Shown piece after piece: positions 1-64,000 of a DNA stretch of 64,000 nt (within the stretch, counting starts at the first letter, position 1; each line of letters starts with the position of its first letter). The stretch is from Apostichopus japonicus. Taxonomy: Eukaryota > Echinodermata > Holothuroidea > Aspidochirotida > Stichopodidae. Both the position numbers and the translations under genes were made by a program. Location of the stretch: positions 26,399,666 through 26,463,665 of the forward strand of contig NC_092579.1 of the NCBI RefSeq assembly GCF_037975245.1, given 5' to 3'. The notes under the pieces were generated by a model that saw only the letters and a program-made list of their open reading frames with translations, searched no databases and was not told the origin of the DNA.

Positions 1-2625
1 ACTTATTTTTAATTTCATAATTCTTTGAGTTTAATGTTACCTATCTTGCATTGACGATAACGAACTCAACGATGATTTTCGTTCTCACCAATGTACTATA
101 TTTATATTATAATGTTTATATTTTATAAACTTACTGAGGAAGTTTACATTTATAGTCTAATAGAGAAACAAAGAAATCAGCATAATTTGATAACTTTGAG
201 TAAACAAGTAATCGTTGGTGAGCTCTTTTTGAACTTTGTACAAACTAGATGCTGAATTTTATAATACTCCAATACCTATATGATTTGAAAAACCTATAAT
301 CAGTCAAAGACTATCGTCAGAGGGAGATTTCCATAGGTTTGTGTGGTTTAACTCTGGTTCAAATAATGTAGACAACGTTCATGATCAGTTATAATAAAGT
401 TATTGTAAACATAGAGTGTATCACATAACTTGTAACTTGTACTCCCATGAAAGTTGAATGTTGTAAACGAATTAATTAATTAATGTTTGGAATAACATTT
501 TCACCACAAAATATGAGAGTTTCTCAGTATATATGATCCCATGCGTGTCATAGCACTAATTATATGCATTTATGTTCAGGACCCTATGTGCGTTTGGGAT
601 GTAGCTGTTTGTCAATAATGTATAGTGATGTCAGTCAGAGCGACCATTGTGCTGTAGATTGACTCCATCAGGACACCGGTCATGGCAGGGGGTATGAGCC
701 GGGGGGGGGGGTGGGGCACGTGGCCCCACTCTTTGCCAAAATAGCAAATGTGCCCTACTGGCCAATAAAATTTGTCCATTTAATGAAGAACTGTCTTTTG
801 GATATCTTAAGCCTTTGTTAATTTTAAATAGAGTCACGTGCACCATAATAGTATTGATAGCATACTAACACATCATATATATATTTAAGTGATATGGCCG
901 GTGTGTATCGGTTTATAGCATAACGAGTAGTGGTTGTGGAATGAGAAAAGTGCCCCTCTGATGTTGTGCCTCTCCACTTTTTGGAAGCTTCCTACCCCCC
1001 CCCCCCGGTCAACGGGTAGGGGGTGGGGAATGGCGAGCATTCCGTTGTACGAAAGCTGATTTAATATAGTCTACATTTCTCGATTAAAGTTCCAATTCAG
1101 AACACAACTGAATGCTGAACTTTATTTTAGCTTCTGTACTACCTATCGATTTGACATTTTCAACAATTGAAAACTCATATTCGTGATAAATATTTTCTCC
1201 AGCAATTTATAATTATCCCTTTGCTTCCGATAAACGGTCAATAATGTTCAATTTCGTAACATTTGATTTAACAAGCGGTTATCCTTCTCTTCGTACGTCT
1301 AAAAAAAGAAGAAACCAATCGATGTATCATTACTGCCCATTGTTTTATATACAAAAATGCGTATTGTTTCCATAGATCAAATACGGAACTACTTAACACA
1401 CAAAGGACGTCTTACAACCTTATTTGGAAAAAAAAAACAAAATGTCTTCTGACTCTAGACCTTATATATTACGAAAAAAAGGTGTTTACTGGTTGAACAG
1501 TATAAACACGGTTTATATGGTAGTTAACCTTTAATTGTGTGTTAGAGAATCTTCTACAATCTACCCAATTTGACATTTACGAAACTGTGTAAGTCTTTAC
1601 CCGAAGGAGTTACAAAGCCGATATGGCAACACATTGACTTGTAAAGGGGTATTAATAGAATATTCCGCGGCGGGTATATCTGAAGGTTACAATGTACGTA
1701 AAAGGGTACATCGTAAGCCTCATTAATATTCATAAGAGACAATGGCAGTAAACAGTAATGAATAGTTTTTACAACTATATGCGTCAATTGGGTGCGCGTG
1801 TTATGGATTAGTGATATGGACGATATCTAATTTATCCAACGACCTTAAACCCGTTAATCCAACTGTATTATACTGTTTCATAGTTGTATGTAATCACGAT
1901 TTGATACTTTTGACGTGATTGTAAACAACGATTGTTTATTCTTTCTCCATGCCCACGAGCAAGGCTAAAAAACCCCTGCTGTCGAGCCGTAATTAAAAAT
2001 ACGTGGGTGGAAAAACTAATGCAAGTTTTAAGAGTGGTAAATATGCACGTATACACTATACCCGTTATGCTTGAACACGTGACAGATAATATCTGATGCA
2101 AGTATTTGCTTGCATTATGTACAAGTATTATAAAAGAAATAAATAAATCAACATAAAATATGAAAATAAACAACAATTTGAAAGTAAAGCTAAATGTATA
2201 GCGGTACAAAATAGATCTTACTCCTACTCATTTCGTCCCCTTTGTTTACGACATATTTTTTCGTGTAGGCGTGATAAAAGTTATAACTGTTTAAGCAAAC
2301 AACTTTGCGACCCACCACTCTTTCTGAGAGTTCAAGCTGTTCACGGTAATAGTGGTTAAGTTTATAAGCTAGATTTTATCAGACTCTGCCCAGAATGATA
2401 TTATATTTAATATTTTATATTATAAAACCTGGAGAAGTGCAGTATCTTCACTCCCACCCAACTGTACACGGCAGCATGTATTGTCTCTAATGCCAGTTTG
2501 TTAATGAGTAGGCCCAAAATAACGGGTACTTCAAATTATTGACATTAATGATTTATTCCCAATTTCACATTGGCATGCAATACTAGTCACTGAATTCTCT
2601 GAAAATAACAAAAAAATGTTCATCA
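1..2625. other. No gene recognised
   Basis: AT-rich DNA with a G11 run (701-711) and a C12 run (995-1006). Open frames here are short and without recognisable motifs or splice context. Earlier FBXL16 exons were not found. Confidence 0.6.
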
Positions 2626-2845
2626 TTTTTGGTTTCGATGATAATCGTAACCTTAACATTCATGATGGTGTATATATACGTGTGTGTGTGTGAGTGCGCT
2701 AGTGACGCCCAGATTGTAAACACGATATCCCAAGAAGGTAAGGTCAGACCATGCAATTTCATATTTAGTGTGTAGAAGTACCACATTGAGTACACGAACC
2801 CTATTGTTTTTGGTGGAGGTCAAAGGTCATTTGGGTCACCAGACC
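2626..2845 (+). repeat. Dispersed repeat carrying a DR1-like motif, copy 1
   Basis: It starts TTTTTGGTTTCGATGATAA, passes through a GT-rich stretch, GTGACGCCCAGATTGTAAA, CACGATATCCCAAGAAGG and CACATTGAGTACACGAACCC, and ends in AGGTCAAAGGTCATTTGGGT. Related copies lie at 46003, 53870, 57300 and 63895. Confidence 0.8.
2817..2829 (+). promoter_or_regulatory. DR1 motif AGGTCAAAGGTCA inside a dispersed repeat
   Basis: This is a perfect direct repeat of AGGTCA with one spacer base, the classic site for HNF4, RXR and related nuclear receptors. Whether it is bound is unknown. It belongs to the repeat at 2626-2845. Confidence 0.4.
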
Positions 2846-3640
2846 AGATGATTGCGTTGTGTCCTTGGGCAAGGCACTTTATCTCCATTGCCTCTCTTCA
2901 CTCAGATGATATCATTTGGGACTTGCGAGGTAACTTGTAAATATAGTTATGTGCGCCGGTTTGTGGATGCATCCTATGGGGAGTCCCCGGGGGAAAACGT
3001 GGATGTGGTGTCCCAGGAGAGATTGATTGAATTGTCCATACTTTTGTGTGTGGGTGTGACAAGTTACCAATGACCAGGGTTAATTTGTAAAGTCGTGTGA
3101 GAGCCTGAGAGGGCCTTGTTTTGTAACAAGCTATAGTGATTACCTAATGGTAATACTTTGATGATACTTGAATGCAGTTCAAAAGATGCCAAAGGTACAG
3201 AAATTAACACAAGATACTTTTGACGTGGAAAGAATTGTTTTTATTATTCAAAGCCATTGTCTTTCAATGTATATTTAGAGTATCTTGTAGGATTTCAGAC
3301 ATTATAATGGCCTATTCCGGTGGGCAAAATTGATATGTAAACAATAATGCTAGAAATTTTCTAGGTCAAATTCAATAGCCTCATAGCATTTGGTTGACAA
3401 AGATATGAAACCTTTTCAAATATATTTTTCTTTTGTGAAAACATCTGGCAGCCGAAGAGAGTATGACGCTAATTACGTCAATTCAGCTGAAAATGTTTTT
3501 GTTTTGCTTTATAATATATAGCTCACTTATTTATAGAACAAAGGTATCGCATTTCAAGAAGGAATCAACAAAGATATTTTACAAGTAAAGTAACGCTTTT
3601 AAAGAACATTTACTGGGATGGCATCACAGACCGTCTAAAT

Positions 3641-4156
3641 CAGGGGTTCCCTAACTGGGGTGCATGAATCCCCAGGGTTGCGTGAGTCCATCCCAGAGGG
3701 TTCGTGAGACGTTTATGAAAGTCACAACTAGAGTACTTTTTGTTGAACTAAAATCTAATACCGGTATATCATATAATTTAGTAATGAACAAAAGTCGTAC
3801 CTATCGACAAACTCTTTTCGCGTTCCATACACATATGTTGCCATAGTAGTACCGTACCGTGCATGTGATAAATAACTGAATTATGAAACAGACACAGGCC
3901 GCATGACTTTGGTGAAGTTAATGTACGCATGACAGTACGTCGTGAAAGATTAAGAGCTGATCTGATCTTCAAGTTTCCAAATAAATATTTGTTTATCTCT
4001 TTTGTTTTTTTCATTACAATATTACACTATGAACTTGATCTTTTACAAAACACTGTTATGCGTATTATAGTATAATAATGACCCAGATCGTGTCTCGTAA
4101 AGTTGGGGTTCGTGGACAACTCTGACAACCACAGGGGGTTCGTTGGGGGAACCCTG
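3641..4156. mobile_element. hAT-type non-autonomous element with 8-bp TSD GTCTAAAT
   Basis: The ends are CAGGGGTTCCC and, inverted, GGGGAACCCTG, the classic hAT/Charlie-like terminus. The 8 bases GTCTAAAT occur at 3633-3640 and again at 4157-4164. The interior (516 bp) has no transposase. The subterminal regions repeat GGTTCGTGAG/GGGTTCGTGG-like words. Terminal repeats are short and imperfect. Confidence 0.9.
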
Positions 4157-4450
4157 GTCTAAATTGTGCACTCTTTGGAAGAATAGAGATTTAGACAGAC
4201 TCAAAATTGGTTATATTTAATCAACTTTATCTCAAGCAAATTGGGTTATCAAATTTCAGCGTGTAACATTTTTTTTGCTTTCAGATTAATATTACATTCA
4301 TTACCTGCCCACCGCAAATGCCCTATAGAATTTAAATTCAAAATGAAAAGTTACCAAAAAAAAAATGCTTTCAAATGTGTAACACATACTTTCATATACC
4401 TCAAATTTTATATAAAATTCAACAGTTATTATAAAGTCATGATTATGTAT

Positions 4451-4678
4451 GTATTTTAGATCCTCCTGCAAGCAGGAACCCGCGAAGAAGCCATTATTGG
4501 CTTATCAAAGCCGCAAGCTGACCGAAGTCAGTGTCTTAGATTATTTAATGTCCATGATTATAAATTGTCAATTGTCAACAACTCTGTAACTGGACGACAT
4601 ACATTAATCTTCGGAGTGACTCGAACTCGGGACCTTATGATTGAAAGGCACCGGCGTTAACCACTGAGCTAACACTCC
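4451..4678 (-). mobile_element. tRNA-derived SINE, copy 1
   Basis: Read on the minus strand it starts GAGTGTTAGCTCAGTGG (polymerase III A box) and, 40-odd bases later, has CGAGTTCGAGTC (B box). A body of about 150 bp follows, ending in a 3' stem CCTGCTTGCAGG, then AAAATACATAC-type tail bases. Copies at 24897-25117 and 62507-62739 match closely over the full length. No clean TSD was found for this copy. Confidence 0.88.
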
Positions 4679-4762
4679 ATAATTATAGTACTAAATGATC
4701 GTAATAATATGCCACGATTGCCTTTTAATTGTATATTTTGTGTATCTTGTCTTACATTATAG

Positions 4763-7414
4763 ATGCGTTCGAATTACCGACACTGGAGTGGGATTCCTTG
4801 CCACCCTAGGTCGGCTACGCGCCCTCTATTTGCGATGGTGCTCGCAGGTACAGGACTTTGGTTTACAAAATCTCCTGCAGGTTCCTAGTCTTCGTATTCT
4901 CTCTGTGGCAGGTAAGTCTGACATTCTGATCCTTTCGCGTCCCACACATTTCACTATTTAAAGGCATTGAAGACTCGCCCCAAACCGCGTGTCGCCCCCT
5001 GAAAAATCTAACTTTCTGTTGCTTGCAAGTGCCGTATTTTTCTTGTCGCTAGAAAATGCAGTAACAAAATGCAGTAATGAAACGTGATACCTTGTTCTCT
5101 TTTATCTAGACCTGAGATGTCCATCGCTGCTATTATATGTACACTGTGTTGTGGGTATTGACCGTAGCTGTAGGTATTGACTGTACACTAGTGTCGAATT
5201 TTCGACAGCTGTGTGTGTATTTTCTGGGATCGATGGTGGTGTCTATAACACTTCTGTTACACCTCATTCGAAACTAGGTCAGATTACCGGCATTAGACGT
5301 TTCTTTGTGCGCGAGTCTTCACTCCCTTTAAGGCAGAAAACGTTCATATAGGAGAAAATATAAATAAGAGAACGTTCTGAAGGATTTGTTCCAGAGTAAT
5401 GAACTAGTAATTAAAGCTCAACGGAAAATCAACAGAACGACAAGACAGTGATAGAAATCACTATAGCATATGACACATGCAGGCAATAACATTTATCGAC
5501 AGAAATGAAAGATATAATCAGATAAAATGGTAGTATATCAATGCCTATAAATATATGTAACAAATGCAACATGGCCATCTGTAGCCTAACAATCTTGCAA
5601 TATGGTTTAAGTGGGATTTAAGCAGATCAGAAGCCGTTCATATTAAGATAAGTGGGCCTCTTTCGTTGCGAATAAGCCTATATGTTAACAAGGATTGCCC
5701 GATAGAAATCATGACGGCCTAACCATATCTCTTTTAACACTGATTTATAGAGAAAGGTTCTGAATTACATTAACACTACAAAGAGGTACTCCTTTCTCTA
5801 AAACAATTTGGCTGTCTGGTTGAGTATTTACAAAATAATGTTTAAGAGCAATGTGTTAAAATTTTTCAACACAGTGTCAAAGATTTGCCCAAACTTCATA
5901 CCATCGCATCGGTTTCACAATATTAGCAAAACAAATATGTGTGTATCATACTTTTACCAACACCCTCCCCACCCCGCCCCAATCCTCTAACAGGATTGAT
6001 AGTGTTTTGCCGTGCAACTAACGATAACACCTCATTTCAAGCATGTTCATTTGCATGGAAACTTCGCGAACAAGCTTCTGTGTTTTTTTAGGTGTACGGG
6101 CTCCCCATGCACTGAACTTCTTATTTCATTAGTATACGCATTTCGTGTAGCATGGGATCGGATGGGTCGGGGTGTTTAGAAACCGCTTGATTTGAGAAAC
6201 CTTGGTCCCTTGTTAACCCAAGTGTCCATACCCTGGCCACCTTTGCCATCGTGGTAAATGATGTGGAATCGTGATACAAAACCTTAGTTAATCGCATATG
6301 CATTGAATTGGAGCATGCAGGTATACAACATTAATTGAGAGAAAGTGTTTGGTTGCGAAGCACGTGACATGTTTTGCTTTTTTTTAATGTTTATCAAGGT
6401 GATGTAAATAAATGTCAGATTATTCTTCATATTTCGTTGGCCTTTTTATATTATTTCTCCATGGTCCCCATTTAGCTGTGGTCGCCTTCCAGACCAGTTT
6501 GCTTTTTTAACCCGTTGGGAGTTCGGATAAGAAGAGTATCATTTAGATGAGGGGGTGGGGGGTTTGAGTGAGGGGGGTCGGAAGTAAACTGAAACGTATT
6601 TAAATTCATTATTTGACGATACAATGTTTGTGCAGACATTTGTTGCCCCACGAACCAAGATTTGCCAGAAATTATCACCAAATAAACTAGTTCCTTTTGA
6701 TCGATCGTTGAATGAAAACCCCGAACTTATTGATATCAATTGCATGATCAATTCTCGTAGGCTAACACGTTCCCTGAGTAAGCATCGCAGTTATATACAC
6801 TGTTATGTGTAGAATACCATCACAGAGACCATACTATCACACCGCATTCCACAGTATACTATTCTTGTATGTAGCCTGTAACAATTTATGACAAATTTAA
6901 TTAATGCTTCCCTGCATTGTCCCCAGTGAAATCATAATCCAGGTATATATATATACACTCGTATCGTCTCTAGTGCAAATTATGTGTGGCCAACAAACAT
7001 GCCAGGAATTTTTTTTTTTAATATCAGTAAATGGATTTAATATGTCTCGCAGCAACAATTACATTACTAAGATTCCGTTGGTTAAATTATGAGTTTTACT
7101 TTTAACGACAATATATAGATGCCCAGTATCATAATATGAGAAGGTTGTGCATGGACTGGTGTACCAACTGACCAATTTTGTGGGCAAGAATATTAACAGC
7201 TTCCCTGTAATTTTAATCATTTCTGTTCAGTATAGTATGGTTTATTTATTTTTCTTTCTTTTTAGGCTGTCCGTTGCTAACAACGGCTGGATTATCTAGA
7301 CTAGCCCAGGTCAAACAGCTTGAAGAGCTAGAACTTACAAACTGTCCCGGAGCCTCCGAAGAATTGATGCTGTACTTGAAGAAAAGCTTACCAAAATGCA
7401 CAGTTATTCATTGA
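4763..7414 (+). CDS. FBXL16: FBXL16-like F-box/leucine-rich repeat protein, last two coding exons (5' part lies outside or was not found)
   Basis: Two exons, 4763-4911 and 7266-7414, each 149 bp. The first follows an AG at 4761-4762 and ends at a GTAAGT donor; the second follows TTTTTAG and ends in TGA at 7412-7414. The intron splits a Gly codon and both sides stay in frame. The protein reads as leucine-rich repeats of the F-box LRR type, with [29 protein letters not shown], then [12 protein letters not shown] near the end, closing in KCTVIH. This order and wording match the C-terminus of vertebrate FBXL16, recalled from memory. Such proteins may act as substrate adaptors in SCF ubiquitin ligases, although FBXL16 is reported as atypical. 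The F-box and earlier repeats were not found upstream. The intron contains a TTAA-flanked element (4962-5327). Confidence 0.88.
4962..5327. mobile_element. TTAA-flanked MITE (Kolobok-like) in the FBXL16 intron
   Basis: TTAA occurs at 4958-4961 and 5328-5331. Terminal inverted repeats are AGGCATTGAAGACTCGC and, read inverted from the right, AGGGAGTGAAGACTCGC (two mismatches in 17). A TTAA target and an AGG start fit the Kolobok superfamily; piggyBac also uses TTAA but usually starts CCC. No coding capacity. Confidence 0.8.
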
Positions 7415-9887
7415 TTCGTATACTGTCTACGAATAGAAGAACTTTACTCACAGTTTGGTCACTGCAGTCCTGCATTACCACAGCTTAACTATGTAGAGTA
7501 TCGGTCGAGATATTAGCAAGCAGACTTACGTCATATAGTCCTCCATACAATCACCAGAAATGGAGTTTGAATACTTTCAAATATGTTTCTAGGTTGTTTC
7601 TATATCGACATGGCTAGAACAGAAACCAACTGAAAATACTTATCCTTCTACAATGTTATACAAATTGTGATCTTGTATATACTAGATGAATTCATGATAT
7701 TTCTAAACTCAACATCTATTTTGTGTTCGATATGTTTATGATTCATCACTAGCATCTGAAAATAATTTGTATTTATAGTGTGACCAAATTTACTTGTTGT
7801 TGTGGTGAAGATTGTTGTATACTTTAAAGTCAACCACGATCATACGAAAATCAGCTTGGCTTGCAGCAACAGCGGGAGACTGAATCATTCTTAAAATTAT
7901 TAACACGATTATATGTAATTTGTTACGGTAAATAGATATCACTTAGAACATTGGGCTATTATACAGACTAGTCCCTTGTTTAGCACCATGCATCCTTGGC
8001 CTGTATAATTAGGAGTGTATAATGCCAGTTCACATAATGTCGTCTGCTTGTTCCCGTTCTATTTTGGTGGTTAATTTTGAACTGTTCTATAGAAGCATTA
8101 AAGAAGCACCGTTTTTCAACTCGCAGTATAGCACTATAGCAGTAGGCCTAACCATATAAATCCACACATCCAACTACTTTAAACAATCTAAACATTGTGT
8201 TAGGACTTGCTTGAAGAATCGATGTAAATACAGGAAACCTTAAACCTATACCTGCCCTTCGTAATAATCAACAACAGGCATGTATAGTAAGCAAGGCCAC
8301 TGTGTAATAATAATGATAATAATAATGATGAAGAAACCTTTGTTCAGGATTTGTAGGTTTGTATGTTATTAATTTTCAACGCTGCTCTATATTGTTTTGT
8401 GGAAGTTTTCCTATTAACATTGCATGTGAATCAACCAAGGTGATTATAGACTAGATTACATAGAACTCATCCCATTAAGATACCAACTTGAAAGTAACAA
8501 GACTATCCTGGTCTCCCTTATTTATGACGTAAGTAATTCGTCACTATGTGAAGATCTCGAACTGTTTAGTATATTACAACAATACTGTTAATTTAAAGCG
8601 TTCGATAGATGAAAATACAAAAAACTCAATCAAACAATTCTGATCAATTTTGTCTAAATATGACTAAATATATAGAACAGCATCTTTACTGTACTTGTAG
8701 AATGTCGCAAAGTTATATTGTAAACACATGGACGGGCTCAATGACGCATTTAATAAAGTTATATAAATGACATAGCAAACACAAAACACTAGTAAGTTAA
8801 TGCGCATGTATAGTTTGTGTCGCATAACAAAAAACTAAAAACAAACTAACTTAGTTATAAGAAATAACGAAATGAGTTATTATATTTATATTAAAAACAT
8901 CGAGTTTGCACTTCTTTTGTAGCCAGTTTTAAAGAGTCGGAGGAATGTTCTTCTGAGATATCATTCCTCAGAAGAACATGAGGAATGATCATTTCAGAAT
9001 ACCCTTGTCAGGGAAGTGTCAACATTACATAAGCACGGAAGGTTCAGTGTATACTGCAGGTTGAATCCTATCACGCAGTTAGCATTTTTCTTTCAAACTC
9101 AATCATGGCTTACATTAATTACTCTAGACATCTCGGCTATGCGGTTTCGGTCAGTATGCGTAAGCGAAGAGTCATGAGTCATGGCCATTGATTGGTGTAA
9201 ACATGTACGAAGCTAATTTAATAGGATATGTCGTTATGTGTGTTAAAGTCTGTATACAAAGAGTGTGTGACTGTGCTTCTAGTAATACCGTACTTAAGGA
9301 TTATGTTAATGAGTTTCATCTTATCATCACCTATATGTTTTTAAGTTAAAACATGATGTTAACCTTCTACCAGTTCTGCAAACTCCTATGGCAATATGCA
9401 ATGTTTGGTTTCTACTTGGTAGACAAAATTTGTGTGTGTACACTCTCTTTGCCGTGTCTCGCAATATATGCGATATGTTATTTTGAGATATTTACACAGC
9501 TGTTAGACTTTCTGTTGCTAAGGAAATATAATATTTCAAAGTTGTAAGAGAACGCAAAGTTATGTTACAAGTGCTAAGCGATATAAAAACGTTAGCAACG
9601 ATTACAATGGATGGTATGGTGTTGGTCTTATTGCTATGGAGACGAAGAAGCATACAATACTACTCTGTACAGTCCCGAGACTAGGTTTAATGCCAGTTAT
9701 ATATGCACTAACAGCAGGCCACATCATAGGCCAATCGAGTAAGTTACTAGCCATTAAAGACTAAAATAAAATTAAAATGTATCACTTTTTGGACACCGAA
9801 CCGAAACCATTGTCGCACTGATGCTAGCCAGTGTCATGGAATGGAAAGGGAGATGGAATTAAAGAGTAAAAACTATGCAAGTGTGCC
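7415..9887. other. FBXL16 3' flank, no further gene recognised
   Basis: The start of this stretch is the 3' UTR of the FBXL16-like gene. A candidate poly(A) signal AATAAA lies at about 8752, but closer variants (CATTAAA near 8097) are also possible. A hairpin sits at 8945-8979. Confidence 0.5.
8945..8979. repeat. Hairpin with 13-base arms
   Basis: ATGTTCTTCTGAG (8945-8957) pairs with CTCAGAAGAACAT (8967-8979). AGGAATG words lie on both sides. No U-run follows and there is no gene close by, so no terminator role is suggested. Confidence 0.75.
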
Positions 9888-10227
9888 ATGGAACGCCATA
9901 TTAACATTTATTCGAGAATTTAAGATATCTTCAATTTAATTCGAGATATCTGCAATTTATTTCACATATCTCGAATAACATTGGAGATGCCAAGAACTAC
10001 TTTAGATATCTTAAATTCAATTTGAGATATCTTGAATTTTATTTAAGATTTCTCAAATTGAATTTAAGATTTTAAAGCCTCCATATTTTTAAGAAATAAA
10101 TTGAAGATACCTAGAAGGGTAAGGTTATTGAAATATATCCGAAACTGATTTCGAGATATCATTAGAGATATCTGGAAAGGAATTAGAGATATTTAATTAT
10201 TGGATAAATGTTTAAATGGTGTTCCAT
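9888..10227. mobile_element. MITE with inverted ends, rich in GATATC words
   Basis: The left end ATGGAACGCCATATTAACAT pairs with the inverted right end ATGGAACACCATTTAAACAT (three mismatches), and pairing continues through ATTTAT. The interior is a chain of GAGATATCT, AAGATATCT and CTTAAATTC-like words in both directions. No clear TSD was found. No coding capacity. Confidence 0.7.
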
Positions 10228-11110
10228 ACGCTCGCACTGCAACCTTATTCGCCTGGTATAGGTCTAGCGGCAACCCGTGATGCATTCCAGGTAATCTAGC
10301 GAAACAAATGTTGAGCTGTATTGAAAAAATGGCAAAGTGTCATAAAATTCTAGTTTACTCACAAATAAAATCCCAGAATGTGATGTGCTGTATACCTTGA
10401 TATAGACTGGTGCTGACCTGTTTGCTATGGTTGTGAGTGTAGATTCCGTATGTGTATATCTTTCTAGTTAAAAGTAAAAAATACATAAGAAATATTTTTG
10501 TATAGAAGTTGCATCAACTAGTATCCAGTGTCTGTTTACGTGCAAGAAACGTAGGCTGTGCACTGTATCCAAATTATTTAAACTATTTCCCAATAAGCAA
10601 AATAACCCTTTGTATGAGTGGATAACCCGTGTATGTATCTAATGTTTTTTCATTATTATTTTTTTTTAGGATTGAAGCTTGTCATGTTTCGCAGAAATTT
10701 TGATGACGTCATAGCAAGTTCATAGATCGAATTTGTGATGAGTTTTGATATTTTAACAACTTTCTTTCCTCCAAGTGTAGGCGCTGTTTTCATTGTGGAG
10801 CTAGTATTGGCACTTATAATTTGGATTTAGAACCCTATAGTGTACATAAGAGCCTTTAGCGAGAGTGAGTAATACTGACTAAGGATTGCACCCCCGCTGC
10901 TTGGCTCTTATTTTTTCATTGAGTCATATATTTTGTTTTTGTTTTCATATGCAAGCAGTAAATAAATTAATAAGAATGTGAATCTTAAAGGCATGGCTAC
11001 TGGCTATACAATCTCTTATCGAAACTCCACTCCAGGTAAATAGCTTTTGTTTTGTTTTTTAAGTGATGTTCTTAACTTTTGTTTGTTTATTTATTTATTA
11101 TGCAAGGCTG

Positions 11111-11112
<2 letters not shown>

Positions 11113-11166
<54 letters not shown>

Positions 11167-11190
11167 GATATATATATACGATATATAAAG
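11113..11190. repeat. (TA)n microsatellite
   Basis: About 25 TA units, then two interrupted blocks with CGATATA. Any apparent open frame here codes only Ile-Tyr and is not a gene. Confidence 0.95.
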
Positions 11191-12948
11191 ACGATGGAGT
11201 CGGAATACCAACAGAAAACTAATGCTTTTTCAAACAAGTTGAGGGAGAGTGCAATGGTTATTGAGATATGCTATGGGCAGGATATATTAACCCATTCGCC
11301 TGATAGTCATATCAGAATTTAAACAAGAAAAGAAAAAAAATAAAGAAGCAATTTGTGAGCATAAATATAGATATATCAATGTTTATAAGATATCAATCTT
11401 TTATGAAAATATTATGTTGAAAATAAATGGGTGTTAGTGATATTCTCTTGTTCACTGTTGTTATTTTTATATGTTGCTATGTTTTTTTATTTGTTTATCT
11501 ACCATCATAATTATGTCATATGGTTTACACATGTTTGAAGTGAAATCTATTTAAATCTTAAATCTTTGATCGCCAACTGGGACTTTATTCCAAGAAAGAA
11601 AAGAACAAATAAGCGCGATATACCATATTGTAACTGCATTTCGGATTCCTCGATGAAAACGTGTGGATGAACTCAGCAAGAGTATATGTAGCCTAACTTC
11701 CATTAACATATAATATTGCGCAAAATAGTTGTTGTAAATTATCCTATGTGACTAAATCCCCCAAACCCCGGATATTTTCACCGTATACAGAGGTTTTTGT
11801 AACATCTTTATTTTGAAACACATTAAACGTATGTTATTTCAAACAACATCACGTTTGAGACTATTTTGTTAGATTTTTACGTTAGCACTTCTGTTGTGAT
11901 CTAATTGGAAATAGCAATCATTTCTTAATCAATTCTTGCCACCCTCTATTCTTCTAGCTTCATGTGTAATCGTAAACAGTAATTAGATACGGCCACATTT
12001 CTACTGCTGTATAGCTTTAGTCAGCCAAAATGATTCGTCCTTCCATATTACGTCATGCCAACACACCACTCTGACAAAATATCATTGGAATGTTCATTAA
12101 TATTCGACAAGACGCTTTTGAGAGTTTGACAATCAATTCCAACCTCACAGAGGCTCGGGTTTCATGGCTGTATACATTGAAGGGGCTTGCGATATTTTTT
12201 CGGCGCCAATGATGGAGCTTTCATCGTGAACTATAATGTCAATATATACCACGTTCTCTTACAAATGATTTGAAATATTCAGACAAGCTATTTAAATATT
12301 GGCAGCCTACTGCTGAAAAGCGATGGTAATTTCGTTTGCGTTAATGACATGTACGAACATGTTCGTAGCTACATGGAGTTACTGTCGCAGAATAAATGAA
12401 AACATATCCATCATTTGCATGCAACAGCACGAGCTAGATGAGTCTCTGTAAAATTCAGATATTTGAAAGTGGCTGACGTCATTGGAATGATAATGATGAT
12501 GATGAAGCAAATGCGTCCAGCCGAGCAAAGTACATCCTGATTGTCTGTAGTCGCGAGTTTTAATAGAAAGAACTGTGCTCCGTCAGCAGACGATAATGCT
12601 ATCTCCGCAAGGTAGAATGGTATATTGCCCACTTAGTTACCTTGGAAACGACCATGTGTTGGTTGACGCTTAGAGCAAGAAACAGTAGTATGTATCAAAG
12701 ACACGTCGTGCATGGTGCAGGTTCTAGGACATTAGGTGATATTCCAGCGCACACTAACATAATTATCAATAATAGCAGACCTGGTTTAATGGCTACAACA
12801 TTTACAGCTGCTCATATATGCTAGTTATATAAGCGTGATGTTCTGCAGTCAATTATACTTTCTACATAAATTAAACCACGGCGTCTCAGCTGCGGCATAT
12901 CAACTTGTACAAAATTGAAATGTCATATTTTTATTGAACAAATGCCCA

Positions 12949-12999
12949 GCAATTAACGATTGTTTATTTATCTCTAATAAATAAACAATCGTTCATTGC
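12949..12999. repeat. Perfect-stem hairpin, 23-base arms, 5-base loop
   Basis: AACGATTGTTTATTTAT (12955-12971) and its exact inverse (12977-12993) enclose CTCTA. AGCAAT and ATTGCT add six more pairs beyond one mismatch. The loop is too small for a standard miRNA precursor; a foldback element or cruciform is more likely. Confidence 0.85.
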
Positions 13000-13261
13000 T
13001 CAACGTATATGTGTAATCATAATGGTAGGGTTAGGAGTATAGGGTTTAGTCAGGGTAGTGCTGTTGACAGACATGACTGTACAGTAAAAATGCCCACTTA
13101 CAAATGTATCCATTTTTCATATAATACTGGAGTTTAGTTCCATGCAGATCTTTGGAAATTTAAGAAACTAATGATGACTTATGCTTGGAAAAGTTTATTT
13201 GCAACAATTGAATAAGAAGGAAATATCTAATCGATGACATCACACCTGTTTGCTTTAATTT

Positions 13262-13850
13262 CAACAACAAAAAGCAGCAGCGCGTATTATTACGAACTCG
13301 GGAAGATATGAAAGCTCGACAGAATTATTTAAAATGCTAAAGTGGCACTCTGTCGATACGCAAATACGTATACGACGATTGATCATGATGTACAAGACCA
13401 TGAATGGCCTCTCCCCCAAATTATCTAACCCAGTTATTCAACTTTACACACGAAATTCATAATCACAATTTGAGATCCACGACCCAAAGTAACTTATACC
13501 TGAAAGATGGTAAAACGGAATATCACAAGCGTAGATTTTCCTTCATACTATAGCTGTCAAAGAATGGAATAGTTTGCCAGCTGAATGCAAGCATGCCAAA
13601 TCTTTACCTATTTATAAACGTTTAGTCAATGAATTTTTCAAGTCTTAATCATCTCATTACGCTTTTATGTTCTATACCCATATTTACAGTTTTGTGATTT
13701 ACTGTTGTATATTTGTATGTTTAATAGTCTTACTCTCTGTTTATTGTTTTATAATATTATTCTTTTTACATTGACTGTATTTTAGGGCCTCGGGGAAGAT
13801 TAGCTTCGGCTAACCGAGTCACCCTTTTAAAGGTTAATAATAATAATTTC
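13262..13850 (+). mobile_element. LINE 3' end: decayed reverse transcriptase tail, 3' UTR hairpin and TAA tail
   Basis: Broken reading frames give recognisable C-terminal LINE text: a stretch near 13350-13420 reads IRRLIMMYKTMNGLSPKL, and near 13555-13640 VKEWNSLPAECKHAK then YKRLVNEFFKS before a TAA. Several frame changes and stops interrupt it. After the stop comes an AT-rich 3' UTR. At about 13790-13830 there is a short stem formed by GATTAGC and GCTAACC around TTCG, and the element closes in a TTAATAATAATAA run. This hairpin plus TAA-repeat layout is usual for CR1/L2/Rex-type elements. The copy is 5'-truncated and dead. The start is set where the text becomes recognisable and could lie slightly upstream. 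Confidence 0.7.
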
Positions 13851-14324
13851 ACTTTCTCCTGAAATCTTAAATTATGTATTTTTTATATTTTTTATAATCA
13901 GCCTGCTATATATGTATTCATTTAGACTATTCTCTTAAGGTGTGTCTAATATCTAGCTAAAACAGACCTATACGCGAGAGCCTCAAAGATTGCAAATTAT
14001 ATCGTTGCCTTTAGTATTTCATCATCACATGCACTGTTTTCGCAGGGAACTTGTTCGATCAACCGGATGTTACTTCATGGTGGGCCTCTCTGTCTATTGA
14101 AATAATTGAATTCGGTAGTGTTGAAGATACAGCGTAAAGCTTTAACATTTCTTAATCGTTTCTTGAACATTTCTTGATTTACCAAACGAACACACAAAGA
14201 TATGTTCAGATTCGACCATCCAATTTCTCCTCTTTCATAAACTTGTTGCTTATATACTTCTGCCCATTCCGCAAACATGTATAGAATAGCCAGCCGTTAA
14301 TGTAATACATGTAGTGATAATGTA

Positions 14325-15110
14325 ATCGACGGTGACGAGGCCGCCAAACAGGAAACAGTGGCAGGGTGGTTAGCAACGAAAATGTCATCGCGGTAACGAA
14401 GTCGTGGATCGTTTAGCAACGATAATGTGATCAGCCGTGGTGATTTGGACCGGGAGAAAGTGGCAGCGTTAATTAGCAGCGATAAAGAAGTCAGTCGCGC
14501 GGCTGCCAACCAGGAAACAGTAGCAGGGGAACGTGTATGGCAAGCCATGTGGGACAAACACCGCATAATATATCCGCGTATTAATTCGAATATATACGCG
14601 TATTAATTCGAATATATATGTGTTGTACATGTGTAAAGACTAAAGTTTCGCTTTATGAAGCGATCTCGCGAGCCCGCCAAAACATTTATCGTTGGTATAT
14701 GTACACAGCAAAGAGCGGAAATGTGTTTTCATGTATATTCTAATTAATCCGTGCAAAGTTAAATCCCCATATGTATTCTATTTTACGTGTATATATTCGA
14801 ATTGATACGTGTATATATTCGAATTAATACGTGTATATATTCGAATTAAAACGTGTATATATTCGAATTAATACGCGGATATATTTGGGCCATATGATTG
14901 GCTAATAATATATACGCGTATATATTCCAATTAATACGCGTATAAATTACGATTAATACGCTGATATATTATGCAGTGTTTGTCCCACATGGCTTGCCAT
15001 AAACGTTAGCCTCGAGAATATAATCGGTAGCGAAGCCGTGGATCGGAAAACTGTGGCATGCAGGGTTAGCAATGATGATGTGATAAGGCTACCTCCTTGA
15101 ACTTGTTATT
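14325..15110. repeat. Degenerate tandem repeat, about 60 bp units, split by the MITE at 14535-15001
   Basis: Units share GCCAAACAGGAAACAGTGGC, then GGTTAGCAACGAAAATG, then a GTCATCG-like word. Three to four units lie left of the MITE, and about one and a half continue at 15002-15110 (GTTAGC, GTGGATCGG, GTTAGCAATGATGATGTG). Reading across the MITE restores a continuous unit. Confidence 0.75.
14535..15001. mobile_element. AT-rich MITE with long inverted ends, inserted into a tandem array (candidate TSD AACGT)
   Basis: The ends TATGGCAAGCCATGTGGGAC are perfect inverted repeats and the match extends, with a few changes, for about 80 bases. The centre repeats TATATTCGAATTAATACG. AACGT precedes it at 14530-14534 and follows at 15002-15006; one extra G on the left leaves the edge uncertain by one base. 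Confidence 0.82.
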
Positions 15111-16623
15111 GCGATCGTTAGTTTATGGGGCAGAGAATATTTTAATTTATGGTCGTTGAATAGGATGGTAATGTGGTTAGAGGGTGGTCCAGACAATGTC
15201 CTTCAGAGATAGAAGCTGAATACGAGAAATGCTAGACAGGAATGTAAATAGAAACAAAACCGTCGTAATTTCAAAAACTAAGTGCACAATTTTCTCTTTC
15301 TATATCGACGGGTGCTTAGGCCTACTGTGACATCTGAACTCAAAACGTTTCATTGAAAAAACCTAATTTTTATAAATGGATTCGATAAATCGAATAACGA
15401 AGGTTTTGTTCAGGAAATAGAATTTTCTTTCTTGAAATTGAATTTGGTAAACTGAATAAGAGCTCTGTAAGGCAAAAATAGATTATTCGTTAAATCAATT
15501 CGCTAACGATTAACGAACAACGGCATGGACGAGAACGGGAAAGAAACTTTCAAAAAGATTGAATTTACGAATCAATTTCTTTTTGTAGGGGGCAAATTTT
15601 TATTAGTTCGCTTCCTTTAGAACATTTCTTCCTATGTAATATAATCTCAGAGTCTGACAAGGCGAAACCCTGTGACATGCTTCCCATTGACAATCAACTG
15701 TAGTGTAAATGTGCCAATTTTGAGGGCGTCCGTCATCTTTACAAGCTAAACATAACCAGAAGCTCCTAAACAAACCATGTTGTAGGGATATGAGGGCACA
15801 GAAAGGCAGTTTAGGCACGAAGTATATGTTGATGTGCTAACAACAATCTAAAATTCTATCATCGTGAATTTACATTTTAAAAAAAAGGTTATTTTTCCCC
15901 CATCCAGAACTTATCAGACGCTTATTCAATAAGACTGACTAGGCTGCATAATTTGATCAGAGAAACACATGTGTCAGCTCCGCCTCATAAGCAACACAGA
16001 AATCACACACAAAACATCAGTGTTTTTGTTATGGCTGCAAGTAAACAGTTTACAATGTACTATACTTCAAACGTTTTGCAGTGATGACTTCAATATCTGG
16101 ATTACCCTGTCACTGATATTCTCTTAGAGTATGCAGTCTCCTGACAGGGAAGAACTAGACTATTACCACGGGGGTACAAAAACCAACCACCCCCCCACTT
16201 AATCCAATACCCACCTCACACACACATATATCATTGTAGCTAAATCGTACAAAATACACAGAAAAAACCTAAAACTTATCAAAGGTTTACCAAAGAGATA
16301 TGTTTTTATACTTGTATTTGTACTTTTCATTCACTGACACAGTCATACTGTGATACAAATATGCTTTGAAAAAGAAAAGAAATTTTCTTGTACATCTGCC
16401 ACCATCAACAACATCTAGTAACAACCGTCTTATGCAGGGATACTCGTTGCCAGCTTCATTGAGGTTGTAATGGGCTTCTATAGCAACCAGAAACAACTTA
16501 AGTTTAGTGATTCCTTTCTAATCTATAATATCAACTGTAAAATGGATTTTCTGATGAAAGAGGAACATATTCTAAACATCCTGGTGACATTTGCGTTCGA
16601 TTCCTTTGTATTTGTTTTTCAGA

Positions 16624-16757
16624 TAATAACATTTGAAGTTGACATGTCTTGTACCAACGTGAACTTGAAGCAATCAGGTGTGAAGTCATATGACATCACA
16701 CCTGTTTGCTTCAAGTTCATGTCTTGTAAAAGAACATGTCAACTTCAAATGTTATTA
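16624..16757. repeat. Long near-perfect palindrome, 134 bp
   Basis: The outer arms 16624-16647 and 16734-16757 are perfect 24-base inverted repeats. Inner arms GAACTTGAAGC, CAGGTGTGA and their inverses follow toward a centre near AGTCATATGACA. A word from it, TGACATCACACCTGTTTGCT, also occurs at 13235-13254. It could be a foldback element or could form a hairpin RNA if transcribed. Confidence 0.88.
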
Positions 16758-16839
16758 CCTCAAAAACAATCTCTGTCTACTTCAATGCATCACTAGTCCA
16801 GGTTGTCCTGTCAAGTGCAGCCATTGCTTGGCCAGGGCA

Positions 16840-17120
16840 AATCAATACTCCAAGCGCAAGGCTTCACTTAATAGTTCACTTGGCATGTACATAGCATCAC
16901 TTAGGCTTCACTTAGGCTACAGAACTAGTTCACTTGTCAATACTCCAAGTGCAAGGCTTAAATTAATAGTTCACTTGTCATGTACATAGCATCGCTGAGG
17001 CTACAGAATAGTTCACTTGTCAATACTCCAAGTGCAAGGCTTCACTTAAACATTCATGTGTAATGTACATACACTTCGGCGACCGAAATAGTTGACTTGT
17101 CATGTACATAGTAGTCCTTA
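16840..17120. repeat. Minisatellite, units of about 83-95 bp, downstream of POLR3H
   Basis: CAATACTCCAAG recurs at 16843, 16938 and 17021, each followed by GCAAGGCTT. AGTTCACTTGTCATGTACAT recurs between them with small changes. Similar but looser words (CACTTGTCCAG, CAAGTGC) continue to about 17330. Confidence 0.8.
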
Positions 17121-17521
17121 TTCAGGGTATAGCAAGTCTATATCTGTTCAAGACATCACTTGTCCAGCTTATGGCAAGACTTCACCTCTCAAGTGCAAAA
17201 CATTACTTTCAAAGGGTATGACAAGTTGTCACCTGTCAAGTGCCAAACATCACTTCCTGAAGGTACACCATATCTTCACAGCTGATAAGTGCAGAAAATG
17301 ACTTGTCCAGGTCAAGGTGTCACATGCTCAAGGCAACGTACTGTACTGTAACGACTCATCCAGACCACTGTTGCATGGCAAGGCATTCCTCTTTTACTGC
17401 TGAGAGTTTACCCTCTGTTGATATGAAGGAGAGCCTCGACTCTTTGCTCTGGAATTCTTCATGATCTATACTTTTCTGTCTCACTTCGTAACGAGCGTGC
17501 GATCGTCAAGGATGAATTGAT

Positions 17522-20277
17522 TCAAGTCCACCACGTCAGAAGACCAAGACCAGGTTCACTAATTGATCCCTAGAGTGGAGAGTCAATGAAAGCGATACAT
17601 TTAATGAAATAATTACAACCTTGAAAACCAGCGTCTGAAGTACCGAATGCTTATATAGAGTACATTATTTACTACACAAGTTTTTAAACCTTACCGGAGA
17701 GAAACAAATCAGCTTTAACTTTGGCTAGATAAAACAGATAGCTTAAGAAGAACAATATAAATGCATGATAACTTTAAAAGTATCAGACCATGCTATGCTC
17801 ACTGTATAATGAAACATGAGTTATATTCATGACCTAGGGTAGTTTGAGAATAGAGCTGACGAAATGGATTATAAAAGACCTGCCTTACTGTTTGAAACAC
17901 AAAGAGTGTGGAGACAAGACCTGTATGATTATCAATGAGGTAACAAGAAGAGGACTCTCTCTCATAAAAGGGTTTTTATTTCAGGATCAACATACAGACT
18001 GAACGCACAAAGAATAAGAAAGAGGGTAAAGCACATCATATGTGAGCAGGTGTGCATGGACAAATTTCATTTCACTCAAGGCAAAGTGGTCAAAATTATA
18101 TTACATCTTCAGCATATTTCTTCTATCCAAGCAGAACAGGTACATAAATTATCTGTATCATTATTCATGTTCACATGACTTAATGGCTTCAAACATTATT
18201 TCAAAACCTAGGGTTTAAGTGTACCATTGCTGTGTCTGAACCATATTTAAAGGTGTTGTCTATCCACTACACATCAGGCTTTCAATCTTAATTTCTGAGT
18301 AACAAACCAACTGTATACGGTAACACGGCCATTCTGTTAACAATTCAGTCCTTATCAGAGCCAATGAACTGCACCATGCTAATCTGTACAATAGTGACAC
18401 TCACCACAAGGCTGTAGGGTGACTTCTTCGGTTGGTTCTCCAGGAGGGGATCCTGTACGGGTTCTGCTAGGTCCTCGGGTCCGACGGGTGTAGTATCCAC
18501 AAACACCTCATCCACTACCTTGAATCTGATTTCTTCATTGATGTCCATGAATAGGTCATGCGTGCCGTCTTCAGACTCATACTGCCACACCCACACCTGC
18601 TCTGTCTCATCGCTGAGTGACGATGCGATGACGTTAAAGAGAAACATGGCACAAAGGGATAAAAGGTAATTTACACAAAAAGGCTTCAAATGATAATAAA
18701 AGATCTAACCATCATCATGAACTAAATTATGGAATACCGATACTTTGAAAGATCTTATCTTTAATAACAAATTCCCTGAATGTGTTTAAGAGATATCAGT
18801 TGTAACAAATATGAGCCCCCCCCCCCCCCCAAATGAATTCTAAATGAAACATTGATTTGTGCTTGCTTGAACTTCTTATAGTTTTATTCTGTAATGTTTT
18901 CATCCTTTCCGTTGTTGGATGTTCTATATAGCAAATATTGCAGTTTGCTGGCAAACAATGAAAACATTCTAAAACATTACTAACAATTTGTTTTGATATA
19001 ATGTTCACTTCTGGGTGATTTGTACTGTAACAAATTGTAATTTCCCACTGCAGAACACACTCACTCTCTTTGAGATCAAACCATGCACTTTCTACATTTA
19101 TCAGCCTATTTCATAAGACAAAAAAAATATTAATACTATTTAAAAGCTGTATAAAGCAACATAAATATAGTTTGTGCACTGCTAATGAGCCATCTTCTAC
19201 TAGATATATTAAAAAAAAAAATTCACCCCCACATACACTCTCATACATACATACATACATACAAACAGTGTGCACCATATTAATATTTTACCAACATGAA
19301 TCATAAACAACATGCATTGTTACAGGTATGTAATTTCCATTATATAATTTCCCAAACATTGTTCCACAAATCCAGTTTTTCAATGAAGTCAATGCTGTGG
19401 TGTGGTGTCAGAAGATCTCACATTAGTACAATTCAACACAGTGAACGGAAAGGATACAATCTGGACACTTGTTGTAAGGAATCAGGAGGAATGAGAATAT
19501 CATCAAAGAACCCTAACGACACTGAAACAAACAAAAACAAAAAACAAATGGGCATTTGGTTTTGTAATGATCATATCCAACAAGTAAACAAGGAAACATG
19601 ATTATGATATATGACATAGTTATGCAGTCAACATAAATTGTAAACTAATTCAAACATAAGAGGATCAGGCTAGCTACCCTACAGTAACGATGATGTTGTT
19701 ATTAACCATTTCATAGCCAGAATTTGCTTAATGGCTTGACCTTTTGAGGTACTGTAGTGTGGGTAACTAACAATGCAAAAGATGAAATTGTTAGAAATGC
19801 TCTCAGTAAGACAATACTGAAGAGTTGGCATCTAGAGTAGACAATATTTAACCTCCCAAAGTTACCTACCGTGTACACCTTCCCTGCTACAGCTTCGAAT
19901 ACGACCCACCAGGATTTCTTCAATGAACGGACGGAAGACGACATATCGGAAGTGTACTTTGGTGTGCGACGCTCCATCGCCCGGTATCACATGTGAATCA
20001 TCTAATTTAGTGATATCATGTAGAGCTATACACAGCCCAACATTATGCACCACCTGCAAGGCCAAAGAAAGACAAAAGTTATTAAGTAAAATGTTTGCCT
20101 TATTGTCATCCATCACACAAAGGAATGAATAAAACAATAGAAAAACTCAGAGACATAGGCCTTTACCTTATTGGCCAACTTCTTATGCAGCTCAAACTTG
20201 ATGGCATCATTCAGCTTCAAGTGAAAGAGCCAAGGCTCAATCCTCACTGTATCGGTCATCTCTGCTAACACAAACAT
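17522..20277 (-). CDS. POLR3H: RNA polymerase III subunit RPC8 (POLR3H), complete, five coding exons
   Basis: Exons in transcript order are 20277-20167, 20053-19870, 19521-19458, 18612-18405 and 17569-17522. They total 615 bp, or 204 codons plus stop, the length I recall for the human protein. All phases match (0, 1, 2 then 0). The N-terminus [16 protein letters not shown] starts the SHS2-like RPB7 N-terminal domain. Exon 2 carries [16 protein letters not shown] and [12 protein letters not shown]. Exon 3 carries [16 protein letters not shown] of the OB-fold domain. Exon 4 contains [20 protein letters not shown] and an acidic linker. The last exon ends in [15 protein letters not shown]8 pairs with RPC9 (CRCP) to form the RNA polymerase III stalk, acting in the nucleus in initiation of tRNA and 5S rRNA transcription. 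Donors are GTAAAG, GTAGGT, GTATCC (weak) and GTGAGT. A degenerate minisatellite and a long palindrome lie just 3' of the gene. Confidence 0.95.
19238..19262. repeat. (CATA)n microsatellite
   Basis: Five CATA units in the third POLR3H exon's upstream neighbourhood (in intron 3 on the minus strand). Confidence 0.85.
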
Positions 20278-20804
20278 TACTGAAGAAAAAATTAAAGAAG
20301 AACATTGTTTAAATTTATGCTAGAAGGGAGCATCTTATTAACTACATAGAAGCGAAAATAAAATAGTCACAACAATCAGCTTTGTAAAGTTTCTCTTAAT
20401 GTTTGCATCATTTAGTATGGAATAAAAAATATATTGTAACTCCGTTATGAGAATATTTACACGTACAGTGAACAATACCAAAAATTACTGAATCAGTGGG
20501 ATAAGTACATTACAAGTGCAGGGTACTGTGTTTTTTAGGCTATATCAGTTATGCAACTGCTGACGTAGAACATATATACATAGTCTATCAAACATTACTG
20601 TATAATATTCATGATCCATATGGAGAAGGGTTGGTAATAAATAGACACAATAATAGCAACAGAATGGGTGTGGCTCATATCTGTTTATGACATTGTAGCT
20701 CGAATTCCTCACAACATTCTGTGAACTTGTAAAACAATATTCTCAAAAGGATGAAGATGACTTTGGGTTCTTCATACCCTCTCCCACACAACCTTCCCAT
20801 TTCA

Positions 20805-20820
20805 CCCCCCCCCCCCCCCC
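20805..20820. repeat. C16 homopolymer, one of a recurring class
   Basis: Longest of at least a dozen C or G runs of 10 or more. Others: 701-711, 995-1006, 18816-18830, 22110-22124, 29277-29286, 29490-29503, 32160-32172, 45659-45673, 50289-50301, 54567-54580. Confidence 0.9.
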
Positions 20821-22669
20821 GGTCCCAATCCTGAAGAAAATAACCAGATAACTAGGGAAGAAAATAAATAACAAAGGCTATATATAGGGCTAATTTTGTC
20901 AAATGCTTCTCTATTGGTTCTTTTGAGTATTATAATGAGTATATATATAGAATAAGTTTGAATGTGAATTAACCAGCAATCACTATTCGATACCTTTCTT
21001 ATTCACTTGGTGCAAACCTCAAACTTCCCATGGCCTTATTGTGGTGAATACTGTGCAAACCCAGATAGTTTAAAACTAGTACAAGTACAAGTTTACACTA
21101 AAGTCGCCGTACCATTGCCCAGATAACAAAAGGCCTAATTTAGATCATATGAAGGAAGCGCATTCACAAATAACGCCTAGGATGTTAACCATGCTTTGAT
21201 TCAACATTTTAGACCGGGTGAAAATTGTCCAACATTTTCGCGGAATGGCTACCGCTAGTAATTAGGCTACAGTCTTCATATGTGTGAGTTTGGCGAGGCC
21301 TAAGAATATTATGAAATAATATGCAGAGCGTGGACGTAATCCTACATAGGCCTTTATAAAGAAAAATCACAATACTGTTATAATAATTGAATCAAATACC
21401 AAATTTTCATGGAAAACGAACGAAATTAAATCTTATCGTCGATAGTTTTGTCGCTTCGGTAATTGCTATTGCCTCGATGTTTTGTGAATTGTTATAGTGC
21501 GGTGCGACCGGCTTGTCTATGGCAAGCCAAATGTACTGGCAGGAAAATATTTTGGTAATTCTTCCATACCCACATTTGCGTTCGATGAATCTGTAGGGAT
21601 GAACTTCGATTGATATTTTCGTTATCTTCGTTTATATATGTTCAACTAGTATAGAGCACAATAATCTGTCGGTATGATAAGTTATCCGTTCCTAGCATTC
21701 GATATACATGTATCACATGACCTATAACTTATGTGTAAAACGCTCGGATTTGAAGTTTACCGTGGAAATTCATGTTCACTTGTCCACAAGTCATGGTAAT
21801 AATTCAAGTTTATCAACAAGTATACACTTCAACCATGAGCTGTTAATCCAGGTTTCATCCAATTGCTCAAAATTTGGCCCGGTTTGGTATACATGCACTT
21901 TATGAGTGCACTGCGGTCAACGGTGGCCAATTTGGTCAATGTAGGGAGCTGACTGGAGTCTGGCACAGCCATGCAAAAGTCTTGTCGGACTAGGACGACA
22001 GTATACCAGGCTACTGCTGGGATGATAAACTCATGTTAGTCCCTGGACCTCGTCGTACAAGTCTGAGTTTCGTATACACTGAATGTGAACACAAACAATT
22101 AACGCTGCACCCCCCCCCCCCCCCGAAGCACTCAAACATGAAAAAGATGGCCTCAACTTTAATTGAAATTATTGCACTGATGATATATGTTCTTTATCTT
22201 TTCAAATGTAATGATTTGTCACAATTAGCTATAGCTTGTTGCTTTTGCAAGTGTTTCTTGTCCAGTCAGTTAGATTTCAAAGCTGTTTAAGTTGTTAATG
22301 TTGTTTATATATTGCTCCGGCGTTCAGTAGAAAAAGCATCGGGGAGGGGGCAGCAAATCACCATCAATTTGCTGCATCTCTCCTTGCTAGGTCACTTTCC
22401 CCATCCCCAGACACCCGATAAAAACGGTTCAATTTAGACGGTTCTTTTACAGTTAACCAGATAATCAATTTGGACAGTTAACCGGTTATTGGAAACCGAA
22501 TTGTTCTTGCATGCACCCCCCCCCCTCCCCTTTCTCCTCTTAATTTTTTTCTTTGGCGAACGTCCATGAGACCAAAGTATTGACTATTACCCACACAATA
22601 TGTATGCCTTACCCAAAAATGTCATTGTTATTTTCTCTCACAATTTTTCAGTTTCATAACGAAATTTTG

Positions 22670-22920
22670 ATCTTGTATTACACAGTTCGGAGGTTTTATC
22701 TCAAAATGATAACGTTTTACTTCTAAATTATGACACCTATACGTTTTATCACTTATCATTTAGAGGTTTTTATCTCACTATTTTGATATTTCAAGGCTCG
22801 CAATTTTGAAGTTCGGCAAAATGTTGACGTTTTATTATGAAATCAGTACGTTTCATGTCCATATTTTGATGCTTTATCTCGAACTCGAAGTTTTACCTCG
22901 AAATTTCGACATTTTGAGAT
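22670..22920. repeat. Degenerate short tandem repeat of TTTTATCTCGAAATTTTGA type
   Basis: Words such as GGTTTTATCTCAAAATGA, CGTTTTACTTCTAAATTATG, GCTTTATCTCGAACTCGAAG and TTTTACCTCGAAATTTCGAC follow each other at about 20-25 base steps. No gene is seen here. Confidence 0.6.
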
Positions 22921-24896
22921 GTATTACACGTTTACACCATGCACTGAAGGTGAAAATATCATGGTCACCTCAATTGGGTTGACCCAAATTTCGTACACTG
23001 CAAGTTCTCAAACAAGTGTTATATTGATTGGGTTCGTGCTCATGACAAGATCAAGAGTATATTGCCCCCCACCCCCCCCCCATTATGGTATTTTAAGAAT
23101 GATGGAAACATGCCGATGTTAGAAATAATCGTCCTATAGTTCCACGTTAAATAACCATTTCTTCCTGTAACTTCCGAAAGAAAAAACTAAATTTCTCAAT
23201 ATCACCCATTGATAACTTGAAGCCTCGAATAAACATGATTTTTTTTATTCGATTTTTGATTATTGTTTGCAGTATCTTGAAGTATCTTTTGGTTGTAATT
23301 TCCCTGGGCAAGATACACTGCAACATTACACCGTCCCGTGCCACCTACGCGGATTTCCCCATATGAAATGGCGAAGCAATGGGGTTCTTTCGTCCCTCAT
23401 TAACATCATACCTACACTGGTTGAGTTTGAGCAGCACTTTCACAATACCCTTGTTTCATGGTTCATATCAAGATTCAAGGATGTAAAAAGTTATCACAAG
23501 AAAATTGTGTGATTCGTTAGTCACTAAGGTTTAAGAAATTAAGTTGGCATATTCGATCATCCCATTTTTGGGGAGCCAAACGGTGACTTTGGATTTGGAT
23601 AAAAGGCATTTCGTTTGTGAAAATTCGACACCTGGGCACGAAGAACGTTGACTTTGCGTCCCTCACAAAGCTGCAATCTCGTCAACACATCAAATATTCA
23701 CGTACTGGCGCGAAGTGTCCGTGCTCATGCTCATCACCTCCAGCTGCTGATAATGCTATTATGAGGTAAATTATGCAATACATTGCACTGGTTAATTCAC
23801 TTAATTGGGTCTACTGTATGCTTACACGTCAAGAACATTCTGATCTTGAAAAATTGTTTTCATATTTATCCAAGCCTGGCATTAGCTAAGACAAGTTACT
23901 CATATTTATCCTAAGTCTAGTCAGTGTTAATAGTAATGGTAAAGGCCTAGCCTAGGTAGCTAACTAGCCAAAGTAGTTACAGGATATACGCAAATATACG
24001 CTCAATTCATTTTCGGTCAAAATATCAGAGTACGGGGAAGAAATATATATACACTTCCCACTGATCGAAACAGATGAAACATTTAAAATTTCCTGCAAAT
24101 TCAATCAAAATATTGAGATGGGAAAAGAAACTGTGCTCATAAATTTAGAAGTTTATACAAGGAATTAGGATGTTATTTTAACTTATTTGTGAAAGTGCCA
24201 AGTCACAATGCTAACGTTGTGCCTATGTTCCATAGGCTAATGAGTGATCAACGCCTAAACACTTTACTAACTCACAATTAAAAAAGTGACAGAAAGAAGA
24301 TGAAACAACTTGACTGTCAAACAACTGTGTAATAGTAATATGGAATAGGCTGTCAAAATTTGTGTCGGCCTAGCCTTACTTGTTAGGCTACTTTAGCTAC
24401 AGTAGGTAGGCCTATACAGTGAACCAAAAATTGACATTGCAAAAATATAATTGTTGATGCTCATTGCCAAATAGAATTATTCCTGTGTATTGGCCAGATA
24501 TTCCATTTGACTGAAAATTGTAATCTTGATGGTTGTAAATGAATGGTTTGGAACAAACGTCTGACAATAGGTAAGCACAGTAAAAATGACAGGATGTGAA
24601 ATTAGTGGCAAATTTATAGCCACAATTAATAGATCTATACAGTTTGTCTTGAGAATTAAATAGCCTCAGATTATCAAGTTAGCCTTTTTCGTAGCTTAAA
24701 ACGTATTTTATTCCCTGGAACTGCAAAAAGAAAAGAGACCATGACATTCAAAATATTGCTGTCACTGCTACTGGATATTCTAATATTGCACTTACAGTTC
24801 AAATAAGCCATGATTGGTTTGCTAATAACAGTGGTAAGTAGAGGAAAAACATGGATCGTTAAGTAAGCTAAATTAATGTCTGCGGTAATTACAGTG

Positions 24897-25117
24897 TATG
24901 TATTTTAGATCCTCCTGCAAGCAGGAACTCGAGAAGAAGCCATCGTTGGCTTATCAAAGCCGCAAGCTGACCGAAGTCAGCCTCCTAGATTCATATTTAA
25001 CGTCCATGATTATGGAATGTCAATTGTCAACAGCTCTGTAACTGGACGACATACATTAATCTTGGAGTGACTCTGGACCTTATGATTGAAAGGCGTTAAC
25101 TACTGAGCTAACACTCT
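24897..25117 (-). mobile_element. tRNA-derived SINE, copy 2, TSD CAGTG
   Basis: This is the same family and orientation as 4451-4678. CAGTG flanks it at 24892-24896 and 25118-25122. The head has small deletions around the B box (GGACCTTATGATTG kept, TCGAACTCGGGACC shortened), so it is probably inactive. It lies about 150 bases upstream of the first exon of the BTB gene at 25277. Confidence 0.87.
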
Positions 25118-25276
25118 CAGTGGACTGTGGAGTACAATGTGACAGATATTTCTAAAGTGAAAACTTCTCAACATTGCACATGAGTAGATAACTGTATTTA
25201 AATATCACAATCATGAATTGAACTCAAACCTTTACAGTAATGCATATGTTGGTCTCGTGTTCTTTCAGATCCCACC

Positions 25277-27402
25277 ATGTTTTTCATGGAAGATGATGAC
25301 GATTCATACGACGACAGCTACTATAGTGATTCTTATTTGTATGACACCGATGATGATTACCACTATAACCCAAATTCACCACTATTACGGGAAAGAATGC
25401 AGTGGCTTAAAGTAAGGGTTATCCACTATATAAGATACATGTTAATCAAAAACTTTATTATGAGCATTTCTACAGTACATTCTGTGACAGAGTATTAAAC
25501 TCAGTTTCAAAACTAGGCAGAACTAGCATTCATGATACAAAATACCTACTGTATGTATAAAAGTTAAAAACAGGAAGAGGGAGGATATTTAACAGGCAAG
25601 GATTGTGATATGTTTACTCAAGGCAGAATTAATCAATGTGGTTGTGATGTGTGCGTGCATTTCCTGCCTCAGCTTGTGAACAAGATAACCGGAATGACAG
25701 CTTTGTAATAAATGATATAAGTTGAGTTTCTTATTGTGTAGTTCATCTTTATGTCATAAAGGCTCAATTTAATGTAAGTTTCCATTTGATATCAGGTGTC
25801 TGGGTATTAATGGAACATTCAGACGCTGATAGTGCGACCCTTGGATGACGAATACGGTAGATCATTATTGGCTGATTGCGAGTAAATTATTCCTTCTGTT
25901 TTGGTCCATTATCAATAAGCCATTGTAGCGTCATCACTCCTCTTTTACATCCTTCCTCTTTTACTGTGCAGGATTGGTCAGATTCGGGGACTTGCTTCCA
26001 GCCGCGCTTAACATCGTATCAGTTTTCGAGCAGCTTCATACCTTTCTTCAACCAGCCACAGACCCGAGACGTGACCCTCAAGGTCGGCAAGAATCAGTAT
26101 GCGTGCCATCGCCTCATCCTCTGTGCCTGGAGCGAAGTCTTCAGTAAGATGTTGGATGACCCTGTTTGGAGTACGGGCAGAAAACGGGGAAACGCCTCCC
26201 GCCGCCACGACATATTCCAAGAACTGACGGAGACGACCGAGTGCGCTGAGGTCTTCGAAGACTTCTTGAAGTATCTCTACAGTGAAGAGATTGCTCTGAA
26301 TTTACAGAACGTCTGGCCCATCATTCTGCTTGCCGACAAGTACATGGTCTCTGCCCTGAGACAGGTTTGCGTCGATTTCCTCAAGAGACAGCTCGATCAC
26401 ATATCATTGGAGGAGCTCTGGCTAGTGATGAAAAATGCGGAGTCATGTTTGGTGGAAGAGGTCAAGAATGTAGCACTGAGGGGCTTAAGGGCAAACTTTA
26501 TGCATTTCACTCTCAAAATGATGATGAAAATAGCGCCCACTGACATTTTGATGCTACTGGACAGTTCGGATGTGGTAGCAGAGGACGAATTCCAGCTGTG
26601 GTTGAAACTGAGACAGTATCTGGCCGAGATGAAGAAGGACAAAAGCTACCCTAACGATATCTTCCAACATCTCATCAAGCTTGTCAGACTCCATCAGATG
26701 TCGGCGAGTCAACTGAACATCGTGGCCGCGTCAGACTTTATGACCGACATCTACAGAGTCCACGGCGAGCGTGCGATGGAGCAGGCTCTCCTCTACAGGG
26801 CACAGTTTGCCGAGGAGTGTACCAGCAAGTTACCCAAGGGGATCCCACCGCCCAGGCTGTACCTCCACAATGCCCATTTCTTGAAGTATAACCTGCACAG
26901 CAGCCATATAGGATATAAACGTATGCTAAAGAAGCCCGAACCCGTCAAGCTGATGAGCACGGTCAGCTTCTTTCGTGATGTACAACTAGTGTTCTATGTC
27001 AGCGAACACAAGCCTTACCTCTGTCAGAAGGGTGTGGACGGAGCCTCTAGCTCCCCCTGGACCTTCCGTCCAATCTTCACAAATGTCCCCAAGTCAGAGA
27101 CTAAAAAGATGGTCACGTTTGTATTTTTGCATGAAGCCGATCAATGCGGATGGCCGTACAAGATAGTCATGAATGTCGAAGATGAGAAGAACCGCAGGAG
27201 AGGAACCAGCAGGGTGAAAGTTGTCTCTGGGGTGGTTGAAAAGGGCGCAAAGGGAAAGAGCCCAGAGGTGCGTGTCTCTGTTCCAGGGTCCGTGCACGTA
27301 GAAGGTGAGAAGGGACTCTCGGCTCACCTGATGGTGTACATGTATGTTCCACATGGAAAGAGTCTGAGGCCGACCCAGAGGAAAGGTTTGGTCAGAATTT
27401 GA
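25277..27402 (+). CDS. BTB-BACK domain protein, BTBD17-like, two exons, 521 aa
   Basis: Exon 1 (coding 25277-25411, acceptor at 25267-25268) encodes 45 residues. They are very rich in Asp and Tyr and end in RERMQWLK before a GTAAGG donor. Exon 2 (25972-27402) joins in phase 0. A BTB/POZ domain spans about residues 75-185, with the typical run DVTLKVGKNQYACHRLILCA then SEVFSKML. A BACK domain follows at about 190-300 (DEFQLWLKLRQYL). A C-terminal region of about 150 residues contains paired beta-like segments, as in the tail of BTBD17. There are no Kelch repeats. BTB-BACK proteins often bind Cullin-3; nothing here proves that for this gene. The exon is more GC-rich than its surroundings, as expected for real coding sequence. 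A paralogue lies opposite at 33212-36599. The ATG chosen is the first in exon 1; an upstream non-coding exon is likely. Confidence 0.85.
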
Positions 27403-27748
27403 TGGCGGGGGGCTTTAAGGATTTCAGAAGGGCTTTCTATATTGCAAGAGGGTTCGGTTACAGTTGTGTGACTCTTGCCCAGTTACAACCTTCTACAGAG
27501 GTTTGGGGGAGAGAGAGAAGTTTATCCAAGTTTCTACTGTTACAGATTTCCAATTCGGAATATAATGTAACAAAGTTTGTCCCTGCGCAGTGGCAGTCAT
27601 TCATTGAAAAAGCTATGAGATAACACCTCCTCCACCATTGGTTCTTAAAAATCATTATATTTATGAGCTGAAAAACAAATTATGGTTAAACTTTGTTCAT
27701 CTTCAGAATCTGTTTACTGTCGAAGCTGATGTACCTACAGAGACTTAA

Positions 27749-28561
27749 AGCAGCATTTTGCGTCCTTTTCTATGATTTTTCTCAACCTCACTGACTCCAC
27801 TATGCCATAACGACATACATAACTAGCTTATCTATTTATATTTTACTTCAAATGGTGGCATAAAAGTCGAAAAAATTGCAACTTTCAACTTTGTTGTTCT
27901 CCAAGATATTTTCCGTTGGGAACCCAATAAACCTCGCCCATAATATGAATATTTAAACACTACGAACGTCATTGACAGATACGTAATATAACACCACGCT
28001 TGATTTGTGTACAGTCTATATGGCAGTTGTACCAGGCAGTTGCATCACAACTCCCTGGTTGTACCAACGCAAAGTCTTGAATCTATTTTTAGCCACGGCT
28101 CATAACTAAACCAGCATCTCTGATTGGTTGAATTCAAACTAGTGGGTTTGGGAACTGAATGCGATTAATTTTGTATGTGGAATACTCGCCAATTAACGTT
28201 TTTGGCAGGGAAAAACTTGGCTAATATCTTAATTTGCTGTTTTGTGATTTGATGTATGTAAAAAACTCGATGGACATGTCAAAAAAGTAGAAAACGGCGA
28301 CCAAACGCAAAATGCTCATGAATAAACATACTATTCACTGATTGGTGGAGTTCAAACTAGTGGATTTGGAGATATGAAAACTTTGTCGAGGACACTTTTA
28401 CTCGTTATCGACATAAATCGTTAATTACTCGCTAATTAACGCTCTTGGCAGGGTGAAACTTGGATGGTATCTTAGTTTGCTGTTTTATGATTGATACATC
28501 TAAAAAAATCGATGCACATGTTAAAAAGGTGGAAAAAAGCGACCTAACGCAAAATGCTGCT
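27749..28561. mobile_element. TTAA-flanked MITE with a duplicated 3' half, just downstream of the first BTB gene
   Basis: TTAA occurs at 27745-27748 and 28562-28565. The terminal inverted repeat AGCAGCATTTTGCGT is perfect over 15 bases. The right half is present twice in the same direction: TGATTGGT plus TTCAAACTAGTGG at 28121 and 28339, AATTAACG then TTGGCAGGG near 28193 and 28434, and AACGCAAAATGCT near 28305 and 28547. Offsets are about 220-240 bases. It also contains a CTCCCTGGTTGTACC hairpin near 28030-28066. Confidence 0.85.
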
Positions 28562-28565
28562 TTAA

Positions 28566-31500
28566 CACTGCTGTTATGGTCAGTTTGGAGAGAGCTAAAT
28601 AATCATGCTAGTATATTTCCCTATGAAGAGCTAAAAAGGTTGAAATTTATTCAGGCTGGGAATGTCTCTAGAGGCATGAGATGCTCATTTTATCAGGGAA
28701 TCAAAGGTGAGTGCAAATGAAAGAGGCTCTTAAGATTTGACAGCGTCACTGGTACAGTAGGATGAATTTGAATATCCTTAGCAACATCTCTTTATGTACA
28801 GATTACAGAAGAGAAAAATATTTTTAAGATTTTATTAACCTAAATCGTAAAATAGAACATTTCACCGGGTTTGTTCCATATGATCTACTGTTCTTCACGC
28901 CAGTTCGATTCTGGGGTTATTTCACTAACTTTTTAGAAGCTTTTAGTCATTATGGATGTTTCAACTTGTAATATTTGAATTATTTCATTGCTTGCCCTCA
29001 ATCTATATTTACTCTATGGCAAAATGTTTTGTACTTTGTAACTTTCAAATTTAAACTCGCTTTGTATGGAATTTTTCTAAATAATTGAACCTGCTATGCC
29101 ATTTGCCAAAATAATGATAGTAACAGACATTCATAATTTCATACTTATATAGATTATCACTGTTAAGATTAAAATTCATAGTTTTTTGGAATGATTAAAC
29201 TGTTTTACTATGACTGGGTGGTCCAGTCTCCACCTATCTATCTTTATAAATCACAGCAATTAATTACTATCAACAAGGGGGGGGGGATGGGTGATAAAAT
29301 GTTACATCGTCCAGGCCCCAGGGAAGGTGTCTCCTTTGAGAAAAATCTACCCTTGCAAAATTTTGGGTAAAATGGTGCTGCATTCTGCAACTTTTGAAAC
29401 TGTTGAAGAATTTTCTGTTTGGTTGTACTGCAAACACATGGTATATACTTACTGTACACTAGGAATTTTTGTATTATTCTGTCTGGCAAGGGGGGGGGGG
29501 GGGTTGAAAAACAACCAGGAGAACTGTACATGTTGTTGCACCCTTGTCAATAACCAAAAACGAAATTTGTGCTAACACTAGGAATGGTGGTTCCGACTGT
29601 TGTAGCAAGGTAACAAGTTTAATTGTCTGGTGTTTCACACCCTTTTTTCAAGTATTATAATGCACTTAACACAAGTGAGCAACTTTTCATTACAAATGAG
29701 GACACAGAAACGAACAAAGGGGGAAAGAGGGGGGGGGGGAGGGTTTGGGGGATGGATATTGTAAAGCTTGATCCTGTTCTACCAGTCAAATATGTTAACT
29801 CCTTTTACAAATCTGCTTTGCTGTAAATTTGTTGTAGCAGAATGCAATAATTCCTCAATAAGTCACAAATTATTGTCTTTAAATAAATTATCAAGATGTT
29901 TCATTTGAATAACATTTGTAGTAGTATTTGTTGTAAAATCAATGTCGTACATAAAACACACCGACCACACATGATAGATTGCTCTCATCTGAGAACAGGT
30001 TTTTTGTAATGTTGTTGTAGTTCTTTCTGGTTAGGTACCAAATAATGTTATGAAGTACAGAATACTTGGTCACACTAGTTGTAAGGACTTAAATCTATTT
30101 AAGTGAATTAAATCTATTAATGTTATTCATTCTTTCTGAAAAGTTCAAAGTCAAATAATTCACTTTCTTCTCCGCATTCTTCACCTTGTTTCGATACTCT
30201 AGAGCTTCTCGTCTTTGATTAAATCTTTTTAGTTAGTACGGTCTATAGTTAGATACGTAGAGTATAGTAGTATGAAACAGAATTTGCTAACAGAAAAGAA
30301 GGGTCTGATAACAATCTGCATCTGTTAGTTTTGCTTGAGTTTCTTGTGAAACTCAAAACTCAGTATCCCTCAAACAACCAACCTGAAGAAGACCAATGTT
30401 TTGAAAAGTAGTGAAAGCAATATTGTTAGATGACATCTATTACTGTAACTTCCATCTCAGCAAGAGGTTTCACTCCAACAAATTCCGCAGTGATAAAGGA
30501 AACATTTTTTTTCTCCAAGTGATCATTGTCAGTCACATGCGATATATTTTGGGGCAATTAAAGATCTTTTTTGCTGGAGTGAACCCCCCTGATGTCTTGG
30601 ATCACATATTACTTCAAAGTAATACTGTAATAAAAGGCTTCGATAGTGTCAGTGTTTGCTCTTTTAAGAATATCTTCGGAATATTTTGAAATACAGATGT
30701 AACTTCAGAAGGTAATTGCTGGTTTTGTCATTATTCGGAGTTTGCTTGTATTGCAGGGTGAGGTAATGCCGAGGTTGTTATCCTTGAGACAGATTAACTC
30801 AGTTCTGGATATTACATTTAATCTCCACCAAACGAGGTGGATCCTAAGTATGGTCTAAACCCCAACATTGTTGCAGAAACAGCAGTAAGAAAAAAATGAC
30901 TTTCCAAAGCCATGTAACATGAATTACAGTGTAAGAATCTAATTAAATTATTTGAACATGTTGCCATAGAGATGTGTGTTCTTAAAAGCCATTTATGACC
31001 TAGTAGGTTAGTGCACATGGTTTCTCTATGGAAGACATCTTTTAATAAATATTTTATATTTATTTTGGATTGAATTAATTAAATGTAGAAATGATACCAG
31101 CTATGTAAACAAATTTTGGAAAGATTGTATTAACAATCCTGAAAACGCTCTCACTCAACACAGTTGAAAGCTCAGTATTGGCTTCACAGCAGATTATTAA
31201 TGTATGATAGAAAGCCTTGTCCTTCCAAACTGACACCAGCACTCATTGTCAACCTAACACACTCATACAATGGGTATACAGAGCCTAGCCAATACTCTGC
31301 ATGTATGAATCAGAGCCAAAGCTGTTATTATCATTCATTCAAGATAATTTACCATTTCAAACTTTTGCCAACTTTCTAAATCAGAGAGAGAAAAATGCAG
31401 CGTTTGTATAAGATTTGTGCTGGTAGAATGATAGACTATGTTAAGAGGTGGAATTCTAGCTGGTGATGCATTCTAACATCAATAAACAACACTTAAGAGT

Positions 31501-33211
31501 TAACAATGACACCAAATTCACAAACAACAAGAACTGTACAGAGTTTTGCATGATTTTCATTGTTGGTATGGACTCAGTAACATTTCACAAGTTAGGTCAA
31601 CAAGCAGTTATCCCTACTAATCATAACTTGAAAACATTTAGCAACTTTAATAAAAACTCTTGTTCAGACATTAGTTATGCAAATATCAAATACCATGTTT
31701 GTCACACTTGAGTATTGATCAACCCCCTCCCACACCCCCTCCCCCCCCCCCAAATGAAAAGGTGAGAATAACAAATACTAAAAGCATGAGAGTAATGAGG
31801 AGAGGGTACTGCCCTCTGTCCAAGCAAGGGTAGGCACTGGGTCACCCTAATTACCTACGCAGATATTCATAATACTTGATCCTAAACTTGTACGACATCT
31901 TCAAAATTGGCGGAAATATTGCTTTCTTTCCTAATGTACTTTTGCCCCTCTAAAATTACAGAAAGGTGATCCTTCCCTCCAAGCACTCCCTGCTGCATAC
32001 CCCCCCCCCACCCCTCCTTTTTGACAACTAGTCATCCATGTGTTTGTACCACATCTTCAAAATTGCCCAAACTATTGCATCCTTTTCTAATGTACTTTTG
32101 CCAAATAACAGAAAGGTGATCCTCCCCTCAGGCTCAAAGCACTAGTCCCTGCAAAACAACCCCCCCCCCCCCTCCTTTCTTGACAACTAGTCATCTGTGT
32201 ATTTTTGTTTCTTTGTCAATATATCCATGTGTTTCTAGTATAGTCAAGTGAAGTTGATATCTTGAACTGAAAATTCATTTTTAAGGCTGCCTACAACTCA
32301 CTTTTTTCATAATTCTGAATACAGTTATGTTGGATAGTAAAATGCACATTTCAGTTTCAAGAAATTAAAGATTTTTTTTCCAGTGTCTCTTGTGCAGTAT
32401 ATGAAAACTTACCCATACTGTATAACATGTAAAACATGAAACTGTATACATGGCAGACACATATCTGTAAGCCTCAAGTCAAATATCATACATCATACTA
32501 ACTTTCATATTTATACTTAACTATAAAACTATCACAAAATGCTTACTTCATGAAAGTTTTAGTACTTAGTCCAGACTAATAAGACCAACTTGCTTCAGTT
32601 GAAGAGAATAATTACTACAGTATAACACAGGTTTAATTGAAAGATGAATAAACTTTCACATATTGACATGTTACACATCAGTTTATATTTCAAAATGTAT
32701 TGCAATAACTTTAAAATGCTAACACATGAGCTTCTATACAGTTTTGTTTTCAGCATTTAGAATCTTGTGAAACTTGTTTTTTACAGCTATTTCAAGACAG
32801 ATGATAATTTGGAAACCAGGAAATAGAAGTTATCATGCTTAATGTTCCCTCATAGACAGTGCCTAAGAAAAGACAAGAAATTACAAATCATAAAATCTTG
32901 TTTGCAACCTAAGATATAACTACATAGCAACCACCAACTGTGAGAAGAAATACCAAGACAGATCCTATCTTCCTGTGGAGTCATCCTTTGTAGATTCTTG
33001 CACCGAACGAATGCTATAACAAATGCTATGCCCGTCATTTATATAGTCAAGAAAAATTAGCAGCAGTATCTTGGTCAACCATGCAGACATTGTTTCTTAA
33101 TTACGATGCAAACAAAGGTGGATTGATCGAGAAAGATCTGTTGGTTGGTGAAATCCTCATGTTCAAAAGTACTGTGTAACACCGTCTACATCCATCCATC
33201 CATCCAACTGA
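28566..33211. other. Space between the convergent BTB genes, no gene recognised
   Basis: It must contain both 3' UTRs. It holds G and C homopolymers and two similar copies of a stretch with ACAGAAAGGTGATCC, TGACAACTAGTCATC and a C run (31905-32045 and 32046-32200), about 140 bases apart. Confidence 0.5.
31905..32200. repeat. Direct duplication of about 140 bp containing a C run
   Basis: Both halves contain ACATCTTCAAAATTG, CTAATGTACTTTTGCC, ACAGAAAGGTGATCC, a run of 9 to 13 C and TTGACAACTAGTCATC in that order. Confidence 0.8.
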
Positions 33212-36200
33212 TCAATTCTTGAAACAGTTACATACAAAGCAGAGTTCAACTTCTCTGGGGCTTTTATCAAAGATAGGAGGAGTGACTAGAGTTATTTTCT
33301 TTGTAGTATCATTATCCTCTTCTTTGGTCAAAGTTCCTTTGTGCACTAACACTAAGAGTTCCGGTTCACCCATGGATGGCTGCTGTCCTCCACTTTTAGC
33401 TTCCCGTATCAAGAATGCGATATGGTAACTACGCTGAACATGGTCGCCTGGACTCAAGACAAACTTGAGTCTCCAAGGATCGTCTTTCCCGGACGTATCT
33501 TGAAATGCCTTACACTCGAAGCGCCAATCTGGGCTGTCGCGCCGGCAGTGTCCGTCCTTGTTGAAGAAGACCGCCGGGCGAGATTCATTGTTGTAATTGT
33601 TGATGCGATACGATCGGAAGGGAGAAGACCTCGACTGGGTGATGCCTGCAAAATCAAAGTCGAAGTACAGCCGTGGGGATTTGTAAGAGACACAGTTCTC
33701 GGCATCAGTGTTTTGACTCTCTTCTCGGTTATGCGACACTTTTGCCTGTTCGCCGGCCATGGCTCTGAATTCAAATGCATCCTCGAGAACCCCCGGCAGT
33801 CTCTGCTTGAGCATCTCGCCCATCGGACCTTCCCGTACCTGCTTCAGCTGCACAGCCGACATGAATCTGAAACGAATCTGCGGCAGAAGAGTATTGACCA
33901 GGACGTTGGTCTGTTTCTCCAACCCTCCGTTGGATTGGACCCACGTCTCAAGTTTCTTGAGGACGTGAAACTCATCTCCGACGACCACCTCGGAGGACTT
34001 CAGTATTTCGTCCACGTGATCAGCCGACAGAGAATTCCAAGTACTTTCCGGCAAGCGGGTGAAGTAATGACAGAATATCTCTCGACACTTTGACGTCAGG
34101 TGCACCAGACCGAGTTTTTCGGCATCTCTGAGACGTGCTGATGCACCTATCACGTTGTGGTCGCCGACGTTGCTTCCGATCCACTCCTCGCAGAGTCTTC
34201 TTAATTCTTTGACCTTAAATTTTTCTGTCAGTCGACATATGTCTAACACGTTATCGTCCTGAGGGGTGACTTCCCCGGTGTACATGAAACGCAAGAGATG
34301 TTCAAAAGCATTGCACTCTCCGATCGACAGATTGCTCAACTCAAGCGTAGAGGGAGCCCTACTGCGCGATGGCCCCTGCAGTTTCTCTTTAAAGTAATCA
34401 CTCCAGACACAGAGAACCAATCTATGAGCTTTGTATTCTTTGTTAGGAAGCTTTAATACTACATCGTGGAAATGGCTCTCATTGAAGAATGCTCCCAGCT
34501 TCTCGGATAAGGCACCGTTACTATGGCACTTCACTTTGGTCAGCATATCCTAGAAGAAAGACGATAAAATTACACACGGTCAATGATTGCCAACTAAACG
34601 TGACAAACAACCAACAAATAGACATCTAGACATTAACTAGTACTGTTATGTGTTGGCATTTTGCATATGATTGAAATCTTTTACCAAACTTACAGACTGC
34701 ATTACACAAAACATGATTACATATTGATTGTTGATCAATTGAGACATTTTGTTTCACCATTGAATTTAATGTTATAAGCTGGAAATTGATTCAAACGACC
34801 ATAATGAAAGGATATATGTAAATGAAACAATAAGTACAAGTATATATTTATCCGTCCATTTACCTTGGTCATTTATTTCCATTTCATTGAACAGTCTTTT
34901 CTAAGTATCTATTTTTTGACATCCGGCCTAAGGATTCACAAATGATTTCGAGTTGATTAGCATTGTGATTGATCTCTAGAGTAAGGCAAGATATGTCACC
35001 GAACAGACTAGCATTGTTTGAAACAGGTGGCAATGCCTACAGTGGAATGACGACCTTCTTTTAACTAGACATAAAATCAGTGTCTATGGCCTAGTTGGTT
35101 ACGGTGTCCGTGTATAAAGGGGGAGGCCCGGATTCGAATCCTAATGGAGCCTGGAAATTATCTCACAGTTGTGGATTTTCCAACTCATTACAATTTCATA
35201 TATATGTTTATATATATGTGTATATTTATACATAGATTTTAATACATTTTTAGTTTCATATTGTCAGTAAAAGTTCTGAATGTGTGAAACTTTCCTACTA
35301 CTGTACTGTAAGGAGTCCAAACTCCAAAGCAACATGAAATATACCAAGTGGTCAATAAAAGCCACAAAACAATGAATTCTTCTTGTAATACTTTAGATAA
35401 TTAAACTAAAGAGTTTTTAACACTCACAACAAATCCATACAATATCGACATACAGTCCTTACAAAGTTCTTTTACAGCACAGGTCTCTAGTGTAACTCAC
35501 CAGTACACTTGTATGGTACAGCATTACAAAAGGTTTAATATGACATAGCTGCTTTAAGGCAGCTATGCTCAGACTATTTTGGTGATATGGAATTACCCCA
35601 GATTGACATAATGCAGTTACTGAACTGTGCTGATCAAAGTCTTTGGACCTGTGGTACATGTACGCAACAAGCACAGCAGCTATGCTACAAACACATTGAT
35701 AGTTCTTGGCATTAGTTTGATACCATAGACCTACATTTTATACTACCATACCACTGCTATTCCCTGATGGAAAGTCCCTCTTGCATAATAACATGACTTA
35801 GCAAATTTAAACAGGGCTGCAATAGTACAGTAGCAAGCAAATTGAGAAAGCTTCTTCTGTCGTGCAACTACATATACTGTACATACATAGTGACTGACAA
35901 CAACTTAACAATTTACATACACATTTTACTGGAAATTTACAGTACAAATAAAGGCAATCTACCACAGTCTGAATGATTCTGTGGCTTAAATTGAATAATG
36001 ACCAAAATAGAATGTAAATACAAAGTACAGAGAATGCACAGTGATTTTGACAATAGTAATTGGTACATGTTACAAGAAAGACTACGTAGGCTACTGTGCA
36101 TGGATGCAAAGCCAGACACCTGTACAGATCACCAACATTAGTTTTTATAGGTAGCTTTTTTAAACATTTTTGACAAATTCAAATTTGCAATTAACTTTAC

Positions 36201-36599
36201 CGACCAACTTCTCTTTGCGCAATGATGAAATATTTAAGTAATTTTGATCATTCCAAATTATTTTCTACTGTATATACAAGTAGATTTCCTTCCCTTTTAA
36301 GCAATATTTGAATGATACACTGTATTGCAGTACAAGTAAATCCATAAAACTCTTGCACTGAAAAATGCATTGTGATGGTTCACACAGGTAATTTTTTGTG
36401 GTCCTGTGGAAAGGGTATAAAGTTACTTCACATGTGCACGGCAGAAGTGACCTGTTACTGTTATTAAATACTTGTAGTGATACTTTGATATTTCTACAAT
36501 ATTTAATAATAAACATAAAGAGAGGTAAAGACAAACCTTTTCTTCTTTCTTTTCTGACAAATTTTCTTTGGAAGTCTTCTGATGTTTGCTGTCAGCCAT
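33212..36599 (-). CDS. BTB-BACK domain protein, BTBD17-like, paralogue of 25277-27402, two exons, 466 aa
   Basis: The long exon is 34549-33212. It begins after a TTCTTCTAG acceptor and encodes a BTB domain (DVVLKLPNKEYKAHRLVLCV, then SDYFKEKL), a BACK domain (DEFHVLKKLETWV) and a C-terminal beta-rich region beginning near PRLYFDFDFAG. It ends in CFVCNCFKN. A plausible first exon lies at 36599-36537. It reads MADSKHQKTSKENLSEKKEE plus one Lys, ends in phase 0 at a GTTTGT donor, and joins in frame as Asp-Met-Leu-Thr to the long exon. If that exon is wrong, the Met at 34546 gives 444 aa. The layout of a short charged exon, a phase-0 intron and a long exon matches the neighbour at 25277-27402, supporting an old tandem duplication with inversion. 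The intron holds a tRNA-like SINE fragment. The first exon is less certain than the long one. Confidence 0.85.
35085..35165 (+). mobile_element. tRNA-like SINE head, second family
   Basis: TGGCCTAGTTGG at 35087-35098 matches an A box, and GGATTCGAATCC at 35130-35141 matches a B box. No acceptor stem pairs, so this is not a working tRNA gene. A short unrelated body and an AT-rich tail follow, to about 35240. It lies in the intron of the BTB gene at 33212-36599. It differs from the SINE family seen elsewhere in the window. Confidence 0.65.
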
Positions 36600-38299
36600 T
36601 GTTCATTAAAGAGAACAGATGCTTCCACTGTCGAAGAAATGAGAAGTCTATGTATGAGCTCGATTTCTCCTTTTAAAATATTAAAATTCTGAATAGAAAG
36701 CTGACCACAAAACTATGCACCAAGTTGCTCTAAGTTTTGATTTGGGATGCATTCCACAAACTTGGAGACAAAAGGTCTAGCATGTTTCTCCTTGTAATCA
36801 TATACAGTTATACAGTATCTTGTAACCATTTATTAAAACCATATTCAAGGATGATATGAATACAGCTATCAATACCATTCTTGAATGAAAGTCACTGACA
36901 ATCCATTACTAATATCAGCTGCCCTATCTTACAAAATGTGCCATGCACTATGGGAAGTGGAAGAGTGACCATTGACATAAGAGGTGCAGCAATGGAAGTT
37001 GTGCCCCTGATTGACACAACGGTAATTGTAGGCATACTGATAGCTAGAGCAGTGCAAAAGTAAGTTGTCCTGACCTTTTGGTTGCATGCTGTATTGGATC
37101 ACTTCAGGAATATTTACTCTCTATCAAAAATGGATTATGTATGTACAATCAATTGCAAATGATACTTCTTTCATAACTATTTAATTCAAGATCTTTTGTG
37201 ACATATTTTAAAAATTAGCAAATCCTTACTCTCAAATTTTGAGAACAAACATATTGTGCTGCAGCATCCAAATGACATGACAGTTCTTAGCTTCTTAAAT
37301 CAGTTAGTAAAGGTATTAATTGGGTGATTACTTAACATGCTAAACATTTCAAATATCATCATTACAATTTACAAAATACAAAACATAGTTTGCATATTGA
37401 CCTGCCAGACAGAAACTTATACAGTTGCAATCACAGAAATGACTGGCTTTTTGCCAGCTTATTGGTGAATAAGGGTGGTGTTCTTGCATTAATGGACATG
37501 ATCCCAGTCTGTGATTTGAGAAATACATCTAGCCATTGAAAAAATGAGTGACGTCTAAAGCACTGGGCGCAATGTAATCTAACACAGTAACAGAATCTGG
37601 ATAAAGTTTTAGTATTGTGTAGTGTTGAGTATTCAAACAATGATGGTGGAATATTGTAGTTCAGTAGCTTCAATAATCTACCATCTTGCAAGACAAATGA
37701 ATCTGTTAGAGGAATGTTTCTCTGTATAGGCATTTAGTCCACAAATCAGTAGCATAGACCTACCTCCTACCTAGCCTAGGCTAACTTAGTGCCTAGGCTA
37801 GCTAGGTTGTTCAACATCTAAATTAACAACATAACAAATATATCCTGATATGACTGACCTGAATTAAATACCCTTTGTCGAGAGGTGTACCCGATGACGG
37901 TGCGGGATGAGTTTTCGATTCGTATTTGCTAACTAATCTCATTGAGAACCACCTGCTGCAGAATTTTGGAATGCAGACTGAATGAAGTGTTGGAACCAAT
38001 AAACAGATGATGATAGCTACCTTATTTTACTTCAGTGGGCAAGATCGAGAACAGTTGCTACGTACTATAATTTCTAAAATAATAAATGGTAAAATTTCAA
38101 TTAAAAATCTAATACTTAAATCTTGTTAATAAAATTGTGGTATGAAAATGTGTTTAATAGAAATTATAATGGTTAGGTGCATATTTGTTGCTGTTTACCG
38201 ATAAAAATGAAGGCATTATTTTATACTCATTGCAACTTAAAGCAAATTAATATGATTACGTAATGTGGGGGATTTCCAAAGTAGAATTGCAGGTGTGGC

Positions 38300-38420
38300 A
38301 GTAATGAGGGTCCGGGCGTCCGTAGGACACTTATTACTAGGAAATAGTGTCTCATTTGCGTGAATAGTGTCTCAGGGACACTTTCCCTTGCTTTCTACGC
38401 CACCGTGGAAAGTGTCCGGG
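38300..38420. repeat. GGACAC/GTGTCC hairpin-rich repeat, copy A
   Basis: Words GTCCGTAGGACAC, GGAAATAGTGTCTC, GAATAGTGTCTCAGGGACAC and GGAAAGTGTCCGGG alternate in both directions, so several short stems can form. It is related to 60320-60510. Confidence 0.6.
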
Positions 38421-38551
38421 TTCTCTTCAAAGAGCTTTAACGTGGTTCTGTTGAGTGACAAACATTTCTGGCCCTATCTACGTTCCCTTATTGCTTAAAA
38501 GGAGGTAATTTACTAGCGAAGACCAGGTTGACAATGTATGTATGTATGTAT

Positions 38552-38640
38552 ATGTGATCTTCCCGCAAGCAGGAACTCGCGAAAGAAGCCATGGAGGCTT
38601 GTAGACTCGCAAGCTGACCGAAGCCAATCTCTCGGCACAC
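38552..38640 (-). mobile_element. SINE 3' domain without the matching tRNA head
   Basis: About 85 bases match the 3' part of the SINEs at 4451, 24897 and 62507: GATCTTCCCGCAAGCAGGAA, GCGAAAGAAGCCAT and CGCAAGCTGACCGAAG. Beyond about 38640 the similarity stops and a different sequence follows, with ACACATCCATTTAAC repeated twice. It is preceded by a TATG repeat (38535-38552), the usual SINE tail. It is either a different SINE family sharing the 3' domain or a recombined copy. Confidence 0.7.
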
Positions 38641-39076
38641 ATCCATTTAACGTGTTTCCATTAACACATCCATTTAACATAACAATGTTATATATCGGTC
38701 AGCATCACCCTCAAAACTCGGTTAAAGTATAACTAATACTTCGAGTGTCGACTGTTGTGGGAAGAGGCGGCAAAATGTTATTATTATCATGGAGACTACA
38801 CTCCAGAGGGACGCTGTCCGCTCTATTTCGATCGTCGACTGTCAGAAGGCTGCATAATGAATGTTAAACTTATCTTCCGAACTAATTAGTCATGTCTGTC
38901 TGACTCTGCTGCTTATCAATCGTTACTACCATTAGGGTAGTTGTTTGGAAGGTCGGAATTTCTAAACGTTGGAGAAAGATCAACCATGTAGGTCGAAGGT
39001 AAATGTATTTTAACCGATACGCGGCGGTGATAGTTCCCCGCCATCCGGAGCATGGAGGTCAAATCCGGGGTCAGAG

Positions 39077-39104
39077 CAGGGAGTTGTTATGGAAAAACTC
39101 CCTG
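39077..39104 (+). repeat. CAGGGAGTT...AACTCCCTG hairpin, copy A
   Basis: The stem CAGGGAGTT/AACTCCCTG surrounds GTTATGGAAA; CTGGTCAG follows. An inverse copy with the same loop lies at 53563-53590. Upstream of the integrase relic. Confidence 0.7.
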
Positions 39105-39360
39105 GTCAGAGTCAATATATTTTATTCAGTACGCGGGAAATGTGGAAATCTCCCGCTCTACGTTCTAGGTGTGACATGCGTATTTGCATTCTACTGTAAA
39201 ATGTATACTGCTGTTTACTCAGTGAAGTAAGCCGAATGTGCCGTCTACGTCGTTACATGTCGCAGGCCCAAAATTTCTTAGTAGCTGCATATATGCACGC
39301 ACAGTAATTGCATTAATAGTTGAGACCGTTAACTTACTTACCCCGATCTGATATTACAAG

Positions 39361-42300
39361 ATGACTTCTCCTGACCTGGATACCGATGACGAGTAGGCCT
39401 ACATTATCATTGGAAAATATCTTTCGTCAGGACTGTACCCTGAAAAGTCTACGATAAATCTAGAAAGATCGATAAGGGGAAGATCGAAGAGTTTTAGACT
39501 GACGGGAGATGCCGATCTAGTTTACGTCGGCCCACATGGCAACGAAGATAGGCCCTTGGCCAAAGCCCACAAAATTAAAGCTTACAAGAAGGGTTTGGCG
39601 GTAAGTGTATTATTTGTTTATTTGTATAAAACTTTTAGGAATTATTTCCACTGAAGAAAATGATTCCATAGATATGCATATAACTTGAACTAAGTGCATT
39701 GGCCATTTGGGCCTTGCAGATTATAGGTATATTTTATTATTTGTAATCACCTAAGACTAAGAGTAGAACTGAAAAGTCAAAACTTTATTAGTGGTAGAGA
39801 ATATCGTAATGCATAATTATTCGGCAAGACACGAATAGTATTAGGCTACTATAGGCTAGCCTACTGTAGCCTAGGTGTAGGACTTCGAGAGGTAACCCTA
39901 TTTGCAAATAATTTGCTTTATTCAAATTCAAGCCACTCCGATTGGCAATCTCTGAAATAAAGCCTAGGCCTACTTGGTATAATTTTTGTTACTCTGGTAG
40001 CTGCCAAAACTCCCAGATCAGCTGTCAGTTACATATCAGCTGTGTATTGTGTACCCATGCTACCATGAGTATACAAGCTTTTAATTTCAATAATGATTAT
40101 GTGTTTGGAATTGCTAGGTTAAAAACAAAGAAATCTTCAGGATAGGACTTTTCAGATTTTCTGAAAGATATGTCCTGGGATTAGTCCCCTTACTAGTTAA
40201 AACACAAGGTAGCAAGGGAGAGGGGGGTCCCTGTCTTGTCCATTTGGAGGATCAATTAAATTAATGAGTGTTACTTTATTATCTCTTTCTTTTTAGAGGT
40301 TTTCCCATATTTTTTTAATTTATTGGTGCCGGGATGTGCACAGACACTGCAGCAGGTCGAATATATGCAATAGGTAATCAGTTGGCCACCTGACCATCAC
40401 TTCATTGTCAGAAGGTTAGCTGTGTTGGCTAATAATTTTTAATAAGTTTAATGGGCCTCTTTGCTGGTGATATTTTAATTATGCAAACATGTACATGGTT
40501 ATGGTATGAATATTCATTAAACATTCTTCCACAGTAATTAAGGTCAGGGGCGGCGATCTGTTTCAAATATTGGGGGGGACATGCAAGCAAATTACTATCA
40601 AAGCGAAGCGCCACCATTGGTTGGCGCGCAGCGTACAAAAAAAAAAATTCTGGTTTTGATAGCCCCCAGATCACCGGAAATGGCACTTCTCGGGCTTGAA
40701 ACTGACCAACCAGATGTACACTTTTGCCTGAGAACCAAGTTTTTCCTAATAGTTTTTTTTTTCATTCATAACCTTTTTTTCAAGATTGTCACCAGTCACA
40801 CATCATGTTCTACCTCATTGCATCTCCTGTGGATCATTGCTTTTGTAGGTAATTCTACGTAACGCCCCACAATACCCGTCAGCCCCACTTTTCAAGGTTT
40901 TAAGCCCATTATTTGTTCAGAATTTGAATAATAAATTCACTTCAAAACATACCCATAATGTTGCATAATATTTCATCTATGGACAACCAATATAGAAAAA
41001 AAAACCTCAACCCCTAACAGACCGTTCAAAATTGCACGAGTAGAGGGAAGTATGATGAAGAATGTTGGTCAAGGAATTTTCGAAAATTCAGACACAGTTA
41101 AATTATTGGTGTACAAATATTAAAACCTCTTATAACGGCTACTATAAAACTTCGATATCATAGAAAATACAAAAAAAAATATGCACGAGGGAGAGGGCGG
41201 TCTCCACCCTTCATCCCCCCTCCCTTGGCTACTCACCTGCGGTTAGAAATCTTGTAGGAAACAGGACAAATGGAAACCCAGTGAACCCATATCGATGTGG
41301 ATCATATATATGATTGTACGTACTTACACAAGATGCAAACCAAATTTCATTACGGATGCGGTCCGTCTAGCTATTCATTTCGAAAAAAAAAGTAAAAACT
41401 ACTTTCGGTCATATATAGTAAAAAATTGTGACACGGTTAGACAGGCGCCTTGCGAGGAATTTGGGAGGGGCAAAGCTTGTACCCAGACTTTCTAAGCGTA
41501 GCGCCACCATTAGTTGGCGCGAAGCGCCAAAAAAAATTCGGCCGAAATGCCTCCCAGATTGCTGGAAATGGCACTTCCCAGGCCTTGTAAGTTGCATCTA
41601 AGCATTTTCTATTTTGAAATTACTAGCGATATCATAAAAAATACAAAACATATGCTTAAAAAAAACTATGCCACCAAATATTGGGGGGGATATTTGATAC
41701 TATATCCCCCCCACCTAAAGTATTGGGGGGGACATGTCCCCCCCGTCCCCCCCATGATCGCCGCCCATGATTAAGGTTGTTAATATATGCACAAAACAAT
41801 ATTGCAATTAAATTAGTGCAGGTTAAACCATGGAGCTATAAACCTGGGATTATACAGTAGCTCCATGGACCAAGTTTATATCATTTATATTAAATTTGCA
41901 ATGTATTATCACATGTAGACACTGCTTGGTGATATACTGTAGTATTGCTAGAATAGTGACCAGAATGGACCTAAAAAACTAATATAGGCCTAGTGTAATC
42001 TCTTTGACAAATTTGAGGGTGGGTGAATAAATTTCTATTCAGGAGGATAGCTGGTTGTGGAGAGAAACAATTGAAAAAAGAGCAAATAAAAATGCACAAC
42101 AATTTGCTTTCGTTTTTATCCCACATGTTATCATGAACTTATTTGACCAAATGATAGGAGTATTTTGGTATAAGACCCTAATTTGAAAGAAAGGGATCTG
42201 AGAAGGTGGCTAAATCAATAGAAATATCAGGTTCACTTCAATTTCTGTAAGAGTCCTTGTAGGACACGAGTGGTGACAATTTCACCACCTAAGTATTATT

Positions 42301-45300
42301 TTCATCTGCATTTCAGCAGGAGGCACATGTACACCTGATTTTGATGGAATCTGCAATGGAAGTTGTGTAACATGTTTTTTTTCAAATACCTATCCTAGCT
42401 CATAGGCCTTACATGTTAATGGAATACATATGGACCACCTTATGCGTTCAGCTTATTAATGCTAGGCCTGGGTCGAAAATACTGTTCACAAGCAGCACAG
42501 TTATCACTAAATCACTTTTTTTTTGTCATCTAAAAGCAATATTTGTTTGCATGATTGTAACTGCAAAGTCATTCACCATATCAAGTTATCAACCGATGCT
42601 TAAAGTTTGCATCCCTTTGTTGGCCAGTGCAAGAGTATAAGGAGCATGTGTGGAGATTGTCCAGAGAATGAAAGATCTAGCTCATTCATTTGTTCTTAAA
42701 GTTATAATTTACTAAGCATATATTAAAGATGATCATGATGGTGGTACATTCAGTAGACTTAATGGCTCGCAGTACTGTCGGGAATTTTCATGTACTGCAG
42801 CCATAAACACAAATTTCGCTAAGAACACATTTTGGTATTTTTTTTTAGCTGCGTATAATTAAAGCAACAGGAAAACCTTTACATAGGACTTCATAATTAT
42901 CTGATATGAATTTCAAAATGAAAAGAAAACTGAATTGTAATATGAAGCAAGAATGACACATGAACATAACAGAGTTCAGTACTTGAATTGTTGTCATAAA
43001 GAAGTATCCGAGAAAATGTCCTAGGTAGTACATTCATATGCAGTTCATAACTAAAGTACCAACAGAGCCATATAGCCTTTTGTCCAAAATTCATCCCCAA
43101 TGAACCCATATGCTTATTTCAACATCTATTTAAGTAAAATTTGCTACTTGGTTAATAACCAAGAAGTCTTTCCTTCCATACTGTAACTCTACAGTGTGAA
43201 TTTCTGTCATTAATATAAAAAATTCTGCAAATTCCATTCAAAGATTAATTTGTAACATTTCTAAATGCTTACAATATATAGATACCAAAGTATAGGTTGT
43301 ACCAATGTATGCTTCCTACATCAGTTAGGTGTAACCCTGTCATCTCACTGACAGATTCCAAGGCAATTTTCTGACTAACTATCAATCACTCATCCAGGTA
43401 CTTATACATCTGTCCCCCACCCCACCCCACATTCAAAGGTGATGAAAATGGTTACCAGGCCTATGATAGTCCCTAGTGACAATTACCATCTAGGTTGTCA
43501 GCTAGATCACTGCATGTGACTTGCATCTCACTTCAGAGATTTCCCATTGGACTTCCATATAACAGCTGGGTTTGACAAGTCAGTAAGTAATAGGTTTGGT
43601 AATGAAGAAAAAAATTGGTAACAGAGTCTTCCAGTGTGAGTTACAATAAAAAATAAAAAAACAATTGAATGTTTAGCACTTTACAAAACTCAGATATAAA
43701 TCACTTGAACATCAGTTCGTATGATTAGATTGTGTATGGTTCTGAATGCCATTTTACTTCTTTTTTTAGATGGGTGTGGATATGATTGGACCCCTTCCAG
43801 AGACCATCAATGGAAATAAGTACATCATATTAACCCTATGTGACTATTTTTCAAAATGGCCAGAGGCTGTTGCTGTACAGAAACAAAACAGCAAAAACTG
43901 TTGCAAACTTTCTGTTTGAAACCATGGCCAGGTAAATATCCATCTACTTTTGTTTCTACTTTACATGGAATTAGTTATGCAGACCTGCATTTGCACTGTT
44001 TTAACTGTGACCCAGAAAGCGGCCAAATGGTTACAGGAATTTATAGAAGTTGTTTCTTAAGTTAATGTCAATGAAATGTTAGTGGGATATGGTCAGTGCT
44101 TTTAACTTACTTTTGTTTTTAAATCAGTGCTGAAATGATTTCCTGATTAAACCATGTAGCCATTCTGCAGATGCCAGTAGTTCATTACATTACTCGTAAT
44201 CAATACTTTAACAATAGTTATTTAAATGTTTCCATTTATTTAGATTTGGGTGCATGGAAATTGTCATCTCAGACCAGAGAGGAGAATTTTTTAATGCTCT
44301 GAACAAGTCCCTGTTTGACATGATAGGGGTAGACCACAGAGAATCCTCTAGCTACCACCCACAGACCAATGGGCTTGATGAAAGATTCAACCAAACTCTG
44401 CAAAGGTCACTCATCAAGGTTGTCAATGAAAACCAACATGACTGAGATGAAATGCTGTCTTCAATTCTCATGGGGTACCATACAGCCAAACATGGTTCAA
44501 TAGGTCTTTCACCTTTTGCTGTGATGTTTGGAAGGTTTGTAATAATTTAAACCTGCCATTGCTGAATAGATATTTACATTTGCTAAGGCCATATACAGAG
44601 AAAAAGCAATCAGGTATAAGAGAGTTTGGACAAATCTTGCATAGCTACACCAGTCCTCTGTACGATAAAATCTAATTTGACACATCCCAGGTCCTGGGAA
44701 AAAACGCTAAATAGAGGACCATCAATAACCCAATTTAAGTTATAATATCTAAACAAATAAATATTAACCCTGTATATGGTACACTCTGCAGCAAGTACAA
44801 AATATGAACATTCATTAAACTGTAAATACATGCCCATTAAATTCAAAAGATACATGCAATTAATGCCACTGACATTGGTTTTATTTTTCATATACTATAT
44901 ATTTATCATAATTGACTGGTATGCAAGTTGGACCTATAACAGCACAGAATATATATAAGGGATTTATATTTGTGCTGGTTTGAGTATGTGATGTGACTCA
45001 AATATCTGGTTCAATGGTCTTAATAGTGAAAATAAAATATATAAAAATTTATTTATTCTTCAGTCAACAAAGTGTTGTGAATAATTGAATGTTAATTTAT
45101 CTTCATATATCCATAGAGCCATTGCGACCAGTCGTCATGGAAGACTCCATTGTCCAACCAGAAGCTCCTACTACAGACTGCAGCGATGCACAGCGGGAGA
45201 GGGTTTTTCAACTCATGTCACAGTCGCGGGACATAATCAAAGGTGTTGTGAAAGAAAATATTGGCAAAGCCCAAGAACGGCAAAAAAAGAATTTGGATAA

Positions 45301-45628
45301 TAGGCACCAAAAAAGGTAATTATATAATGCTATGTTGTACATTGAAGTTGTAATTAAATGAATGGCAACATATGCATTGTATTATGATGTTTACGTATAT
45401 CTGCTGGATTTTATTTTATTCAGAGCTTCGAAGTTGGTGCCAGTGTTCTGGTACGGAATGCTAGAAAGGATGCCCGAAGAGGAGGGAAGCTCGAGAACTC
45501 TTGGCTAATTGGGCCGTATGAAGTGAAGGCTGTGAATGAGAAAGTACTGTACACACTTATTAACAGTATCACAGGCATTCCTCAGAAGAAGAAATTCAAT
45601 TCAATTTTACTTAAAGAATTTTGCACAA
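39361..45628 (+). pseudogene. Intron-bearing Ty3/gypsy-type integrase gene, decayed
   Basis: Separate open blocks bounded by splice signals spell parts of a retroelement integrase in order. 39361-39600 has the N-terminal segment AYIIIGKYLSSGLYP and a GTAAGT donor. 42317-42365 has an EAHVH piece of the zinc-binding HHCC region. 42640-42715 probably has its QRMKD end. 43770-43931 has VDMIGPLPETINGNKY and the first catalytic Asp. 44244-44534 has ISDQRGEFFNAL and QTNGLDERFNQTL, the second Asp and the Glu. 45117-45315 is a linker. 45424-45628 has FEVGASVLVRN and WLIGPYEV, chromodomain-like. Breaks: TAG at 39394-39396; frame changes in the 42317 and 42640 blocks and near 43882; TGA at 44443-44445. 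No LTR, gag, protease or reverse transcriptase was seen. Introns argue for a former host gene of the GIN1/KRBA2 kind rather than a fresh insertion. The middle blocks are the least certain. Confidence 0.72.
40545..41769. mobile_element. hAT-type non-autonomous element with 8-bp TSD ATTAAGGT and an internal direct duplication
   Basis: The ends are CAGGGGCGGCGATC and GATCGCCGCCCATG (inverted, one mismatch). ATTAAGGT flanks both sides, at 40537-40544 and 41770-41777. The 1225-bp interior carries no transposase. A module of about 130 bp containing GCGCCACCATTGGTTGGCGC, a palindrome-like word, occurs twice in the same direction, starting near 40605 and near 41493. A third copy sits at about 54136 in the element beginning at 54068. 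G7 and C7 runs lie beside both ends. Confidence 0.88.
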
Positions 45629-46002
45629 GTAAGATTTCTTTGCAGTTTTTTTTTTGGAGGGGGGGGGGGGGGGAGGAGGAGGATTGGCATGATTCCTCCA
45701 GAATTTCCTTAAAAATAATCAGCAACTTAATCAGTTCTGAGTATTTGGTGGCTTATGTGAGGGTAAAGTGCTGTAGCTGTCTTCACACAATAAATCAGTT
45801 TCGACTTAATGGCCTAACAAATTAACCATTATTGCCAACAATAATAAAGACGGGAATAAGTTAATTAGAAGAAAACTTCAGTTTCCTGACAATTGTTTTC
45901 AGAAATTAAATTTCATTTGTTTTAGTTTTGAGAAGATAATTTTATGTGATGTCAGTTTGAAACTCTGCAATTTAATGTTCAACTTCTGAAGAGCAGCTTT
46001 CC

Positions 46003-46210
46003 TGGCTTTGATAATAATCGTAACCTATTCATTCATGCTGGCGTGTGTGTGCGTGTCTTTGTACCGCCCACATTGTAAAAATCGAAGCTTAGATTGATCC
46101 CATAGTTTGTGCAAAAGAGTACATTGTTGAGTACAAGAAGCGTATTGTATTGTTTGAGGTCAAAGGTCATTCGGGTCAAATTGTGAAACCTTGTAAACAT
46201 GGTATCTTAA
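46003..46210 (+). repeat. Dispersed repeat carrying a DR1-like motif, copy 2
   Basis: It has GATAATAATCGTAACC, then a GTGTGTGTGCGTG run, ACCGCCCACATTGTAAA, TTGAGTACAAGAAGCGTATT and AGGTCAAAGGTCATTCGGGT. The middle is diverged from copy 1. It continues into GTGAAACCTTGTAAACATGG, the start of another unit. Confidence 0.78.
46157..46169 (+). promoter_or_regulatory. DR1 motif AGGTCAAAGGTCA, second copy
   Basis: Same perfect motif as 2817-2829, inside copy 2 of the dispersed repeat, about 350 bases before the first exon of the gene model at 46517. Function is not shown. Confidence 0.4.
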
Positions 46211-46516
46211 AGGCGATATCGCTCGTAGACTTTTTTTTGAGGGCGCTGGCATTATCGAGGTTTCAGCGAGGTTTAATGGGACCCCTATTAATCACGTGAT
46301 CCGATGGCAAATTTAGATCAGTGAATAGCACAGGCAAGCGTATGCGCAACAAGTCCGTACCCATGCACACATACTGTTATAACACAGCATTTCAGTTTAC
46401 TGTAGTTTACCGCATAGGACTTTCGTCCTCGATAGTTTGTTGTTTGTGTGCCTTTTGAGTAAAGAATACTGTACGATTTTCGTCCAAATACATTCGATTA
46501 GAGTATTGTGACAATC

Positions 46517-49500
46517 ATGGAGAAAGGATCAGGGCAAGGAGAATCGGGTGAAATAAAACGACCTTATCCTGGTACGAGCTTAGGCCTAGGCTAGGTTTAA
46601 CTGGAGGAAGGCCTTTGTTGCATGGACCTGACAAAAACAGCAGTGCAAAGGAACAACAGCGACGAAGAGATGCCACGAAGATCTATCTTCTACGTTCCTA
46701 CGTAAGCTGGCAAATGGAGAAAGAACTCTACAAACATGTCCATGATTTGACTTCTGTGAGCAACGTATATTTCGCAGGACATTTGCTTCAGGATCACACA
46801 AAAAGGTAATGATTTGCTAAGCTAGGCTAAAACTGTATAGGGTAGTTGTCCTAGGTTACATGTATAGCCTATCAGTATTGCGAAGTACAGAATACTGTGA
46901 AGTTCGGACACCCTAAGAAATACACGATTTCACCATGATAACCTACAAGCAAAAGCCAATATCACTAAACACTACGAAGCTACAGTTATTTCCTCTCCAA
47001 AATGACCTGTGTGCAAGTATGTACGTATATATTTGTCAATAAAATGAAGATATAGGAGTTTTGGGGTATTTTAAGGCTTAGGTGTTCGAACTTCGCAGTG
47101 TCTAGTATGCTATTGTATTTGTAACATACATGATTTGATATGCCTAGGCTATGTAACTAGGCCTATCGTTCATTATTTTTCCAATGGGCCTAGCGTATGC
47201 TAACCTTATCATACTTCTCCTAGCACAAAATAGCAGTAAGTTGTATTACTGAGTCAGCATCATCACTGTTTGTGAATGCTTGTCATGAAGATACTGTATA
47301 CAGTTAAAAATGAAAGTATCCTTTCTAAAGAAGACTGACTCATATTTATGCAATGGAAAGCTGGGCCTTCTCATCACCAAAACCTAAACTGTTTTTGCCT
47401 CAACAAATTGATGGAAATATATTTTCTAACCACTAGGCCTAGGTGATCTGTTCATCCCCACCCCCCTCCAGGTTCTAAATTGTTATCAGCTGTGCTTGTT
47501 TGAAGAAGATATTCTTGTGAATGAGCATTTGAAAAAAAAGAAAGAAGTTTGAAGCCTCATCTTTGCCCAGTCATAATTAACTAGGCATATATAGAACTAA
47601 GGCCTATAGTAATAAGTATCTGAATTTAGTGTTCAAAGTAACTGCATCCCCTAATTTTGTAATATGCACCAGTGAGGAAGGCCTACTGTGCTGTACAAGT
47701 ACAACCACATGGACCTGCAGTTTTTCCTATAAAGATAATGCATCTACATAAATACTGTAGAATCACTCCTAACTGATTCCTAACTGATTTTCTAAGGTCA
47801 GCCACAGCCAGCATATACGCAATCAAGTTTTAATGGTTCATTTGGGCAACGTGGTGTATATGTTATCTACTGACTCAATCATGTGTACATTTCTGCATTT
47901 GGGATTTTTGAAGGAACCCAACTGCTATGCAAGAACTAAGGTAAATTAGCCTCACAAATTGAGGGAACATATTAGTACATATAGCTACACCTATATAAAC
48001 CTTTATATTGCCATGCCTGGATGTAAGAAAGTACCAGTTTTTTTGTGTAGGCCTGATGCTATAATGTTGTGATAAGTTATCATATTTTTATATATGGGTC
48101 CATCCATGCCAAATCAACAGTGGCCTTCACGCCCACCCTCTCAGAATTGCCTGAAATTGATATGGTGTCTTGCAATATGTCTCAAAGGATGAAATTGGGC
48201 AAAAAAAATTGGAAAACTTTTTGGTTGCTAGGATACGGCCCCGTCTAGCAACCAAATCCAGATTGCATTTTAAGAGCCCTAAATGATGTGATGTTTAGTG
48301 TTCAAAAATTATAATCTATTAAATTTGGTGACGGTAACTATCTCTTGTGGAGAGTAATCTAGCGTTATTTTTGGTAGTCTGAAAACTAGCTATGCATGTA
48401 AACAGGAATTTTTCACAATGGTGGGCTTATGTCATGGAGTAAGCTAGCATCTCAATTCTCACTCATGAAACCAACTGCTCACATAAACAGGAAGTTTACA
48501 CAGTAGGTAAATAATGAGTGTACATCAAACTTTGATCAAAAGACTGGACATCTTTTAGTGATATGAAACCAATCAGTTCACTTAGACAGGAAGTTTACAT
48601 AGTAAATTGTACATTGACATGTGAGCTCAGGTTGTTGAGCAAGCAGTTGGGCAACACAAAATTATCCTCACAATTTTCTTGAAAGGTACCACGGTTTTAG
48701 GATATGTTGAAGAAGAGTATGAAAGAATATATCATCCTTATCTGGGTTTAAATCATTGTGGGTTAACAATATGTTATTATTGAAATCTGCCAAAGTGTTT
48801 GTTTGTTACTTTTCTCTTTCATATTTTTTCTTGGGTAGGTATGATCAAAACATGTTTGTTTGTAATGATTTGGTCATTACCAGATTCATTACGCATACAA
48901 TTAAGCTTGGGGTGTACAGCAAAATTACTATTTCAGTTATATGATTTACGGACATTTTTTTTGTTTCATTGTATAGGTTTCAAATGCATCTTTTCCGGAA
49001 AGATGCTGAAAGTCAAACAGAGGCATTCTCAGCAGCTGTCACCACAGAAAGATCAGTTGACACTCAGAAAGGAGAAGGTAAATTTATATGTTTATCCTTG
49101 CATGAATAACAGACTGGAAGAGCGTGCTAATCTTATATCTGATCTGATGTGATCAGAAAAATAATACAATTTCAATCTCATGAAATTCCTAAAGAAAAGA
49201 AAAGAATGGTAGCATATTGCTCATCCACTAAAAAGCGTACATATGTATGAGAATTTATATAAAAGTCAGTGGGCCTGATATTATGAGGATCTTCTTTAGA
49301 GGCAAACTTACTAGTAACAGGAAATTCAAGAGACACAATAGAGCCTGGAACAGAGAGGACATGGTGAACACAAAGAAAGAAGTTAATGGTGTATTGAACA
49401 AAAGGAGTCAGTGAAAGCAGAGGTATTTAGATAAACTGTGGAGTACAAAGCGAGGATTAAGAAAGGAGAGAGGGGGAATGAACTATGGCAGAATACAGAG

Positions 49501-52500
49501 ATGGAGCAGGATTAAGTTAGCATAGGCGTAGGAGCCTCATTTGATTTGTGGGGGGCTGAAACGACTTGCCCGAAAAATATAACCGAAATTTCCGCGCGCG
49601 ATCAACATGTTGTTGTGCATATCATATAGGCATTCATCGGTTATTACATCACATGCCAATAACATACAATCATTTTGTGTCTTATTAGCCTTCCATATTG
49701 GTTAAAATTATTGGGGAATCTGTAAAACAAAAATGATCATAACAATATAAGTTTAAACATTGAAAAACACATTGCAAAATATTCTTCTTGCAGTAGGTGC
49801 CCGAAAAAATCTCAACTTATTGCCGAATTTTCACCAAAAAAAGTGAAAAACACATTGCAAATTATTCTTCTTTCAGTAGGTGCCCGAAAAATTCTCAGCA
49901 TATTGCCCGAATTTTTACCAAAAAATGTGGAAAACACACTGCAAATTATTCTTTTTTCAGTAGGTGCCTGAAAAATTCTCAGCATATTGCCCAAATTTTC
50001 ACCAAAAAGTGTGAAAAACACACTGCAAATTATTCTTTTTTTAAGTAGGTGCCCGAAAAATTCTCAGCATATTGCCCGAATTTTCACCGCACATTGCAAA
50101 TTATTCTTCTTTCAGTAGGTGCCCAAAAAATTCTCAGCATTTTGCCCGAATTTTCACCAAAAAATGTGAAAAACACACTGAAAATTATCCTTTTTCAGTA
50201 GGTGCCCGAAAAATTCTCAGCATATTGCCCGAAAAATTCTCAGCATATTGCCCGAATTTTCACCAAAAATTTTGGTTGGGGGCTGCAGCCCCCCCCCCCC
50301 CGCCTCCTATGCCTATGTAAGTTAGTTATGTCCTTCTTGTATATTGAGCCCATTCAGTTGAATGGTGCTAAGGCATTCCGTCCACTCTCTCTATCTCTGC
50401 TGTGGTGTACTATGTCTGAGATGGTTAGTCTACGAATTTAGTTACCTGTTGGGACATGTCTTACTTTAATGGTATGATTGGGGAACTGAAAGTGTTCCCA
50501 TACTGGAGTCTCCATTTTCATTGTATTGACCTGTGACTAGAACTGCTTATTGAGGGTGGTCTTGGTTTCACCAACATACTTGTAACTTCAATATCTTCTA
50601 CTTCAATGTCCTCTAAACTCAATGACACCATTTAAATTGAAATATCAGTTTCCAGTGCTGCGAAAGTGTGATAAGTTCTAAACAAAAGTATATTTTTAGT
50701 CACAGCCATAGTAGCTATAGCAGGATACTTGCAATCTAGTAACAAATGTTTTATGTAATCTTTACAGATACTTCTGATCCAGTTACTTCAACACCTCTCA
50801 AGAAGCCATCTGCCATGTTCTGTCCAATGTCACCAGTAGGATTAGATATGGAGCAGCATGGGAGAGAAACCTCAGACCATACAAATTCACATTGCCACAT
50901 TTACATGATCCTGAACAAAAGATATCATACATATGGCAGGGGCACTTTTCCCATACTTTTATTGACAGGTTGTGCGACATTCACGTTGGATTAGCAGCTA
51001 TTGATACATCTGCATCACCAGATAGAGATAAATTGCTTTCGTCCATTTTGTTCGATAGTAGCTATGACTGTGAATCCGAAGCTTGGCCATCCTCTAAGTC
51101 AAGGTGGGCAAGGTTGGGGAAATTCAATCAAGGAGTAACAATCAGAGAATGGCCAGCTTTGTATTATTGTATATAGGCCTACACACACAGCGGGTGTAAA
51201 TATCTGTATCGGTTTATTTATACTGGTGTTCATATCCGTTGCCAGGAGGCAGGAGGGGATATGATTTGAATGTGGGGAGGGTGTGGGGGGTGGGGAAGGG
51301 GTCCCCTTTGAAGTGTTCAAACGATGCTACATTTTACATCTATCTTCTTGAATCACATGTATATTAAACACCCCTATAGACACGACCAATCAGTCCTGTC
51401 TCTCACCTCCTCTCATGCACTGGTGTATTTATTTCCTGGCAACATAACAGTTAGGCATAGTAAGGGTCAGAGGTCATCACAACTTAAAGAGTTGTGTGAG
51501 TCCCTGTGGTCTCTTACATCCTTGTAGCAGTAGGGAGAAGAAGCCTAATAGATCAGAAACCATGATCATCTTCTGTTGTGTCTTATTTTCCAGCATCCTT
51601 GAAACATTATATCCTTCCCCTTTGATTTCTTGATGTCATAAGCTGTATTTATGTGGTGCATTATTTAATTCCAGTATTGAGATTGTATATTCTTCTTGTG
51701 TATTTGACAGTATCCCAGTGATCTCCATTTTCTGCTCTTGGTTTTCTTTTCTCTGTATTTCATATCATATCTATCTCTACCCCTAACCTCCATCTCCACA
51801 TTTTCTTTACTTTCTTCCTCCATCCCTTCATCTGTCTGTCACTCTTTCTTTTTTGACTTCTTTCCTTCCCTCTGTTTACCGTGTATGTTTTAGTTTGCCG
51901 ACTCCCCCCCTTACATCTTACCCCCCTAAAAAATGTTCACAAGGTTGACAAGTCTCCCCATGCTAGTCCCAAGCTATACACCTTTGTTGTGGTGACCGTT
52001 CACTATACTTGCGGATCAAATGGAAAGCCCCACCCCCACCCCTTACTTCCCAGTGTCATGAATCGGCAAATGGAAGATTATTCGGAGTTGTTCGTGGACG
52101 GTTCAATGATCTTATAGTCAGGCATAGGCCTATATGGTTCTCTTTGTCCTTCATTGTTGTCGAAGTTTGAAATGAATTAATCGTGCTAGGAACTTCCGGG
52201 CAATGTTTAATTTTCTGTGGCAAGAAAAAAAAGCTCCCCCCCCCAGTGTCCCTCCTGGTTGACTAGAGCCTGTACGCCTATATGGTCACACAATAGTATA
52301 GATAAGTATGAGCCATGCAGACAGCTTTTTTTTTCTTTTTGAAAATTCAATCCAATTTGAGTTATAGTTTCGAGTTGTAATTCGAGTCAGTCGTGATGAG
52401 GTGCCCCGTGGTGGGGCTGGGTAACCCACCCCAACCCCGTTGCCGACTTTTTGGCATTTCTTTGGGAGCCGTTCGGACCAAGAGGCAGGATAATTAATAC

Positions 52501-55500
52501 TGGAGTACAGTACGCTGGAAAGCAATAAACTGACGTGATTTAGAAAAAAAGTTTTTTGCCTTGACTGCCGATGTTCAGCGAGTCACTTTTCAATAGAAAT
52601 AACTATTAATTTATTGTTCATGTACTTATTCCCTTTTTGCCAATCCTTTCTAAAGAGGGTGGAGCTGCCCCTTATGGCAACGTATTTTCGTTCCCTTTTC
52701 CGTTCAAATTTCGTTATTTTTAATTCGGGTCAAAGGGGTGCAAGGACAGGGTTTACGTGCACCGGTTAGGAGGATGGGGTGCAGCTAGAGCAAGTGTTCT
52801 GTGATCGCCTAAAGAGCCCGTTGTCAGGAGTCCAAAAATAATTAAATATACATATTTATCTATATATGTTTTATGACATAAAATCCTCCTGATATATAAC
52901 TAACATTTATATACAAAATACAATGTAAGTTGTGACTGTGTCTATATGTGTAATTAATACCTAAATTGGCTGAAATACCAATTGTTCACATATGATGGAC
53001 TTGACCATACGTTTGATACCCAATATTGAAATCACTTCAGTCAATTTTTTCACTCATTCGCGTCTGTCCTTTTTGTGACACGAGTCAATGTATCAGACAT
53101 AAACTTCACTATAAGTTTCTTGAGCTGTGAAAGAATGTCGGCTCGCAACTAAGGTTGCAATATTTCAAATACTTTACTCAGGTTAGTACAAGACTGGCGC
53201 ATCTGTAAAGGTTTGGAATACACTGGTTTTTTACAGTAAAATAGCATTAAGTTACTGTACTTCTATAGGCTAAACTTCTGATATTCGATACAGCATAAAA
53301 GCATGCAGAGCTTTCCAAATCAGTGAATCAACTACGAAACCAGGGCATCCGAACAGTTCGGACTTCGACTGTTCACCATGTGGGCCTAAAAGAGTAAAAG
53401 CAGGGAACCGCTAGAGTAGCAGCTCCCTGGTCAAACTATTACACCTATACTGTACAGCCCACTAGTTGTGAAAAGTTATGAACGTAAAAAAAAAACCACA
53501 GAGTTTTGTATCACACAACACACACGAAAACGCGACGTAATAATTTACCGCATACTACTGACCAGGGAGTTTTTCCATAACAACTCCCTGTACTGACACT
53601 GCCACAGACAAGAAACTATGCAGGAATTTCGCCAAGGCCACCGCTTCAGGTAACCAAACCCGTTTATTGCTTACTAGCCGTAAATACGGGATTGCTGAGA
53701 AATTACGAAACAACAGCGACGAACCGGTAGAGGGTAGTATTGATATTATTTTTGAATCGGTCGGTGTGAAGGACAGAATTAACGAGGAAATTACGAGCGA
53801 TCCCACCTTTAATATTGGAAGCTTGGGCAGATCTCGTACTTGGTAAGATAGTGCATAACATTGAGTAAAAGAAACTGTTTGATTTTGTCGGAGGTCATAA
53901 AGGTCATTTGAAGTCAAAAAATGCCAAAGTTACCTCACTCCCCTCTAACCTGTCCCTACACTAACGCACCTTCCTAAACATAATATTTCAGAAGCTTGGA
54001 ACGATCGCATCTATGATATGTAATTGTACCACATTTAGTACAGAAGCCTAATGTTGTGGGCCGAGGTCATAGGCGTACGGGACCATTTCAGTTTGGGGGG
54101 GCAGAGAGTTTTGTGCCCGAAAGTTCCCGTGACACTATCTAAGCGGAGCGCCACCATCGGTTGGCGCGTAGCGTACAAGAAAATTTTTTGGCAAAAAAAG
54201 CCTCTCAGATTGCCGGAAACGGCACATCTGAGGCCTTGCAAGTTGCATATAAACATTCTTTATTTTATAATCTCACATTTTAGAAATTTACACTTCCCCA
54301 ATAATTTGGCAAATTAGAAGAAGAAAAAATGGTTACATCACTTTGAAGAGGAAAAATAGGACAGTATATTTTTTAAGCTCATATTTAGTTACCGTATTTA
54401 TTATTTTAACACAGTACTCAGCTACCTCCAGAAAAACATACATTGTTCAACGACACGTAGGCGGGATAATGTCGCTGTGTCGGGTGAGACTGCAATTTGT
54501 CTCACAAAACAGTATAAAATGTAACAAAGAATATGATAAACCTGTACTTCTAGGTTTGTAGGCACTCCCCCCCCCCCCCCACCATCCATTCCATCAAAAA
54601 GAAAATGTTTCTTATATACACTCATGTCGGAGATGTCCAGGTATACAGTTGACTAGTTAGAAAAAAAATTGATCGCGCAAAAAGCGTGGTAGCCCAGGTG
54701 AGCTGTGCTTACGGTGGTGTTACACGGAAATATTCGGGCATCATGATGCTAAATAAAGAAAATCAATGAATTGTCGGGCAAAAATTTGAAAAAGATTTGG
54801 GCAAGCTACTGCATATTTATATATATATATATATATATATATAGTTTCTCCTCTTAGGCTGCCCGAATTTTCAGGACTTTTGCCCGAATTTCTTGTCCTC
54901 TGGAAATTTGTTTTTTAAGACTCCCCCCCCCTCCAGGCCTATTTTTACAATTCATGGTTAAGTAAGTTTCCAGTGTGCTATGATTGTGTTCTTTGCTTTG
55001 ATTCAACAGAGATCTGTTTGCAACAGTTTTTCTTCAAGTTCCACAAAGCAGTTGTATGACCAATTGAAGAAACTCAAAAAGTTTGAAGTACAGTAAGTGT
55101 TAAATATTTTATTAAAGTGGGATTATATGCACTCCATAATCATGCAGTTACTGATACCAACCTCGGTGGTATACATTGGCAGTTACAAGCAAAATTTTGT
55201 AGTGCTTAAGCAACTCTCAAAATTCAAGCAGAAACAAATATTGATTAATATTAATGATAAAGGTGCTCTACCTGTTACCTATCATCATCGCTCGGCCAAA
55301 CGCTTTGAGATGTTTCGCTACTTGTTGCAAACTTTTGTTGTGCTATATAGTAATGATATGTATACTTTCAATGGTTAAGCACTGCATTTAAAGGAACTTT
55401 TTATTGAAAAATGGGATCCAGTCCTTCTGGTCATATCATTGTTTGTAAGTTTATCGCCCTAAGCCTTGCCTTGTCATGAATTTTACTTTCTGTGATTGAG

Positions 55501-56113
55501 TGCTTGAACTGTTGGCCCGTCCTGCCAGAAAATTTGAATATAACACTGACTTACGTCGAGACGTGACCTTAGTGCTGCACATAGGTCACACTTGATCAGA
55601 TCTCACCCTAACCTTGCCTTGATACAATACACAGGAATGCGTACAGACTTCAATAGGCTATCAACTTGCCATACTGTATATCTGAATGCTCGCATGCTCA
55701 AGGAGGATCAGATCCCACACTTGGGGATTCAAGTTGCTATACTCTGAATAATCGCATGCTTAAGGAGGATCAAGCAGACCCCACAAATGAGGTGATCAAC
55801 TTGCTAGTCTGAATGCTCGCATGCTCATGGAGGATCAGATCTGTATTTGTGGCAATAAACAATATTGCTAGTCTGAATGCTTCACCTTGTTATTACCGAA
55901 TGCTGCAACATACATTAATTTGAAGTACCCATTCGTAATGATTGCTGAAATCATGTTTTCACAGTAATATGTACTTTCTATTTAATTTCTGTAACTTTGA
56001 AGCAATGCTTACTATTCATGCGTCCTTTTTTTTGCAGGCTGAGTTACCTCAATGACGTTCTTGTCTCTCATGCTGTGGACCATCTCTACCACCTTGTACC
56101 ACCTTCAATATGA
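46517..56113 (+). CDS. Possible multi-exon gene of unknown function (model only)
   Basis: Candidate exons with matching phases are 46517-46571, 46607-46805, 48977-49077, 50768-50835, 55010-55092 and 56038-56113. Donors include GTAATG, GTAAAT, GTAGGA and GTAAGT; acceptors include TTGTATAG, TTTACAG, TTCAACAG and TTTTGCAG. The conceptual protein has a basic stretch (EQQRRRDATKIYLL), then SNVYFAGHLLQDHTKR, then DAESQTEAF, then a Ser/Thr/Pro-rich part, and closes with QLYDQLKKLKKFEVQ and HLYHLVPPSI. I do not recognise a named domain. The layout (a short folded block with a conserved LL.xH segment followed by an acidic QTE motif) resembles the N-terminus of uncharacterised invertebrate proteins; this is an impression. 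Weak points are the 35-base first intron and an overlapping open frame at 50778-51176. A hAT element (49521-50317) lies in an intron. The exon pair 46607-46805 plus 48977-49077 is the firmest part. Confidence 0.42.
48221..48255. repeat. Short inverted repeat, 11-base arms
   Basis: TTGGTTGCTAG (48221-48231) pairs with CTAGCAACCAA (48245-48255) around GATACGGCCCCGT. It lies in an intron of the gene model at 46517-56113. Confidence 0.65.
49521..50317. mobile_element. hAT-type non-autonomous element with 8-bp TSD TAAGTTAG, filled with an 83-bp tandem repeat
   Basis: The ends are CATAGGCGTAGGAG and CTCCTATGCCTATG (inverted, one mismatch). TAAGTTAG occurs at 49513-49520 and 50318-50325. Both ends are followed inward by G-rich or C-rich runs beside a GCTGCAGCC-like word. 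The 797-bp interior contains no transposase; most of it is the tandem array at about 49760-50270. The element lies in an intron of the gene model at 46517-56113. Confidence 0.88.
49760..50270. repeat. Tandem array, about 83 bp x 6, inside the hAT element
   Basis: The word CAGTAGGTGCCCGAAAAA (or a near match) recurs at 49791, 49874, 49958, 50043, 50113 and 50196. Spacings are 83, 84, 85, 70 and 83 bases. Each unit also holds TTCTCAGCATATTGCCCGAA and AAACACACTGCAAATTATTC. A small extra duplication of about 24 bases follows at 50210-50250. Confidence 0.92.
51177..53400. other. No gene recognised; introns of the 46517-56113 model if that is real
   Basis: A pyrimidine-rich tract and several G or C runs. 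No further exon was found. Confidence 0.45.
51715..51895. repeat. Pyrimidine-rich stretch
   Basis: About 180 bases dominated by CT-rich words (TCTCTACCCC, CCTCCATCTCC, CTTCCTCCATCCC, CTTTCCTTCCCTC). No open frame supports a gene; it could form a triplex-prone tract. Confidence 0.6.
53401..53590. repeat. CAGGGAGTT-type hairpins, copies B and C
   Basis: 53563-53590 is the inverse complement of 39077-39104, loop included (TTTTCCATAAC). 53401-53429 is a looser relative (CAGGGAACC ... AGCTCCCTGGTCA). Together with a CTCCCTGG hairpin inside the element at 27749-28561, these form a small dispersed family. Confidence 0.65.
53870..54067 (+). repeat. Dispersed repeat, copy 3, cut by a hAT relic
   Basis: It has GGAGGTCATAAAGGTCATTT (spacing changed relative to DR1), CAGAAGCTTGGAACGATCGC, TACCACATTTAGTACAGAAG and ends GGGCCGAGGT. 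There the hAT-family relic beginning at 54068 interrupts it. Confidence 0.6.
54068..54950. mobile_element. hAT-family relic related to both 40545-41769 and 49521-50317, right end unclear
   Basis: It begins CATAGGCGTACGGGACC, like the left end of 49521-50317, followed by a G7 run. It carries the GCGCCACCATCGGTTGGCGC module also found twice in 40545-41769. TGCCCGAATTTTCA, the array word of 49521-50317, recurs at about 54860. A C-rich run with GGCCTAT near 54924-54950 may be the damaged right end. No TSD was found. It interrupts a DR1-type dispersed repeat right after GAGGT at 54067. Confidence 0.55.
54817..54843. repeat. (TA)n microsatellite inside the hAT relic
   Basis: Thirteen TA units following GCATATTTA. 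Confidence 0.9.
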
Positions 56114-57299
56114 TATGTGGTGTAAACATGCATTTTTTCAGCTTGAATGTGGTTACTTATTAACTTCTCTATTCAGTCAATAATTTTAAACTTTTATGTA
56201 TAGGTATAGGTTGGTGCCAAGGGTGATCAGAGCATTTCACCAGGATATGAAGGGAGGCTATCCAAGCTGAATATGATGAGGTTGGAGATAATCAGGTGTT
56301 TGAGTATAACAACCAGTGGTTAAGACAAGAACTTGATAATTTATGATAAAAAGGTTTCTTTCTTTCGTGCATATCGTTATTGTTTGTCCCCCCACCCCCA
56401 CTGATAGACAATTCCAGAAAAAAAAATCCCGCTTAAAGTTTAAGTATGTTTATATGTGCAAGATAGATTAAAAACAGCAAGCAACAAGAAAAACAAAGCA
56501 TAAATGCCTTCAGATAGCACTTTTTGGAACCGGCATAAGTGTCCTTATATTAAGCAATATTTAATTCACACATTCCCTCTGTTCAAACCACACTAGATTG
56601 GTTTCAATTCAATTCATAACCCCCCCCCCTCACACACACACTTCCACCCCCTCCATATATATCAAAGGGTCTGTTTTTCTCCCCCTGGCAAGGAGGAAAA
56701 TGTGCACACAATTAGTATACTGAATAGAATTAGTATTTCTATTATCTTATAATGCATTTAGTAATGGCATTGTAAGGTTGAATCAAGAGCAATGTTCCCA
56801 GAGAACTCCAGTCAGAATGATGGTATAAGTAAATCCTGGGATTGTTTTTGTTGATTGTGAAGTTCAAAGGACTCTAAGGTGACAAAATTCTAACAAAAGT
56901 CTCACATAACAAGCATATATTTTACCACACGTAGAAATTAAGTTGTTCTATTGGTAGTTGTAATCTATAAACTCATGTGTCACATCCAGGACAGTAAATG
57001 GCAGTTAGTTCGTCTTTCTTCAGGTAAATGGAATTTTTACATTCACCATCTAATTTTTAAAATTCTGTTCTGCTATGCTTTGCTTTGGTCACACGAATAG
57101 GTACTAATTAACAGAAAACTGGCTAAAACAAGCAGAACAATTATCTTTCCAAGATGAGGGAAGCCAGCTCACTTGATATAGCATACATTCATTGTTAGTT
57201 CTAAGCATAAACTTAGAGTCGTGACGGTATGGGTTAGAAAAAAATGATTTGTCATATTGCGTCATCTCAATATCAATGCTTAATTTGTTGCTGATTTAA

Positions 57300-57740
57300 T
57301 AAACCTATGCGTTAATACTTGTGTGTGCGGTATGACACCTGGCTTCAAACACGCTATCTCTAGAAGGGAAGCTTGGAAAATATAAGATTTGGCATGTATG
57401 TGAATCATATTGATTATATCCTATATTTTTGAGGTGGATGTCAAAGGGTAAACAGGGTTCAAGTTGTGAAAACCTTGTAAAAATTATAAGTTCAAGAAAG
57501 GAAGCTGAACAGATATCATATTTAGTCTGTAAGTATACCACATGGCTAAAAGAGGCCTTTGTTATTGTGGAGATTAACAGTGGTCAAATTTTGTAAACCT
57601 TTAAAACTTGATATCTCAAGATGAGGAAGCTGGAAGAAATCTCATATTTACTGTAGTATGTATCACATTGAGTGAGTACAAGCAGGCTATCAGTGGTCAT
57701 TTGTGTCAGCATCTGTCATTGTGAATATACTGTTTGTCAC
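57300..57740 (+). repeat. Dispersed repeat, copy 4, with at least two tandem units
   Basis: Units of about 125 bases contain TTGTAAACCTTTAAAACTTG, ATCTCAAGATGAGGAAGCTG, CTCATATTTACTGTAGTATG and TATCACATTGAGTGAGTAC. A diverged unit precedes at 57470-57590. The DR1 word is degraded here (GATGTCAAAGGGTAAAC near 57436). Confidence 0.65.
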
Positions 57741-57935
57741 TTCTTGCTGTATTACTAAAGATCAAGTGTGTCAGTATGTCCCATTCATATGAAAGGATAC
57801 TCATGTTGGATCATAGAAACCACAGTCTGGTTTATGCATACATGCTACTTGACAGCTGTCCTCATATGCCATTCAAGTATATCAAGGCAAGTAACAACTG
57901 GGATATAGTTTCTTTATCTGTGATGCATTATGTAG

Positions 57936-58490
57936 TTGTTGCAACTGAATAAGTGTTTTCGTAGAAAAGGTCTTGTATCATGTAAGTTAACTAAAATCTC
58001 AATTAAAGATGCAGAAGTAGAACGCACTCATCATACAGTATATCTAGGTGTTTGTATTGATGACAAACTAAGTTTCACTGGTCATATAAGCAGAATACTT
58101 AAACGGGTGTACTTCATAGTCTCAACTCTATCGTATATAGTTCCATATTTTCATGTTGATGTAAGCAAAAGAGTTTTTACTGCCAATATCTTACCACACC
58201 TAATATATGCTGTTTCTGCTTGGTATCACTTTTTACTAATTAAAGATAATAAGAGAATTTTTTTTTTAAAGTATTGTTCTAGAATTTTTAATATAGATTT
58301 TAACTTTCTAATGAGTACTGTAAACAATGCTGCTAAAAATGAGTTCATTAGAAGTGTAAATTGCATACAGAGAAATGACAGACATTCTTTGCATACCGAA
58401 CTTAACTCTCTACTTCGAGAAACTACTAGGTATAATCTGAGAAACAAAGCAATAACACCAAAATTCAGAATTAATGTGTATAGATAGTAT
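57936..58490 (+). mobile_element. 5'-truncated LINE: C-terminal part of a non-LTR reverse transcriptase
   Basis: One open block of about 180 codons reads as the thumb and C-terminal part of a CR1/jockey-type non-LTR reverse transcriptase. It has YLGVCIDDKLSFTGHISRIL, then SYIVPYFHVDVSKRVF, ANILPHLIYAVSAWY and, near the end, LRETTRYNLRNKAITPKFRI before a TAG. The catalytic palm motifs and the endonuclease domain are missing, as expected of a copy truncated at its 5' end during target-primed reverse transcription. The frame is intact over this stretch, so the copy is fairly young or is read in the wrong context only by chance. A TATG-type microsatellite begins about 85 bases after the stop (58575-58660) and may be the element's 3' tail. 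The exact clade is not decided. Confidence 0.75.
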
Positions 58491-58574
58491 AATTATTTTA
58501 TTTATCTTGCTGCTATTTTATTTACAAAATGGTAATCTGGATCATTTATTGTAGACAGCTGCACTTGTACGTTT

Positions 58575-58660
58575 TGTATATATATATGTGTGTATATGTA
58601 TGGGTGTATGTGTGTGTATATGTGTGTATATATGTATATGTATGTGTATGTATGTGTATT
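58575..58660 (+). repeat. TATG/TGTA microsatellite after the LINE reverse transcriptase
   Basis: Mixed TATG, TGTG and TATA units begin about 85 bases after the LINE stop codon. This is a likely 3' tail of the element, or slippage grown from it. Confidence 0.75.
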
Positions 58661-61600
58661 TTTATTTTCAGTGTTGACTGGCCTTGGATGCTCCCCAGTA
58701 AAGGATTCAGGTGATTATACTGTTGACTGTGTCAAGACCAAACTTTTAGTGCAAAGAATATTTATTTAATGTCAAAGGAAAAGGTGGGCCAAATATGTAG
58801 ACAAAAGCAAGAGAAATGTTAACTGATACTAAGTTGTGTGAATTGTGTACAAATATGATTTTACTGGCTTCAGCTTGCATTTCCCAATTAGCCCTAATTG
58901 ATTTTTTTTTCCAACATTTGAACAATAGTCATTGAGATACTTTGACTAACACTAAACAATCTGAGTGTAGTAGAACTGGTTCTTACACAGCCTCCTTTCC
59001 CAGTATTTATGTTAAGCCTGATACTTAGTGTGACCAGCAGCATGTCATTTGAAGGTAGTCTGTATTGGCCACAAAGTTGTATTGTGACATCAAGAAGTAC
59101 TTTCCTTGAGGTCTTTATAATCTCCAAATTTTTCTCAGACATTTTAAAAGAACATGCAAAAGGACAGAATGTCCCAGTGAGGTAAATTTCCTACAGGTGG
59201 TACAAAAACAGTTTAATAATTTTGACCATAGGTGACCATATTTTAGTATCTGGCATATTTGAAGCCAATGCAACATAACTTTCAGCTGATTTTTGTTGAA
59301 AATAATTGATATAGCTTAGAGGCCTTTATGCCCATTAACAATACATCGTAGCAACAAACGTTTTTGGTGTTTATCAATACCAGTTGTGCATGGTGAGATA
59401 TTCGTTTGGAAATACCTTCTAATGAATAATGCACTGCCTGACTGCAGGCAATATATCATGATTCGATGGTTGACATGTCATGAACACACGAAAACACCCT
59501 ACACAAACCCTCTGCTCCTATACCATATGATTTTATTTTGCTTCCAAAGTACCATTTCCAACCAGCTAGGCATTGCCCAATCTTAAAATATATCACATGA
59601 AAAGGAATTCCCAAGTATTTTCACCATAGTTAACATTCACAGCCTGTCGATAATTGGATTAACAATAGTCTACCTTTAATTGATTGCCTGACCAACAAAT
59701 ACTGCTAGGCTACAACTGTGGACGCCAAAGCATGGTTTACTTTGATTTATGTAACCTTTTTTCCCATGTGAATGTCATTTTGTCTTGAGATCCCCAAGAT
59801 TTCAAAAGTTACTAGATGTGAGGCTATCTGTTATTGTCAATGGTTGTCAAGCATTAGTATTAAAAGTAGAAGGGAAATTGGATGATTTTTATAAAACAAA
59901 GTATTTGAAACAGCTTGTACTAAAAATAAAGAAACAGATACAGTTGTTCTATGTCACAATAGACGTAGGATGTTGCACGAGTCTTGCAGCACCTTTGTCA
60001 TTGTTTAGAAATGTATTTATCTTATGCAGCAGAGAAAATGAAGGAGAATTAAATTTGCAATAAATTTTAAATTAAATTGATATTTCCATTCATTTGTGTC
60101 TGTCCAAATAGTATCATGCAAGAAATCATTAATGACCATATATTTCAGCCGTTCATCATGTAGCGAAATTGGTCTAAAGTTCCTCTATAAATCCTGCCAT
60201 TAAGAAATGCAATTAAGAAGAAAAGGCATACTCCAAAGAAGCCTTGCTGTCCTGATGTTTTTGCACTACGTTTCCATACAGAAGAGCTTGTAGGATACAT
60301 TTATCCGTGCTATTCTCTCATCCTGTCCGCGCGGACAGAAAATCACCACACACGGACGTTTTTTCCTAGTTAATAGTGTCCGTCCGGACAGATAATACTG
60401 TCCGCCGGACACAATTCCCCCCGAGAAAGTTGTCCTACGGACACAATTCCCGTGGAATAGTGCCCGTGAGACGCCCGGACACTATTCCCTGTCACACAGG
60501 CACTGCACTGCGAGTGACAGCCAGAGTACACAATAACACAGCTCAGACGGAACGGCGGGAAAGACAATGTATCCCTGGTGTTACTTAGAAATAGAAACTT
60601 AGAAACGTGGGACTGCTAGTACAGTACTACTACTAGTTTTGGCTTAGTAAAGTTACTACGCGAGGGTACACTTACATGGAGTACACTGAAATAATACCGT
60701 ACAATAACACGATAGACCCAGGACTATAAATATTTCATGGTAGCTATTCGTTTAGGCCTATCCGAAACGTAGTTGGCCTAACGTTAGGCTACAGTATTTT
60801 GTTGTGCCTGGTATGGGGAGATTATAGTTTGTCATATCCCAAACAGGTGAGGTCTTTCACAAACCACTAACAATTTGTCTTGGTCATGGCCAAAAGTTAG
60901 TCTGTGTTATTTACCCGATCATCACAGTTAAACGAGGGTGACGCACTTGTTATTTAACTGACCGTGAGCTAAATAATAATATTAATGTCAATGATAATGT
61001 TATTGTTACTGTTACTTAGGCTAGTGCCAGTGGTTATTTAACTGACAGTGGTTTGATGTGCATAACACTACTGTAGTCTGGTGCCTATGTACTCAATGAT
61101 AGTTTCATATATTTAACGTTAAAGGGTATACTCGGTTAACCTAAAGCTTATCTCCCTGAGGCCCTGAAATATAAAAGCTACAAGTCTATAGAATAAAAAT
61201 AATATAATCAATTAAATAAACAGTTACATAACGAATGCACCCTTGCTAGTTTAACAAATAATCAGGGTAATTATTACTGCAGTAAATTTGGCTTAATAAG
61301 AGCTAATTTGAACCAACTATTGGTATATGCATTGCAATTTGCATGGAGTATGACAAGTCAATGTAGGGAATAAAACGAATGAAATAAATTTGATTACTGA
61401 AATGATGGTTACTGTTTGGCTAAAGAAATGATTTAGTCCTTAGGTGGATCCTATAATTTGGTCAAAGCCTGTTGCTTATAAACTGTTGCTGTTGGTCCTG
61501 TAAATAAAACTTGTAAGTCTCAGTTAAGAAGTGAGGTGTGTTCATGTTTGTTGATTTATTGTTTTGGCAGATATGTAGTGAATTTTTCATTTCGTTTTAA

Positions 61601-62021
61601 GTTAAGTAGACCTGGATTAGTGCAAAGTGATGCACAGTGTAGGGAGAACTTTCCAAGATGTACATATATGTTGAAAAGTACCTTAGTGTTTCCTGTTGGT
61701 TCTAGTATCATGCATACAACCATGGAAGTGCAGTTCAGTAATCTTCAATTTAAGGAACACATTAATATGATGTTCAGCCCTCTGAAGTTCAGGAAATGCA
61801 TGTAGACTCAGAGCCTTCTAATGCAGACATATCATGGTGTAAGGTGTAACATCTCCGGTACAGCCGTAGCTTCACTAATGTACAAAGCATGTATTGCAAG
61901 TTTCAACCTAAATACTTCTTGTAGACTGATATGTAATTGGCATAATTTATAAATAACAAATGCATGTAACGAAACATGCAGTTAAGATCATTCGTTGATA
62001 TTGACCACAGAACCTGAAACC
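58661..62021. other. Upstream flank of PMS2, no gene recognised
   Basis: It contains the GGACAC hairpin repeat. An open frame of 92 codons at 59785-60063 has no recognisable motif. The PMS2 promoter or a first exon should lie near the right end. Confidence 0.5.
60320..60510. repeat. GGACAC/GTGTCC hairpin-rich repeat, copy B
   Basis: GTCCGCGCGGAC, GTCCGTCCGGACA, CTGTCCGCCGGACAC, TCCTACGGACACAATTCCC and CCCGGACACTATTCCC follow one another. GC content is well above the surrounding DNA. It shares the GGACACTATTCCC / GGGAATAGTGTC word with 38300-38420. Confidence 0.6.
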
Positions 62022-63810
62022 ATGGCAGGTACAGTACGAGCCATTGACAGGAAGTCTGTACATCAAATTTGCTCGGGTCAGGTGGTCTTGAACTTAGCAA
62101 CAGCTGTCAAGGAATTGGTGGAGAATAGTTTAGATGCCGGTGCAACCAACGTAGGTGAGTTTACTGTGAGAGTGACGTCTTGCATTACAGCCAATTCTTT
62201 GGTTGGATATTTAAAAAAAAGTAATGAATGAACTGAAGACAAGTCAATTGCATGTGAGACTGAAGTGACTTTAACTCTTTTATCTTTTTGGGACATGAAA
62301 ACTTTCATTTTATGCAATAACTTGCTTCTTTTCTCAGAAATCAAACTGAAGGAATATGGTGCAGAATCAATTGAAGTGATTGACAATGGTAGCGGTGTCA
62401 AGGAAGACAATTTCCAGGCTCTGAGTATGTAGTCCCGGCTCTCATGTATTAAATTGTATCTAGATCCATATGTTATTATGCTATGATCACACACCTGGTA
62501 CAGTATGTATTTAGATCCTCCTGCAAGCAGGAACTCGCGAAGAAGCCTCATTGGCTTGTCAAAGCCGCAAGCTGACGGAAGTCAGTCTCCTAGATTCAAA
62601 TTTAACGTCCATGATTATGAATTTTCAATTATTCAACAACTCTGTAACTGGACGACATACATTAATCTTGGAGTGACTCGAACTGGGGACCTTACAGTAT
62701 GATTGGAAGGCACCGGCGTTAACCACTGAGCTAACACTCCAGTATACTTAGAATTAGTTACTTTATGTAACTATGCTATGATCACACACCAGTATCCTTA
62801 GAATTAGTTACCATGTGTAACTACGCTATGATCACACACCAGTATTTTTAGAATTATTTATCCCAAAGAAGATTAAATAGTTATCAAATGGGACAAGGTG
62901 AAAGCGTCTCTAATTCCTCTATTTCAATCTTTTTACAACTCAACAATCAACTAACAAAAGAATGAATAATATTTACATACTATTAAACTGATGTTTAACC
63001 AGTACTTATCTGGAAGATAAAAAAGTTCAACAACAGTGGGATATCATTGTTTGATTCAACAAAAGATGGTTGGTTGGTATTCTGTAAACATCAGTTCTGA
63101 ACGCCTTGGAAAGGAATGGCAAGATTTCTTCTTGAAAGAGTCATAGAAATTTTAAATCTTGTTGTCAAAGTTGTACATTTGAAGAAGTTAGAAAGCCCTG
63201 GTTCCCTTCCAAATGGACAGGAATTTGCAAAGTTTTGCCAAGGCATGTTTGATCAGTGATCTTAGAGTTAATGATGGCTCCTGGGAATCAGAAAGAAAAG
63301 TAGCCTGGATCATAACCCCTAAGGTCAAGGGGCAAAGGTGAGAAGAAGAGGTCAAAGGACAGCTCCAAGACATGAGGCATGCACAAGAGCCATGGTCTTC
63401 GAGTAAAATGTCTTTGTTCTGCATCATAAAGAGATATACGTTTGTTGTAAACAGTTGTTTTGATAATCAATGTACCCAAAAAATCTTTGCATTAACTTGA
63501 TATTCTTACGTTTGACAACTGGAGCATGCATTGCTCAAGTGCTAAGTGGCAAATATATTAATACTCTAAAAACTTACTAAGAACTCAAGCTGAGCTTTAG
63601 GGTCATCAGGCTCTCCTGGGAACCAGTTTTCTTTTGATCACTTCTCCTTTAAATACTATGTGCTATTTTATGAGGCAAGTAAGATCATCTTTTTCTTTGC
63701 AATCCAGCTTTGAAGCACCATACATCAAAACTACAGGATTTTTCCGATTTGACTAACGTGGACACATTTGGTTTCCGAGGGGAAGCCCTTAGCTCGTTGT
63801 GTGCTTTGAG
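62022..63810 (+). CDS. PMS2: Mismatch repair endonuclease PMS2 (MutL homologue), first coding exons, runs off the right edge
   Basis: Exons are 62022-62154, 62338-62424 and 63708-63810. The reading frame runs through phases 1, 1 and 2, with donors GTGAGT, GTATGT and GTGAGT. The protein is the N-terminal GHKL ATPase domain of a MutL protein: [20 protein letters not shown], then [16 protein letters not shown] (motif I, with the catalytic Glu and the Mg-binding Asn), then EVIDNGSGV (DxGxG, motif II), then [11 protein letters not shown] and [15 protein letters not shown] (GFRGEAL, motif III). Wording is closest to PMS2 rather than MLH1 or PMS1. PMS2 forms MutL-alpha with MLH1 and nicks DNA in mismatch repair in the nucleus. 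The ATG has a good context (ACCATGG), but the frame stays open upstream to 61995 and reads TEPET, which resembles residues before the conserved block in human PMS2, so an upstream first exon is possible. A SINE sits in intron 2. Confidence 0.93.
62480..62860. repeat. Local tandem repeat of about 60 bp in PMS2 intron 2, interrupted by a SINE
   Basis: GCTATGATCACACACC occurs at about 62479, 62773 and 62825. The last two are followed by AGTATCCTTAGAATTAGTTA or a close relative. The first is broken after CAGTAT by the SINE at 62507-62739, and its remainder (ACTTAGAATTAGTTAC) resumes at 62746. Confidence 0.8.
62507..62739 (-). mobile_element. tRNA-derived SINE, copy 3, in PMS2 intron 2, TSD CAGTAT
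   Basis: This is the same family as 4451-4678. CAGTAT occurs at 62501-62506 and 62740-62745. The flanks are units of a local tandem repeat, and unfilled units nearby show the uninterrupted site. A and B boxes are present. Confidence 0.9.
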
Positions 63811-63894
63811 GTGAGTGACACTCATTTACATCCTGTGTAATCAATCACTTTAAGGATACCAAATGAAGCCAACAAACTATTTGTACTTTTCAGC

Positions 63895-64000
63895 CGTTTT
63901 TGGTTTCGATGATAATTGTAACCTATGCATTCATGATGGTGTCTGTGTGTGAGTGCGTTTGTGACGCCCAGCTTGTAAAACACGATATCTCAAGATAGTG
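63895..64000 (+). repeat. Dispersed repeat, copy 5, cut by the window edge, in PMS2 intron 3
   Basis: It starts TTTTTGGTTTCGATGATAAT as in copy 1, then GTAACCTATGCATTCATGAT, a GTGTGTG run, GTGACGCCCAGCTTGTAAAA and CACGATATCTCAAGATAG at the edge. The part that would carry the DR1 motif is outside the window. Confidence 0.8.

Follow-up and report, generated by a model that had tools for sequence, protein, structure and literature searches.

Blocks of a Ty3/gypsy-type integrase, separated by spacers with splice signals and interrupted by stop codons, lie in order over some 6 kb of the Apostichopus japonicus genome, and they raise the question of whether a host gene or a mobile element has decayed at this locus. 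We analyzed a window of 64,000 nucleotides around these blocks, located on contig C19. A first-pass annotation of the same DNA had offered two readings, a duplicated and decayed host gene or an intron-rich element family. The second was right, except that the family is one of DNA transposons of the Ginger1 type and not of retroelements. We are confident that what lies here is a Ginger1-type cut-and-paste DNA transposon, in a dead and non-autonomous copy that would have arisen from an autonomous element of about 24 kb by internal deletion and have been moved in trans.

Compared as protein, the five integrase exons in the window match those of a relative free of stops, with E values of 1e-27 to 1e-55. 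Exon 1 (39361..39600, plus strand), which encodes a putative YPYY-like region, is 68% identical to the corresponding exon on contig C12 (E 1e-33), is broken by a TAG at 39394, and ends as in C12 at the donor GTAAGT at 39601. The exon with the first catalytic Asp (43770..43931, plus strand, E 1e-29) has the splice sites of the intact copy and a frame change inside it, while the exon with the second Asp and the Glu (44244..44534, plus strand, E 1e-55), which have DD35E spacing in the intact copy, contains a TGA at 44443. In exon 5 (approximately 45115..45315, plus strand), the splice acceptor CAG of the intact copy has become CAT. Exon 6 (45424..45628, plus strand, E 1e-32) encodes a GPY/F-type module and is followed by the donor GTAAGA at 45629. 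The splice signals reported earlier, that is, these two donors and the AG before 43770, are indeed splice sites of the intact copy, and both in-frame stops and the frame change near 43882 are real. The earlier reading of the blocks was correct for these five; however, the zinc-binding block that it listed is absent, and the C-terminal block is of the GPY/F type (WLGPYKV in the intact copy), not a chromodomain. Specifically, neither the window nor any stop-bearing copy that we fetched contains the H2C2 zinc-finger exon (C12 element 3887-4068). We rejected the idea that this exon is hidden in the spacers of the window, as none is there: 1.67 kb that includes it is gone at position 43682, where the alignment gap corresponds to C12 element 3576-5248.

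When six copies were aligned, they shared a left end at window position 38294, and the inverted form of this end was located at 60475-60496. The left terminal inverted repeat (TGTGGCAGTAATGAGGGTCCGGGCGTC..., 38294..38323, plus strand) is the left end of all aligned copies and pairs with the right one (60467..60496, minus strand, reverse complement TGTGACAGGGAATAGTGTCCGGGCGTC). The match between them is clear over approximately 27-30 bp and gives way to a looser, GGACAC-rich similarity (the inverted repeats of Ginger1 span about 40-270 bp), and the termini, TGTGG... and ...TCACA, have the Ginger1 form TGTNR...YNACA. Identical copies of a target-site duplication, CAGG, flank the element at 38290..38293 and 60497..60500. 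From the paired ends and an alignment to a 13,271-bp copy (C3:14290097-14303367), the whole element occupies 38294..60496 on the plus strand, or 22,203 bp including nested inserts. Its 3' half (53809..60496, plus strand) aligns with the final 6 kb of the complete element on C12 and is 98.4% identical to the C3 copy and 84-89% identical to C12. We rejected position 46210, where the first alignments stopped, as an end of the element, because it is an insertion point. Neither the two ends (38294 and 60496) nor the target duplication had been noticed in the first-pass annotation, which also missed three nested inserts and about 40 sister copies. Beyond the element by 1.5 kb, at 61986-62231, lies an exon that, judged by eye, is similar to the beginning of PMS2, a mismatch-repair gene.

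Inserts of about 0.14, 1.2, and 7.6 kb make the window copy longer than its sisters. We therefore rejected 22 kb as the native length of the family: the sisters are mostly 13.3-13.9 kb long, and nested inserts account for about 9 kb of the window copy. The smallest insert (38538..38681, approximately 144 bp) is missing in the C3, C12, C2, and C7 copies. The second (40545..41769) is a hAT-like non-autonomous element with ends CAGGGGCGGCGATC...GATCGCCGCCCATG and an 8-bp duplication, ATTAAGGT, and is missing in the sister copies aligned across that point. The largest (46211..53808) is a dispersed repeat with a TTAA duplication and ends AGGCGATATCGCTCG and AGGTGGGATCGCTCG, of which the genome holds approximately 40 copies or more; it is also found inside the sister copies at C9:7773407 and C20:20749998, where it is identical over the 1.2 kb tested. 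The C9 copy is flanked by a CTGG duplication and the C20 copy, checked at its ends, by CCAG. Because the two share the insert and have different target duplications, the 21-kb insert-bearing form apparently transposed as one unit after taking up the insert. The element also contains a fragment of a non-LTR reverse transcriptase (183 aa, window 57936-58487), which is present in the C3 copy as well and falls in a stretch that the complete C12 element does not have.

A protein search with the integrase found approximately 38 loci at 89-97% identity in the same genome. The TGA is common to about 37-38 loci, that is, to nearly all of them, and the TAG to most exon-1 matches, and the flanks of loci carrying the same stops are unrelated. 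Duplicate genes decaying independently would not end up with identical stops at so many loci, so the family has multiplied since the stops appeared. Genome searches with each end of the element returned at least 40 left ends and at least 40 right ends. These pair at 32 sites or more, with a median length of 13.7 kb among the listed ends, although the longest pairs may include a few whose ends belong to separate copies. An exact 4-bp target duplication flanks 14 of 20 other copies; 4 more are off by one base and 2 have no near match. Exact duplications are also present, beyond those 20, at the window, C3:14290097, C20:20749998, and C12 (CCGG). The target sites are mostly CCGG, CTGG, CCAG, CAGG, and CCTG, often within TG-CCGG-CA. 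Among seven copies of the dead window family, pN/pS is 0.77, close to neutral.

A domesticated gene of the GIN1/KRBA2 type, duplicated and then decayed, would explain a multi-exon integrase with no LTR, gag, or reverse transcriptase. It would not explain why the window copy and its sisters have inverted repeats and 4-bp target duplications, or why the same stops recur at about 38 loci whose flanks are unrelated, and we consider it highly improbable. What we found is also not a fixed single-copy GIN-type gene free of element ends, as there are inverted ends, a duplication, and about 40 copies. Since the element carries introns of its own, introns in the integrase cannot be read as a mark of domestication.

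An intact relative with the same intron positions does exist: it is complete on C12, and further copies were read in part on C9 (from 19181815) and C17 (21.02-21.03 Mb). It is an autonomous-looking transposon rather than a host gene. The complete C12 element (C12:11101394-11125538), which falls within the span covered jointly by loci L060, L045, L061, L062, and L063 (C12:11101350-11127800), measures 24,145 bp from TGTGG to CACA with CCGG on both sides, and its left end is 98% identical to that of the window copy. The intact relatives share the left end, and the one on C12 is bounded by both ends, which again argues against a host gene. Six integrase exons, with GT-AG sites and agreeing phases, join to encode 429 aa that contain an H2C2 zinc finger (PF17921, E 8.5e-18), a DDE domain (PF00665, rve, E 1.6e-9) with DD35E spacing, and a GPY motif. 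This GPY/F motif, SWLGPYKVKDV in exon 6, aligns with the same motif in L049, described below, and in the gypsy-like integrases L104-L107. Upstream of the zinc finger, KYLSSGLYPEKST...SFKL...LVY is in a position that fits the YPYY motif, as judged by eye from the text description of that motif. The 5' flank of the element (L060:15-44) adjoins GGTTCGATCCCCGGTGCCGG, a sequence resembling a tRNA end or the end of a tRNA-derived repeat.

Compared with the complete element, the window family is without the 1.67 kb that holds the zinc-finger exon and without the stretch that holds all exons of a ubiquitin-specific protease (USP), which are absent from the 3' half of the window element (53809-60496). 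On this alignment, the window family is an internal-deletion derivative of the complete element. The near relatives on C9 and C17 have the same left end and no stops in the exons read. Measured against C12, their pN/pS is 0.30 for C9 (11 synonymous and 12 non-synonymous changes) and 0.27 for C17 (7 and 7), both from small counts. Set against 0.77 in the dead family, values of about 0.3 suggest constraint, and the coding exons of the stop-free copies appear to have been subject to it. A diverged, degenerate relative (75% in the integrase) occurs at C19:31.06-32.30 Mb, at C20:0.33-1.40 Mb, and at the ends of C4, C11, C14, and C21 (L050). It recurs every 170-230 kb or so near contig ends with flanks approximately 99% identical, as if in very large tandem repeats, and USP-only relatives recur similarly at C12:14.8-17.3 Mb.

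The integrase of the window family is 34-38% identical to gypsy integrases, and this kinship could be taken to mean that the locus is the remnant of a Ty3/gypsy LTR retrotransposon. Several observations make such an origin barely credible. No LTR was found, as the first-pass annotation had already stated; the ends of the element are inverted and not direct, and the introns are conserved among copies. No gag-pol was seen in six-frame ORF lists of the element region of the window, the 13.3-kb copy, and the part of the C12 element that was read; reverse transcriptase is represented only by the non-LTR fragment described above, with no counterpart in the complete element. In an integrase tree, moreover, the C12 integrase groups with that of L049, apart from the gypsy-like integrases sampled, with 100% support. 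L049 (L049:3307-5200; C23:5797306-5799199) is a second Ginger1-like element, with an intronless 507-aa integrase ORF that, after a frame change, continues into a stretch with Ulp1-like (PF02902, E 0.0017) and PHD-like similarity; the Ulp1-like match is weak. It is the sole Ginger1-like reference in the tree, assigned by that Ulp1 match, which is below the curated cut-off. As published Ginger1, GIN1, and KRBA2 sequences were not included, our filing of the family under Ginger1 is based mainly on the ends, the target duplication, and the domain order.

Downstream of the C12 integrase, four exons with GT-AG sites join in phase into a USP domain of 271 aa (PF00443, E 5.5e-28). Its Cys box, His box, Asn-Asp, and two CxxC pairs are all retained, and its best matches among solved structures are USP36 and USP14. 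Searches of open-access papers returned no Ginger element carrying a USP or C19 domain, and thus no earlier report of a USP domain in a transposon of the Ginger1 type. We lean toward the reading that this is a giant, 24-kb Ginger1 lineage in which a USP-type deubiquitinase has become part of the transposase, which would be a third, independent recruitment of a ubiquitin-system protease after OTU and Ulp1. The domain lies inside the inverted repeats, retains its catalytic residues, and takes the position that a C-terminal OTU or Ulp1 protease has in other Ginger1 elements (PMC2836005). It is also present in a more diverged lineage, and so in two diverged lineages at least, usually 4-5 kb 3' of the integrase; the approximately 20 loci of that lineage are near-identical large repeats and count as one or a few independent cases.

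The structure of the junction points the other way. Integrase exon 6 ends in phase 1, and the first USP exon starts in phase 0 after 3.6 kb. Inspection of this stretch by eye in three frames revealed no exon linking the two, and reading on past exon 6 runs into a stop soon after. The USP could then be a separate gene of the same Ginger1 element, or a host gene captured as cargo, rather than the C-terminal domain of the transposase, a reading that we hold to be possible though rather unlikely. Integrase and USP may be one gene or two.

The most probable history and movement of the family would be as follows. An autonomous element of about 24 kb would have lost its zinc-finger exon and USP exons by internal deletion and given rise to a dead family, whose gene gained stops and a frame change while both ends were kept. 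An intact copy would be transcribed and spliced to yield an integrase-like transposase, with or without the USP attached. This transposase would bind the ends, remove the element, and insert it at a CCGG-like site with a 4-bp stagger; supplied by intact relatives, it could act in trans on dead copies whose ends are good and carry them to about 40 sites. The traces of these steps are present in the sequence, as ends, duplications, shared stops at different sites, a complete relative, and exon constraint; the steps themselves we infer. Bao, Kapitonov and Jurka suggested that the OTU and Ulp1 proteases of Ginger1 take part in transposition by removing ubiquitin from the transposase or from repair factors (PMC2836005), and the USP might likewise shield the transposase from ubiquitin-driven breakdown or target repair factors where the DNA is broken. 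Their idea would gain support, and a concrete test, from a third class of protease in this role. An independent third recruitment would point to deubiquitination, or the removal of ubiquitin relatives, as a required and convergently acquired part of Ginger1 transposition. The family further indicates that DNA of 13-24 kb can be mobilised by Ginger1 machinery, even in copies that carry other transposons.

Ginger1 elements, also named GIN transposons (Marin 2010, cited in PMC3424704), connect gypsy integrases with vertebrate host genes. As described by Bao, Kapitonov and Jurka (2010; PMC2836005), they are 2.6-7.1 kb long and have 0-4 introns, TGTNR ends, inverted repeats of 40-270 bp, and target duplications of CCGG or CCGT; most encode an OTU or Ulp1 protease at the C-terminus. 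The present family resembles them in its intron-bearing, gypsy-like integrase with a putative YPYY-like region, H2C2, DDE, and GPY/F (complete in C12, the window copy having lost the zinc finger), in its TGTNR ends, in its 4-bp duplication, which is CCGG in the complete copy, and in a ubiquitin-system cysteine protease 3' of the integrase. It differs in its length of 24 kb, its nine or more introns, its inverted repeats of about 30 bp with looser similarity farther in, and its use of CTGG, CCAG, CAGG, and CCTG targets in addition to CCGG. The protease of the C12 element is a USP (PF00443, peptidase C19) instead of an OTU or Ulp1; because Ginger1-1_BF has neither OTU nor Ulp1 (PMC2836005), we did not treat these domains as an exclusive mark of the group. 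A USP-family protease is likewise tied to a transposase in the Trichomonas protein XP_001314237.1 (transposase_11 plus Peptidase C19; PMC2836005), but there the transposase belongs to an unrelated family, in a protist. The Ginger1-derived host genes GIN1, GIN2, and Imagin are also multi-exon integrases with introns at least partly inherited from transposons (PMC2836005, PMC3424704, PMC12863088); they are fixed genes without element ends, whereas the window family has such ends and numbers about 40 copies. Finally, Ginger2/Tdd elements share TGTNR ends and an integrase-like transposase with the window family, but they have AT-rich targets (RTATAY) and no GPY/F or YPYY motif (PMC2836005), whereas the targets here are GC-rich and the GPY motif is present.
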